Shown piece after piece: positions 1-64,000 of a stretch of DNA of 64,000 bases. The position numbers and the translations under genes were made by a program. Location: the NCBI GenBank assembly GCA_032622095.1, contig CP136062.1, forward strand, positions 152,576,875 through 152,640,874, read 5' to 3'. This stretch comes from Siphonodentalium dalli. Its lineage: Eukaryota; Mollusca; Scaphopoda; Gadilida; Siphonodentaliidae. The notes beneath the pieces were generated by a model. It saw nothing but the letters and a program-made list of their open reading frames with translations. It made no database searches and had not been told where the DNA came from. Positions within the stretch are counted from its first letter, which is position 1; every line of letters starts with the position of its first letter.

Positions 1-375
1 GTTCAAGTTGAAGTCTTTTAATAGAACAATGCAACTTTAAATAAATGAACAATATTCATTCTAAAAAGATTTGGGTCAAGTGCTGCTTTGTTCGCAATTA
101 AAGGGACACGAGGCTTTAGTAATTGACATACTGATAAAACTGTAAAAGTTTACATTGTGATAAATTTACTGAACAAAGGAATGCTTTTAAGAAACTTGAC
201 ATTATTAACGTCAATGAGCTCATGGCCTCCACTTTAAACTTTTCTTAAAATCATCCTAATTCCACAGACTAATTCCAGGAGCCTAATATGCAGTTGATTA
301 TACAATGCTCAATTCTTTAATTGATAATTAGCAAATTACATATATATTTATCATATATTCTTCTCCAGACTTGCC
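1..375. other. AT-rich sequence, nothing recognised
   Basis: I see no coding frame, repeat or hairpin that I can support here. The stretch is AT-rich and ends at the TTAA that begins the first MITE. Confidence 0.5.
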
Positions 376-379
376 TTAA

Positions 380-1011
380 CCCTTTCATGACAAGAGTTGC
401 ACTGGTGCAGCATTTAAGATCCTGTGCCATAAATGTATTCGAATGCCTTATTCTATAGCCTTATTCGACCCATTTGATAAACAATTATGGTTCTCCGCTG
501 GCCTCATCCACATATTCATATTTCACATGTTTGTACTTTATATATCACATTACAAACTTAGCAATGAACGACCAACGAATTCTATTATTTATAAAAACAG
601 ACGTTTATATATCAATGTTTAGAGTTAACAAGACAAAACCTAGATAAAATCATTGTATTATTACATGTATAGTTATATTACTTTTCAACGGGGACGCCAG
701 GTAGACAACCCTCTTGGTTATGCTGTCCCCGATGCATGTTATATTACACTGTGTAGATAATTGTATATATTATGAATGAGTTATGAATAAATAATCATAG
801 TCATAGGGCATTCTCTTAAATATACATGTCTCCCCTAGGAACATTTGCATATATCAGAGAATGCACTGGCTTACAAGGTCAACGCAAATATTTTTAGGCA
901 AATGTATTCCCTTATATATGCAAGGCTCCCTATAGATGGGAGACTCGTATATATGAGAATTTATTGGCACAGGGTTTTTCGTAAATTTTCAGGAAGCTAG
1001 TCATGGAAGGG
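380..1011. mobile_element. Degenerate piggyBac-type MITE
   Basis: The left end reads TTAA (376-379) followed by CCCTTTCATGAC. The right end reads GTCATGGAAGGG followed by TTAC. The termini are therefore 12-bp imperfect inverted repeats starting CCC, next to a TTAA target on the left and a one-base variant on the right, as expected for piggyBac-type elements. The inside holds weakened versions of the CATTCTCTTATATATGC palindrome arms seen intact at 16.8 kb (around 808-860 and 895-975), including the GGCACAGGG motif at 965-974. A further stretch (about 560-806) has a CGGGGAC/GTCCCCG stem at 689-731 and an AATAAATAA tail, and may be a separate insertion such as a LINE 3' end. There is no transposase. 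Confidence 0.55.
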
Positions 1012-1015
1012 TTAC

Positions 1016-1698
1016 ACCCCTTCTGCTGTAATTAATAGACGGATAATAATTCAGAATGTGGTATTGAGTGCTGTTACTTATCTCTTTATTTCTATTTTGT
1101 ATTGTACGTGGCAGACATCATTATCTTGATATTGCTTTTAATAAAATGTTAATGTTTTTTACTTGTTTAGAATAGAATTACACCCTGTGTCTAAAAGTAT
1201 ACATATGGTTGCACAAATTCAAGTCAGATTCTTAAAGTAACGAGCACGAAGAGGCACATGGTCTGGTGTTAGATGATAACCATCCCTAGAAGCAAAATCT
1301 CTATTAAATGCACACCTGGTTGTTTGAGCTATCACTTCAGACCACCTAAATCATATCATAATCCAAGCTTCCCAGGTGATTTTTATTTATGTTCAATCTC
1401 GATGATAAAAACCTAAACAGAACACAGATATATGCTACACAAAGTTTGTAATGATATTGAGAAGAATAGATAAACTATTTAATTAATTGTTTAATTAGTT
1501 GTTATTAAACCTATCCAGTCCAGTGATTAAACTTGGTATGGGGAAACTAAATAAATTACGTCCTTATACCTACTCATTCTTGAAATTTTGGGAACGGAAA
1601 ACGATATTTTAAATTATGGTCTAATCCATCCTGTTGCCATTAAATTTCATTTTATCTTACTTTTTCTAACTGTATTATATTATATATATTTTTTCCAG
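1016..1698. other. Non-coding, possible intron
   Basis: AT-rich sequence without a supported coding frame. It ends in a pyrimidine-rich tract and CAG at 1696-1698, which would serve as the splice acceptor for the exon that follows. Confidence 0.4.
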
Positions 1699-1892
1699 TT
1701 CACGATGTTGAAACAAGAATGAAAACACTTAGGACCCAGCTGGGCAAAGTGCTGAGAACAGGAACAAGTGGAAGTGCGGCACTAAGTGCAAATTACCCAG
1801 AAATCAAATGCAAAATTGATGTAGTGCTTGAATCTCCTGTTGCCTTACATCACATCGAGACAGTCTACTTCAAATCTTTCGGTGTGCAATAA
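1699..1892 (+). CDS. Myb/SANT- or MADF-like terminal exon (partial), probably Harbinger-associated
   Basis: After a T-rich tract and CAG acceptor, an open frame runs from 1699 (first two bases complete a split codon) to a TAA at 1890-1892. It encodes about 63 residues starting HDVETRMKTLRTQLGKVLR. The pattern V-x2-R-x-K-x-LR-x-Q is what I expect from the third helix of MADF/Myb-SANT domains, followed by a Gly/Ser linker. PIF/Harbinger transposons carry two genes, a DDE transposase and a Myb/SANT protein that helps it bind DNA, and a Harbinger transposase remnant lies 1.4 kb away on the opposite strand, pointing towards this exon. The pairing is inference. The upstream exon was not found, so the protein is incomplete. 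It could instead be an unrelated host MADF exon. Confidence 0.45.
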
Positions 1893-2877
1893 TTCTGCTA
1901 TTCAGCTTTCTAATTGATATGAATGTTATTTAAGCCCTTTAGACAATGACCAACATAGTCAGTTTACTTGTAGAGGGTTAATTTCAATATGGAATTATGC
2001 AACTGCACATAAAATATACCAAGCAACTGACAATCTTACTCACATTGAGTACACTAATCATTAATATGCCAAATAATTAAGCTTGTGTTTGGTGTATCCC
2101 TACATACTCGAAAAAATCACCCCGACCCATAACATTTTTTAATTTTTTCTTCTCCATATTCATAAATGATGACTCAACTATCTACAGTTAACAAAAATCT
2201 ACATAAGATTATTCTAACAGACTATGGTATTTCAATCTACAGTAATCCAGTGAATGACATGTTCTACTGGCATATACTGAACATTATATTAAACATAAAT
2301 TGTTGATTTTATGTTTTCATACATACTGTTCTTTAAATATAAGTTTCAACAAAAATCTAAGATTGCATGTCTTGCCCATGTCCATACCTACCCTATTTTT
2401 TTCAGAGAACGTTGCCCCAAACACAAGCTTTATTTTTTTAAGCCTTACTGACACACATCTTCATTAACGAGATGCCGACAATGATCATCAGATGCTTAAC
2501 CCATACCTTCAAACATACTAACTACAACAGTTGAAATCATCAATCTAGAACACAATATATAGATATTCACAAAAAGTGAAAATGACTGAAAAGTGACATT
2601 ACATGGCATAAAACAAGAATATATCCACTTGTGGGAAACATTATTCTGGATTGGAATTATGACAACGATTAAAAGTCAGGTGTCTTTCATCATAAACTAG
2701 TTGTGCCATGAAATATACACACCTTGAATGTCATCAGAAAACAAACTGCTTATAAAATACGAGCACGATCCGACTAATATACTTGAGTTATCGCATGCCA
2801 TAGAACATGTCTATTGGTGGTTGGAAAGTGTTAATAATTTCTAAACCGATAAACCAATCGATACCAAAAACTATACA
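1893..2877. other. Spacer, nothing recognised
   Basis: No frame or repeat that I can support. It lies between the SANT-like exon and the hAT MITE, and probably is internal sequence of the decayed Harbinger unit. Confidence 0.4.
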
Positions 2878-2885
2878 GGTGTGGG

Positions 2886-3184
2886 CAGGGACCAGCCTAG
2901 AAGTTTCAAATTGGGAGAAGTCACTTCTCACTGTTTAGTTATTAGGGAGAAATAAACTGTTATCAGGGAGAAGTAACAATGTCTGAAGTTCAATTTACAC
3001 CCTTTACAGCCCATTTATAAAACCTGTATAGTCAGAAAGGACACCATTATAATCAGTAAATATATTTAAAATATTCTGTTTGGTATATGAGAGAGAAATC
3101 ACTTCTCCCGGGGACAAAGTTAGGGAGAAGTGGTAAATTTTAGGGAGAAGATCTCTCCCAAGTCGCCCTCTAGGCTGGTTCCTG
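2886..3184. mobile_element. hAT-type MITE with perfect 8-bp target duplication
   Basis: The element begins CAGGGACCAGCCTAG and ends CTAGGCTGGTTCCTG, giving about 15-bp terminal inverted repeats with one or two mismatches. The flanking octamer GGTGTGGG is identical on both sides (2878-2885 and 3185-3192). Ends starting CAGGG with an 8-bp duplication are the signature of hAT elements. At 299 bp it has no coding capacity. The interior repeats an AGGGAGAAGT motif several times on both strands. Confidence 0.85.
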
Positions 3185-3331
3185 GGTGTGGGGTGCTTCA
3201 CTATAAACATTGAACTCGATCGGATAAAAAAATACTCTAGTTATTGCATCGGATAGCATGTGCATACAGACAGACGAATGATGGATGGTTGATCCAGATG
3301 TCAGCATTATGTGTACCATAAAATGTGTTGA

Positions 3332-4235
3332 TCATATCATGTCATCTTGCCATGGAACTGATCCCAGGGTTGAGTTGAAATAAAAGAATAGGTCTCTTTG
3401 TGATTTTGTTGTCTTCGCATTTCTGTTCTTAGTTGGTTGTAGATTTGTAAGCTGATTACCCGTCCTCCAAACACCATGAGTTACATTGTGGTGATCATCC
3501 TCCTGGTCACATATAATATATGATCCAGGCTGATGATCGATTAAAAAGTTCGTGCAGCACACAAGCCAGCACAATGCTTTCCACCTCATCTGGCTCTAAA
3601 TTTAAACTTGAAAGCGAAACCTGGAATCTCCAGGACAAAATGCCAAAAGCATTCTCAACAACCCATCGAGTCCTACTCAATTTAGAATTGAACACTTTGT
3701 TTGATCTTATTGAAGTAGTCTGGGAGAATGGTTGTATGATATCGTTTCTGAGAGGAAATGCATCGTCTCCAATGATGTGGTAGTGTAGTTCATTATACGT
3801 ACCATTTAAATTTTCTGGTTTTGGGAGATTTAGTGAGCCTGCTTCCAAAGACTTGTTGAGTGTAGAATGCGCAAAAACACCAGCATCGCCAAACCTGCCA
3901 TTGGCACCAATATCAACATATAGAAACCTGTAGTCAGCTCCAACTAAAGCTATCAAAATAAGGCTAAACAATTTCTTATAATTGAAATAAACTGATCCAC
4001 TGTTTGATGGCTGTTTGATTGCAATATGTTTGCCACAAATGACCCCAAGACAATGCGGATAATTCCACTTGTTATCGAAATCTTTGGCGATCTCTCGCCA
4101 CTCATTTTCGGTGGATGGCGTCGGAAAGAAAAATGGAAAATTGCATACATTAGTTGAAGGTATACATCGATTTATATGTTTTGCATAATATGAACAGTCT
4201 GAAATACCATTATTATTTAAGGCGAGGATTATCGT
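3332..4235 (-). pseudogene. PIF/Harbinger (HARBI1-like) DDE transposase, broken
   Basis: Read on the minus strand, the frame shows the family order: TPSTENEWREIAKDF, then CLGVICGKHIAI, then GADYRFLYVDIGANGRFGD, then IIGDDAFPLR, then RWVVENAFGILSWRF. It continues in another frame with NFLIDHQP and the typical end YFNSTLGSVPWQ before the stop at 3332-3334. This is the DDE_Tnp_4 nuclease domain. The second Asp (GDDAF) and the Glu (VVENAFG) are present. The first catalytic Asp, which sits in the family's G-x-I-D-G-KH motif, is Cys here. One extra base at 3551 shifts the frame just before NFLID, so the protein is interrupted. The upstream frame runs into a 53-bp duplication and is lost. The copy is inactive on both grounds. 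Confidence 0.88.
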
Positions 4236-4288
4236 GCATAATATGAACAGTCTGAAATACCATTATGATTTAAGGCGAGGATTATCGT
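4183..4288. repeat. 53-bp tandem duplication
   Basis: Two head-to-tail copies (4183-4235 and 4236-4288), both starting GCATAATATGAACAGTC, differ at a single base. The unit is not a multiple of three, and it interrupts the upstream part of the Harbinger transposase frame, so it is a late lesion in that gene. Confidence 0.9.
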
Positions 4289-5039
4289 GCACATATTACT
4301 GCTCAAACATGACTATTCATGATCACACATTTTAATCTTTCAATTAAATATTTAGATATTTTAAAAACAATTTTGAAAATTCAGTGTAGTTGGAATTTTC
4401 AAGATGGACACCCCTAAAAAACTTAAGACTCGAGCATATGTTTCGGACTGTCAAGTAGCTCATCCATTAACGCTGACTTAATTATCTGCTTTTTGGGATA
4501 ACCAGGACCCTAATTGTCCTCAAACATGGCTATGGTGTAGCTCTTTGTTTATCAATTCCTACCAGTAGTTTATATAATGGATGGCTATTGTTGAGATCGT
4601 ACATTATTTTACAAACAACGATCCATTATTTTAGTAACAGACACTCAATATTCATATTAAATGATCAGTGTTATTTCACTGTTAACAATCTAATTTTATA
4701 TGACTTGCATATATGATACCATAATATTGTTTCATGCTAACAAAGTAACTAACTTACAGTACATATATACTGCTGGATGACTGTGATGGGAGTGTGTGTA
4801 CCTCTTAGCCCTTAACTGCCCTCTGTTGTGATGCCAGCTGGGTGTCTTGGACCATATAACCGCACGACAGATGACAATTGTACAATGCAGTCATTCGTTA
4901 CAGGTGTCAATAATGACTGCATGATCATGTGGGCTATTAGCCAGGAACTGCAAGTACCAATGCATCTTGGAGGTTCCAACTGGGGCTCAATCATTACTAT
5001 CTGGTGTGAACTGATAATGTGCATTTAAGTGTACCCATA
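4289..5039. other. Non-coding, nothing recognised
   Basis: No supportable gene. A lone stretch near 4490-4530 resembles the 72-bp repeat that starts at 5.1 kb (a GGGATAACCAGGACCCTAATTG-like phrase), so the repeat family may once have covered more of this interval. The open frames at 4812-5028 overlap on both strands and look like chance. Confidence 0.4.
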
Positions 5040-5600
5040 CCATGTGTGGTATATATAATGCCGAAGTACGGATCAACCACTGTTTGTCTAGGCGTCCGTC
5101 TATGTTTGTATACAGATGCTATCCAACGCGATAACACAAGTATTTTAAATAACTGATACCTCTCTGGTATTTATTGATGATGTAATTTTTTGGAATATCT
5201 AGGACCCTAATTGGATTTATATAACTGATACCTGCCTGGTATGTACTGATGATATACTTTTTGGAATATCCAGGGCCCTTAATTGGCTTTAAATAACTGA
5301 TACATGTCAGTAAATGTCCATTTTATGTGAACCCATAATATCTATGTTACATATAACGACGACGTCCGGATCAACCGTCGTTCGTCTGTCCGAAGTCATG
5401 CTGTAACTCAAGTATTTTAAATTACTGAATCCCTAGGACCCCAATTGGCAGATACATATCTGGTATGTTCTGATGAGGTACTTTTCAAACCCCCAGACCT
5501 TAATTGGCTTTAAATAACGGATAGCTATCTGGTATGATCTGGTGATCTATGGTACCGTAATTAGCTTTAAATAACTGATCATTATCTGGTACTGCTCATG
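5040..5600. repeat. Diverged tandem repeat of about 72 bp
   Basis: The phrase TAACTGATACCTGCCTGGTA followed by GATGAT and AGGACCCTAATTGG recurs at about 5150, 5223, 5294 and, more weakly, near 5425, 5515 and 5570. Spacing between the first three is 71-72 bp. The copies carry many substitutions and indels. Two GTCCGGATCAACC-like motifs (5070 and 5367) suggest that a larger unit was also duplicated. Confidence 0.7.
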
Positions 5601-6545
5601 TAGTTTTTAGATCACCTGAGACGAAGTCTCCGGCAGAGCTACCGTCATCAGTCTGCATCTGTTGTCCATCCGTCTGTCAACAATTCTTTAAACATCTTCT
5701 CAAGAACCATAAGACCGAATGGGTTCATATTTGGTGTGGACGTCCCCTTAGTGATTAACATTCAGATTTGTTAAAAATGAGGTCACCAAGTCAGATAGTT
5801 GCGAAGCCAGGGCCATAACGCTTTCCCTCCATAGTAATTCATAAAACAAATTCTTCCCAAGTACCACCAGACTGAATGCATTCATATTTTGTATGAAGGG
5901 TCCTTGTGCGACTGTGTTCAGATTTGTTCAAATGAGGCCACTGGGTCAAATGTGGGCGGAGCCAGACATAACTCAAGAAAATGAAAATCCTTTTTAGGGG
6001 GGTAATATTTTAAAATTTGGACACAGCCTCCGGCCACTATTTACATAATTTAAGTTGTAAATATCCTCGGGCATCTATTTACATATTTAAACATTTGGAC
6101 AGAACCTCCAACCACTATGTATCCCGATAAACTTTCAAACGATACAGGAAATCAAACAATGTCTGAAGATGGGCTAGTGTAAAAAGGTAAAACCTGCAAT
6201 AATCTCGCGTTTACATGTATACTATGCATATTTGACTCATCTAGCCAAAAATTAACCTCCATTTTAGTTTAAAATGAACTCTACCTCCAGTTATAAACTT
6301 GTTGTTTCTGATAATTCAGGTGGTATTCATTTGGAAACACCAATTTACAGAATTTAGTGTATCGTGATATGTAACGTATCGTTGATCATGAACCGTGATT
6401 CGGGTCGTATCGTGACCAAGTGTATCATTGCAGCCCAACTATTTACATACATGAATTTAAAATTTGGATAGAGTATACAGGCATTATTTACAATTTTTTT
6501 TAATTTGGACAGTCTCCGGCCACTATTTACAATAGAATATTGTAT
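5601..6545. repeat. Dispersed-repeat sequence with recurring motifs
   Basis: Two related segments (5685-5800 and 5840-5970) share a GAATGnnTTCATATTTnGTnTG phrase, then a phrase containing TTCAGATTTGTT and a short stretch matching ATGAGGnCAC. Downstream, a shorter phrase, TTGGACAnnnCCTCCGGCCACTATTTAC, recurs near 6020, 6100, 6470 and 6510. The high copy-number look and absence of coding frames suggest a non-autonomous dispersed repeat. I cannot name the family. Confidence 0.45.
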
Positions 6546-7150
6546 TTAGGATGTCACCAAGCGTAGAGCTCTCGTTGCAATATTATGGCGATGTTATTTC
6601 CGACCCTAAAATTTCAGAGTTTAGAAAGTCACAAATTCAAATTCAACCCAGTCTATGTTTCGGCCTTCTCAAACTAATTATATTATTTATGGAGAATATA
6701 GGTGTAAAATCTTGAACTTTAGCCCATAAAATGCAAGCCTAACACAATCCTCTGGTTGTATTACATATACCCCATTCATTAGCCCCTTCTAACAAGTGTT
6801 TATATCGATGTTTTGGAATCGTCTACTCCGATGTGTGTGTCGTGTTGCAACTTGCAAACATTATTGTTTACACATATATTCAAAACTTCTATTATTATCA
6901 GTTTAGACTGACACTAGTGTCAGTTATATAATCAAATATTGTCGAATCGGACACAGTGAAAATTAATAAACGTACAGAGCCAAACAAGGATCGTACAGGT
7001 GTGAATTTCAACTGCAAAATAAATAAGCATACATGTACGACTATTATGCACTAGAGAGTAGTCAGCTAGAATTGAGGAAGTAATATTAAAACGTTCTCGC
7101 CATCGTGTGCGGCGGCCTTGAAGGGTACACAGGGTTTGCTAAATGTGCTA
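6546..7150. other. Non-coding, nothing recognised
   Basis: No coding frame or clear repeat. The final part, from about 7080, is richer in GC and leads into the promoter-like block at 7.18 kb. Confidence 0.35.
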
Positions 7151-7175
7151 AAGGGACCACAGGATTTGAAATCTC

Positions 7176-7240
7176 GTTCCGACGTCACGTGACACTGATG
7201 TGATCATGTGACACTCACTTGATCAATCAATTTCATCAAA
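7176..7240 (+). promoter_or_regulatory. Promoter-like block with palindromic E-box
   Basis: GTCACGTGAC at 7184-7193 is a perfect palindromic E-box of the type bound by bHLH-zip factors (the MiT/TFE CLEAR consensus). It overlaps GACGTCA and is followed by a second CATGTGAC half. A start codon in a reasonable context (ATCAAAATGT) lies 48 bp downstream. There is no TATA box. Function is inference only. Confidence 0.25.
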
Positions 7241-7336
7241 ATGTCGACCTTCAGAGCGAGTTCGGAGGATTTGGCCTCGAAATTCCGTTCTTTCCGCTCG
7301 CCAGTATGGTCCGTGACGGACGCTCCACCAAAATGA
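7241..7336 (+). CDS. Small ORF or possible first exon, unrecognised
   Basis: An ATG at 7241 opens 31 codons (beginning MSTFRASSEDLASKF) to a TGA at 7334-7336. The composition (S, R, F rich) is not AT-driven and looks more coding-like than its surroundings. A possible splice donor (CA/GTATGG) at about 7303 would end an exon earlier. The 3' part overlaps a 57-bp imperfect palindrome (7306-7362) with arms ATGGTCCG...CTCCACCAAA and TTTGGTGGAG...CGGACCAT. I do not recognise a family. It may be a hairpin repeat and not a gene. Confidence 0.2.
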   Translation: MSTFRASSEDLASKFRSFRSPVWSVTDAPPK

Positions 7337-7479
7337 TTTGGTGGAGGTGCGTCGCGGACCATCATCTTACCCACAGTTGGGACAACACATCACTGAACTT
7401 TTCTCAGCGTGCATGCCGGAATAGCCTGACCTCTATACGTCAGTACGCAAATGATCTTTAATGCATGGTGCGTGATTTC

Positions 7480-9045
7480 CCCGAGTTTCTATTAAACAAC
7501 ATGCCATGTAATAAATCCGCCAAAACTCAACAATACAGTGCACGATAAGATCTAGAAATCCAATGAAATTATGGAACACGATTTGGATAATAATATCAAC
7601 TCTTTAAGTATATGGTCGTTCACTTATTCCATGATAAAGTAGTATGATCACTGGTAAAAATTGGAGAAGAATGAGAATGAAACGCATAGGCCTGAAGGTA
7701 AGTTACCTTTGATTACATGAAATTCATAATATTACCCCCTGTCCCAGCCTTTCCGCAATATTGTTGTCACAGGCACCGTTTCTGTGTGGTCAACTTTCAA
7801 CTGGTGCCACCATACTCGCCCGTATAATTAAATATAACACCCAACTCATTGGATTGCGATGCATAGATAGAGAATACTCGATGAAAGGGCTGTCACAATC
7901 CCCATAAACCACCCCGCCCAAACCCTGAGAAACTTCATGGATTCGAATGTTCTTACCATTATCTCTGGCTCTCAAATTTTGGAACATTTTCAACCTAAAG
8001 CCCCATTGTCGGCAATATTCCAACCCATGACCATTTTGTTGAAAACAAAAAACAAATATTGTACTCTAAATGGTGGTTGGGAAATTAAACTATCAAAACA
8101 ATCTCAAATCAATATTGTTTTTGCATATTTGTTCCATATCACGTTATCTCAGGTTTGAAATCCTTTCTGTCGGGTCATTAATTGGCCAAACGTAGACCTT
8201 TTCTCCATCCAGTATGTTGTGTGAAATATCTTATCTTGCTTTTATATGAAAAGCTTAATGGTTCCCTCTAGTCCCGTCCAGTCTCACTGGATAATCGTAT
8301 CCGAAATTGATACCACAGCCCCCCCCCCTTTCCGTCCATGCATGTTTTGGTTGGTATACATATTCGTAATTCTTAAAGATTCTTTAATGTCATCAAAGGA
8401 AGGCAAGAACATGTCCTTACATTTCTTTCAAACGAAGAAAGATCGCCGACAATATATTGGTCATGGAGGTGTTGACGTTGAGCCATTTAACTATTGAGCA
8501 TTATGTGTAGTTCTTGTCTGGGGAAGTATGCACATCTCGGTGGTTGTATGATCAATTGGTATATATTCGTTTCTATTATACTTATCGTTTTTGTATGCGT
8601 GTATTATGTTATTCATGTGACTCTTCATATGATTGAGGATAGAAATAAATATAAAACAATTGATATCTGCTAAATTTACTATCGTTTCGTCACTTCAATG
8701 CGAAAGATATTAAACCAATAAAACAGTATATATAGTTATAATTATTTTCCCTAAACACTACTCTTGTCATTTTGGGTGGTTCCACATTCTCGAGTGCATC
8801 CTCATTTCCAGTTGTCCGTCTTTTGATCTGTACCCAGATATATTTTCCGGAAATTAAAGTGGTAGTTACGACATACAGTTGATCCCAGCACACCCTTTTG
8901 TCGGACTGATACCGTTTCCGTTCCATCTACATTCAGAACGTCGTCCACTGCAGAATGTCCATCTGCTATCCTACTTTTGGCCAACAACGAAACACTAAGT
9001 GCAGATTGTAACAAGCTATCAGAGCAACTAGGATGTGTCGCCTCA
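7480..9045. other. Non-coding, nothing recognised
   Basis: Short frames on both strands overlap each other and have no recognisable domains. I see no significant repeat. Confidence 0.4.
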
Positions 9046-9545
9046 GGGACGTGGCGAAATTTGTGGGGGTTGGGGGTGTTGGCGAGTGACTCACCCAGCA
9101 ATTGGAAATACCTGGCACAACAGTAATTGGAAATTTCACGCCTACAATAGGTTGAACATATGCGAGCATATTGGTTTTCCAACGAGCTATTAGCGGGGAA
9201 TTTGTTATTTAATACCAACATTAATATATGTTCCAGCTTGGGGTTGTCAGGTCGACAATTTCTCATACTTTGAGAGCCTGGTGCCAGTTTAGATGCTAGA
9301 ATGGTGCAAATTTTGCAGTTTTCAGGTTAATATTTCAAATTTTCTCCCGTTGTGGCCGAGGGGTCCTGGTCACTCCCCGGTGGGCGGTTGAAAACTGCTA
9401 ATCAATTAACAAATGTAGGTATGAATTTGTCTGGAACCAGTTCTGAAATTTCAAGCCAATAACGCGATAAATTTGGGTGTGAAACATCCCACGCCAATTA
9501 CCAATTCTATGCCATTGGTCCCATATTTGTCATTTCTAACTCGTA
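9046..9545. repeat. Weak CCAATTGG-rich diverged repeat
   Basis: Phrases such as CAGCAATTGGAAAT, GTAATTGGAAATTTCA and their complements (CCAATTACCAATT, TGCCATTGGTC) recur on both strands. The same flavour is seen at 38.64-38.93 kb (CCAACAATTGG, GTTGGAAATTATCCAAC) and 21.33-21.62 kb. The copies are too diverged for me to draw units. Confidence 0.3.
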
Positions 9546-9959
9546 TTTGTGTATGTAAGCATTGGTTATATTTGGCTGTGATCTCTTTTAACTATTGAAT
9601 GTCATCTTTCAGTGTCGGAGGTTTGTTCCACATGTTTAGAACTGTGGAACATACCGCAGCAATCAAGAAACAATATAGTTGATAGCTTCGCGAGTCCCAA
9701 GCCAAGTAATTCACAGAAGTGAAAACACTTGAAATTTTATTTTTTCACACTGAATTGTCAAACATATCATAGAGCTGCAGTGCATTTACTAAACACATTT
9801 AGCCTACGGTTAGTATTAAATCATGTTCTGGTCTTTTCTGTACACGATAGAACATAATTGGCACAAAACTGTATGAAAAATATAGAGAGAAAAACTCACG
9901 TCCCCCCAAATTGTGAACATTGCCTTTGGGTTACTATTTTATTTTGTTTTTAATATTTT

Positions 9960-10490
9960 TTATTGAGATCAAATCAAAAACACATCTGTTAACAAAATAA
10001 AACATGACAATTTGGGTTTACATAGAGATGTGTAAATCAATCTGGTTTGTTAGACTAAAATTTTTAGGACATCTGTTATCTTATCTCAATTAAGATACCA
10101 GCCTGTTCTCACGAACATAAACACAATGTGGGCTTATTTTAAATATCACGCCTTTTAAGCCCATATAGAGCTTATTTCAGGAAAAATACATGTGCGTAAA
10201 ACTCGTCGATCAAAATAAGCCCGTATTTACATATGAAATAAACTCATATATAGGCACTATTTAATCTACTTGTTTTCATCGTCACAACTTACCAGATGAA
10301 CGTTCGGTATAATGTGTGCTCACTGCGGCCCGCGCCATTCAAAAAGAATAACGGGTTTTAGTTATACGTGCTTATTTCAGAATCAAATAAGTCCAATGTG
10401 AACCCATTGGAGGATCCCGAAAAGTCATATGGTACCGACTGTGTTTCTTTTATCACAGAAGAAACTATATTTGATTACACTTTGGGTTAA
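9960..10490. repeat. Dispersed repeat copy A (partner at 22.5 kb)
   Basis: Two blocks match a second locus. The block at 9990-10100 (ACATGACAATTTGGGTTTAC then ACATAGAGATGT) matches 22505-22610, and the block at 10411-10490 (GGAGGATCCCGAAAAGTCAT then TTTTATCACAGAAGAAACTA) matches 22838-22915. The sequence between the blocks differs between the copies. In this copy it is filled with AATAAGCCCATAT-type direct and inverted phrases (10125-10395). The family is unknown. Confidence 0.7.
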
Positions 10491-10499
10491 TATTACTAT

Positions 10500-11800
10500 T
10501 ACGTAAAGAGTCTAATAACGAGACAACGTTGGTTACTCGTTATTACGCTCTTTTCGTAATTGTGGACCAATTTATGTTTGATAGTGATTCGGAACTGCTT
10601 TACGATGAGAAATACATTTGTTCAGTCAATGTTTTTTTTTTATATAAAAGGGGCCCCAAGTCCTATTTTAGGATCCAAAACCAAATATTGGGGTTCAGCC
10701 TTACTTACTTTGATATATCTACATAGTAACCATAATACAGACACCATTTCTATTATTTGTTATAGCATTTTATGGTGGGAGCACATTATCCCCGAAGTAG
10801 CGGCTACAAAATTACCCAAAACCAACAATTTATGAGTGGTACCGAATATAATATATCGGTTTTTGTGAAGACAGCATTATTCTTCTGTGCCAGCTCAACA
10901 GTGTGACTGGTAGTTTAAAGATACATAATGCGATTTATCGCACCTAAATTTATATTTCTTCAGCTTCGGGGGGTAAACAAACATATTTGAATATAGTCGA
11001 GGAACCCACCCATCAAAGCTCAGAGTTATCAGATTTCGATTTTTGAAATTTGTTATTTGTCACCACCTGAGAGATAATGTTTATTCCTCCAATACATGGA
11101 TGAGTTGCAGTCATACGTATGACAAATGCTATATATACAATAATTATATTCAGAAAGAGTATAATGAATCTTATGTGTTATTAATCATACAAGGGTGTGT
11201 CAATTAAGCCCTTCATACATTTGAATGTGAGGCAGTCAATGAAAAGAATTTCCTCGTCACATAATTGCATCACAATTGGGGTACTGTTGGCACCATCTGC
11301 ATATGTAATAAATCCTTCTGGTGTCAGACTGTCTAGCAATGTATATACTTGGACTTTGTGTTTGTTTAGAATGTACCAGAATGCGTTCCTCAGTCCTTGA
11401 ATATGAGAGAAGAGGCCGTGAAGGAACATATGTGACAACTGGCATGAATATAATGAGTGGCAATGTTTGCAGTGATGATAAGGAGACCTTTTCAGTTATA
11501 TAATTATATAACTAATGGATTGGTCCGTTCAGACAATTTCATTTTTTTTTACAGATTGTGGATGAGAAAATCGTTCATTTGCAAGTTTTTTTCATAGCAG
11601 CCAACCAAGAATAAAACTCGCATGTGCATGTCATATGCAGCGAAGTTTGTTTTGTAATCTAGGACACGGTGTTCTAGACGGCTCAAAAGTGAAGGGGATC
11701 GGAAAAAAACTAGGTTTCTGAAAATCTCGTACAAGACTAGTGAGTGCAAGCATATTCAATATTTCGAGGTATCCTTATTGTGTATGTTTACACGTCCCAT
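10500..11800. other. Non-coding, nothing recognised
   Basis: Overlapping short frames on both strands with no domain. No repeat that I can draw. Confidence 0.35.
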
Positions 11801-11804
11801 CTTC

Positions 11805-12295
11805 ATGTGGTGCCAGGTGTGGTTTTAGGCGCCAGAAACGTACGTGTGTTTCACGAAAACCCGAACGCACACGGACGGGGTCCGCGGCAACAAATAATAA
11901 CCGCTATTAACCTCCAAAATTCCAGAATTACAATGTTCTACGTGCAATAACAGTCCATTCAATCCTAACTTACTGTGGCCCTCGGAACAATAAGAACTGA
12001 TTACACATTTGTAGCGGACCTACCAAGGACTATATTTGCGAAGAAACAAGGGCGAATCACCAACCCAAGCTTGGCAATTAACCTCGAAACCCGTCGAATA
12101 TGTTTGCCGCGAATGAAGCTAACAGACCGGATCATAGTATACCTGACCGTCCATGTGGTGCATTTAGTGGCCTAAACAGTACGGGGGTTTCACGAAAGCC
12201 CACACATACATGGATTGGGACTGTTTGCCGCACAGGAGTGCCGCCATTAAACCCCAATATGTCAGAATTGCAATGCCTTCGTATAATACATTGAT
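11805..12295. repeat. Two diverged copies of a ~140-bp repeat, ~345 bp apart
   Basis: The segment near 11808-11950 and the segment near 12150-12300 share, in order, CATGTGGTGC, GTTTCACGAAA, a CGG-rich middle, TTAA(A)CC and AGAATTnCAATG. Identity is around two-thirds by eye. They may be pieces of a longer unit of about 345 bp. Frames in the region are short and unrecognised. Confidence 0.5.
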
Positions 12296-12908
12296 ACACA
12301 ACGCGGACCTCGTGAGGCCCCTTACCACTAATAACTGCACATATATATATATCCAATTGGTACCTCTACTCAAGATTTCCAAATATTGGTGATAATTTCC
12401 TGCCTCGCGTTCCCTGATGACCATTTCAGACCAAAGTTTGACCATAGGTACATGTATAAACATATGTTGTCTAAAAACAAAAACATTCCCCATTAATTAC
12501 TGGTAGGAGCAAATTGGTCTCATTCGCCCACAATGAAAGTGAACAGAGCAAATTAAAGTTTAAAATATACTTCGTCGGTATATATTTGATTAACCGTGGT
12601 AAGTAGGGGCGGAATAGAAATAGGTAATATTGACTTCTTTTAATCATTTCTGCTTGTTTCGTGGTTAGAATCCCAGATTAAGTTCGCGACAAAGATTCAT
12701 ATAGAACATTATTCAAACTCAGTTTGTATCAAATTGTATCGAAATGCTAATAGCACAATGTCTGAGATACTTGATTGTTCAGCAATAAGAAAAATACTAA
12801 GCAAAATGATATCACCAGCCGAATGATACAAAACTTGATTAAGAACAAATTATTAAGCCATTTTGTTGGGCCATCTTGGGAACGGATCGCCAACGTGTAG
12901 GTAGCATA

Positions 12909-13111
12909 CTATATGTACCATATCATCACAAATATGTATACATTTGTACACAAGTTATTAAATATATTCTCTCAAAAATGCGGATAAAATTGACCAGGGC
13001 CAATTGTACTATATGTACCATATATCATCACAAATATGTATACATTTGTACACAAGTTATTATATATATTCTCTCTAAAATGCGGATAAAATAGACTAGG
13101 GCCAATTGTAC
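12909..13111. repeat. 100-bp tandem duplication
   Basis: Two adjacent copies (starting 12909 and 13009) both begin CTATATGTACCATAT, run through CACAAATATGTATACATTTG and end GGGCCAATTGTAC. They differ by only a handful of changes, so the duplication is fairly recent. Confidence 0.9.
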
Positions 13112-14483
13112 AACGGTGGCCATGTTGGAAACCATCGTGTCTGGTGTCTATACGGCCACGCATTTTCATTCTAACATTCTTAAGTCGGTGACGGAATATA
13201 ATGAGAAGAATAGTTCCAAAAAATCTATACACTCTGGCCAATATACTCTCTTCATATTAAACGAGGACGTTGGTTCACGCCGGAACACAACTTCAACGTT
13301 GAGAGAAAAAAGCGACAATTACCACTTCTGAATGTTAAACATTAAACAGAACATTCTAGTTTGATTACTAAGTGTTCTTAATCACGGTTTGTACACGTAT
13401 ATGTATGGAATAACGCATACTTGTAGGTCGAACTGATCCGATGATAGTGTCGCCGTGAGATGGCGTTTTGTCCCCACCTAGGGTTAATTTTTTACGGCTA
13501 CTCATTATATCTCTACATATTTATATAGCGAAATGTTCGTAGGAAATTTTAGTATCAGTAGCAATAAAATTTGCCTATAATTCGTGTGGTTATGGTACAC
13601 TTTTCTCGCTCATATTTATGAAATGCGCTGGAAATTTCGAAGAACAAAATCAGTAAATGTCATTCTATCACAACCATGATGATAATATACTATCAATTTT
13701 GGCAACGGTTATTCCACTAGTTTATGATGGTAACGAAAATAGACTATAGTACTGGGCTAATGTATCTATCACCACGGGAGCATGAAGAATTAGGCTAATC
13801 GGTCAGTCTCACTTCATTTAAAACAGCGAAACATGTACATGTGCATCAGCTACTTTACATTATTAATGACGAATGGTGATTCTCCCCAGATCAAAACAGA
13901 ATGTTCGGCGGACCACATCGAATAACATGATACACTGCTATAATTGTACCGTGAAATTAGAGACATAATGGGAACGGTTGGATCGATAATTGTTTACGGT
14001 CTGTCCGTTAACTGATTTGCAGCAAAACCGTGAGTTACTTACGGTCTGTTCGTTCTTGACAGTACAATAGAACCGTGGATTAAATATACAGACTTATAAC
14101 TGTCCAAGATAGAGAATTAATCAAGCGAAGGGGCTCCTAATTTCAATATTTACCAAACAATTGTTCTTCTATAACACATTATCATGGTGTGGGTGCCGCT
14201 TCTTACGAGGAAATAGAAAAAAATGAACTTAAAAAATAACAGATTTTCCATGTTTTCATTTTGTTTTTGACATGCAATTATCGCTGCGACCCAACGCGTC
14301 ATTTAATACTTTTGGTGATTTAATGGTTTTAATGTTGAAAGATATATATATTCCCTTATGCACCGTCCCTATATACGTGCCTGCTCTATACATCATGGTA
14401 GTTAGTATACATGCATACACATCTTTGTCGCACATATACTGCTTGTAACCGATTGGTATAGACGGTGCCTATTGTAAAGTTTA
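13112..14483. other. Non-coding, nothing recognised
   Basis: No supportable frame. A phrase ACGGTCTGT(C/T)CGTT occurs twice (about 13996 and 14041), followed in each case by an ACCGTG motif, indicating a small local duplication of about 45 bp. Confidence 0.35.
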
Positions 14484-15001
14484 GTTAATGAGACTATATG
14501 TCCGCTGTGCAATAAAAGACACATTGGAGATGAACTACACTATTTATTAGAATGTGAATGTTTATGTGAGGCCAGACATGGCCTCTTGTCTAGCAAATAT
14601 ATCAGCATAGAACATGCAACTATTGATATTTTAGACGACATTCTGAATTTGGAAGATGTGGATTGCCTGCGCAGACTATGTTCATTCATACGACTGATAA
14701 ATCTTAAGTTAAATGATATTGACTAATATGCAGTTTGTTGTTGTTGTGGTTGTTGTTGTTGTTGTTGAATATAACGATGATAATGGTACTGGCGATTGTG
14801 ACGACGAGTAGACGAAGACGTTAACGTGATGACAACGAAGACGGTGATACTGATGACGACTACCATGATGTTGATAATAATGACGGTGATGGGAAGTTCG
14901 TGTATATATTGTACAAATACTGCAAAATTCTCAATCTTTTGTATATATTTTCTACTTGTATCTCAATATCTTTTTGATAATTGAATAAACGTATTATTAT
15001 T
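14484..15001 (+). pseudogene. LINE 3' end (RT C-terminal zinc knuckle and 3' UTR)
   Basis: Without a start codon, a plus-strand frame reads ETICPLCNKRHIGDELHYLL then ECECL and continues to a stop near 14727. C-x2-C...GDE-x-H-x4-C is the cysteine/histidine motif that ends the reverse-transcriptase ORF of CR1/jockey-type LINEs. The following stretch has a GTTGTT run (14739-14768) and ends in AATAAACG followed by a short TTA repeat (14984-15001), which fits a LINE 3' tail. Everything upstream of the knuckle is missing, as usual for a 5'-truncated insertion. Confidence 0.75.
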
Positions 15002-15506
15002 AGGAGTGTTTTGTGATTTTGTTAGATTTATGGTGCTTTTCATCGAGTTTACCTGGCATTTCATCAGGATGGTTATTTTAAACACTTCACGACGTCAGTC
15101 GGCCTTATCCTATTTTCACAGTTTTTTTTCAAGCTTTGGGGGTAGTCCTCAATTGAGGGGGAGGGGGTTTCAGAAATTGAAAAAGAAAAAAAACTTGCGT
15201 TCCATGGTGGTGGGTTCCAAAATTTAAAAATCCAAAAATTTAAACCTGAAGTTTCATCCTGCCCACCCCTGTGTCGGCAGGGCATTAATTTAGAAAATGA
15301 TCACAGATAAAGCTATTAAATATTCAGAAATGTAAGTTGATTAGTATCTGAAAAATTCCCACACATGAATGGGAATTATTTAATACATTATGCCTCTATT
15401 TTCCCCGACATCATTTCATGCTGGGTCAAATAATAGGCCTTCTATGCAATATACACTTTTATTACTGAATAGGAGAACTGAATTGTTACAGCCGATTTTA
15501 TTAAAC
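15002..15506. other. 3' flank of the lectin exon, nothing recognised
   Basis: On the minus strand this lies downstream of the lectin stop codon and would contain its 3' UTR. I do not see a convincing polyadenylation signal tied to it. Confidence 0.3.
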
Positions 15507-15778
15507 TCAAAGTTGACAGACATAGGTGTGTATGCAGTTTACGTTAGCATATAACTGATCACAATCAAAGTCATTCATATAACCTGGAGATCCTCCCATA
15601 GTTACTGTTATGGTGAGACAGTGCTGGCCCCCGTCATTGTCACCCGCTCCTCCGTTATCCCAGTTATCTCCACCGTTGAATCCTGGTACAGTCCACAAGG
15701 GGGCACCATTTCTGTTCTTCCAGACGCCCTCTGCCACTTCATCTGATCCGTCAAGGTGATAAAACCATTTACCAGCGC
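15507..15778 (-). CDS. C-type lectin domain, C-terminal half (last exon)
   Basis: The minus strand has an acceptor (GACAG, AG at 15780-15779), then an open frame from 15778 to TGA at 15509-15507. It encodes about 89 residues. Features of the second half of a C-type lectin domain are present: a W-x-DGS-like strand (KWFYHLDGSDEV), a GG-containing loop (GFNGGDNW), a Cys in QHCLTITVTMGG, and the closing MNDFDCDQLYANVNCI, in which Asn-Asp, Cys and the final Cys match the W-N-D-x2-C...C pattern. The usual Trp of WND is Met. The galactose or mannose QPD/EPN tripeptide is not clear, so sugar specificity cannot be read. The N-terminal half is missing here. A matching exon lies at 44.9 kb on the same strand. 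Such proteins are usually secreted sugar-binding or immune lectins. Confidence 0.75.
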
Positions 15779-16764
15779 CTGTCAATTCACGGAATAATAA
15801 CCAGTTATGAAATGTTAATATTTCACTCTCTTCAAGTAGAAACAGAGAACAGGTAATACATTGTCTAGTCTAGAGCAAAACCGATTGGTAAATCACATAT
15901 TAACATCTAAAGTTGCAAGATACAAGATTATCAAAAAATCCATTCTAACAAAAAGAAACAATCTTGATGGCAACCAGCACATATATTTTAATAAAGAAAT
16001 AACTTGAACTGAGATGGGAAATAAATTTGAACTCAGAATCAAGTTGAAAACAGAGACACAGTTCTGGAAGACTATCAAAATTGAAAAACGGAAAACTGTT
16101 TCAATTAAAACAGACAATTGAATTATTATAGGCGCAAAATTAATGAAAATATTCATATGAATTACTGGGAGTTAGTCAGATTGACTCGTTCCTTCAATAG
16201 ATATGATGCAAAAACAAATTTGTTAACGGAAAGTTTATGTTCACTTCACGCGCGGTTATAGGGATATTAATCGACCGGCATTGTATTGCCGACGATCGAT
16301 ATCTATATTCATGAGCAGATTGTTGAATAATCTATAAAATTGAGCGATATATAAAAAGGTTAATAGAGGAAAGGTCTACTTGAGTGGAAACGAAAGTGTG
16401 TCAAACATTGACAAAGCATTCACGAGTATCGTGTTGTTTCGCCGTGCGAATGGTCATTACATATTTGAACAGGTAACACGTGACCAGTTCAGATGGCTAC
16501 ATTGAAGGTTTGACAGTATTCGTTTCAGCGATGCTGTAATTCAAAAGAAACGATATCCCAAAGTGGGTGCGTTCCGGTTATATAACTTATATCAAGAAAT
16601 ATATCACATTCTCGGAGCAGCTCCCTAATATATCTGTTAGCAAAACACATGACAATCAATTGACTCAACATTCAGGCTACTCGTTGTTGACCTTATTACG
16701 CTCCCCTGGGTGTATACTGCGAGGCTGTTCTGGCGATGTCAAATGAGCTATGTGGTAACTATGA
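15779..16764. other. Intronic or intergenic, nothing recognised
   Basis: If the two lectin exons belong together, this is intron. The minus-strand frame at 15893-16156 is hydrophobic by virtue of its AT-rich codons and has no homologue I can name. The plus strand here (NKFELRIKLKTETQFW-like) vaguely resembles LINE ORF1 text, but is too short to call. Confidence 0.3.
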
Positions 16765-16768
16765 TTAA

Positions 16769-17160
16769 CCCTTTACCCAACAGAAGGGCCCTGTGCCAAT
16801 GCATTCTCTTATATATGCGAGTCGACCATAGGTCGCCTCGCATATATAAGAGAATGCATTGGCTTAACACATTACAAATTATAAAATTGTTAAAGAATGT
16901 AAGAAAAAATGGTAAAAAGTGTTAAAAAAAGGTTTTTTTTAGGCCAATGCATTCTCTTATATATGCGAGGCGACCTATGGTCGACTCGCATATATAAGAG
17001 AATGCATTGGCACAGGGCATAACTGTAACTATCACAATGTGGTCAAGGAGCCGGTTCCAATGATATCCATATTTGTATGGTTCTATTGAGACAGTCCGAA
17101 GATATTTTAGGCTGTTGAAGCTTTATTTGGCCGGTTTTGGCCGGTTTGTTGGGTAAAGGG
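16769..17160. mobile_element. piggyBac-type MITE made of nested palindromes
   Basis: The element is 392 bp. TTAA at 16765-16768 is followed by CCCTTTACCCAACA, and the right end TGTTGGGTAAAGGG is followed by TTAA (17161-17164). Perfect 14-bp inverted ends starting CCC with a TTAA duplication are the piggyBac signature. Inside are two 69-bp palindromes (16795-16863 and 16943-17011). Each has 27-bp arms starting GCCAATGCATTCTCTTATAT around a GTCGACC/GGTCGC centre. The two palindromes are themselves reverse complements, separated by 79 bp of A-rich sequence, so the whole core can fold as two hairpins or one long one. A second copy lies at 46.3 kb in the opposite orientation, and a degenerate relative at 0.4-1.0 kb. 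There is no coding capacity. Confidence 0.9.
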
Positions 17161-17164
17161 TTAA

Positions 17165-18550
17165 TAGTGTGCTCTGTGTATTGCGTACCAGTTAGACTTT
17201 TGCAGGATGTATGCATTCGCAGATGTATCTTCTCGGATGTCTCATTGTTGCAGTATGTAACTTTTATGACCGTCTTAGTTGCCTTCGATATTAAGGTGTG
17301 GACAATGGCTGCCATTGGCTGGGCCACTCTTGTATGCACTCTGTCGATTCCGCAGAATGTAAGATCGGAAGCACACAGCGATATATTGGAAAATGCCATT
17401 CCCTTCTGAATATTCATATATTACCGATCGCTCATCTTCGATTTTGTGGTAGCGGTGACAATAAGTCTGTTCGCCTATATTCATATATTTGGAGGGTGCT
17501 GGCGGCTTTCCTCTTATTCCTAACATTTTCCGACTTTAATTTCGCCCTTGTTGACTTTGGAATACATACTTCAATGCGCAGATGAATGAGGTAATCAAGA
17601 ATGCTTCTTTAGCGATTTATGGTTCGGTTACTGGTTGCCAACATGTATTTGCGCATTAATTTTAGCGGTATTTGTCTGCATTCTATATTATTATCAGTAT
17701 AGTGGTTAACTACTGTGGTTTGTAAAAAATCAAAACAAACATAAAATGAAGGTTCGGTTAGGAAATACATAATACACAATAGTAAATATAATCATTCAAT
17801 CTTCGCTTGTTGATGTTATCGTAACAGTTACTATATCAAACAAAAAAGACTACTGTTTATCACAGAACTAATTTTAGAAGAAAAGCGTGATTTGTCTCAC
17901 TAATTATTCATCAGTTATCTATCAACAAGGTAGATTGTTCTTTTGGTTGGCTCTCTAAATAATTAATTCTTTAAAAACTGTTCATCCTCCCCACCCCACC
18001 ACATTTGACAGCAAAGTTAGCAAACACAAATTTAATAATCAAACAAGAAAACCACAGTAAGAAATGGTAACGCCATCAAGATCATATTATTAGGCATATA
18101 TAACATAAAATATACTGGTGTCATAAATGCACCACCTCAGAATTCCGTAAAAACTAATCCTTCAAAGTATTACAACAGCGTACGGCTTATCACTGAAGGT
18201 TTCTCATTCACCACACCAGAAAGCCTCGAAAAGCGGACCACAAATCTACTAATCGGATTAAATACACCACCGATATGATAAACGATGCATTGTGTTGCCG
18301 CAATAAAATCTTCCAAGAGTGACCCAGCCATTGTTCACACCAAAATATCGAAAGCAATTAACGCGGTCACAAAAGTTACATACTGCAACAATGAGACACA
18401 CGCGAAGTTACATACATACTGTAGAAAGTCTAACCGGTACACAATATAGCGAGTACATTTTAAATCATATTTGAGCCATACCTCCATGGACACGACCATA
18501 TCAGCCTCGCAGTTTACACCATAGACGGCGTAATAAAACTACATTTTGTA
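17165..18550. other. Non-coding, nothing recognised
   Basis: Short frames only. Between 17.2 and 18.5 kb some phrases (GTAACTTTTATGAC, GCAATATGTAAC and their complements, for example 17250 and 18370-18400) recur in inverted orientation, indicating old, diverged foldback sequence. Nothing can be named. Confidence 0.35.
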
Positions 18551-18559
18551 CATTTGTAT

Positions 18560-18725
18560 GTTTGTTCTTTTGTCGTTAGTAGTAAGGGCGGCCACTCTTG
18601 GCCACTCCGTTGCTAGACTGGCACACTGGTCCATGGGCCAGAGTGTCAGTCGACCAAGGGGTTGGCCCAGAGTGGTCGCCGAGGAGGGTGCACCAGAGTG
18701 CCATCGAGCAGCGCGTTTCCGGTGC
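18560..18725. repeat. Foldback minisatellite (GGCCACTCTGG family), copy 1
   Basis: Units of about 25-30 bp related to GGCCACTCTGG run up to a centre at CCATGG (18631-18636), beyond which the units read as their complement (GGGCCAGAGTG, GGCCCAGAGTGG). The array is thus a palindrome of minisatellite units. The same family with the same CCATGG centre occurs at 43.06-43.44 kb. Confidence 0.75.
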
Positions 18726-18768
18726 GGGCGAGCATGCGAGTTTTTGGCTCTAAATATTTCAAAACAAG

Positions 18769-18838
18769 ATGGATGACTGCGTGAAAAAACTCCTGAGCGA
18801 CTGGAAAATGGGACAAGACGTCGTAGATAGCTTTGCCG
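18769..18838 (+). CDS. Candidate first coding exon, unrecognised family
   Basis: An ATG in good context (AACAAGATGG) opens a frame MDDCVKKLLSDWKMGQDVVD plus SFAG, ending at a possible donor (GCCG/GTATAG, GT at 18839-18840). The helical, amphipathic W-x-M...V-V-x-x-F pattern resembles the start of a SAM-type helical domain, but this is impression only. A degraded inverted copy lies at 21.21-21.33 kb, where the frame is broken. No downstream exon was found. It may be a shared exon of a multicopy gene or of a mobile element. Confidence 0.3.
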
Positions 18839-18912
18839 GTATAGTATACCTTTGTTATAATTATTCTTTCTACGATACACTGATTATGTAGGCTTTATGT
18901 ATTGAATGTATA
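18799..18912. repeat. Left arm of ~115-bp inverted repeat around a LINE
   Basis: This segment (GACTGGAAAATGGGACAAGA through TACGATACACTGATTATGTA and AGGCTTTATGT) is the reverse complement of 21204-21326 with roughly one change in ten bases plus a 3-bp gap. Between the arms is the L2/CR1-type LINE. Confidence 0.88.
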
Positions 18913-18982
18913 TTTATTTATATTTTCCAAATTTTGAAGTTTACAAATTTACACAACTGCTGACGGCACTAATTTGACTAAA

Positions 18983-21214
18983 GTAGTAATAATAATAATA
19001 ATAATAATAATAGAGAACATTTATATAGCGCTTTTCCCAAAAGGCCCAAAGCGCTCGGCCACAACACAAGTTCACGCACAAATATGCAATATACAAGTGG
19101 GTCACGTAATAAACATATGCAGAACTAACAGGCATCACTCTCAGGGACGACGTTTCCATAGTTCCGATTTAAGTAATGTTTTAAAAGTGTCCATGGTATC
19201 GGCTTTCTTTGTGTCGGCCTGTAGCCCATTCCAGACGGACGGAGCATGATATTAAAATGATCGTCTTCCGTAGTTTTCCGAGTCACGTCTAGGAACAGCC
19301 ATCAGATTTAGATCTTCTGATCGCAATTCGCGCGGCGGAGAGTACATATTGAGAATAGAGTCAATATAAACCGGCAAAGGCTTTGTGATGTCATTTGAGA
19401 ATTTCTTATAACAAAAAGTGGCACATTTATAATCAATTCGAGTTTCAATTGGAAGATAGTGTAGTTTCGCGAGAAGAGGTGTGACGTGGTCAAATTTATG
19501 TTTTCGTAGAGCAATGCGACCCGAAATGTTAATTATTCTCTGCAGCTTTGCCAATTGATCTTGTGGCAGACCAGCGAATAGAGCATTGCAATAATCCAGT
19601 CGTGAAAATACAAATGAAGAGATCAAAGTCTTCATGGATTCTACCGACAGATGTGATCGCATATGAGAAATACGCCGAAGTTCCAGAAATAAGGACTTGC
19701 ACAGTGTGTTTATATGGGACTTCATGGACAGTCCTTTGTCTAAAATCACTCCTAAATTTTTGGCGTTATCTGAGAATTCGATGTCGGCGCTGCCAATGCG
19801 TAGGGAGGTGACCTTGATAGCTTTTAAACGCTGATCCGTACCACAAAACATTAGTTCAGTTTTGTTCTCGTTGATGTGAAGCTTGTTCACCTCCATCCAC
19901 TGTTTGACTTGCATCACCCCTGACTGCAAATGTGCGAGTTTTAAGTCTATATCGCACTGCTTAAAAGAAATGAACATCTGGGTATCATCAGCATACATGT
20001 GGTAGCTGATACCGTTACCAGCTATTATGCTTCCGAGAGGTTGTGTGTATGCCGAATATAAAACGGGTCCCAGAACTAACCCCTGTGGAACACCGTATCG
20101 AATAGATCGCGATTTCGAACACGCGTCACCAATCACCACAGTTTGCGTCCGACCAGTTAGATAAGAAGTGAACCAGGAGAGGACTGTGCCAGAAACTCCA
20201 AATGTATCTGACAAGCGTTGGGTGAGAATCTGATGGTCAATCGTATCGAATGCCGCTGAAAGGTCGAGGAATGCTATGGCGGAGACAAGGCCATCATCTG
20301 CGGCACACAGTAGATCGTTCGTGATGCGAATTAAAGCAGTTTCCGTACTGTGGTCCTTTCGATAAGCTGACTGAAATGGTTCGTTGAGATTGTTTTTATC
20401 CAGATGATTCCTTAATTGATACAGAACCATCCGCTCAAGAACTTTATAGACGAATGGAAGGTTGGATACCGGTCTGTAATTTTTTAGGACATTTTGATCC
20501 ATGTTCGCCTTCTTCAGAAGCGGTATGACAAGGGCCTCTTTAAAGTTTTGAGGCACGATGCCCTCCGTCATTGAAGAATTGATTAAATCCGCAATTGCGG
20601 GCGCTATTAAATCAATGTTTTGTATGAGGAGTTCGGTTGGAATAGGATCCAAAGCACACGTTGTGGGTGACATAAACTTCATAACTGTTATAACTTGCTC
20701 TGGTGTAACACGACTGAAACTATATAATCTCTCTCCAGTGAATTTAGCAAATTCGGCACACCCTGGTGTTTGATCTATGTCCTGCCTTAGCTGAGAAACT
20801 TTATCCTCAAAGAAAGAGGCGAAGATATCAGGCAGTTTATCAAGAGGTTGATCATTCGGGAGAACAGATTTATTCGTTTTGCCGACCATGGTATTTGTGA
20901 TGCTGAATAATGCCTTTGTTGATTTACATGCACTGTTGAATTTTGTCATTGTAATACTCTGATTTGGCCCGTTTAATGAGATCGATAACATGTTGGTTAG
21001 ACTGTGAATACATTTCACGATGAACTGTTAGTTGACTTTTTCTCCATTTACGTTCAGTTTGCCTCCGTTCGCGTTTAGCTTCCATGATCTCCTCTGTCAA
21101 CCAAGGAGCAGACGTCCTACTTTTAGCGGTGTGTGTTGTTAAAGGGGCGTGCTTATTTATGAGTGTGAGAAGTTTAGAATTTAAATCATTAGTCAGTTCA
21201 GCGCATTCATACAC
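18983..21214 (-). mobile_element. 5'-truncated L2/CR1-type LINE
   Basis: Reading on the minus strand, the endonuclease-RT linker starts at the edge of the right inverted repeat (about 21214). The RT follows. The 3' end is AAGCGCTATATAAATG, then TTCTC and a (TAA)n run on the plus strand (18983-19013). A GCGCTATATAAATG-type tail plus a short microsatellite is typical of L2/CR1-group LINEs. The endonuclease is absent. The insertion fills the loop of the inverted repeat 18799-18912/21204-21326. Confidence 0.85.
19140..21214 (-). pseudogene. LINE reverse transcriptase (ORF2 fragment), nearly intact
   Basis: The frame from 21214 carries the linker (INKHAPLTTHTAKSR, then APWLTEEIMEAKRERRQTER). One inserted base at about 20937 shifts the frame, after which 500-plus codons are open. 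RT motifs are complete: NYRPVSNLPFVYKVLERM, QSAYRKDHSTETALIR, FLDLSAAFDTIDH (first catalytic Asp), GVPQGLVLGPVLYSAYTQPL, and YADDTQMF (catalytic ADD). A single TAA (19252-19254) interrupts the C-terminal region, which continues in the same frame with APSVWNGLQAD and FKTLLKSEL to about 19140. So there is one frameshift and one stop in an otherwise well-preserved RT. This suggests moderate age. Confidence 0.92.
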
Positions 21215-21326
21215 TCAACACATAAAGCCTACATAATCAGTGTATCGTACAAAGAATAATTATAACAAAGGTGTGTTATACCGGCAAAGCTATTCACGAC
21301 GTCTTGCCCCATTTTACTTTCCAATC
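21204..21326. repeat. Right arm of ~115-bp inverted repeat around a LINE
   Basis: Reverse complement of 18799-18912. The frame corresponding to the exon-like sequence of the left arm is disrupted here by three added bases and substitutions. The LINE linker reads directly out of this arm. Confidence 0.88.
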
Positions 21327-21620
21327 AACGTTGGGTAAACTTTCCAATCAACAAATGTCATCCAACTCTACCCAACACCCAACAGTTCAATAAACGTAGA
21401 TAGGTGCTGTGGGCAATTAACGTTGGTTGGGTGTTGTGTGAAATTTCACCCAACACGTTGTATAATTAACATACAACCGTTGGTAGTAAATATATATGCA
21501 ACGTTGTGTAAAAGTGTATCCAACAAAATTGTCATGCAACTTTTCACACAACGTAGATAGGTGCTGTGGGCACACAACGGTTGGTTGACTGTTGGATAAC
21601 TTCTTATCCAACTGGATTTA
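21327..21620. repeat. CAACGTTGG-rich repeat with internal duplication
   Basis: The phrase ACGTAGATAGGTGCTGTGGG occurs at about 21393 and 21550, each time followed by an ACGTTGGTTGG/ACGGTTGGTTG stretch, giving a unit of about 156 bp. Phrases such as CCAACACCCAAC and GTTGGGTGTTG make internal inverted pairs. No coding sequence. Confidence 0.6.
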
Positions 21621-22334
21621 GGGTGTAGGGGTCGGGTTTGTCGCCTGCTCCGGGCAGGTCATTCGCTTCCATAATTGACTCCGACCGGAGGTGGTAACCA
21701 ATTTACACACCACTGGAATGCAAATACGATAGACAAGTAACACTATACCAACTACTTTGACACCAAAAGTATGCAATATGGTGTGCATTCCAACCGCGGC
21801 GACAATACACGCATGGTCGCATCATTGTGCACATATCCGAAAACAATAGGCCGCACGAAATTCACCCACGCCATTTACTTGGACCAATATCTCGGTGAAG
21901 GCGACAGTTATCTTGATTACTTGTTGATGATATGCCGATAAAAAGAATTCTTTGCTGACCTAGCGCGCTTTTATAATCCTGATGTCTGTTCGCTGACGTT
22001 GGTGTTGCCTGTTTCAACATTCAGAGATACGAATCGGACGTGTCCGTCGTAGGTGATTTATATAGTAATCAATTACATACATCATAATTAAGCGGAGTTT
22101 GAGCTTACTGGTTAGGGACACACATCAATTTTAAATATTGTCGCGGTCCGCCAATTCTTGCCACAGTCATGATGATGTCAATGAAAACTTAGAATCTGCT
22201 GAGTATTTTGGCTCTATATTTACAGCTGCATGTGCGATCATTTCAAAAATTGATAAATTGATTTCTTTCATGCAAAAAAGCAGGTCAAATTTGAATCTAT
22301 GTTCGGTCCGGTTTGGCGATAACTTTTTTCATGA
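21621..22334. other. Non-coding, nothing recognised
   Basis: No supportable gene. The plus-strand frame 22138-22338 has no recognisable domain and runs into the Helitron end. Confidence 0.35.
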
Positions 22335-24728
22335 CTAGCAGGGTTACCCGGCGTTGCCCAGGTTAAAGTAATGTGAAACCCTCTGAATATTGTGGATATA
22401 TGGGGGGAATAGAGGATACTCTTGTTCATGTTCATAGCATTAGTCATATATTCTATATTTGTCATTTCAGACATTATAACATGAACATCATAAACACATT
22501 AGTTCGCAAAAATAAAAGATGACAATTGGGTTTTACATAGAGATGTATCAATCAATCTAGTGGGTTTGACTAAGATTTTAAGGACACCTGGTTATCATCT
22601 CTTCATGATGATACAGATGTTTTAAAGAAATGTTCAGGTGCTCCTCTGCTCATTGTGCTATATACTGGGTAATTATTCTCAGTTTAAAAGAAATGTTGCT
22701 ATGCGGCTATATCAGCTACATGTACCCGACACAGAGCGGGATTTTGAGTTGTTTATGTTAGGCGATGAGTTTGTTCTAAAACATGAAAGATATCATCTGT
22801 ATATTTGGCAGATATAACCTTGTCAGATGTCAGTATTGGAGGATCCTGAAAAGTCATGTGCCACTGACTCCGTTTTCTTTTATATCAGAAGAAATTATAT
22901 TTGACGGTACACTGTGACCACTATTGTTGAACAGGCATTCTATACATTTCCATATCTCTTGTAACTTTTTGTGGAAAATATATTGAATGGGGCAGACTCA
23001 ATTGTGTTATAATATTCACATGAGCTATTCTAATATTTTAACATGCACCATTATCTTCCTCGTAAAACGTTACCACTGTTAGAATTCCTTGGTGCCACCT
23101 CGATTGTACCCAGTGAAGTTATATAGAACACATACAGACAGACATATATTTGCAAAAAGACGTTTTTAACACGCACGATTTAATTCCTCGTATCATTTGA
23201 GAAGAACGTGTATGAATTTTATGTTAATTGGCACTAATCATCGTTATATCAGTTGTGGTGACCCGCCCGTCCCTATTTCGGACTCAAGCGGCGCCACATT
23301 TGACATCAGTAAACCACAAACTTAGACTCTTTTATGGAGATGAATCTATATATAAAATTGTTGAAAATTGGCGAGTATACAAATTCGTATCAAATTTAGC
23401 CCCCCCCCCATATCTCTCACCCAAACGGTACCAATTTAAAACACACGATTAGCTTCCTCATATCACAGAGAAGAATATGTATCAGTCTTGTGGAAATCGG
23501 CGCTAAACATATTGTTTATCTATTTTTGTGCATCTCTCGCCCTCTGTGGACCCCTGTCACGAATGGCACCACTTTTTTACATCTTTAGACCACACAATTG
23601 TACTCCTGATATCATGTAGATACATATTTATATGTTTGGTTTATCAAATTTGGATATCATGGAGATGATTATTGATAAGTGTGGTAAACCAATTTTGATC
23701 AAATTTAGTGTCCACTAACCCCCCATCTCTCATCCAAACAGCACCAACATGGCGTCTTTAAATCACACGGTCAGACTCCTCGTATTATGGATAAGAATGC
23801 GTATCACTTTGGTGGAATTGGCGCTAAAATTATTGCGTATCAATATTGGTGCCCTCTGCCTTTCAGTTCAACCCTGACTCGAATGACGCCACTTTTGGCA
23901 GGTTTAAGCCACACTATTAGACACATCATACCATGGGGATGATAATGTATAAGTGTGGTGGCAATCGGCGACTAAACCCGTTCTTATCAAATTGAGTGTC
24001 CCTCCCACAATCTTTCATCAAAACGACAGCAATTTGGAGTCTTTAAATCGCACAATTAGATTCCTTGTATCATAGAGAAGAATATATATCAATTTGGTGG
24101 CAATCGGTGATAAAATTAGTTTGATCAACTTTGGTGCTCCTCTCCCATTCCGTGCACCCCTGACGCGAATGTCGCCATGTTTGAATATTTAAATAACACC
24201 ATTAGAGTCCTAATATCATGGAAATGATTGTATAAAAGTTTCATGGCAATCGGCGGCAAACATTTGTTCTACCCCTCCCCATTTTCTGCCCCTGACAACG
24301 GCGTCACTTTTGAAAATTCTAACCCGCACCATTATCTTTCTCGTAAAAAGTTACCCCTAGTAGACCGTTTGGTGCCATCTAGATGATCCCTCGGCGCTAA
24401 ACTGTGTTTATCAATTTTGGTGCCCCTCTCCACTTCCGTGCATCCCTGACTGGAAAGGCGCCACTATTGATATATTTAAACCACACCATCAGATTCCTTA
24501 TATCATGGGGATGATTATATATAAGTTTCGTGGCAATCGGCGACAAACTTGGTTTCTGCCCTGCCCCTTTTCTGCCCCTGACAACAACGGCGTCACTTTA
24601 GAAAATCCCAACCCTCCCCATTAACTTTCTCGTAAAAAGTTACTCCTAGTAGACCCCTTTGGTGCCGTCTAGATAGTCCCCTGTGAATTTCTATAGGACA
24701 CAGACAGACAGACATTCGCAAATATTGA
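22335..24728 (-). mobile_element. Helitron-like non-autonomous sequence with internal tandem repeats
   Basis: On the minus strand the low-coordinate end is a degenerate hairpin (CCTGGGCAACGCCGGG), a short spacer and CTAG (22338-22335) followed by T, which is the Helitron 3' terminus pattern. The far end reads A/TCAATATTTGCGAATGTCTG (5' TC at 24728), next to GTCTGTCTGTG. A second internal 5'-like end (TTTTTGCAAATATATGTCTG) near 23160 suggests that two elements lie in tandem. The interior repeats a diverged unit of about 145 bp (phrases GTGGCAATCGGCG, GCGCCAC, TTAAACCACACCATTAGA). There is no Rep-helicase coding sequence. A copy of the 9.96-kb dispersed repeat lies inside. Confidence 0.6.
22490..22925. 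repeat. Dispersed repeat copy B (partner at 10.0 kb)
   Basis: Blocks 22505-22610 and 22838-22915 match copy A at 9990-10100 and 10411-10490. The middle here is unlike copy A. It contains a 38-codon plus-strand frame from ATG 22701 to TAA 22815-22817 (MRLYQLHVPDTERDFELFML and on) with charged, non-AT-driven composition. I do not recognise it. It could be the relic of a coding part of the parent element. Confidence 0.6.
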
Positions 24729-25134
24729 TACGGTCGGTTATTATCATGCATGCAGGGATGTTACGCGGTGACAGATGGAGTAGGTGGGGTTGATGAGAAC
24801 CTATAACTTGGCTCAATATCAGTTGTGAATTTAGACCTAAATATGTTCGGATTGTTAGATTTTCCAACCAGTATTTACTGTGAATTTTTTCGCTCCGTAC
24901 TTTTTACTGAAATGTTGAAGAACAGTTTACAAGCAAAATAGATGACAGTTTGGAGAAATTTATGGGTATCAGTTGTTGAAAATGTTCAACACAAGGGGTG
25001 CATATACAAGTGAACTCTGCACACATAGTGTCTGTTTCACGGGGTTGGGGTGCTCGGAAGCACGCGAAATGTGACTGCGACAACGCATTCATAATGCATG
25101 CATTTTGGAAAACAAACATCAAATGGTTACGTAG
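24729..25134. other. Spacer, nothing recognised
   Basis: Non-coding sequence between the Helitron-like block and the large palindrome. No repeat recognised. Confidence 0.35.
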
Positions 25135-26375
25135 CGTTTTTCCGAAGACCCATAACTCCGAAAGTCCGATTCTCCGAAGGTCAGATTCTCCGACGCCCCG
25201 ATTCTCCGAAAGCCCATAACTCCGAAGTCCCGATTCTCCGAAATCCCATAACTCCGAAGACCCATAACTCCGAAAGCCCATAACTCCGAAGGCCTATAAC
25301 TCCGAACGCCCACAACTCCGAAGGTCTATAACTCCGAAGGTCTATAACTCCGAAGGGCCGATTCTCCGAAGGTCCGATTCTCCGAAGGTCCGATTCTCCG
25401 AAGATCATGTTTTATCGCTTATTAAATAAGGTGCAGTCCAGTGGCGGGGTCAATGGGGCCCTAGAGAAGACCGCCCCAAAAAAACGTGTCAAATGTCATG
25501 TAAACGTCAGGAAATCCCTCCTAGGCATTCAAATATTCACAGTGTTCCTGCCCAGGGGAGCCCCCGGTCCAACGATTGGGGGCGACCCCTCCCATGTATG
25601 CGCTCCCCAAATCAGGCCTTCGTGATATGCTTTCGGCATATCATATGCATGATATATCCCCCACATATCCCCCACATATGCTAATTAATGTGCACCCCTA
25701 AATGGCAACCCTGGCTCCGCCACTGGTGTGCACCGGTATATTATAACGAAACGCTGCAAGAATGTCAGAGTAGCCTAACATGCACAGGGGCGACAAGTTC
25801 TTCCCCGTTCACCCCTGTACATTTTACTCTGGCATCTCATGGGCCAACGTAACGTTATAGTATCTGGTGTATAGACAGTGGCGGGCCAGGATTCCCATTT
25901 AGGTGGGGGCAGTAGGAAAAGTTTGAATATTGTGATGCCCCATGAACGATTTCCGGGCGTTTACATGACATTGGACATGTTTTGGTAGGGGCCCTTATTG
26001 TCTGAAATAGCAAGTAGAGGTTTAATGGGGGCAGTGGGAATTTTGGGACCCCTTGGCTTCGCCACTGGACTGTACATTATTTAGTAAACGATAATACCCC
26101 GATAAAACAAATTTTTCGGAGAATCGGACCTTCGGAGAATCGGACCTTCGGAGTTATGGGCCGTCGGAGTTATAGGTCTTCGGAGAATCGGCCCTTCGGA
26201 GTTATGGGCTTTCGGAGAATCGGGTCTTCGGAGTTATGGGCCGTCGGAGAATCGGGTCTTCGGAGTTATGGGCCGTCGGAGAATCGGGTCTTCGGAGTTG
26301 TGGACCGTCGGAGAATCGGGTCTTCGGAGTTGTGGGCCTTCGTAGTAATAGGTCTTCGGAAAACCGGTCTGACAC
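25135..26375. repeat. Large (~1.24 kb) near-palindrome with TTCGGAG minisatellite arms
   Basis: The left arm begins with about 265 bp of a degenerate 15-bp unit (TCCGAAGGTC with CGATTC or CATAAC inserts, 25139-25405), and the right arm ends with the complement (CTTCGGAGAATCGG, 26116-26372). Inside these, AATAAGGTGCAGTCCAGTGG (25425 onward) pairs with CCACTGGACTGTACATTATT (near 26063). TGTCATGTAAACGTCAGGAA (25494) pairs with TTTCCGGGCGTTTACATGAC (25950). The CCGCCACTGG phrase at 25718 pairs with CAGTGGCGG at 25876. CACAGGGG pairs with CACCCCTGT near the centre, at roughly 25,790. So the whole region is one imperfect inverted repeat with arms near 600 bp. The CAGTGGCGG ends look transposon-like. 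The long frames here are translations of the array. Confidence 0.85.
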
Positions 26376-26530
26376 CCATCAAATTGTTTAACGTAGAACC
26401 CCATTTCATTCAGCAAAATTCACAACATATGCAATTAAAAGTATTCCGGTCCGCTTTGATTGATGCTTTATACTCATAATTACAAATGAATATTGAGAAA
26501 TACAGAATGATATCTACAAAAATGATATGA

Positions 26531-26737
26531 AGACATATACACATATTATATACACATATTATATACACATATTATATACACATATTATATACACATATTA
26601 TATACACATATTATATACACATATTATATACACATATTATATACACATATTATATACACATATTATATACACATATTATATACACATATTATATACACAT
26701 ATTATATACACATATTATATACACATATTATATACAT
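26531..26737. repeat. 13-bp minisatellite, about 16 copies
   Basis: The unit ACACATATTATAT is repeated almost perfectly head to tail. The 80-codon frame through it is an artefact of the repeat (13 bp gives a 13-residue cycle). Confidence 0.97.
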
Positions 26738-26739
26738 GT

Positions 26740-28150
26740 CTCCGGTGCAATGGGGATATCTTACACTAAACAACTTTTTTTGTCTGATTCGACCCGGCGG
26801 TACGAAGCTGTTCAGAGTACGTTTTGTTATATGTGCGTGAATTCCGAAATGGAGTTTGGGAACTCATGAGTCGTGTTGGATTCGACATACAACGGTAATT
26901 GTTTATTTAAATACGTTAATCGTTATTTAATGTCTATAAATACGTGTGAGTGATGTGCCAGTCTGTTAGTTAACTGTTGTCCGGGATATTGTTCATATAA
27001 TTGGGCATAATGATTCTATTCACTCTGTGAGTGCAGCTGGGATTACGTATAGGATAATCCCCGAGCTGTCGGGCATTCGGAAAAATAATTCACCGAGGCG
27101 AGGGAAATATATCTTCTTAAGCCTCAGTATTTTAAGAATAACAAGACGAAATTTAAAATTTTCGCTATAATTTTACTTAAAAATTTGTCAATGATATTAC
27201 AATGTATGGTATATTTAACTAAAAGTCAATAAACATTTTAGCGAAAAATGTGAACATGGCCATTAAACAAGTTCCGAGTCTGTCAGACAAATAAAGATTT
27301 GTACGCAAATTCAGTTGGCACTTTAAATAGTTATCCGGAGATTTGGAATTGAAATCGTCATTAAAAATGTGTCAAACGACACCCCCCGCCCCACGAACAC
27401 TGTTCAATCCTGCGATATGTCCTACTTGGCTGTGCACGTATAAACCAATAAACACAATATTTCTGACTCACATGTTAGATCTCAGATCACACATGGGTCG
27501 AAGTCTAATTGCATATGTGTTAACAGCGTGGACACCTTCCAGCTACAACAAACATTTAATTTGCTTGACCTGCTAGTGTGTGTCCTCGCTGCATCGACTT
27601 CGCTTGCCAAGGCATTGTCACAAAACCAAATTATCGCTTTGAACTGGAATTCACTGGGCCGCGTTGACAGTCCAGTTATTTGATGAGTGGTGTTGGGACA
27701 TCAAGTTTATTATTCATTTGATTGTTATGGACCATTGTATACTTACCGTGTTTGAATTATAAAGTGGTCGTGAAAATAGGAATATATGGTGAATACAGGA
27801 CGAATATGGACATCCCATATAATTTGTGTCTGTATATGTCCCTGGTTTCTTCTGACATGTTTTGGGAGTTCAAGGGAACAAATAACGCACATGTATGGTA
27901 TAGCATGGTGCATTTCGATGCCAGTCAATGGCTACTGCATGTATTTAGTATATATCAAGTTCAACTTAAAAAGCGGGGGGGGGGGGGGTAATAAGAACAT
28001 ATTTAAAACCAAGCACCATGTAATTAAGATTGTGGTACATTAGAGAGATCCTTATGAACCTTCCCGATGAGTGTGCATGCTTGGTTTATAAGTGATGTGG
28101 CTTGTGAGTTCAAAATTTCGTTCATCATCATAATGTTTGCTTTTCCACGT
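26740..28150. other. Non-coding, nothing recognised
   Basis: Short overlapping frames only. A G-run sits at about 27976-27989. No repeat family that I can name. Confidence 0.35.
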
Positions 28151-28189
28151 TATTTTTCTGGGTTGATTTTCTCCCTTATATGTCAATAT

Positions 28190-30088
28190 GTTGTGCATTC
28201 TTGTAAATAATGGAACGAATCTCCAATCATACCTTTATGATTTGTCCCATTCCATCTCCCAGTATCAGTTGGAAGGTTATGATTAGCTGTTCTGAGTCTA
28301 CATAATTCAGTTCTGTTTCTACTTCTAGGGCTTCCAAATATTTTTCAAAATTGATATCGTGTTTGAATATACGATATATCTTACCTCTGCTTGAGGTGTC
28401 GCGTTCGGATGCCCATTTAATTTTATAGTCCCTGATAAGGCCTCTTTTCACACAGTCAAAAAATTGGACTGCACAGTGCAATTTACCAGCAGTCAATAAT
28501 TGGGGTTGGCCCCAGCTAGCTAATATTTCTTTAATTTCTCTTGTCCACTTAAAGAGGCCTTCATTTGCTTCACTTAGAAGTTCACCAATATTTTATAAGT
28601 CTTAATTTAATTGTGAGTTCCAATGGGAATCTTCCTGATTCACTATAAATCATATAATTGGGGGTTGATTTTTTTCAAACTCAGGACATGTTTTAGAGAT
28701 TTTGTGTGGACATTTTCAAAGGTCTGGTTATCACCATAACCCCAGAACTCACAGCCATACAATAATATTGGTAGCACATGGGCATCAAATAGATCAAATT
28801 GGTTGGCTATTGAGAGGCAATTTACTCTGGATTTTTTAATCACGGTGTACAGTGCATGAGTTCTCGTTGTGGCAAGTATCTGTTTTGCTTCCGAATACGA
28901 ACCAGATTTTGTGTGTTCGATTCCCAAATAGTTGAATTTTTGTACTACTTCAATTTTAATACCATTTAAATTGAAATGATTATTACGTGGTAAGCTACGC
29001 TTGGACATTAGTAGGATTTTTGTTTTGTTTATATTCACAGTAAGTTTGCAAGTCTTACAATACTTGCTGACGGAATCTAGTTCTTTTTGTAATTTGTTTG
29101 GGGTTTCAGCCAAAAGAACCGTGTCATCCACATCTAAAATTATAAGCAATTTCATATAAGTATTCAATTGTTCTTCGATCTGATTTGATATTTTCTTGAG
29201 GCCTACAATATCCTCGTTTATCATAAACATCTCTAGGTCATTGAGGATTAGAGAAAATAGGACGGGCGATAGATTCACGCCCTTTGTAACTCATGATAAG
29301 CATGGGAAGAATGCCGAATGTTCATTTCCTGTCTTGACAGAGGATTTAATATTCTGATACATATTTCTAATGACCTGGAAGAAATTTCCATTGATATCAT
29401 ATGACAATAGTTTATGCCACAGGCCAGGTCTCCAAACTCTATCGAATGCCTTCTCGAAATCTATAAAGGCACAGTAAAAGTTGGAATTTATATTCTTTGT
29501 CAATTCTGTTAACATGCAATATGAATAAATTATCAACCGTCGAGTGATCCTTTCGGAACCTTGCTTGGTTTACCCGAAGAGTGTCATTATTTTCTATAAA
29601 TTCGTACAGCCTGTTTGAGAGAATTTTTGTGAACAGTTTCCCAAAACAACTTAGGATTGTGATATGCCTATACTTCCTTGTGTCGTTAGCGTCACCTTTA
29701 GTTTTATAAATAGGGATGATGACCCTATGCCACATGCATCTGGTATACATCCAGAGTTCAGTACATAGTTAAATACTCTAACATATATGTTTAACAGTTT
29801 ATCTGATGACGCTTTAAGATATTCATTTAATATCATATCGTGTCCACATGCTTTATTATTCTTCAAGCCACGCAGTGCCTTTTTAATATCATCTATACTG
29901 ATTGGTTTATTTAGTGATTCATTGCTATCTGGATGCTCCATTGGAGTGGCAATATCGTCGTTATCATATACTGCACTATTCAACTCTCGGTAAGAGTCTT
30001 CAAATTTGCCTATTTCAATGGGTGATGCATTGCTTCTCACGCGGTTATTTAGAGTAGCCCAGAATGTCTTTGGCTTTTTATATTTCAT
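28190..30088 (-). pseudogene. LINE reverse transcriptase, degenerate
   Basis: Pieces in shifting frames carry LRGLKNNKACGHDMILNEYL, ITILSCFGKLFTKILSNRLY, the QARFRKDHSTVDNLF motif (Arg in place of the usual Gly), AFIDFEKAFDRVW (motif A), MNLSPVLFSLILNDLEMF and ILDVDDTVLLAE. In the last, the Y-A of the YADD catalytic box has become D-V. The thumb and C-terminal parts follow, with HVLPILLYGCEFWGYGD. A final frameshift near 28,270 leads to TDTGRWNG and GDSFHYLQEC, the C-terminal knuckle. At least four frameshifts and the lost catalytic Tyr make it inactive. Confidence 0.9.
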
Positions 30089-30242
30089 GTGTGCTATTTC
30101 TTTGGATGCTTTCTCTCTATGTTTGCCTATAGTATATTTATTTCTCTTTTATATTCACTTGCTTTGTCATGCATATTCTGCTTCATTTCTCCACGATATT
30201 CTTTTTTTTGCAGACCAGCATGATTTTGTAAACCATGGTTTA

Positions 30243-31435
30243 TTATTGCGGTGTGATATTCAACTCTTTTTTTACTGGTCTGCTAAAGGTATTATCAGCT
30301 GTGATTAATAGCAGTTTTGATACCATGATCACCACTTGGTTAATATCCGAGGGCCTATATTTGTCACTTTCCATCTGATCGAGGAGTAGATTTACATTAT
30401 TTATGCTACTTAAATCCAGGTTCAGTGCAAATTCGCTGGACTTTCCCTCTTCCCAATTTCTAATAGTTTTTTCACTATTTGTATTGGTTTGTGGTACCGC
30501 TACTATCGTGTTTGTTGGTTTGGCAATGGGAAGGTTAATTTCCATTGTTATGGTACAATGTTCGTCGGAATATAAGTTACAGAATGTTCCAACTGTGAAT
30601 TGTTTTAACAATTGAAGAACTTGAGCCGAGCATACCATATAATCAACTGTAGATGCGTCACGGCAGGTGAGTTTTCCAACACCAAAATCGTTTCCGACTC
30701 GGCCATTAGCATGAAAAATTCATTACATTTACAAAATTCTAATAGTTTTTGTCCCTGTAAGTTTTTGACTCTGTCCTGGTTAAACCGTTCTTTTTGGTAA
30801 AACTGCTTAATATAGGAATATTGATGTATCCACTGAAGTTTGTTCAATTTGCAGTATATTGATGTTCCTTTCATCGGTTGTTATATATTCAGCGTTGTCT
30901 GATGTTCGTGCGTTAAAGTATCCAGTTATAAATACACGAGTTGTATCTTCCCTCAAATTTAAGTAATCTGTCAAAATTTGTGTGTATCCTTCCTCTGATG
31001 CATACCTACTACTTTCGGGTGGAATATAGACCGCCAAAACCAATATTTTACATTCACTGCGTGCTTGTATCTCAGCCCAGTGCACGTACTGGCATTTTGT
31101 TTCTATAATTCGAGTTGAGCTTATCAGATCAGTTTTCACCCCGATTGTAATGGCACCCGATCTTACTCTGGAGAGCTGGGTTCTATTTTACATATAAAGT
31201 GTATAGCCTGGAAGATTCAATTCATCACACTTATCCGTTTTAGTTTCGAGAAACATAGTATATCATGGCTTTCACACAATTCTCTAAATTCAGGATATAA
31301 GAGCGTTCTTCGCAGGCCACAGCCATTCAGTGCCAATATTTTCAGTTCTCCGTGATTTAATTGCGGAGTTTCCTCATGTGTGTATTCAATACTGTGCGTG
31401 CATTTAATGCCCTGTGAGTGTTTTGGTGTACACAT
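30243..31435 (-). pseudogene. LINE APE-type endonuclease, degenerate
   Basis: The N-terminal piece has GELKILALNGCGLRRTLLYP followed by EFRELCESHDILCFSKLK, the usual start of the nuclease (Asn of W-N is present; the Glu of the TETK-like motif is Lys/Ser here). Then come VYIPPESSRYASEE and ITGYFNARTSD, in which Asp of the catalytic GDFNA motif is Tyr. The ending MVCSAQVLQLLKQFTVGTFC leads towards LYSDEHCTI, the S-D-H region. The segments are in three frames. Confidence 0.85.
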
Positions 31436-31529
31436 CTCAGACTATGTACACGTGCATCAGTGTCCGGGCTATAAGAAAGTATGCGTTTTTTATCTCTTCA
31501 TAATCATAGTAACTTTGCGTTTCGTTCAG

Positions 31530-33190
31530 CTAATTCTTATATGTTTGCTGGCTGTCCGGTTTCTGTAAATTCTGTTCAGTAGATATTAGTGGAATCTCCA
31601 TACCTTGACTATCATATTCCACATTATGATAACTGTGTTTGGAGTTCAAGGGTTGTAACACATATATTTCCCCAAAGAAGGGGGCATAATTTATATCTTG
31701 ATAGGTTCCCAACATGCCATTGTATATACTGTTGTTATTGTGTTCATATTTAGGCATGTTCATTGCTTGAACCTCGAGATCACACATGGGTAACATTTCA
31801 TTAGCATACATTTGTTTTTCTGGGTAATTTGTTTTCATAATATTGTGTGGGGCCAAAACGTGGGAGCATCTCGATTTATATGGACACGTTTCTGTAATAT
31901 CAACGTGTATACAATATGATTCAGTGTGATTGCTATTGTTTAAAGGGTCATTTTGCTGGTCATTTTCTAGATTATTTCCAATCCCGTACAATATTTCTCT
32001 TGACTGCATTATCATCTGGGATATGGGTAGGCCAGTATAATTTGTTTTGTTTACTGTACTGGGTTGAATTAATTTTGGTTCTGGGTTGATTGGATCATTT
32101 CCATTTGTGTCATGTGTGATCTTTCGGTACAAGTGATCGGTTTGATATATGTCTACCAAACCTTGAGTTTGATTTATGGAACATATATCATTGTGGTAGG
32201 GATTAATACTATACAACAATAAGTCATTTTCCCCATCGTAACACATCAGGCTTTTACTTTTGCCTGTGTGTTCTGTTCTGGTGGTGTAGCAGATTCGAGT
32301 GTCGTTTTCCTGCTGCCCTTAGCACTTGCTTGCGTTTATATACGAATCAGTAAGTTTATCTCTTCCAATTTGGCTCAGGTGAATCCCCCTTTTGTCCTTT
32401 TCGCTGAAAAGTTCCTTCCTTACTCCGTCCATGCTCGAGAATTGTTCATAGTTATCAAAGAATTCGAACTTATCCTTCTTGGCGCAAAACTTAGACAGGA
32501 AATCATTAACAACTATAGCTGCTGAGGTATGATCCTGGCCGACCATGCTGTTCCCTCTTCGTGGGGGGGTACACTGCATATACTCATCTTGGCGTTTTGG
32601 GAATACGGCTTCAATTTCTGTAACTGCCTCAGTCATATTTAGTATTGCTGAGCTTGCATTCAGATTGTTTTTAGTCAAGTCATTAGTTCCCAAGTGTACA
32701 ATCACAAAGTTCACAGCGTCCAGTGATTTTCTGAAGATTTCATCATTTGTTCAATCATCCAGTAAATTTGATATTTCACCGAATGTTGCGCCACTGACAG
32801 AATTTTTTTGTTTATGTTCGACTTGTTTATTTGAGTCCAACACAACTGCTGGCCCCGAGGATTACCATGTTGATTGTTCCATCGTCAGCTTGACCTATAT
32901 CGTTGACATTGTCCGAATTGAGGTTAATCTAATCTTCAAGTGTATCAGGTGTCGGCTGAGTGTCACTCACTTTAGAGGTTTGTTTGTTTCCTCGGACCTG
33001 GGTCACCGACAGGTGGCTTTTGTTTATTTGTCTGCTGCTCTAGTCGCTCTGGAAACATATTCATCACGTGACCAGTCTTCAGACAGCCCCAACATCTGAC
33101 GTCATTTGTACATTCCCGTCTGGAGTGAGTATCGCTCAGACACTTGGTGCACTTGCGTTTGGTTGATTGATTGTTTATTGCAAAGTCGTC
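31530..33190 (-). pseudogene. LINE ORF1: zinc knuckles plus SGNH-esterase-like domain, degenerate
   Basis: At the start, KCTKCLSDTHSRREC is a C-x2-C-x4-H-x4-C knuckle, followed by CWGCLKTGHVMNMF, where the last Cys is Phe. In shifted frames this leads to an AVVLDSNKQVEHKQ phrase (the GDS serine block of SGNH hydrolases with Gly changed to Leu), SGATFGEISN, and VNFVIVHLGTNDLTKNNL. This is followed by FEFFDNYEQF and ELFSEKDKRGIHLSQIGRDK. Esterase domains of this kind are known in ORF1 of CR1-type LINEs. The C-terminal 238-codon frame (31530-32246) is polar and Asn-rich and I do not recognise it. Confidence 0.75.
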
Positions 33191-33245
33191 AATTAAGGCG
33201 AAACATGCTATAACATATATACAATATTTACAATAGGTCACAAAA

Positions 33246-33429
33246 AACAATTGTTACACAATCATACATATATTAATATATAATATGATAAATGTATAGA
33301 TATATCGTAATATGTATTATAATATCTTATATATATTATATTATAATTTAATCCTTTATAATATCATTATCATAATATTTTGCCTGAAATAATTATTCAC
33401 GGATATAAATAATGCACTTAATCACACGT
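33246..33429. other. Very AT-rich spacer between two LINEs
   Basis: Alternating AT sequence (33260-33380) separates the start of one LINE remnant from the 3' end of the next. It may contain the 3' tail of the upstream LINE. Confidence 0.5.
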
Positions 33430-33455
33430 TTTTCAATTTGGAATAATCGGCTCAG

Positions 33456-34800
33456 TCATATTTTAATTTTCTTGATGCCAATTTGATAAAAAACTTTTTT
33501 CAGTAATAGGTGATTTTCCAAAGATAATAGTCTTTCGAATTTTTCTTTCGTGGGATTCTCCCAGTAATATTTCGGGATATAGTCTGCTCGAATTATCTGT
33601 AGTTCTTTGCAAATAATAATAAAATGGTATTCATCACCCGTGCCATCACCGCAAATATCACAGGTTTTGTCACCATTATCCACAGATTTAGATTTCCATC
33701 TTGTATATTCGACAGGTAGCTTTATATTTGCGGTTCTAAATTTTAGCAAAATGTTTGCTAAGTGAGCCGGTAAGAAACTTAGATAGTGACCCATGCCCGG
33801 CCTCGTTTTAATACTCATATAAAAACGTGCTCTAGATGAGTTTGCATTCTGCATTTCAGTAAATAGTTCTGTTGTGTGTCGCTCAATAAGCTCTGATTTT
33901 ATATTTCTAATTTCAGCCTTTGTTAAACCTGACTGATTTGTCCATGCTCTTTCTATGTTAAGTTCTTTCAGTGTTTTAGAAATAAAAAATAGCCATGGGC
34001 TATTGAAGGAGCCATCAGAATTGTGATCCAATTCTTTAACAAGAATATATATATTTTTTACTAGTTCTGAGCCATCGTGTGATAGTAGTTTGGACCAGTA
34101 AGATAGTGCTCTACACTTTATCTCAATGGACAGAGGGTGTCTGCCAAATTCACCGTAAACCATATAATTTGGTGTACTTGTTTTCAGATATCCTATAATT
34201 TTGCAGTATTTAAGATGAAGCGATTCAATAATTTTAGTTCTTTCGTTACACCAAATTTCACTCCCATATAATAGGATGGGTACTGTCATGCAGTCAAATA
34301 GTTTTAACATAATATCGATTGGAAGCTTGAGAGATCTCACTTTGTTTAGTAATCCATACATTGCTCTTGTGCCAATTGTAACTATTTTTTTTCAAATTTT
34401 GGCAAAATCTTCCATTGTAAAAAAAGGTTACTCCCAAATATACAAATTCTTTAACTGTCTCGAGTTCTTGACCTCGATATCTGAACGTTGGAATTGGTTT
34501 GGGTAACTTATTACTAAATATTATGACTTTATTTTTTTTTGTATTCACTTGTAACTTCCAAGCATCTGCATAATCTGCAAATGCTTGGAGAGAACGGTGC
34601 ATATTTTCTTCTGTATCAGACATTAATACTGTGTCATCTGCATAAAGAATACAAAACAATTTTATGTAACATCCCACATTTTCAATATATAGTTCATCTA
34701 AATAACTCAAATTTTGTATTGCACAATCATTCATAAAATCTTGGATGTCGTTAATGTACAAGGAAAATAAAAAAGGTGACATTATTTCCCCTTGAAAAAG
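33456..34800 (-). pseudogene. LINE reverse transcriptase, C-terminal half
   Basis: It starts within the RT palm at FQGEIMSPFLFSLYINDIQD, continues to FCILYADDTVLMSDTEEN (catalytic YADD intact) and VYLGVTFFYNGRF. A frameshift in an 8-base T-run at 34384-34392 separates this from the thumb and C-terminal region, which begins MYGLLNKVRSLKLPIDIMLK and goes on to VPILLYGSEIW. The end has CDICGDGTGDEYHFIIIC, the C-terminal C-x2-C...H-x4-C knuckle. The C-terminal frame of 301 codons is open. Confidence 0.9.
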
Positions 34801-35370
34801 TCCTCGCATTGGTAATTGGGGAGGTGAAGTTCGTTGCAGGTTTGACATGATTGTTTTGATACGTCAGAGTAAACACGAATACTATATTATCCAACCATCA
34901 TCACATTAGGAATCTCCTTACAATTTGTCATTTGAAGATAGCGGGTGCCATTTTCAACATTCGAATCCTTGATGAATCCTCCTTTAAACGTTTCTTCCAC
35001 TAGGTTGCCGTATGTAGACACTGCTTGTATGAGATCGGAGTCATCCATATATATGGGTACATCTTTCAGTGTGACATGAAGGTTTTTCTATCAATCTCAG
35101 TGGGACGAAAACAATCTCCTATATAGATTTACTCCAGTACTAATAACATCATTTTTGACTGCCGGTTCCGAGAGAGTAATATAACATTATTTCCCAGTTA
35201 TTTGGACTGCTATGATTTTACTCACGTCCACTACTTGTTGTACTGCTCGTATGACGTCTCCGTGTCTAATATAGCGAATTTTTTGAAAACTGACAGTGCA
35301 CTTCCTTCTAGTACCCGGTTCCATCATATTTATTTTGATCCCGTTTATAATATATAATGTCACTGATTGT
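34800..35370 (-). pseudogene. LINE ORF1 fragment with zinc-knuckle end
   Basis: Minus-strand frames without usable starts read GTRRKCTVSFQKIRYIRHGD, then VTLKDVPIYMDDSDLIQAVS, then NVENGTRYLQMT, and finish with SCQTCNELHLPNYQC, a knuckle-like C-x2-C-x3-H-x5-C. An RRM-like nucleic-acid-binding domain followed by a knuckle is usual for ORF1 of mollusc LINEs. In-frame stops (for example near 34,895 and 35,100) show decay. I infer the assignment from layout and motif style. Confidence 0.6.
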
Positions 35371-35400
35371 ATGTGTACTGTCTTGATCTAATCTGCACCA

Positions 35401-37924
35401 CCGATCTTCACCCATAAACCATATTTAAAGCTATTTCCACCGCTAATAAACCACATCGCATCCGCCATTGACCGGTGTTGAGTCTGAATTAATACAGACA
35501 TGTAGACTATGTATTCTATTTGTGGGGGGGGGGGGTACACCCTCGGTCGATTCTATTTTATTATTAAACAAGCATCCTATAACCAAATATAAGACCATCA
35601 AGACCGTGACATGTCATTGACGTGCTTGATTCCCTTTAGCTGAGAATGAGAATTTCCCATCAGAATATCTAGTTTGATTCGCCTGGTCTGACATCCTCAG
35701 CTCGACGACATGATTCGTACACGACATGTCACTTTAGCTCGAGTGGTCAGGTTACTACTTTTTCAGATTTTTGCAGTTTTGGACTAGGATTCGGTCTATT
35801 CAACAAGGGACATTCTATGCTCGCAGATAAACAGACATGCGAGTCACAGAAACAATTACAGACGACAAATATATAAGAGACGAGACTGTCACGAGAGTTT
35901 GTTATTGAAATTTGCTTTTACTTCCATGAAGTAGAAACTAAACAATGTAACTGTTGTTGCCAAAATTTCGCACATTAGACTGGTTCTTGTCCCAATTACA
36001 GCATCTTCCCGATTTGCAGTAACATGACCCTTTTGTGTCACGCTCGAGTACCGCCGTTGCAATATGTACCATAGATCTGTGTATACATGATTCACGTACA
36101 TGTATGTGCGACACATTCAGAACCACTCTGTTATCTGGAGAGTGTATAGTGTGCATTATTCTTAAATAGTTGCAAAGAATTGCAGTAACTGTTGTCTGAT
36201 TCTCGAAAGATCGAAAGACACATGTCGCGTCATTACATGCCACATTCACTTTTGTTTAATTAACCGAGTGACACACTTTGTACCAATTCTACATGTAATC
36301 CATGTTGATTTCCAATTATAACTTGTACACTCGGCAATATTAAAGGTCGTATCTCCTTCGGCGTTATTATTCGGAAGTGATCTCGCTCTACGTTCCGTAA
36401 AAGTCGTATCTCTAAACACGTTTACGTCGTTTTCTAGCGATGGAGCGCATAGACTGTGAAATGTCGCATCTAGGTGTATTTCTGTGTCATGGATAATATT
36501 CGCATAGTTACAGCGAGGTCAGAACAATGCAAATATGAAAACTGAGCAACCGAAACTTCACACCCGAATTGATCGGAAAATAGAATATTGACTTAGGACC
36601 TTGTAGCATTGTTGCGAAGATATGGCCAATTGTTTTCATTCTTAGCTGCCCGACGAATGGTTAGAACAGATTCCGTAGTACCGGCTGTCTGGTTGACAAA
36701 GTTAAATTCGATTTATCAGGGGTTTCGCGATTGTTGTCACCACAGCATCGCATTACCTACTTTCAACCAAAATATGTGTACTTTTTAATTCGTGTCTCAC
36801 ATTGGGTAACATTTTACAATTTATAATGCTGAAATTGATGCAGATAATTATATAGACGGGGAATATTACATATTCAGGGGTATATCAGTCGCCATGACAA
36901 CAGTTATATTCGCCAAAAACAATACGAAATGAGAGGTGTGTTTATGACCAGTCAGTTCTATATAATACAGTGCATGCACATCTCTATTTAATTCAATGAG
37001 ACGAAATATTTTTGACTGGACTCACTATTTATCGACTTTCTGATGTGAAAATAATACATTTTGGCAGCCATTTTGAAAACGGTTTCCATGGTGACGAGAG
37101 AACCTGTTGACGAAATCTACCCAAATTATTTTGGAAGCCCTTGACCCAAGGTACATAACTTATATAGAGTTTGCTCTAGAGCAAGAAACCCCTGCGGGGC
37201 CATATGCTGGGTCCAGTATTATTATGTATAACCTGAATTTACTACAGCCACGTCTTAAAATATCCACGTCCGATTTACAATACCTTTCTATCTCTTTATG
37301 AAAATAAAAAATGTCCCCACCCTAGCTTCATACCATTTTAGAAATGCTCTCTCTATTTTCCTCCGACATTAAGGTGACGTTTACACATAGCCGGTGAATC
37401 CGTTACCCGAAGATACGCATATATTCATGTGTCTCCTTTACTTGTTAATAGTTTTAGTTTTAGTTTTCACTGAACTGCAATATGATATTGCTGTACACTT
37501 GTAAACAGCTAGCCGCTTCCTGTTAGAGGTATTGTTGGGCAGTATAGTGAAATGAAACTTTTTAGAAATGGAAATGCCGAAATTATTAATATCCAACTCA
37601 AACTTTCAGGTATTGCTATTGGTAATTTTAAAGATATTTAAACAACATTGTTAATGGTTTGTTTGAGTTCATAGACAGCATGTGAAGTGAGTGTCGCACC
37701 AAAAGCATTGTCATTGTCAGTTTTGAGATCTTTTCGTCGCATACATCTACAAATTGGTGTCTAATCATTCGGATTGGATTTTCTCTCCAATATATTTTGA
37801 TACAATCTGTATTCGAGAGATAACCCACATCATCCGGACCTCAATGATATGATCGTGAATGAGTATTGATATACCCCACTAAATTTTGACAAACACCAGT
37901 AATGGTGTGTAGATAATTTACATA
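35401..37924. other. Long stretch with nothing firmly recognised
   Basis: A G-run lies at 35524-35533. The minus-strand frames at 35889-36249 overlap and have no recognised domain. GTTTCCATGGTGAC at 37082-37095 is close to the RFX X-box palindrome but has one mismatch in a key position, with no gene next to it. At 37787 a Helitron-5'-like phrase (TCTCTCCAATATATTTTGAT) stands alone. Confidence 0.35.
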
Positions 37925-38493
37925 TCTCTCCTATATATTTTGATACAATCTATCTAATTTACATATCTCTCTTATATATTTGGATACAATCTATCTGTTT
38001 GTCTGTTTGTCATTTATACAAATCTACGATTCTCCACCGATCGAGACCAAACTTCGTATCTAGGGGTAAAATTCCACGGACACGGTCGTTGCCGTATTGG
38101 CGACCCCGTGCGACTCCCGTGCAGCGCATGCGCAGACGAGATATCGGAAACGGATGGAGCTATCGACTTGAAATTTGCTATGTGAATGTATCTTGCCCCG
38201 GATACGAATTTTATCGGGTCGCCGAGCCCGTGCGACGCCAGGTTCGCGCATGCGCAGACGAGATCTCGGAAACGGGTGGAGCTATCGACTTGAAATTTGG
38301 TATGTGAATGTATCTTGCCCCGGATACGAATTGTATCGGGTCGCCGAGCCCGTGCGACGCCAGCTTCGCGCATGCGCAGAACAGATCTCGGAAACGGGTG
38401 GAGCTATCGACTTGAAATTTGGTTTTTGAATAGCTATCGACTTGAAATTTGTTTTTTTTTAATAGCCCGGACAACTTCGGGCTCATCGGCTAG
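37925..38493 (+). mobile_element. Single Helitron-like element, 122-bp monomer family
   Basis: The plus-strand 5' end A/TCTCTCTTATATATTTGG (from 37966) is preceded by a 41-bp partial duplicate of itself (37925-37965). A GTCTGTTTGTC stretch follows, then three 122-bp monomers (with GCGCATGCGC at about 38125, 38247 and 38369). The 3' end is the hairpin AGCCCGGACAACTTCGGGCT, CATCGG, and CTAG at 38490-38493, followed by T. TC start, terminal hairpin, CTAG end and A/T target fit Helitrons. It is the same family as H2-H6 in the 49-52-kb array but inserted alone. No coding sequence. Confidence 0.75.
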
Positions 38494-39494
<1,001 letters not shown>

Positions 39495-39989
39495 CATACA
39501 TGTACATGAACACGCACATTTAATTCCCTCGAATGCGCAACAAATGTACCATGCACATGCAGAGTACGTGTACCATCATCAGTTAGTATTTATAATAATA
39601 GCTTATAACCAAGGTGCGTGACCACAGACGGACAGCTGATTAGAGACAATCAAACTGACACACTGACCAATATATACACAGGTGAAAAACGGGCTGGTCT
39701 ATCAGCGATTGCACAATAATATTGTTCGAGTTAATTGTTGAAAGGAAATCGCCCATGACGGCATGACCCCAGATAAATATATAACTTAATCCAGACGACA
39801 ATCAGGTGCTTGTACTAAATAATTTTATCCAAAAGTTGAAAACCGTATAGCTGAGTATCCGGATAGCCGTAATTCTTATCCGGCGAAGTATAAACACTCT
39901 ATTGTTATCGCTACCGGCTAAAGCGAATACGATCTTCGCCGGGTAATGTATAAACACCCCCTAAGTCAGGTTTATAGTACTTTATGACC

Positions 39990-41714
39990 AGATATGGTCG
40001 TACATAATTCTGAAAATCCTGTGTATTTGCCCAATGGGGAAAATGACCTTTTGCCATTTTTTTCAATTTTAAATGTTTTTGGAAATTTAGACAATGCCAT
40101 AGGAATGAAACTCAATGAATCGATAATCCTAACACCATTACGAGCTCAATATTGTGTTACCATTCATAATAACACTAGGCTTTGAATGTCCATTGTTTAC
40201 CAAGTAGTGTAAGAGAAATTGACTATCATAGACTCTTGCATTGTGAGCAATACATGTCGTACCTTTATGGTCATTTGTGTAAAACAACCACTTACAAAAT
40301 CTTTCTAATATATTTTCACCTCTAAACACATGTTCTCTATTGGTATATACATAATCACATGAATTGCTTATTTCATCAATGGGTTTATATATACAATTTT
40401 CACAAGCAATTTGTGCAACACAAAAATTTGGTACAGAACGCCAGTATCTTGTTGACATTCAAAATAAAACATATGAATGGTACCTTGGCTTCTTTCTGTG
40501 ATTCTTTCTTTCATCTTGCTGAATGTGGCATCTGTTGTCTGGTTCAAAAAATGTTCATGCAGTATTTACACATCTTCTGTCCCGTGCAAATATGTCTCTT
40601 ATTCTTTCTTCTGATGATTTCCACCCCACACTTTTCACGCATACGTATCAAATCACAAACGAATTTGCTTTGTCCCGGTGAACTTTTCAAATGGTTGTCG
40701 AAGCATCGTTGACTTCTGCATGTCCTTTTTTTGCATAATATATTTGTTGTTCAATGGGACATATCTGGCTCTCGAAGTAGATACAGTTGTGTGAGCAAGG
40801 ATGGTCACCTCTGTTACTCCAGCCGACATCACAGTGTTCGCAATAATATGAACATCCTAGAAATCCTGTGATAGTTGTGATCACAACGTAGTGGTTATCT
40901 TTAAAATACAAATGAACTTTACTTTCTTTTCTGACTAGTGGTGGTTGGCAAAGCAGGCCTTCGTCAGAAAATTGACTGTGTATGTCGATGACATAGACCG
41001 GGTACAGTTGTCTTGTATGCTTTTGTATTCCTCCAGTCCACAACTGCTGTCATGCGGAATACCAGCTTTATCAAGCGATATGTTTGTAGATTCACGCTGA
41101 GGACCTCTTGCTGGTCTTATTCGTTTCCATTGCTGTTTCCATTCAATGGTCTCATTTTTATCTGCATTGCACACACCAACAACGATAGCCCTCGCAAAAC
41201 ACATGCTATCTGCATTCTGAATCAGAAGAATTATTTTCTTTGTTGTTTTCATGTTGTTTTTATCACCAAATGCTCCATAATGTAATGTAAGTCTTGCTGT
41301 CCCCGCAGGCATGTGCGTAACATTGATGTCAAATGGCATCTGCTCATCGTGGATTTTGAATTTTGTATTTGACTGTGCAACTTTCTCTATGTGGTCCAGC
41401 AATAATTGGCTAGTTAGATTATCAGCTTCTGTAAACGGAACGTGAATTCCTAGATCTAACTCTGGGTGATAGATGGAAATTCTACCCTGATCTCTTCGTC
41501 CTGCGTCACATTCATCTTTCAAACTGTTCACCAGATCTTCGAAAATTCTACGAACATCAAATATAACTCCAAATTTCTTCGACGCAGTTTTGAATCTTCT
41601 CGAATATTTATCTGTCAAATTTTTGGTGGTGTAATATTTATCCTCATCGAGTCTTAATCTTGTTCTGCTCTCTTGCTCACTATCGCTATCGGAGTATGGT
41701 ACGAGTCGCTTCAT
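39990..41714 (-). pseudogene. Polinton/Maverick-type family B DNA polymerase, N-terminal fragment, broken
   Basis: The probable ATG is at 41712-41714. The first 260 codons are open and show FKTASKKFGVIFD, then RLTLHYGAFGDK and ARAIVVGVCNADK. A frame change near 41,010 leads to VYVIDIHSQF, then YFKDNHYVVITTITGFLGCS and YYCEHCDVGW with further paired cysteines (zinc-binding region). More frame changes near 40,690, 40,540 and 40,460 separate a cysteine-rich segment, a YFEC block (the exonuclease I acidic motif has lost its Asp), VPNFCVAQIACENC, and CIAHNARVYDSQFLLHYLV. A last shift at about 40,138 leads to RIIDSLSFIPMALSKFPKTF (exonuclease II/III neighbourhood). The sequence stops near 39,990, before any palm motif, so no polymerase active site is present. 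Such self-synthesising DNA transposons replicate with this enzyme. This copy is a dead remnant. Confidence 0.85.
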
Positions 41715-41836
41715 TCTGAAATGACGGTTTGGCGCAAATCGGGTTGCTTTTGTGCTCGCATACGGACATGCGTAGTCATCGCCGTGCAGGAGCATAACAG
41801 CTATGCGATCCACGACTACAGAGTAACAACATACAG

Positions 41837-42355
41837 CATTTGAGAAATATCGCATTAGCTGTGTTAAAGAATACAAAGTGGACACCACCATATGGTAACT
41901 GCTTCAGATGTAACTCTAGTTCACATTGGGCTTTTCAATGTGATATTGCTTCGAAAAAGAAACAGATGCACGAATCATCAATGATGATGGGTGATGTTTA
42001 TCCCGGGAGTCCGAGTTGGACACACACATCGGAAAATAATAACAAATATTATCAATTCACGCAAGAAGATGTTGTCACCGATGTTGATCAATGCATACAA
42101 ACCGGAGCATCAGCGGTCGAAATCGCGGATATGAAAACTGAGAATGACAATCAAGATATATCATCCGAACCGTTAAATGATGAAATCACCATTCTAGACA
42201 CAGGTGACTCGCAGCTGGAAGTGACAAACGCTGTAGCTGAAGGCGATATCGCTACAGAAAATTCGCAAAAGACAATACCAACCAGAAAACGCGCACATCA
42301 CCAAAATAATTCAAAAAAGTTAAACATGATGAATAAATTATTTATCATTATTTGA
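41837..42355 (+). CDS. CCHC zinc-knuckle ORF, unrecognised (partial)
   Basis: A plus-strand frame is open from about 41802 to a stop at 42353-42355. There is no ATG before the knuckle CFRCNSSSHWAFQC, a perfect C-x2-C-x4-H-x4-C nucleic-acid-binding motif at about residues 20-33. A possible acceptor (ACATACAG) at 41829-41836 suggests an internal or terminal exon. The rest is acidic and Asn/Thr rich and ends in a basic patch (PTRKRAHHQNNSKK). It starts head to head with the Polinton polymerase remnant and overlaps its upstream region, so it may be another gene of that element or an independent exon. Function unknown. Confidence 0.4.
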   Translation, partial: HLRNIALAVLKNTKWTPPYGNCFRCNSSSHWAFQCDIASKKKQMHESSMMMGDVYPGSPSWTHTSENNNKYYQFTQEDVVTDVDQCIQTGASAVEIADMKTENDNQDISSEPLNDEITILDTGDSQLEVTNAVAEGDIATENSQKTIPTRKRAHHQNNSKKLNMMNKLFIII

Positions 42356-43050
42356 ATGTTACGTTTTTTCTTTCGTAACCCCGAAAAGCTAATGCTCTAG
42401 AGCTATCTCAACTATATTTTGGGGCCCTGAAAAGGGCCGTTTATTGATGTGGAGTCAAAGACATTCCGACAAATCCGGGTATAGTCCTCCCTCTTTTAAT
42501 CTTCGGTCTCCAATGTGGCTCCGATACGTACTCCGATGCCGCACTGGAATTCTTTCACTCCTGTCTTTATCATTTGCTTCTGCTGGGCAGAATCCCGAAC
42601 ATTTTTCCTGCCAATGCTTAAATCGATCGGCAGAAAACTGCAATAAAAACTTCTTCTTTTCAGAAAACAAGTCGAATAATAACGACGACATCACACCGCG
42701 CCGCATCATATATGAATTGCGAGGGCGTCGCTGACGACGTAACGGTGTCTCACCCCAAAATTTCGCTGAACGCCAACTTAGTTGTGTTTCCTTTTTTGAC
42801 AATAAATCATCATATTTCTGTAAATAAAACACCGATTTGATTCAGGAAAGTTTTATTTGTACCGTATTACCATTATCAATACAAACATAGCATAATTTAC
42901 GCTAAAGAATTACTCTTATATCAGATTGTACATTTCACAACGCTATCGTCATCGAATATATATTCGAAGACTTTCGCATTTGTTAAAAATGCACTGGTAA
43001 AGTAACACATTTCGCTAACGTCCCGGGTTCTCTGTTTTTCTTCGCCTAGC
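42356..43050. other. Non-coding, nothing firmly recognised
   Basis: A minus-strand frame of 125 codons (42455-42832) is basic (RRQRRPRNSYMMRRG) and has no partner that I recognise. The plus strand overlaps it with another frame. I do not call either. Confidence 0.3.
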
Positions 43051-43059
43051 ACACTGTCC

Positions 43060-43440
43060 TTATAAGTCCTGGCTCGTGGGTAATCTGGCCCACCCTGGGC
43101 TCGTGGTCACTCTGGCCCGCCCCCTCCTCGGCGGCCACTCTGGCACACCCCTTGCGCGACGGCCACTCTGGGTCACCCTGGACACTTTGGCCCTGCCACT
43201 CTGGGCCACCCCTTGCTTGGCGGCCAATATCCCTCCTCCACTGCCAATCTGGGCCACCCCTGCCATCGATGCCACTGTGGGCCATGGGCCAGAGTGGCCG
43301 TCGAGCAAGGGGTGGCCTAGAGTGGCAGTCGAGGAGGGGTACCGCCCATTCCTCGACTGGCACTCTGGGCCATGTGCCAGAGTGGCATTCGAGCAAGGGT
43401 GTGGCCCAGAGTGGCAGCCATTATTACTGTCGTTCCGGCT
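43060..43440. repeat. Foldback minisatellite (GGCCACTCTGG family), copy 2
   Basis: Units of about 25-30 bp (GGCGGCCACTCTGGnnCACCCC) run to a centre at CCATGG (43282-43287) and then read as their complement (GGGCCAGAGTGGCCGTCGAG). A second small inversion follows at GGGCCATGTGCCAGAGTGG (43368 onward). It is longer than, but the same in design as, the array at 18.56 kb. The overlapping W- and R-rich frames on both strands are artefacts of the repeat. Confidence 0.85.
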
Positions 43441-43499
43441 CTATGGTACCAAACGCTGAACCATCGAAGCTGAACATATGTATATAGGTATACTTTTAA

Positions 43500-44106
43500 T
43501 GGGGAAATGTTATTAGACACACGTAGGCGACGTTAACCTCGGACATCTTAAAATGGCACTAATAGTTATTTTGTTTATATATGTTTTCCCTGGGAGCGGA
43601 AACCTTGTACATATAAGTAATTTGACCCGGGGAATCTTATTAGACAGGTCCCGTTAACATCAACTGTCTTCAAATAGCACTAATCATTGTTTTATTTTTG
43701 GCTATAGGCGACCAAACGGCTGGACTATCGGAACTGAAAATGTTTACACAAGGTCACCGATAAATGGAATATCATGGGACAGGCGCCATTTTCCTCCGAT
43801 GACTTAAACGGCACATTGAGGTAATTTGGCTCGGGGATTGTCATGTGATATGTGCCATTGGCATCAGATGACTTAAAAGGGGAACTAATAATTAGTAATA
43901 AAGAGCGTTTAATGTCAACTTCAAAGTTATCGGGAGAGTTCATGCAATAGGTGATGTTTACTACAGGTAACTAATAATTAATTTATATGACTTGAAGGGG
44001 CACTACTAATTTACTCATCTTACGCGAGCAACACCGGGTACCCCAGCTAGTTTTATATACGCCGGGTACCCCGGCCAGATTGATATACGCAGGGTACCCC
44101 AGCTAG
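43500..44106 (+). mobile_element. Helitron-like sequence with three stacked 3' ends
   Basis: A diverged unit of about 130 bp (TTATTAGACA, CGTTAACnTC, CACTAATnnTT) repeats between 43,509 and 43,980. The region ends with three short tandem 3' termini: CGGGTACCCCAGCTAG/T (CTAG 44047-44050), CGGGTACCCCGGCCAG/A, and AGGGTACCCCAGCTAG/T (CTAG 44103-44106), spaced by about 28 bp. CTAG followed by T after a GC-rich hairpin-like stretch matches the other Helitron ends in the window. The 5' end was not found. Confidence 0.5.
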
Positions 44107-44109
44107 TTT

Positions 44110-44901
44110 TATATAAAGCTGATTTACAGATATGTTTTGTGAATAAAATTACTGATAAAACTGAAGATTTTGTATATTATTTGTCTATACATCGAGCGCA
44201 AATCTCGATGAAACCTGTTAGTTGAAATGAAATTTCCTTTATTGAGGGCGTTCACAATACATGATTCTGACGCTCCAAACGTTTTTTGCGAGATTTCCCG
44301 AAGTGTGTGTTCGAAATATAGCAAAATTGTCCGACAGGTTGTATGTATTACACCAGACAAATCGAATTAGAATAAATATTATTGATGGATGCGTTTCCCG
44401 GTAGGTGTCTTAGATTCATATATATTATTGTGTAGCTAGGAAACTACATACAACTTGTTATGAAGAGAGAAAATATGCAACGGTTTTCATTATTTGGCTA
44501 AAAATGTATTTAATTGGTCTCGGCAGCCCGGCAGACTTGGTATGAGGGGCATAGACCAATATAAAAACCGTTGCATGTCACATTTAATACTAAATACTCA
44601 TTGACGAGTAGCTCCACAGACGTCCGTCCTATATATGGTCTTATAACCCGAACAATTCCCATCAATAAACCAAACACAATTCCCATCAATAAATAGGAAT
44701 CATTCTACAATTCCCATATTCTGTCGTATGCTCATAATTCCTGAGCATCCCTCCCGACGAATAATACTCTTCCAATGTATAACTGAATCAGAGACTCCAT
44801 TTAGTCTCCATAAGTTTCAAAAAATTGTGGCCCAATCCCTTTTGTATATTATGCAAATAAGATATGTTTTAAGTCAACCGACCTTGAGTTCTGGATCCTA
44901 C
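44110..44901. other. Non-coding, nothing recognised
   Basis: No supportable gene or repeat. It borders the lectin exon on its downstream (intron) side. Confidence 0.35.
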
Positions 44902-45059
44902 GACGGCAGCTAACCAATCGAACATCTCCTGACTGGTCACCTCGAACAGATGAGCCCCTTCTGCTTCGCACAGAGCTTTGTTCTGACTCACTGTTTGGGC
45001 GTTGAACGCTCCAATCTTGTACCAGACACTAAACTGTTCATTGTATGTGTAACCTGGAA
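44902..45059 (-). CDS. C-type lectin domain, N-terminal half (internal exon)
   Basis: The minus strand has an acceptor (TCCTTCAG, AG at 45061-45060), then a 158-bp exon in the frame PGYTYNEQFSVWYKIGAFNA, then QTVSQNKALCEAEGAHLFEV and TSQEMFDWLAAV, ending at a plausible donor (GTC/GTAGGA, GT at 44901-44900). WYKI, A-x2-C-x2-EGAHL-x-EV and S-x-E-x3-W-L are the signature of the first half of a C-type lectin domain. There is no ATG and no stop, as expected for an internal exon. The exon ends on a codon boundary, whereas the 15.5-kb exon needs one leading base for its first codon, so a further exon carrying the middle of the domain must exist if the two belong to one gene. I did not find it, nor the signal-peptide exon. 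Confidence 0.78.
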
Positions 45060-45254
45060 CTGAAGGATACCGGGGTTATTTCATTAAATATACGCCATTA
45101 TTTTTGTCAACAAACTCTAATGAATGACAAGTTTGAAAAGTTATTTTATTAAATATACGCCACTATATACGCCAGAGTCTTTTAATGCCTGGGACTATTT
45201 CTTTACGCAGGCAAACCACGCATACTGAAGTGAAATGTCATCGCAGATCTCATA

Positions 45255-45581
45255 GAAGCCGATGTTAGTTTCACGTCCCATTTGTTGATTTATGTATATG
45301 TTTTATCGAGGTTTTGGATCATATAATAATAATAGAATCTACAACTCGTCCCAAGTTTATAGCGGAATTATACCCGTCCAATAAATTAGGTCTGGGTCCC
45401 GCCATAGGCTCGGTCCATACCTAATTTGCTGAACTCGTTTTGTAAATTCCGCTATAAACTGGAGACTCGTTGTATTCTATTTATTTCACCTCGATAAAAC
45501 AGACTTAATTCAAAAAAAATTGTTGAATTAAGTCTGTTTTTTTTCGAGGCTTTAATGGGACGTGACACTAACATTGGCTTC
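45255..45581. mobile_element. Long-palindrome MITE with TA target
   Basis: The ends are GAAGCCGATGTTAGT...CACGTCCCATT and the complement AATGGGACGTG...ACTAACATTGGCTTC, a 28-bp inverted repeat with two mismatches. TA flanks it on both sides (45253-45254 and 45582-45583). A second inner inverted repeat (TATAGCGGAATTA... with TAAATTCCGCTATA) and a third perfect hairpin (AAACAGACTTAATTCAA with TTGAATTAAGTCTGTTTT, 45494-45540) fill most of the 327 bp. TA duplication suggests the Tc1/mariner or a similar superfamily. No coding sequence. Confidence 0.75.
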
Positions 45582-45919
45582 TACAACGATGACGTTACAT
45601 GTAACTATATGTTGTTTGCCCGAAGAAATAGTCCCAGGTAAAGACTTTTTTTATGTATTTTATGGGCTAAATTTAAGAAAATAACTTCAAACTCTTCATT
45701 CATTAGTTTGCTGGAATTAATATTGGAAGCCATATTATTTTGAGACGTAGCGTATGAATGTAAACATACGATAAACCGGAAGTCTAATGTCACGTTTGCG
45801 CAAACATAATATATTGTGCCAAGACGGGGTACATATAACGTTCAGACAATCAAAACGATTTGATCATTTATTACAAACTGTTCAATAGAATAACTTCGGG
45901 TCGTTGGTATGGAATATCT

Positions 45920-46160
45920 TCGTTGGGTTCGTCTTCATGTCGTCTACGTGGATCGTGGGCTTCTATTATCTTCATAGGTTGAGTTCGTCGTCCTGTCGTC
46001 TGCGTGGATCGTGGGCTTCTATTATCTTCATAGGTTGAGTTCGTCTTCCTGTCGTCTACGTGTATCGGGGGCTTCTAGTATCTTCATAGGTTGAGTTCGT
46101 CTTCCTGTCGTCTGTGCGTCTCGTATGCTCCTCGTTTCGTCATAGGTTGAATTCGCTGTT
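45920..46160. repeat. 56-bp tandem repeat, about four copies
   Basis: GTTGAGTTCGTCNTCCTGTC followed by GTCT(G/A)CGTGGATCGTGGGCTT and CTATTATCTTCATAG recurs with starts at 45978, 46034 and 46090, plus flanking partial copies. The last copy is diverged. Confidence 0.92.
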
Positions 46161-46285
46161 CACTAGTTGAGCATATCGGCATGTCGTCTGCTGTCGTTGG
46201 GCGTGCCTCGTCGTCGATACATCGGGGATGCGTTGCTCGGAACTACAAGTATTTAGTTTACCTTGTATTCACGGCCATCTCGCCG

Positions 46286-46637
46286 CTTCAACAGCCTAAA
46301 ATATCTTCGATCTGTCTCAATAGAACCATACACATATGGATATCATTGGAATCGGCTCCTTGACCACATTGTGATAGTTACAGTTATGCCCTGTGCCAAT
46401 GCATTCTCTTATATATGCGAGTCGACCATAGGTCGCCTCGCATATATAAGAGAATGCATTGGCCTAAAAAAAATCTTTTTTTAACACTTTTTACCATTTT
46501 TTCTTACATTCTTTAACAATTTTATAATTTTTAATGTGTTAAGCCAATGCATTCTCTTATATATGCGAGGCGACCTATGGTCGACTCGCATATATAAGAG
46601 AATGCATTGGCACAGGGCCGTTCTGTTGGGTAAAGGG
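46286..46637. mobile_element. piggyBac-type nested-palindrome MITE, second copy, one end lost
   Basis: This is the reverse complement of the element at 16.8 kb: CTTCAACAGCCTAAAATATC, then CACAATGTGGTCA-complement sequence, the two 69-bp palindromes, and the end TGTTGGGTAAAGGG (46624-46637) followed by TTAA (46638-46641). The other terminus (about 39 bp including its CCC end) is missing, with unrelated sequence before 46286. The palindromes are practically identical to those of the first copy, but the centre spacer differs by a few bases. Confidence 0.88.
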
Positions 46638-46641
46638 TTAA

Positions 46642-48421
46642 TTAATGGCAGAACTATGAAATTAGTCCAGCGTCTATTCTTCTTGGTATATCTGCTGTCG
46701 TAATTGCCGAAACGTGCGTCGACTTCGAGAGTCTCAGTGGACATCTGATTCTTGGACTTCGTACTGACTTGAAAACTGTTTATTTATACACGTCTTCACT
46801 CTGGCGTGCTTCGGGGTTTTCTTTATGGTTGCTCGGCGGCCTGGCACGAATGCCGTCAGACGGTACAATCTTCGTGATTCTATCTGTAGATATGTACCAG
46901 GTGGTCACATGTGGTCAGCTTGTGGTAGGCTTGTCCATGCTATGTCGCCGAGTCCAAGATCCTATCTATAGATTGTTCGGTTCTGTCCACTTCGATGAGT
47001 ATAGCTAATGGAAGGTTCTCTACTTTTTGTCAGGGGCATTGTATGTTCTTGTCTCCCCTATATTTGAGATGGTGTCGTCTTGTTCGTGCTGCATATTGTC
47101 ACTATATTATTGTTCACCTGGCACTATTTCCTGTTATGCCACGAACATTGCATAACACAATTTATAGAATGGGTTTATTGAATGGAATAAGGGCAGGATC
47201 ATGTAATACAATTCAAACGTTACCTGTATCAGGGCCGGGAACATAATTATCTCAAAAATGGCGGAAGATATCACGCATGGTAATTTCGGCATTCATTTTT
47301 CTATATTGTAACCTATTACACCAATGAGTTCCCCCAACAAATTATCGGATACTGTAAACACGGGATAACGAACATATTTTAAGCAGATATTGTCGTTCAG
47401 ATGTCAGAAGTTCAAAAAATGTGACAGAATCACTTAACACTTATATCTTCTCAACAGTCATATCTATAATGCAAATAGATTCGTAGTGAGCTGGTAAAAA
47501 TATATACGTATCAATTTTGAGTTATTTATTGAGAAATGTGGCAGCAATTTCGATACAACGATGACATTGATTCACGGTCTATGTATACAGCTCAAAACAT
47601 TGGGTGTAACGCAATTGAATTGCGCTTATGTGCAATTATTTACGCTGAAGCACAGTTAGTTGTACTATAATTCAATTGAGATTAAGAACAATTCAATTAC
47701 GCTTAAAGACACGGTTGGCCTTGGCGGTGGGTATCCTGTGAAAATATCCCCACCCGTCAAAAACCGCCACAAACAGAAAGATCATCAAAATGTAGATAGA
47801 CTTTGTCCGTATACAAATAAGAAATATCGCATAAACAGTATGTTATGGTCATATGTTTGACCATTGTTATGTAAACAAAAGCATAAAAAGTTACTTTTCT
47901 GGTGTTTGTTTATATTATGATGGTAAACATAAAGAGCGTTCTTTGTTGGTGAATACCTGATATGGAACTAATAAAGAGCGTTTATGCCAGTTGTGTGTGA
48001 TTAGCCAGTAGCATTGTGCTGTCTTCTGTAACACAATCAGGCTCTTGCTTAGGTAAAATATAGTAGGTCTTTGTGATAACATGCTGTTTATGCGATGGTC
48101 ATGGTATATATGAACGGAACTGTATGCGTTTTAATGTTTTTCTGTTTACGGTGTTAGGAACCAAGATGAATATTTTCGACAATTAAGGCCGCACGTGCCT
48201 TTAAGCGCAATTCATTTAACATTATGTGGACAGCAATTCCGCTTAATCGCAACTAAACACTCTGTAATTTCAGCTATTGATCACCATAAACAAAACCCTG
48301 GCAAAACCTGATTATGAACCTCATTTGATCTTCGAGGGGGTGACAAAAACTTGTTATGGCTATTGTGCAATTAGATGGATATGTACGTAATTGCGTTTAA
48401 GCCCAATCTATATATATTATA
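46642..48421. other. Non-coding with a recurring AATTGCGCTTAA motif
   Basis: The phrase CAATTGAATTGCGCTTA and its complement recur (about 47610, 47670, 48210, 48240, 48390), some in inverted pairs. GGCGGTGGGTAT and ATATCCCCACCCGTC (47723-47760) form another hairpin. AAAGAGCGTTTAT occurs near 47930 and 47980. These look like remains of palindromic repeats. No gene recognised. Confidence 0.4.
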
Positions 48422-49153
48422 CTAGAAGGTGACCCGACTTCGTCCGGGCTTTGACCTTGAATTGTCTATTTTGAAGGCCAAGGTCAAGTGGGGTCACGAT
48501 TTGACCCGTCCAAAACACTGCCCGAACAAAAGTACCCGACAAAAGTACCAGTCTAAATCCATCCGGTTTCATCCGATTTGACCTTGAATTGATCATTTTG
48601 AAGGTCAGGTCTGGGTCACGATTTGACCCATCCAAAACACCCAGTGGACAAAAGTAACCCTATGTATAAAATTTCGTCGAAATACCATCAAAATTGGCGA
48701 TTTGACCTTGAATTGACCCTATTTCAAGGTCAAGGTCACGTCGCACAGGCAAATGAATATGCTTATGAGACTCCCCATACGAAAGTACCCCCACATACCA
48801 AGTTTCATCGAAATCCCGTGATATTCGGGCGTTTGACCTTGAAATGACCCGATTTCAAGGCCAAGGTCACGTCGCACGGGCAAATTAATATGCTTATGAG
48901 ACTCCCCATACGAAAGTACCCCCACATACCAAGTTTCATTGAAATCCCGTGATATTCGGGCGTTTGACCTTGAAATTACCCGATTTCAAGGTCAAGGTCA
49001 CGTCGCACTGGTAAATTAATAGGCCCATGTCACTCCCCAGCCGAAAATACCCACACATACCAAGTTTCATCGAAATCGGCTTGGCCGTTTTTGAGTCCAT
49101 CGATTACAGACAGACACACACACACACCCAGATCTTCCAAAATATATAATAGA
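48422..49153 (-). mobile_element. Helitron-like element H1 (131-bp monomers)
   Basis: On the minus strand the 5' end TCTATTATATATTTTGGAAG (from 49153) directly abuts the CTAG of H2. The 3' end is the hairpin CCCGGACGAAGTCGGG, CACCTT and CTAG (48425-48422) followed by T. The interior has 131-bp monomers (phases at 48701, 48832 and 48963) with TTGACCTTGAA and TCAAGGTCAAGGTCAC. It is 732 bp without coding sequence. Confidence 0.8.
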
Positions 49154-49675
49154 CTAGCCGATGAGCCCGACGTTGTCCGGGCTATTCATAAACAAAATTT
49201 CAAGTCGATAGCTCTACCCGTTTCCGAGATCTGGTCTGCGCATGCGCGAAGCTGGCGTCGCACGGGCTCGGCGACCCGATAAAATTCGTATCCGGGGCAA
49301 GATACATTCACATAGCAAATTTCAAGTCGATAGCTCCACCCGTTTCCGAGATCTCGTCTGCGCATGCGCGAAGCTGGTGTCGAACGGGCTCGGCGACCCG
49401 ATACAATTCGTATCCGGGGCAAGATACATTCACATAGCAAATTTCAAGTCGATAGCTCCACCCGTTTCCGAGATCTCGTCTGCGCATGCGCGAAGCGGGC
49501 GCCGCACGGGCTCGACAATACGACAACGTTCACCGCCCGGTCAAACTACACACACGTACCAAGTTTCGTCCCGATCGGTCGAGAATCGTAGATTTGTATA
49601 AATGACAGACAGACAAACAAACAAACAAACAAACATACATACAGACAGAGGTCTTCAAAATATATATGAGATAGA
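49154..49675 (-). mobile_element. Helitron-like element H2 (122-bp monomers)
   Basis: 522 bp. The 5' end TCTATCTCATATATATTTTG (from 49675) abuts the CTAG of H3, and the 3' end CATCGG-CTAG is at 49157-49154. There are three monomer phases, each with TGCGCATGCGC. The hairpin near the 3' end is AGCCCGGACAACGTCGGGCT. The (CAAA)n stretch and GACAGAC motif lie near the 5' end. Confidence 0.85.
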
Positions 49676-50228
49676 CTAGCCGATGAGCCCGACGTTGTCC
49701 GGGCTATTCAAAAACCAAATTTCAAGTCGATAGCTCTACCCAGCCCGAAATTTCAAGTCGATAGCTCTACCCGTTTCCGAGATCTGGTCTGCGCATGCGC
49801 GAAGCTGGCGTCGCACGGGCTCGGCGACCCGATAAAATTCGTATCCGGGGCAAGATACATTCACATAGCAAATTTCAAGTCGATAGCTCCACCCGTTTCC
49901 GAGATCTCGTCTGCGCATGCGCGAAGCTGGTGTCGCACGGGCTCGGCGACCCGATAAAATTCGTATCCGGGGCAAGATACATTCACATAGCAAATTTCAA
50001 GTCGATAGCTCCACCCGTTTCCGAGATCTCGTCTGCGCATGCGCGAAGCGGGCGCCGCACGGGCTCGCCAATACGACAACGTTCACCGCCTGGTCAAACT
50101 ACACACACGTACCAAGTTTCGTCCCGATCGGTCGAGAATCGTAGATTTGTATAAATGACAGACAGACAAACAAACAAACAAACAAACAAACATACATACA
50201 GACAGAGGTCTTCAAAATATATATGAGA
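49676..50228 (-). mobile_element. Helitron-like element H3 (122-bp monomers)
   Basis: 553 bp. It has the same ends as H2 (CTAG 49679-49676; TC at 50228) and three monomers. It contains an extra partial monomer start (49727-49745) next to the 3' hairpin, which accounts for the greater length. Confidence 0.85.
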
Positions 50229-50746
50229 CTAGCCGATGAGCCCGACGTTGTCCGGGCTATTCATAAACAAAATTTCAAGTCGATAGCTCTACCCGTTTCC
50301 GAGATCTGGTCTGCGCATGCGCGAAGCTGGCGTCGCACGGGCTCGGCGACCCGATAAAATTCGTATCCGGGGCAAGATACATTCACATAGCAAATTTCAA
50401 TTCGATAGCTCCACCCGTTTCCGAGATCTCGTCTGCGCATGTGCGAAGATGGTGTCGCACGGGCTCGGCGACCCGATACAATTCGTATCCGGGACAAGAT
50501 ACATTCACATAGCAAATATCAAGTCGATAGCTCCACCCGTTTCCGAGATCTCGTCTGCGCATGCGCGAAGCGGGCGCCGCACGGGCTCGACAACACGACA
50601 ACGTTCACCGCCCGGTCAAACTACACACACGTACCAAGTTTCGTCCCGATCGGTCGAGAATCGTAGATTTGTATAAATGACAGACAGACAAACAAACAAA
50701 CAAACAAACATACATACAGACAGAGGTCTTCAAAATATATATGAGA
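50229..50746 (-). mobile_element. Helitron-like element H4 (122-bp monomers)
   Basis: 518 bp. CTAG at 50232-50229, TC at 50746. It has three monomers. The middle one carries GCGCATGTGCG in place of the palindrome. Confidence 0.85.
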
Positions 50747-51320
50747 CTAGCCGATGAGCCCGACGTTGTCCGGGCTATTCAAAAACCAAATTTCAAGTCG
50801 ATAGCTCTACCCAGCCCGACGTTGTCCGGGCTATTCAAAAACCAAATTTCAAGTCGATAGCTCCACCCGTTTCCGAGATCTCGTCTGCGCATGCGCGAAG
50901 CTGGCGTCGCACGGGCTCGGCGACCCGATAAAATTCGTATCCGGGGCAAGATACATTCACATACCAAATTTCAAGTCGATAGCTCCACCCGTTTCCGAGA
51001 TCTCGTCTGCGCATGCGCGAAGCTGACGTCGCACGGGCTCGGCGACCCGATAAAATTCGTATCCGGGGCAAGATACATTCACATAACAAATTTCAAGTCG
51101 ATAGCTCCACCCGTTTCCGAGATCTCGTCTGCGCATGCGCGAAGCGGGCGCCGCACGGGGTCGCCAATACGACAACGTTCACCGCCTGGTCAAACTACAC
51201 ACACGTACCAAGTTTCGTCCCGATCGGTCAAGAATCGTAGATTTGTATTAATGACAGACAGACAAACAAACAAACAAACAAACATACATACAGACAGAGG
51301 TCTTCAAAATATATATGAGA
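50747..51320 (-). mobile_element. Helitron-like element H5 (122-bp monomers)
   Basis: 574 bp. CTAG at 50750-50747. It has three monomers and a duplicated 3' terminal section: the hairpin phrase CCCGACGTTGTCCGGGCTAT occurs twice, 50759 and 50815, on the plus strand. Confidence 0.85.
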
Positions 51321-51957
51321 TAGCCGATGAGCCCGACGTTGTCCGGGCTATTCAAAAACCAAATTTCAAGTCGATAGCTCCACCCGTTTCCGAGATCTCG
51401 TCTGCGCATGCGCGAAGCTGGCGTCGCACGGGCTCGGCGACCCGATAAAATTCGTATCCGGGGCAAGATACATTCACATACCAAATTTCAAGTCGATAGC
51501 TCCACCCGTTTCCGAGATCTCGTCTGCGCATGCGCGAAGCTGGCGTCGCACGGGCTCGGCGACCCGATAAAATTCGTATCCGGGGCAAGATACATTCACA
51601 TAGCAAATTTCAAGTCGATAGCTCCACCCGTCTCCGAGATCTGGTCTGCGCATGCGCGAAGCTGGCGTCGCACGGGCTCGGCGACCCGATAAAATTCGTA
51701 TCCGGGGCAAGATACATTCACATAGCAAATTTCAAGTCGATAGCTCCACCCGTTTCTGAGATCTCGTCTGCGCATGCGCGAAGCGGGCGCCGCACGGGCT
51801 CGCCAATACGACAACGTTCACCGCGGTCAAACTACACACACGTACCAAGTTTCGTCCCGATCGGTCGAGAATCGTAGATTTGTATAAATGACAGACAGAC
51901 AAACAGACAAACAAACAAACATACATACAGACAGAGGTCTTCAAAATATATATGAGA
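51321..51957 (-). mobile_element. Helitron-like element H6 (122-bp monomers)
   Basis: 637 bp with four monomers, the longest of its family here. Its 3' end at the junction with H5 has lost one base (CTA in place of CTAG). Its 5' TC at 51957 abuts the CTAG of H7. Confidence 0.85.
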
Positions 51958-52936
51958 CTAGCAGATTAGCCCGCCACTGGCGGGATTGGTCCCATGGCTT
52001 TGGTCGATCCATTAATTTTTGTTTTTCAAGGTAACCCCGTACAGGCACGCCGAAAAAAATATTCCCCGTCCAGAGTTGACAAATAATTATTTTGTTTTTA
52101 TAAATTTTAAATTGCGGAAAAATTTACCCGATGAAATCCCCCCCTTCCTAGGAACGACAGACAACGCATTCTTTGTTTTTCTTTTTTTTTAACCTGCCCG
52201 TACCCGTCCTAATGTCAAGGTCAAGTCGGGTGACAATTTAACCCGTCCATGACACTTCCCGTAGACACCAAGTTTGAGCTCAATCGGTCCGAGTCTATAA
52301 AGGACACACACATATATATCATTTGTGGGTACCCGTTTCAAGGTGAAGATCACCTCGGGCGGAAAAACTTACCCGATAAAAATCTCCCCCGTTACTTGGA
52401 ACTCCTAAGTACGAAATTATGTACGAAATTTCGCCTCGAGACGCTCAATGGAGCCGTATTTATACTCATCGTGTATATAGACGCTCAGTACGATAACATT
52501 GTATTGAACTGAAAACAAACGCTTCCCGTCCTGAAATCATCTCTCTGCATAATATTTCGAGGGATAAAATTGCATTGAATTGAAAACAAACGCCGGCTTC
52601 CCGTCGTGAAAATCTCTCTGCATAATATTTCTAGCGACAGGCTACAATCTCTCTGCAGATGCTAATAACGTTGAATGGTAAACAAAACGCTCTTTATAGC
52701 GATGTGTCAAAAACAAACGCTCATTAAATTATGACTTGATTAACGCCCGCCGTGCCTTTGCGGTGATTTGGGAGTGGATAAAGGGTGCTCTGAGCTTCTC
52801 CAAAACGCGACCAAGGCGGTGTCGGTGATATTCTACACTTACATACGAAATTTTAGCTCAATCTGTACACGCGTTTTGGATTCTATGAAGTACACACACA
52901 CATATATACGAAGTCTCAAAATATATAGTATAGACA
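51958..52936 (-). mobile_element. Helitron-like element H7 (third interior type)
   Basis: About 979 bp. The 3' end is the hairpin CCCGCCAGTGGCGGG, CTAATCTG, and CTAG (51961-51958), directly followed by the TCTC start of H6. The 5' end reads TCTATACTATATATTTTGAG (TC near 52932; the alternative A/TCTG at 52936). The interior is neither the 122- nor the 131-bp monomer. It has diverged phrases (AACTTACCCGATAAAA/AATTTACCCGATGAAA, CTCTCTGCATAATATTT twice, and AACGCTCTTTAT). Confidence 0.75.
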
Positions 52937-53857
52937 GATAAGAGTAGGATCTGTCCGTCCGTCTGCATTTTTCTCCCAGACTGCTGGTCCGTTTGATGTG
53001 ATAGGTACCCTGGCGGAGGTTAGAACGGCGTTATTTAAAAAATTTGATTTAAAAGAAAACTTAAATAAATAACAACAAAACAAAACAAATACGCTCACTA
53101 TGGGCCTATTTCAGCACCAGATACACGCTCTTTATAGATGGGTTTTCATCCAAAGGAATAAAACGTATGAGTCCACTATGGGCTTATATCAGAACCAAAT
53201 GAGTCCAATATGAACCAATGTCAATATTTAGGTCCAATATGAACCTAAATATTTAGGTCCAATATGGACACTCGGGGGTGGGGGGCACAGGCCCCTAACG
53301 CACAAAGTGGCCACAGCTCCCCCCCCCCCCGACGCTGAATAAAGGCTCCCTTCGTGAGTTTGTTTCAGTTAGTTATTAATAAACCTGAAAACGGCCTCCC
53401 ATATATACATATATATCAGAATGAATGTCATGGCGGCATGTGCGGATACATTGACTCTGACATAATATTATAAAACACTTTATTACATTATCCTCCCCTT
53501 ATTCCATTCAATAAACCCATTCTATAAATTGTTATATGAAACGTTCGTTCGTTTCATAACAGTAAATAGTGCCATAGTCTGGTCGTTGAAGCATTTTACC
53601 TAGAACAAATTTATGACAAGCTGCTTTGGTTCATTCCGTCGGGCAGAGTCGGGGGGACAACATATCCAAAATCCGCTATAATCCGCTTTGGGGAAATTTT
53701 TTTAGAGCATTTTGAAAAAAGGTCCTATTAATTGTTTTTATGTATGATATACACTTGAATGGTTTTTATATTAAAGTTATACAGATGGCAGGAACGTGCA
53801 ACATAAACATATTACCACTGTTGTCAAGACAGACTTGTCATTTCGTGTACAATTCGA
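52937..53857. other. Non-coding with short repeated phrases
   Basis: The phrase GTCCAATATGAACC recurs at 53207-53260, with ACTATGGGC at 53098 and 53175. A C-run lies at 53320-53331. Minus-strand frames have no domain. Nothing recognised. Confidence 0.4.
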
Positions 53858-53859
53858 TT

Positions 53860-54322
53860 GTCAAAATTCAAAATGGCGGACAAAATGGCGAAAGTGGTAA
53901 AATTGACAAATTTCGCTAACTTTTACCCGATCGTTTCCATTTATACGAAATTTGGTTTAAATGTCAATTTGTGGCAAAAATATACCATTTTAATTCATTA
54001 TCTGATAATTGTGAGCCATATCACGGGGGTTTGGGAATTTGGGCTCTTCAGTGTCCCTCAAATTCGAAATAGATGTACTAAATTTCGAAGAAAAATCTAT
54101 TATTATTTTAATGCCCAAAATAACCACAAATCGAACACACCAGTGTACTGAATACTCATTATATGTCAGATATGAACCAATTGTGTCCATTTTAGCAGAA
54201 ATGAGGCTATCACTTCCCAAAATAGGGACAAACTGGCTACCGAAAGTAGTAAAATTGGGAAATTTTCGCTAAAGTTTACCAGATTGTTTCCATTTAGACG
54301 AAAATTTTGATGTAATTACTAG
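53860..54322. repeat. Two diverged copies of a ~90-bp repeat, ~350 bp apart
   Basis: CGAAAGTGGTAAAATTGACA, then TTTCGCTAACTTTTACC and GTTTCCATTTATACGAAA (53888-53955), matches CGAAAGTAGTAAAATTGGGA, then TTTCGCTAAAGTTTACC and GTTTCCATTTAGACGAAA (54240-54305). The overlapping frames between them are on both strands and probably not coding. Confidence 0.7.
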
Positions 54323-54479
54323 CACCACACTAAATGATGTCGTATCCTAATCCGATAACAATGAGCTATATGTCGAGAATTTGTACCTATGTGTCGCAAA
54401 ATGGCAGCGAAAATTGCGATCAAAAGTCAATTTTTTTTAATTTTGTCATTGATTTGTAACTAAATCTTCTCATATTGAA

Positions 54480-55240
54480 TATAACTTGATGAGTGTCCAA
54501 GGCAACCGAACTAGTATCGAAATACATACAATGACTGTCCAAACCACTTAACGGGTGTCCCGAACCATCTGAGACGGGTAAAACCACGCAACGGGTGTCT
54601 CAACCACATTCTTAATAATAAAATAAATTAATCGGTGGCGTCCCAAATCAGCCAACTAGTGACAAAACAACATAATATGTATCATAGTCCACACAAATAG
54701 TGTCACAAACCATCCAAAGAGTGCCCAAACCAGTCCAATTTGTGTTCCATACCATCCAACGATTGCTATATGTCACCCATCGAATGTCCCAATTCATACA
54801 CGTGCATGGTGTCCCAAACCATACAAATGGGTGTCTCAAGCCAACAGATGATTGTTCCTAATCATCCAAGGAGTGTTCCAAGCCACAAGCTGATTGTATC
54901 AGACCACCAGAAGTGTCTAAAACTTCCAACTAGTATCTCAAATCACCCGCTGAATGTCCCACATCATATGATCTAATGAGTGTCACAAACTAGTGTACAA
55001 AACCGTCCATCAAATATATCAAACCATGTTTTGGGAAACTCATTGGATGGTTTGATAAACTCACTTCATCGTCTTAAATACTCGATGGAGGGTTTTGTAC
55101 ACTACTGTGGATGTATTGAGATGGCAGATGGTAGTTGGATTATAACACATTTCCAGTTGGATGGACATGGAACTCATTGGATGGTTTGTGATGCTAGTTT
55201 TATGGTTTGGGTCACCCGCTGTGTGATTTGTGACTTCAGT
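54480..55240. repeat. Foldback minisatellite (AACCATCCAACGAGTGT family)
   Basis: A degenerate unit of about 20-25 bp (GTGTCCCAAACCATCCAACG and variants) runs forward from 54480 to about 55000. From about 55030 the units appear as complements (GGGAAACTCATTGGATGGTT, ACTCATTGGATGGTTTGTGA). The centre is near 55,015. It has the same design as the arrays at 18.6, 25.1-26.4 and 43.1 kb, but an unrelated unit. Confidence 0.75.
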
Positions 55241-55274
55241 TAGACGGTTTTGGGGCACAATTACAGTACAAATC

Positions 55275-55510
55275 CCGTGTTTTATTCAAAACCACGCGTG
55301 GCCAACGTTTTAATACGGAAAAAACACGGTAAAATCGCGCGTGGTCAACTTCAGAAAAATGACCAGCGTGTTCAAAAACAGTCTGAACACGGCGTGTACA
55401 TGCCGTGGTCATCTGAGTGCACGCCGTGGTCATCCGTGTTGAAGTCGTGTTCATGTCGTGTTAATAGCGTGGTCAGCCGTGTTTACGGCGTGGTCTTCAC
55501 CCCAGTGCAG
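55275..55510. repeat. CGTGGTCATCCGTGTT minisatellite
   Basis: Units of about 16-18 bp (GCCGTGGTCATCCGTGTT, GCGTGGTCAGCCGTGTT) run from 55400 to 55495. Upstream (55290-55370), related units include complemented forms (ACCACGCGTGGCCAACG). Part of the array recurs at 55,930-56,015 because the segment is duplicated. Confidence 0.7.
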
Positions 55511-56435
55511 AGCGGCATCTACTTTTTTCAGGGACAGTGCGGGAGGTGTGAATAATCCGCGACATCAAAGAGTTGCCGCAGTATTACTTGCGGTAGGATT
55601 TGTTCGGGTATATTTGGCCCCGATTGAGTTCGTCAATGAATAAAGAATTGTCAGATAAAATCTTTTATAATAAAAAACAATTGCATATATTGAATTATAT
55701 ATATATATATGCATATTTGTTAATCCCTGTCAAAGGCCTTTATGTCCGTGTCATGTTTTGTTGTCGCATTTTATTTTAGTTGGCATTACTATTTTCTTGT
55801 GTTTGTTCATATTACATGAACGAAAATGGTTTCGGTAGTTTGTGCGGCGATATCGTGTTCTAACAAATGGCTGAAAAATTGGATATAACATTACAAAAAT
55901 TCATAAGCTAAAGACATATTATGCACTCTGAGTGCACTCCGTGGTCATCCGTGTTGAAGTCGTGGTCATCCATGTTAATAGCGTGGTCAGCAGTGTTTAC
56001 CCCGTGGTCTGCATCCCAATGCAGAGAGGCACCTACTCTTTTCCGGGACAGTGCGGGAGATGTGAATAGTCCGCGACATCAAAGAGTTGCCGAAGTATTA
56101 CTTGCGGTAGACTTTTTTAGGGTATATTTGGCCCGGATTGATTTCGTCAATGAATAAAGAATTGTCAGATAAAATCTTTTATAACAAAAAACAATTTCAT
56201 ATATTGAATTATATATATATATGCATATTTGTTTATCTGTGTCTATATGTCTTTATATCCGTGTCATGTTTTGTTGTCGCATTTTATTTTAGTTGGCATT
56301 ACTATTTTCTTGTGTTTGTTCATATTACATGTACGCAAATGGTTTCGGTAGTTTGTGCGGCGATATCGTGTTCTAACAAATGGCTGAAAAATTGGATATA
56401 ACATTAAAAAAATTCATAAGTTAAAGACATATTAT
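55413..56435. repeat. Tandem duplication, unit about 510 bp
   Basis: The segment from CTGAGTGCACGCCGTGGTCA (55413) through GTCAATGAATAAAGAATTGT to ACATATTATGCACT (55926) is repeated from 55927 to about 56435. The copies are around 90 percent identical by eye. The end part (ATGTCTTTATATCCGTGTCA onward) appears a third time at 63.42 kb. Confidence 0.9.
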
Positions 56436-56826
56436 GCACTTGTTCGGGCGCGTGAAACTGGGGGAATGTAGAATTCTACTAACATTGCCGAAAATCTCAA
56501 ACAAATCGACCGTACCACTTCATAGAAAACATCGTCTGAACTACGCTCAATTGTAAATATTTACTTCCCGATTCGGGACGCAACTATCGGCGGTAAATTA
56601 ACACAAATGATTTCGCCATCGGGGGGGGGGGGGTCACTGTATTTAATGAATATATAAGAATTGCGGTGTGTTTTGTCAATTTGGATATAATATTTGTAAA
56701 AATAACTACTTTCAGCACGATTATTCTCCATTTCTATTTGATCACCCTACCGGAGTGTTTCACATCATTTTAACATTTCGAATTTAATGTTCAAAACGTA
56801 ACTAAAGTTTTAAATTTTAATTTTCA
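56244..56826. repeat. Long direct repeat, left copy
   Basis: From TATATGTCTTTATATCCGTG this segment is repeated at 63418-64000 with no difference that I can see other than the length of the G-run (13 against 14). The match runs to the end of the window, so the true repeat is longer. It encodes nothing recognised. Confidence 0.95.
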
Positions 56827-57029
56827 TAAATTGTTTTGAAAACTCGGATCCAAATTTATAAATAAAATTTAGTTTTTCCAAATTTAATTTTAAATGCTCA
56901 TTTTCAACAATTAATAAAATGTTCAAGAATTGTCAATATCAAAGTAATTTCATATATATGCACATATACATATTTGAGGACTCACAGCGAAAGGAGTACA
57001 GTTACAACGGCGGGGGTCCCAGTAAAAAG
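56827..57029. other. AT-rich spacer
   Basis: AT-rich sequence ending in a GC-richer phrase (CAGCGAAAGGAGTACAGTTA) before the LINE RT fragment. The 5' boundary of the LINE insertion should lie in or near this stretch. Confidence 0.4.
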
Positions 57030-57930
57030 AAGGAATTGCCAATTTTAAACCAGACCGACCATATATAGACAGTATTTCAATAACGTCTGTTGATGTTTAC
57101 AAGGCTCTAAAATTTCTGAAGGTCTCAAAATCATGTGGTCCAGATAAAATAAGTCCTAGATTACTCAAGCATTGTGCATCTTCTTTATGTGAACCACTTG
57201 CATCTTATTTCAAATTATTTATTGAAAACAATTATTACCCGCACCAATGGAAGATATCTAATGTGACCCCGATTTTTAAGGCAGGAGATCCCGGTATTAC
57301 TTGTAACTATCGTCCAGTCTCCCTACTTAGCTGTGTATCAAAGGTGTTTGAGAAGTGTATATATACATGTAAATATCTCTGGGAATTTCTGGAAGTCAAT
57401 AAACTACTATCAATTTATCAATCTGGATTTGTGAAAGGTGACTCAACTGTTTTTCAACTGACAGAAATATACGACAACATATGCAGGTCCCTAGATGATG
57501 GAAAGGAAATAAGATGTGTTTTCTGTGACGTTAGTAAAGCATTTGACAAGGTATGGCATCGCGGACTACTTTATAAACTAACGAAGATAGGAATTACGGG
57601 GGATTTACATAAACTGATTGAATCATATCTTGAACACCGACAACAACGTGTTATTATCGATGGATCAAGTTCTCAGTTGCAGAATGTTTCTGCGGGAGTT
57701 CCTCAAGGATCTATCTTAGGTCCTCTTTTTTTCTTGATATACATAAATGACATAACTGAATTCATAACATGCAAAATTCGTCTTTTCGCTGATAACACTT
57801 CGATTTTCCTAACCATTGAAGACCCCAATCTTGCCGCAAAAGTTATCAATGATGACTTAGAAACTTTAATGAAATGGTCGACTAAATGGCTTGTCAAATT
57901 TAATCCACTGAAGACAGAAACTCTCCATCA
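57030..57930 (+). pseudogene. LINE reverse-transcriptase fragment (LINE-B)
   Basis: The plus-strand frame is open upstream of the first ATG and reads KALKFLKVSKSCGPDKISPR, then ENNYYPHQWKISNVTPIFKA, NYRPVSLLSCVSKVFEKCIY, and QSGFVKGDSTVFQLTEIYDN. Then come VFCDVSKAFDKVWHRGLLYK (motif A), SAGVPQGSILGPLFFLIYIN and FADNTSIFL. In the last, the second Asp of the FADD catalytic pair is Asn, which should abolish activity. After KFNPLKTET the RT text ends at about 57,925 and sequence belonging to the next LINE's ORF1 begins. The endonuclease and C-terminus are absent. It is a jockey/CR1-superfamily RT by motif style. Confidence 0.88.
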
Positions 57931-57981
57931 AACTTTTCAGCATCGCAGACTGACACTCCAGTCAGCATTAACTCCTCACAA

Positions 57982-59190
57982 ATGCCATCTTTGGCTTCAT
58001 CTCTACTTGAAATTCAGAAGGATATATTACTGATGAAGGAAGATCAAATCTCCACGACTCAGGCTGCACTGCGCGAGCTTCCACTTCTTAGAGGAATGAT
58101 TACTAACTTTGAATCACGTTTAGTTTCCATAGAAAATAAGTTATCAACAGTCTCGTCGATCCCTGCTCTCGTGACGCGCGTGGATACTCTTGAAACCAAA
58201 GTCAATAACATTTTTGAAATATATGATGAACATTATAGATTCGCAAATGGAATTTCATCTGATTTGACCGATTTTAAAATGTGCAATAAACGTGATAACA
58301 AACATGTATCCAAGGATGTAACAGAGCTTGAGCTAAGGTGTAATGAGTTAGACAGGAAAATAGCCTGCCAATCTGGATCGATTGCTTCACTCAGTGACAC
58401 AATGAAGAAAAAACTTACACCTACGGATAGAGCTACACAGGAAGCAACAAAGGAATTTCTCAAATTCACGGAAAAGGCCGTCGATGTTTTAAGTACAAAA
58501 ACATTTAATAAAATGAGTGAATTCGCTGACTCGCTACAAAAGTCTTTGTTGTATATAAACCAATGTCAATCTGACATATCCCGTGGCATCTTGCAATTTT
58601 GTGACTCCTCTGCAAACAACACTTTTGATGGGAAATCACCTACTTCTCGGCAATCCCCGAAATCATCGCCTATCTCGGTAAAGGAAACAGCCTCTCAGAC
58701 AGCTTATCGTAAGGAATCGTACTTGGAAGACATCACTGTTGAAGATTCCCCTGGTGAATCAAGGGGTGCTGCCACAAAATATCGCCACACCAATACAAGT
58801 AAACCTGAGGAAAACTTTGATCGACGACGACGTGCATCTGACAGCAGTGATCGTTCTCATTATTCTCATAATCAACGCTATCGGAAATTTATGCATCAAA
58901 AACATGATAATCCCATGAAGACAGCTCGTCTCTTTGTTACTAACCTGCCATTAAATTGTGATGCTAATGTTGTGAATTCCTATTTGGAAAAGTATGACAT
59001 TCCGTACACCATCATCAGAATTTTCAGGACACGACGTTCTAGTTACACATCGGCAAGAATCAATGTGTGTGTAGATAACGTAGGTGACGTTCTGGAACCT
59101 CACTTTTGGCCCAACGACGTTCAATGTAAAGAGTGGGTCGAACACAAAGTTTATAAATCTACAACACAAAAGGGACAGTACTCTAGTTAA
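57982..59190 (+). CDS. LINE-C ORF1 protein (coiled coil, RRM-like C-terminal domain)
   Basis: From the ATG at 57982 the ORF encodes 402 residues, but the frame is open back to about 57904 (…NFSASQTDTPVSINSSQ before the Met). The true N-terminus may therefore be upstream, or lost at the LINE-B junction. Residues 10-80 have heptad-like hydrophobic spacing (FESRLVSIENKLSTVSS, LVTRVDTLETKVNNIFEIYD), suggesting a coiled coil for self-association. The middle (about 210-310) is Ser/Lys/Arg rich and polar. Near residues 312-390, TARLFVTNLPLNCDANVVNS leads into a beta-alpha-beta pattern ending VQCKEWVEHKVY, which resembles the RRM-like RNA-binding fold of LINE ORF1 proteins. Its expected role is binding the LINE RNA to form a particle with ORF2. 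The fold is inferred from pattern only. Confidence 0.75.
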   Translation: MPSLASSLLEIQKDILLMKEDQISTTQAALRELPLLRGMITNFESRLVSIENKLSTVSSIPALVTRVDTLETKVNNIFEIYDEHYRFANGISSDLTDFKMCNKRDNKHVSKDVTELELRCNELDRKIACQSGSIASLSDTMKKKLTPTDRATQEATKEFLKFTEKAVDVLSTKTFNKMSEFADSLQKSLLYINQCQSDISRGILQFCDSSANNTFDGKSPTSRQSPKSSPISVKETASQTAYRKESYLEDITVEDSPGESRGAATKYRHTNTSKPEENFDRRRRASDSSDRSHYSHNQRYRKFMHQKHDNPMKTARLFVTNLPLNCDANVVNSYLEKYDIPYTIIRIFRTRRSSYTSARINVCVDNVGDVLEPHFWPNDVQCKEWVEHKVYKSTTQKGQYSS

Positions 59191-59247
59191 CTCATTTACA
59201 GAATGGGGTTATCTCTCTTTTAACAGTTTCGCATTCCTCAGCGAGAC

Positions 59248-62200
59248 ATGAAGGCAAATAAGTGCAGAATTGTTACTTGGTTAATGTATTTGATATGTAT
59301 TTTGTCGCTATTATTCTGTGTCTCACATTTTCAGTATTTATCAAAGAAGGATGAGCTTCCTGCGGTGGCTCAAATGTATGATTTTCCACTGGTGCAAAGT
59401 ATCTTGATCCACAAAATGCTTTCCTTTGGCACATGGAACGCGACTGGTATTCTTTCGTCTGCGTGTTATCTCAGTAATTTTCTTGACAAACTGAACCTGG
59501 ATATCTGTGGCATCAGCGAACATTGGTTATGTGATGCAGATTTACCTTACTTTCGCCACATTAACTCAAAATATGACTTTTTTGCTGTTAGCGATTTTTC
59601 TCAACGCCTCCCTTGGAAACGCGGGCGTTACTCTGGTGGCGTATGCCTCATGTGGAATCGCGATAGGCTCGGGAGCAGAGTAACCCCTCTTGATATAAAT
59701 GATGATCGCATTATCGGCATACAAGTAAACATGGGAAGGAGATATATTTTCACATTCCAAGTTTATCTTCCGTCTACGAACTATACTGTTGCATTTTTCC
59801 GGGAGTACATCCAGAAGTTGATTGACCTCCGCGATACATATAGTGTTCTCGGCAAAGTAGTTTTTATGGGCGACTTCAATGCAAGCCTTCAGCGTGATGA
59901 TGCGCGTGCCAAATCATTTAAGAAGTTTTTAGACAATAAGTTTATCTCTGTCAATGTCGTGTCTTTTCCCCTGAATATACCTGCAACACACGTTCCTGCC
60001 ATGGGTTATCCTGGTTCAGTGATCGATCACATTGTCGTCAACAAAGACGACACTGATCTTATTTTTCATTGCGAAATTCTGGATGATGATGCAATCAATG
60101 TGTCCAACCATAGGCCCATTTACGTCATGATGAAGTACGATGACTATACATATACACCTCGAAGTAGTACAATTCCAAGCCATAGTACATGTAAGTTCAG
60201 TTGGAAGAAGTTTAAGCTAGACACTGTAATGCAATTGTCGTATCAGTCAGATTTAGCTACATCGTTACCACGCGATGACGTAAATAACAAATCTGAGTTG
60301 GATACATTTTATGAAAACATAGTTAACTCTATCACAGTTTCTGCTCAGAATAATATCCCAAAGAAACGTTTTAAGAAGTTTCTTAAACCTTACTGGTCGA
60401 AAGAATTAAGCTTACTTCACAAGAGTATGCGATATCACAGATCTGTTTGGATTTCGGTTGGTAGGCCAATTAATGATGCAACTGGTTTATATCGCTGTTA
60501 TAAAGATGCCAAATGCTCTTTCAGGCGCGAATACCGGAGGGCATCAACTAATTTTCTTCGCTCTTTTAACGATGACATAGATAAAAGCGCTGAGTGTGAT
60601 CAAGATACTTTCTTCAGACTCTTCAACGCGAAACGCAAATCATTAGGGACACTTGGTAGCACACACTTCTCCTTTCAAAATTCGATAGTACGAGAAACCC
60701 CAGATATTCTTGAAGCTTGGGCTGAGTACTATTATAACATTTTTTCCACACCGCTAACGGATCCCAAGTTTGACGAATCACATTTTAACCTAGTCAACCA
60801 ATTTGTAGAGACCGAATCGATGAAAAATTCAACATGCCCATTAGACGGATTGTTAACTTTTCCAACTAATATGAAGGAAATCACATCTCTTTGTCGCACT
60901 TTAAACCTCAACAAAGCAGCTGGTACAGATGGTGTAAATTATGAGCATATTATTTTTGGTGGTGAGGCTCTTGCCCGCTGCATTGCTACCTTGTACAACT
61001 ATTTCTTCCAATTTGAACATATACCACTTGGTGCTAAGCGTGGTTGTATAATATCTCTATATAAGGGACATCCTAAACCAAAAGATTCCTTTGATAGCTA
61101 CAGAGCAATTACTCTGCTACCAGCAATATATAAACTTTTTGAGAAACTTTTATTATCGAGAATGGAGAAGTATACTGCCTTTGCAATTGAAGTTGATTCC
61201 TTGCAGAATGGGTTCCAGCGGGGCATAAGTTGCAACATGTCTTCTTTTCTTGTAACAGAAAGTATAGCGTATACATCCGAGAGACAGAGCAAACTGTTTG
61301 CCTGTTTCTTGGATGTATGGAAAGCTTTCGATAGTGTTTGGATAAACGGTTTATTGTATAAACTGCATAAGAGGCAATTACAGGGAAAAATTTGGAGGCT
61401 ATTTTACCACTTGTTGAACAATATCAGCTGCTGCATTAAATACCAAGGTGGTTGCTCTAGGTGGATCCCAATGCTGCAAGGAACAAGGCAGGGAGGTACA
61501 TTATCTCCCCTCTTTTATATAATATATATCAATGATCTTTTGTCAAATCTAAAGTCATCGGGATATGGCCTTTTGATGCAAGGTGCAAATTGCACATGTC
61601 CAACGCATGCCGATGACATGGCACTTTTCTCTTTAACTGCATATGGACTTCAGTCTCTTGTCGATATATGTGTCGAATATAGCTTGAAATGGCGTTATAG
61701 ATACAACACAAACAAAACCCATGTCATTGTTTTCAATGAAAGTGCTAACGCAGCACTTAAACGTCATAAGAACTGGCACATGTCTTCTCATGTCCTAACA
61801 GAAACCGACAGTGTTACTCATTTAGGTATTCCGCTTGAGAAATATAATTTTCGCTCAAAACTTGTTGACAATATTTGTACAAAAACGAAGAATGCTTTCT
61901 TCTCTTTGGCTAATGCTGGCCTGCATGCAGGCGGTATTACCCCAGCGAGCTCTCTCAAGATTTACAAGTCCGTGGTCTTACCGCGAGGCTTATACGGTAG
62001 TGAATTTTTGTGTGGTCTCTCTCAATCGGACACTGTTCAACTAGAGAAAGCACATCGTATGTGCCTCAAACTTATACAAGGCCTCAAAACTAGGACTAGC
62101 ACAGACATGGTCTTGGGTCTGCTTGGTATTCCTCCTTTAATCACATTCATTAATTGTAGAAAAGTGTCCTTGTTTTCGTCATTTTGTTTACTCGAGTCTA

Positions 62201-62889
62201 AAAAAACTGTTAAAGATGTATTTATTATCAGATTACTGAGCTTTTCATATGAATCCAACACTGCATCGAAGAATGTGTTTTTTCAGGACCTATCCAGTAT
62301 TCTTGATAACTGGAGTTTGTCCTCCTATATGTCTCAATACATATCAACAGCTCTGTTTCCAGAGAAAACAGTTTGGAAAACCCTATCGAAACAGGGCAGT
62401 CATGTTTGGAAATCTGAATGGTCTCACAGGGTGCGCACGGAACCCACCTTTGATAGATTTCGTTTGGTTCACAGCAGTCCAGAATTATCGTTTTTATGGA
62501 AAGTCTGCCAAAAGTACCCAGATGAGAAGGAGTCATTTTTCATCGCGACACAGCTACTGTGTTACCGAAATTATGCTGGCGAAACTCAGTGCCTGTTATG
62601 TGCGCGAAGTTATATAGACCTACCGCAACACATTATAGCGGTTTGCCCAGAACTTGCAGCGTCGCGTAATCATTTTTGGTATCACTTTATAGATATGTTG
62701 CCTTTAGGGGCATTTCAACTTGTGGAGTCTTTTGATCAGCAGAGACTTATTGCCCTCTTTCTAGGCTATTTGCCTATTGAACTTTTGGACATTGCATGCA
62801 TTCCACCTCAAACCATATTGAGATACTTCTTGAAGGCGACTAGGGCGCTGTGGTGCGAATGGAACCATCGTTCGTCATTGGCGTCATAA
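59248..62889 (+). CDS. LINE-C ORF2 protein: APE endonuclease and reverse transcriptase
   Basis: One uninterrupted 1213-residue frame. Residues 1-37 are a hydrophobic leader (TWLMYLICILSLLFCVSHF). The endonuclease follows (about 56-300), with FGTWNATG, ISEHWL, VFMGDFNASL near residue 206, and VSNHRPIYVMM (Asn where many relatives have Asp). The RT has LNLNKAAGTDGVNYEHI, ITLLPAIYKLFEKLLLSRM, LQNGFQRGISC, FLDVWKAFDSVW (motif A), LQGTRQGGTLSPLFYIIYIN and THADDMALFS near residue 785 (catalytic Asp pair present; His replaces the usual aromatic). The C-terminal CLLCARSYIDLPQHIIAVC (about 1115-1133) is a zinc-knuckle-like C-x2-C-x9-H-x4-C. The enzyme would nick DNA and copy the LINE RNA at the nick. 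All key residues except those noted are kept, so it may be active. It could also be expressed from the second Met (residue 57), without the leader. Confidence 0.93.
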   Translation: MKANKCRIVTWLMYLICILSLLFCVSHFQYLSKKDELPAVAQMYDFPLVQSILIHKMLSFGTWNATGILSSACYLSNFLDKLNLDICGISEHWLCDADLPYFRHINSKYDFFAVSDFSQRLPWKRGRYSGGVCLMWNRDRLGSRVTPLDINDDRIIGIQVNMGRRYIFTFQVYLPSTNYTVAFFREYIQKLIDLRDTYSVLGKVVFMGDFNASLQRDDARAKSFKKFLDNKFISVNVVSFPLNIPATHVPAMGYPGSVIDHIVVNKDDTDLIFHCEILDDDAINVSNHRPIYVMMKYDDYTYTPRSSTIPSHSTCKFSWKKFKLDTVMQLSYQSDLATSLPRDDVNNKSELDTFYENIVNSITVSAQNNIPKKRFKKFLKPYWSKELSLLHKSMRYHRSVWISVGRPINDATGLYRCYKDAKCSFRREYRRASTNFLRSFNDDIDKSAECDQDTFFRLFNAKRKSLGTLGSTHFSFQNSIVRETPDILEAWAEYYYNIFSTPLTDPKFDESHFNLVNQFVETESMKNSTCPLDGLLTFPTNMKEITSLCRTLNLNKAAGTDGVNYEHIIFGGEALARCIATLYNYFFQFEHIPLGAKRGCIISLYKGHPKPKDSFDSYRAITLLPAIYKLFEKLLLSRMEKYTAFAIEVDSLQNGFQRGISCNMSSFLVTESIAYTSERQSKLFACFLDVWKAFDSVWINGLLYKLHKRQLQGKIWRLFYHLLNNISCCIKYQGGCSRWIPMLQGTRQGGTLSPLFYIIYINDLLSNLKSSGYGLLMQGANCTCPTHADDMALFSLTAYGLQSLVDICVEYSLKWRYRYNTNKTHVIVFNESANAALKRHKNWHMSSHVLTETDSVTHLGIPLEKYNFRSKLVDNICTKTKNAFFSLANAGLHAGGITPASSLKIYKSVVLPRGLYGSEFLCGLSQSDTVQLEKAHRMCLKLIQGLKTRTSTDMVLGLLGIPPLITFINCRKVSLFSSFCLLESKKTVKDVFIIRLLSFSYESNTASKNVFFQDLSSILDNWSLSSYMSQYISTALFPEKTVWKTLSKQGSHVWKSEWSHRVRTEPTFDRFRLVHSSPELSFLWKVCQKYPDEKESFFIATQLLCYRNYAGETQCLLCARSYIDLPQHIIAVCPELAASRNHFWYHFIDMLPLGAFQLVESFDQQRLIALFLGYLPIELLDIACIPPQTILRYFLKATRALWCEWNHRSSLAS

Positions 62890-63201
62890 TTGTTTGTCAC
62901 TTATATGCATGTAGTCAGTGGGAGAAGAAAGTCACCATTGTTGGCAAATATAAATAATTGGTAGCCCTCTTATATACAATGGTGTTGTGTTGGGTCTACT
63001 ATTTGTTTGTAATGTCCAACAACGGTGTCTGACAACTGTGATGTGAGCGAACATCTGGTCGTGTGGTCGGCTGGGTGCTACAGTTCTCCATGAATTTAGG
63101 ATTATCTAGCTTCAATTAACCCCTCTCTGCTTCTCCCCACTTTTCTCTAACTTAACTCATTTCATTCTATTTTCCCATACTGTCTCTATCTGTATCCGGC
63201 G

Positions 63202-63235
<34 letters not shown>

Positions 63236-63417
63236 GTCTTGTTCGTGTGCCCGGCCGATCTGTTTCCATCTATATTCGTTTTGCTTTGCACATACATAAA
63301 GTGTGTACATGTATATATGTTATGTTCTCGTTCCTATGTTCTATTGTTTTTGTATGTTCTTGTATTACATGTGTATATCATATCTTCATTTATATGGAGG
63401 AATTAAAGATATATATA
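62890..63417 (+). other. LINE-C 3' UTR
   Basis: Non-coding tail of the LINE, ending GGAATTAAAGATATATATAT where the direct repeat starts. It includes a (TC)n microsatellite at 63202-63239. There is no clear AATAAA. The short AT repeat at the end may be the element's reverse-transcription tail. Confidence 0.75.
63202..63239. repeat. (TC)n microsatellite
   Basis: CT dinucleotides with one A interruption, inside the 3' UTR of LINE-C. Confidence 0.95.
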
Positions 63418-64000
63418 TATATGTCTTTATATCCGTGTCATGTTTTGTTGTCGCATTTTATTTTAGTTGGCATTACTATTTTCTTGTGTTTGTTCATATT
63501 ACATGTACGCAAATGGTTTCGGTAGTTTGTGCGGCGATATCGTGTTCTAACAAATGGCTGAAAAATTGGATATAACATTAAAAAAATTCATAAGTTAAAG
63601 ACATATTATGCACTTGTTCGGGCGCGTGAAACTGGGGGAATGTAGAATTCTACTAACATTGCCGAAAATCTCAAACAAATCGACCGTACCACTTCATAGA
63701 AAACATCGTCTGAACTACGCTCAATTGTAAATATTTACTTCCCGATTCGGGACGCAACTATCGGCGGTAAATTAACACAAATGATTTCGCCATCGGGGGG
63801 GGGGGGGGGTCACTGTATTTAATGAATATATAAGAATTGCGGTGTGTTTTGTCAATTTGGATATAATATTTGTAAAAATAACTACTTTCAGCACGATTAT
63901 TCTCCATTTCTATTTGATCACCCTACCGGAGTGTTTCACATCATTTTAACATTTCGAATTTAATGTTCAAAACGTAACTAAAGTTTTAAATTTTAATTTT
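63418..64000. repeat. Long direct repeat, right copy (continues beyond window)
   Basis: Matches 56244-56826 base for base as far as I can follow, apart from the G-run length. It begins exactly where the LINE-C 3' tail ends. The offset between copies is about 7.17 kb. Confidence 0.95.

Follow-up and report, generated by a model that had tools for sequence, protein, structure and literature searches.

Tandem Helitrons are already known from bats, maize and fungi, where the choice between concatemers and serial insertion was left open. In the maize r1 region, two adjacent unlike Helitrons lie head to tail, with the CTAG of one followed directly by the TC of the other (PMC2267711, 2008). The interpretation preferred there was consecutive insertion, with an A|T site made of the host A and the resident's T among the options (PMC2267711). 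Perfect head-to-tail junctions of Helitrons in the bat Myotis lucifugus (Pritham and Feschotte 2007, as cited in PMC2267711) were interpreted as tandem repeats from rolling-circle replication. Further, plant tandem Helitrons (Xiong et al. 2016, as cited in PMC6591975 and PMC5148889) are described as rolling-circle products that accumulate mostly in centromeres. Helraiser shares TC/CTAG ends, a 3' hairpin, the A|T site and precise end joining with the elements studied here; however, it represents an experimental circle of one element, and the passages on it in PMC4778049 and PMC5876387 do not describe stacking onto residents. The Fusarium and Metarhizium elements, as presented in PMC5148889, are single cases with Helitron2-type ends and target sites. 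Our units resemble DINE-1, as PMC2374699 presents it, in carrying tandem repeats internally and a microsatellite close to the 5' end.

The window, that is, the whole stretch of 64,000 nucleotides of Siphonodentalium dalli analysed here, contains seven Helitron-like units joined head to tail in the region 48422..52936, all on the minus strand when the sequence was read directly (Table 1). They follow one another in the order A, five B and C. As in the maize r1 pair, a CTAG end directly abuts the TC of an unlike Helitron; the passages on the maize case concern one pair, its order left unresolved, and give neither a genome-wide count nor a test of orientation or neighbour distance (PMC2267711). 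CTAG|TCT was found on the minus strand at five of the six joints (51958/51957, 50747/50746, 50229/50228, 49676/49675 and 49154/49153), and the U2/U3 joint (51321/51320) reads CTA|TCTC, one G short. The sequence thus agrees with the initial annotation, which had described seven minus-strand units of three mixed families with these joints, and its assignment of units to families was upheld. The motif alone is not rare: the minus strand of the whole window holds seven copies of CTAGTCT, five at array joints, and mononucleotide shuffles of the window contain a mean of 3.9. What exceeds chance is its position between full units and its recurrence across the genome. U2 to U6 were 96.3-98.8% identical to one another in gapless pairwise alignment.

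Table 1. Units of the array and related features, in positions of the window.
Feature	Positions	Strand	Description
U1, family A Helitron-like unit	51958..52934	-	start TCTATACTATATATTTTGAG; 3' end with GC stem, 8 nt, CTAG
U2, family B	51321..51957	-	one additional 122-bp internal repeat; 3' end CTA
U3, family B	50747..51320	-	3' hairpin region doubled (56-bp repeat)
U4, family B	50229..50746	-	518 nt
U5, family B	49676..50228	-	part of U3's hairpin-duplication scar also present
Extra TCTA	49672..49675	-	between U5's CTAG and U6's usual start TCTCATAT
U6, family B	49154..49671	-	518 nt
U7, family C	48422..49153	-	131-bp internal repeats; 3' flank begins with T
Solo family B relative	37925..38493	+	92.1-93.7% identical to B units; A|TCTCTCC...CTAG|T

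A GC-rich stem lies near the 3' end of the units, 6 nt (B), 7 nt (U7) or 8 nt (U1) before CTAG. When the 3' ends of U1, U4 and U7 were folded, the stem was the predicted fold in U1 and U4 and only part of a larger weak fold in U7; none of the three z-scores was significant (-0.87, -1.67 and -1.05 for U1, U4 and U7, respectively). The stems noted in the initial annotation are present in the sequence. Searches with the hairpin patterns gave no matches in viral_contigs and genome_contigs (viral and prokaryote sequence). Matches to the LINE protein reached 39% identity at most. The extra TCTA before U6 may be host sequence that became trapped or an extension of the 5' end, and TCTA|TCTC is also present in three sampled loci (L018, L026 and L044). 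The solo B relative carries a 41-bp duplication across its 5' end.

We searched the window's own genome (2.23 Gb) with exact patterns, whose counts miss diverged copies. The search for CTAG|TC joints proposed earlier found thousands, including 6,674 exact B|B joints (27-base pattern, whole genome), and the same pattern read backwards occurred zero times. The joint totals take in satellite-like blocks at C1:31.74-31.76 Mb and C2:103.71-103.80 Mb. Exact B starts numbered 16,913, of which 7,788 were preceded by A; a further 2,451 were neither A-preceded nor in exact B|B joints (317 after a C end, 2,134 unclassified). The B|B joints account for 39% of exact B starts, and this joined share is far above chance given approximately 2.3e8 AT sites in the genome (extrapolated from the window). 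In C1:1-17.97 Mb, B|B joints involved only 26 of 100 B starts, and among the 15 joint clusters of that stretch four lacked an A-preceded B start directly upstream; both results count against serial stacking.

A|T is the canonical insertion site of Helitrons. In 25 sources with 76 B starts, 45 starts followed CTAG, 29 followed A (two of them in the window's own file) and 2 followed another base; A therefore preceded 29 of the 31 starts that did not follow CTAG. These starts do not fit insertion at T|T, the site of Helentrons and HINEs (oysters, DINE-1). U1 has two candidate starts, TCTATAC at 52934, with G before it, and TCTGTCTATAC at 52938, with A before it. That its start does not clearly follow A counts against serial stacking. 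Neither this ambiguity nor the extra TCTA of U6 appears in the initial annotation.

The 5' TC and 3' CTRR ends (TC/CTAG at five joints, CTA|TC at the sixth), the GC-rich hairpin near the 3' end and the insertion of B starts between host A and T are those of canonical Helitrons (Helitron1), and family C also has a Rep-domain partner with the same ends. This Rep-domain element measures 9.15 kb end to end and itself sits behind another element. The last 43 nt of U7 are identical to the 3' end of one such element (L046). In a copy at C1:114.63-114.64 Mb, which starts with TCTATTATATATTTTG and ends like U7, the Rep match lies in an open frame of 1,697 codons. Of the helicase, a relative (L039) showed only the truncated beginning of a PIF1 match, which scored 22.8 bits where the curated threshold is 25.9. 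The partner of family C belongs to the expected class; no partner was identified for A and B. Solo copies, whose absence had been named as evidence against a Helitron origin, exist with the same ends. Accordingly, the identification of the array units as Helitrons is supported by their TC/CTAG ends, the A|T site, the solo copies and the Rep-domain element with U7-family ends.

The orientation of the joints bears on how the files were assembled. Because AT is identical on both strands, insertion at a plain A|T dinucleotide, in which newcomers happen to use the host A and the resident's T, should be head-to-head in about half of the cases. Exact head-to-head B/B and B/C patterns were each found zero times in the whole genome, a count that misses diverged joints and from which the assembly of long inverted repeats could have hidden some. 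Long inverted repeats are unstable and difficult to assemble. Head-to-head and tail-to-tail joints were also each absent, with narrow patterns, from the 25 sources, which contained 87 head-to-tail joints. Orientation-random A|T insertion was rejected on the zero exact head-to-head counts. Such insertion corresponds to one of two orders put forward for the maize Helitrons (PMC2267711) and agrees with the finding that starts not preceded by CTAG follow A; however, the joined share exceeds its expectation by orders of magnitude, and we consider it highly improbable. Repeated insertion at the A/T end site, the alternative offered by the initial annotation, is thus supported, although plain insertion into an A|T dinucleotide does not suffice.

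Rolling-circle concatemers, in which a circle or read-through of one template is inserted as a multimer, predict that neighbours are close copies. Helraiser circles carry the exact CTAG|TC junction (PMC4778049), and tandem arrays have been cited in support of rolling-circle transposition (PMC5876387). We measured 35 adjacent B-B pairs and found a mean distance of 0.0363 compared with 0.0357 between loci, the latter biased downward because the sampled loci were picked by likeness to U6 (12 of 36 candidate loci were left out). Permutation of the downstream partners of the 35 pairs gave p=0.11; neighbours were thus mostly not close copies of one template. In parsing the units, 4 of 76 starts without a clear end were dropped and at least one unit (L016) was cut at an internal hairpin copy; U2-U3, one of the window's four B-B pairs, is outside the 35. 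A few close neighbours exist (L019, 0.006; the first L010 pair, 0.014; U5-U6, 0.012). Further, neighbouring units differ in length, families are mixed within single files, in contrast to the bat junctions as summarised in PMC2267711, and the order of families is asymmetric. Since a B copy resembles its neighbour no more than it does copies at other loci, the files were not simply printed as concatemers; this neighbour-distance test largely refutes that origin for the sampled family B files, and we regard the concatemers suggested in the initial annotation as quite unlikely.

The scars shared by U3 and U5 had raised the possibility that a U3U4 dimer was duplicated to give U5U6. This step is not needed, as the best other match of U6 in the genome is a copy on another chromosome, C1 (reported as 100% over query 3-522), closer than U4 (98.6%) and U5 (98.8%). 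U5 and U6 are fairly close all the same.

Some arrays (L010, L017/L023 and L027) appear to be segmentally duplicated, and local duplication therefore adds to the joint count. Satellite-style expansion (unequal crossing-over) or an artefact of assembly would explain these arrays and the two satellite-like blocks. However, when the first 100 listed B|B joints on C1 were grouped, 51 clusters resulted, 27 of which held a single joint; the clusters lie scattered across the first 50 Mb, unlike the mostly centromeric plant arrays as described in PMC6591975 and PMC5148889. Unit lengths and families also vary within files whose neighbours are unlike, and we give expansion or artefact very little probability.

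Family order was directional. Exact B-to-C joints numbered 1,861 in the genome and C-to-B joints 317, a ratio of 5.9 to 1, and in the 25 sources B-to-other joints outnumbered other-to-B joints by 22 to 4 under a classifier that may count one E-type start (L013) as C. This asymmetry is not predicted if mixed concatemers formed before insertion, the transposase linking one element's 3' end to another's 5' end and the resulting chain then inserting once at A|T. Such a chain would use the same chemistry and would account equally well for the orientation, the mixed families and the unlike neighbours. However, matching neighbour pairs at two places were rare (4 of 595 comparisons); three lay inside apparent segmental duplications, and the fourth matched L016 to U4-U5 of the window. 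We think a pre-made chain unlikely.

Divergence between loci was 0.102 in C (23 units) compared with 0.0425 in B (44 units, not search hits), which is a proxy for age only. Because the more diverged C lies mostly 3' of B, growth on the 5' side is suggested. Within family B, the 5' neighbour was the less diverged in 21 of the 35 pairs and the 3' neighbour in 14, a difference that was not significant. Growth on the 3' side, with newcomers inserting at G|T after a resident's CTAG, is the second order weighed for the maize Helitrons (PMC2267711) and would leave identical joints and orientation. It conflicts with the position of the more diverged family and with the usual site, which is not G|T, given the A before nearly all starts that do not follow CTAG; it is doubtful, about to the same degree as the pre-made chain.

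The joints, single orientation, mixed families, unlike neighbours, A before non-CTAG starts and the Rep-domain element with C ends together argue for serial stacking. We consider it probable that short Helitrons stacked singly: each newcomer would insert precisely at the A|TC junction where a resident begins, in the same orientation as that resident, and the file would thereby lengthen on its 5' side. The Rep-helicase would make its ordinary first cut between the resident's TC and the A before it, opening the resident, and the resulting nick, rather than a random A|T site, would receive the circle of another element. The host A would then join the TC of the newcomer, and the newcomer's CTAG would join the TC of the resident. 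It is possible, if somewhat short of probable, that Helitrons home on each other's 5' ends, with the nick between host A and resident TC as the preferred landing site; residents would be orientation-specific docks, and a file would be a layered record with the newest element at the front.

What is new here is the scale at which such files occur, the test on neighbours, the strictness of the orientation and the order of the families. Arrays of Helitrons joined head to tail have been cited for rolling-circle transposition; because neighbours are mostly not copies of each other, such arrays alone cannot carry that argument, and Helitron files of this kind probably do not amount to the proof of rolling-circle copying often seen in them. 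With thousands of joints in one genome, concatemers and serial insertion can be compared directly on haplotypes or sister species. If docking is true, it would add a target-site rule beyond A|T, explain satellite-like files built by mobile elements from unlike parts, and make the order of insertion readable from sequence.

The minus strand of the window carries seven Helitron-like units arranged head to tail in a file (U1 to U7, 5' to 3'), each starting with TC and ending with CTAG, or with CTA in one unit. The units belong to three families (A, B and C; see the table), as the initial annotation had described. Five joints read CTAG/TCT (the slash marks the joint) and the U2/U3 joint reads CTA/TCTC. 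Family B units contain a TTTG/TCTG microsatellite close to the 5' end, and U6 carries an additional TCTA ahead of the usual start. The first base of the 3' flank is T. The 5' flank is ambiguous, reading either TCTATAC after G or TCTGTCTATAC after A. The window also contains a solo relative of family B.

Features of the window and two loci elsewhere in the genome
Feature	Position	Strand	Description
File of seven units	48422 to about 52934	-	U1 to U7
U1		-	family A
U2-U6		-	family B; 96.3-98.8% alike; 122-bp internal repeats
U7		-	family C; 131-bp repeats
Solo relative	37925-38493		92.1-93.7% like B units; A/TC...CTAG/T
Duplicated 5' end of solo copy	37914-37996	+	41-bp unit: host flank (TAATTTACATA) and element's first bases
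Tandem repeat	44034-44115	+	28-bp unit x2.9; resembles a series of Helitron 3' ends (CTAG/T preceded by a GC palindrome)
Two satellite arrays	25141-25388 and 26115-26360		16-bp unit; inverted to each other, about 0.7 kb between
Satellite	26535-26736		perfect, 13-bp unit; beside the 16-bp arrays
Open frame	59224-62889		1,221 aa; endonuclease and reverse transcriptase domains
Direct repeats	56235-64000		7.17 kb apart, 99-100% identical; flank the 1,221-aa frame, extend to the window's end
Open frame	3507-4262	-	matches DDE_Tnp_4 (DNA transposase domain)
Inverted repeat copies	16764-17121 and 46285-46642		358 nt, 98% alike
Locus L058 (C1:114632300-114635000)	about 470-793		chimera of B-like body and family C 3' end, directly upstream of the Rep-domain copy
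Locus L048 (C3:17615900-17617600)	about 905		behind a copy of a second Rep family: other 3' hairpin and CTAG, directly followed by TCTATATATATAAAACC; perhaps another head-to-tail joint

We searched the window's own assembly (2,226,750,531 bases, 9 contigs; contigs are numbered C1, C2 and so on) on both strands using exact patterns, and the same patterns read backwards gave 0 matches every time. There were 16,913 B starts, 7,788 of which were preceded by A. The genome-wide search for junctions proposed in the initial annotation detected 6,674 B-to-B, 1,861 B-to-C and 317 C-to-B joints, totals that take in local blocks such as C1:31.74-31.76 Mb and C2:103.71-103.80 Mb; the B-start classes cover all but 2,134 of the B starts. 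The joints in the block on C2, which resembles a file turned satellite, are C-to-B; it accounts for 17 among the first 100 such places listed. The first 100 B-to-B joints listed, all on C1, formed 51 clusters, of which 27 were single joints. Among 100 B starts in C1:1-17.97 Mb, 64 followed A and 26 lay in B-to-B joints, and an A-preceded B start stood directly upstream of 11 of the 15 joint clusters. Head-to-tail stacking of canonical Helitrons is a real and widespread feature.

We then read 25 sources in full, comprising the window and 24 of 36 candidate loci picked by likeness to U6. Of the 76 B starts that these contained, 45 were preceded by CTAG and 29 by A, with 2 in other contexts. Head-to-tail joints numbered 87, in 23 of the 25 sources, and narrow patterns detected no head-to-head or tail-to-tail joint in these sources. 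Family order was B-to-other in 22 cases and other-to-B in 4 (20 and 4 when apparent segmental duplicates were removed).

The initial annotation had offered rolling-circle concatemers as one origin of the file. We compared neighbours using the 72 B units whose two ends were both present, which gave 35 adjacent pairs. The mean distance was 0.0363 in adjacent pairs and 0.0357 between loci, and for an average unit 48% of the copies at other loci were less distant than the adjacent copy. Shuffling downstream partners gave a null of 0.0381 (sd 0.0015, p=0.11). Choosing loci by U6 lowers between-locus distances, a bias that the shuffle lessens without eliminating. Close neighbours were exceptions (0.006 in L019, 0.014 in the first pair of L010, 0.012 in U5-U6). 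Neighbours matched as pairs in 4 of 595 comparisons; three of these fell inside what look like segmental duplications, and the fourth linked L016 with U4-U5. The best non-self match of U6, among 40 scored of 2,805 candidates, was on C1 (reported 100% over query positions 3-522); thus the nearest relative of U6 is on a different chromosome and not beside it in the file. Neighbours no closer than copies elsewhere, together with the few matching pairs, indicate that the sampled files are mainly independent arrivals, which argues against concatemers for the sampled B files.

The alternative in the initial annotation was repeated insertion at an A/T end site. An A/T dinucleotide is symmetrical, and plain insertion blind to the orientation of the resident copy should therefore yield about half head-to-head joints; exact patterns over the whole genome and both strands found 0 for B/B. 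Some head-to-head B/B cases might be concealed if long inverted repeats are unstable or are lost in assembly, yet B and C bodies are less alike and head-to-head B/C joints were also 0 in the same search. One-way orientation thus seems to require that the resident be recognized. In the Helraiser model, as outlined in PMC4778049, the transposase cuts the transposon's 5' end and later joins the ends via two tyrosines. A cut at a resident's A/TC could, by extension, receive the circle of another element. Serial insertion is therefore retained, in an orientation-specific rather than a plain form, and files are best explained by such insertion at residents' 5' ends.

The order of families bears on which end grows. 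Between loci, C units differed by 0.102 (n=23) and B units other than those found as search hits by 0.0425 (n=44); the first 150 nt alone gave 0.096 and 0.050. The more diverged family C lies mostly on the 3' side (B-to-C 1,861 vs C-to-B 317), and if divergence is taken as age, the file would grow at its 5' end. Within family B a weak trend ran the same way (21 of 35 pairs, p=0.31). The growth point would be the A/T made by the host A and the resident's TC.

Pfam PF14214 (Helitron_like_N) gave 151 matches (150 of 457 candidates scored), several in open frames of at least 1,600 codons. One, at C1:114,638,548, lies within a 1,697-codon frame of an element read at both ends and in its first part. 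This element begins with TCTATTATATATTTTGAAAGATCTG at 114,633,093, with no gap after another element's CTAG, and ends at 114,642,242 with a family C terminus followed by T; its last 43 nt differ from U7 by one base. A relative at C6:36.91 Mb has last 43 nt identical to those of U7, a Rep domain and the first part of a PIF1 helicase match, at the stretch edge and below the curated cut-off; upstream of its frame lies an inverted piece resembling family C, and no 5' end of its own was seen there. A C-type start directly follows the copies at C6:36.91 Mb and C1:243.1 Mb, and the C4:39.6 Mb copy has lost its last bases. A family C-type end was absent from four further stretches located where it would be predicted, next to Rep copies that may belong to other families. 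Judged from its termini, the Rep-domain element very likely moves family C, and it stands in files itself. A very likely partner of the kind proposed in the initial annotation was thus found for family C; none was found for A and B among the Rep copies examined in this genome.

A joint of this kind is known from a single maize pair, for which both models are set out (PMC2267711), compared with thousands of joints here; the same source states that Pritham and Feschotte took bat cases as tandem repeats. Tandem arrays are listed among support for rolling-circle transposition in PMC5876387, and PMC5148889 gives both explanations for a three-copy case in Metarhizium. We found no genome-wide test of Helitron orientation or neighbour likeness in the literature searched, subscription papers being mostly outside its reach. 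Tandem Helitrons are already known; what is new is that they are so strictly oriented, that neighbours are independent of one another, and that the families follow a preferred order.
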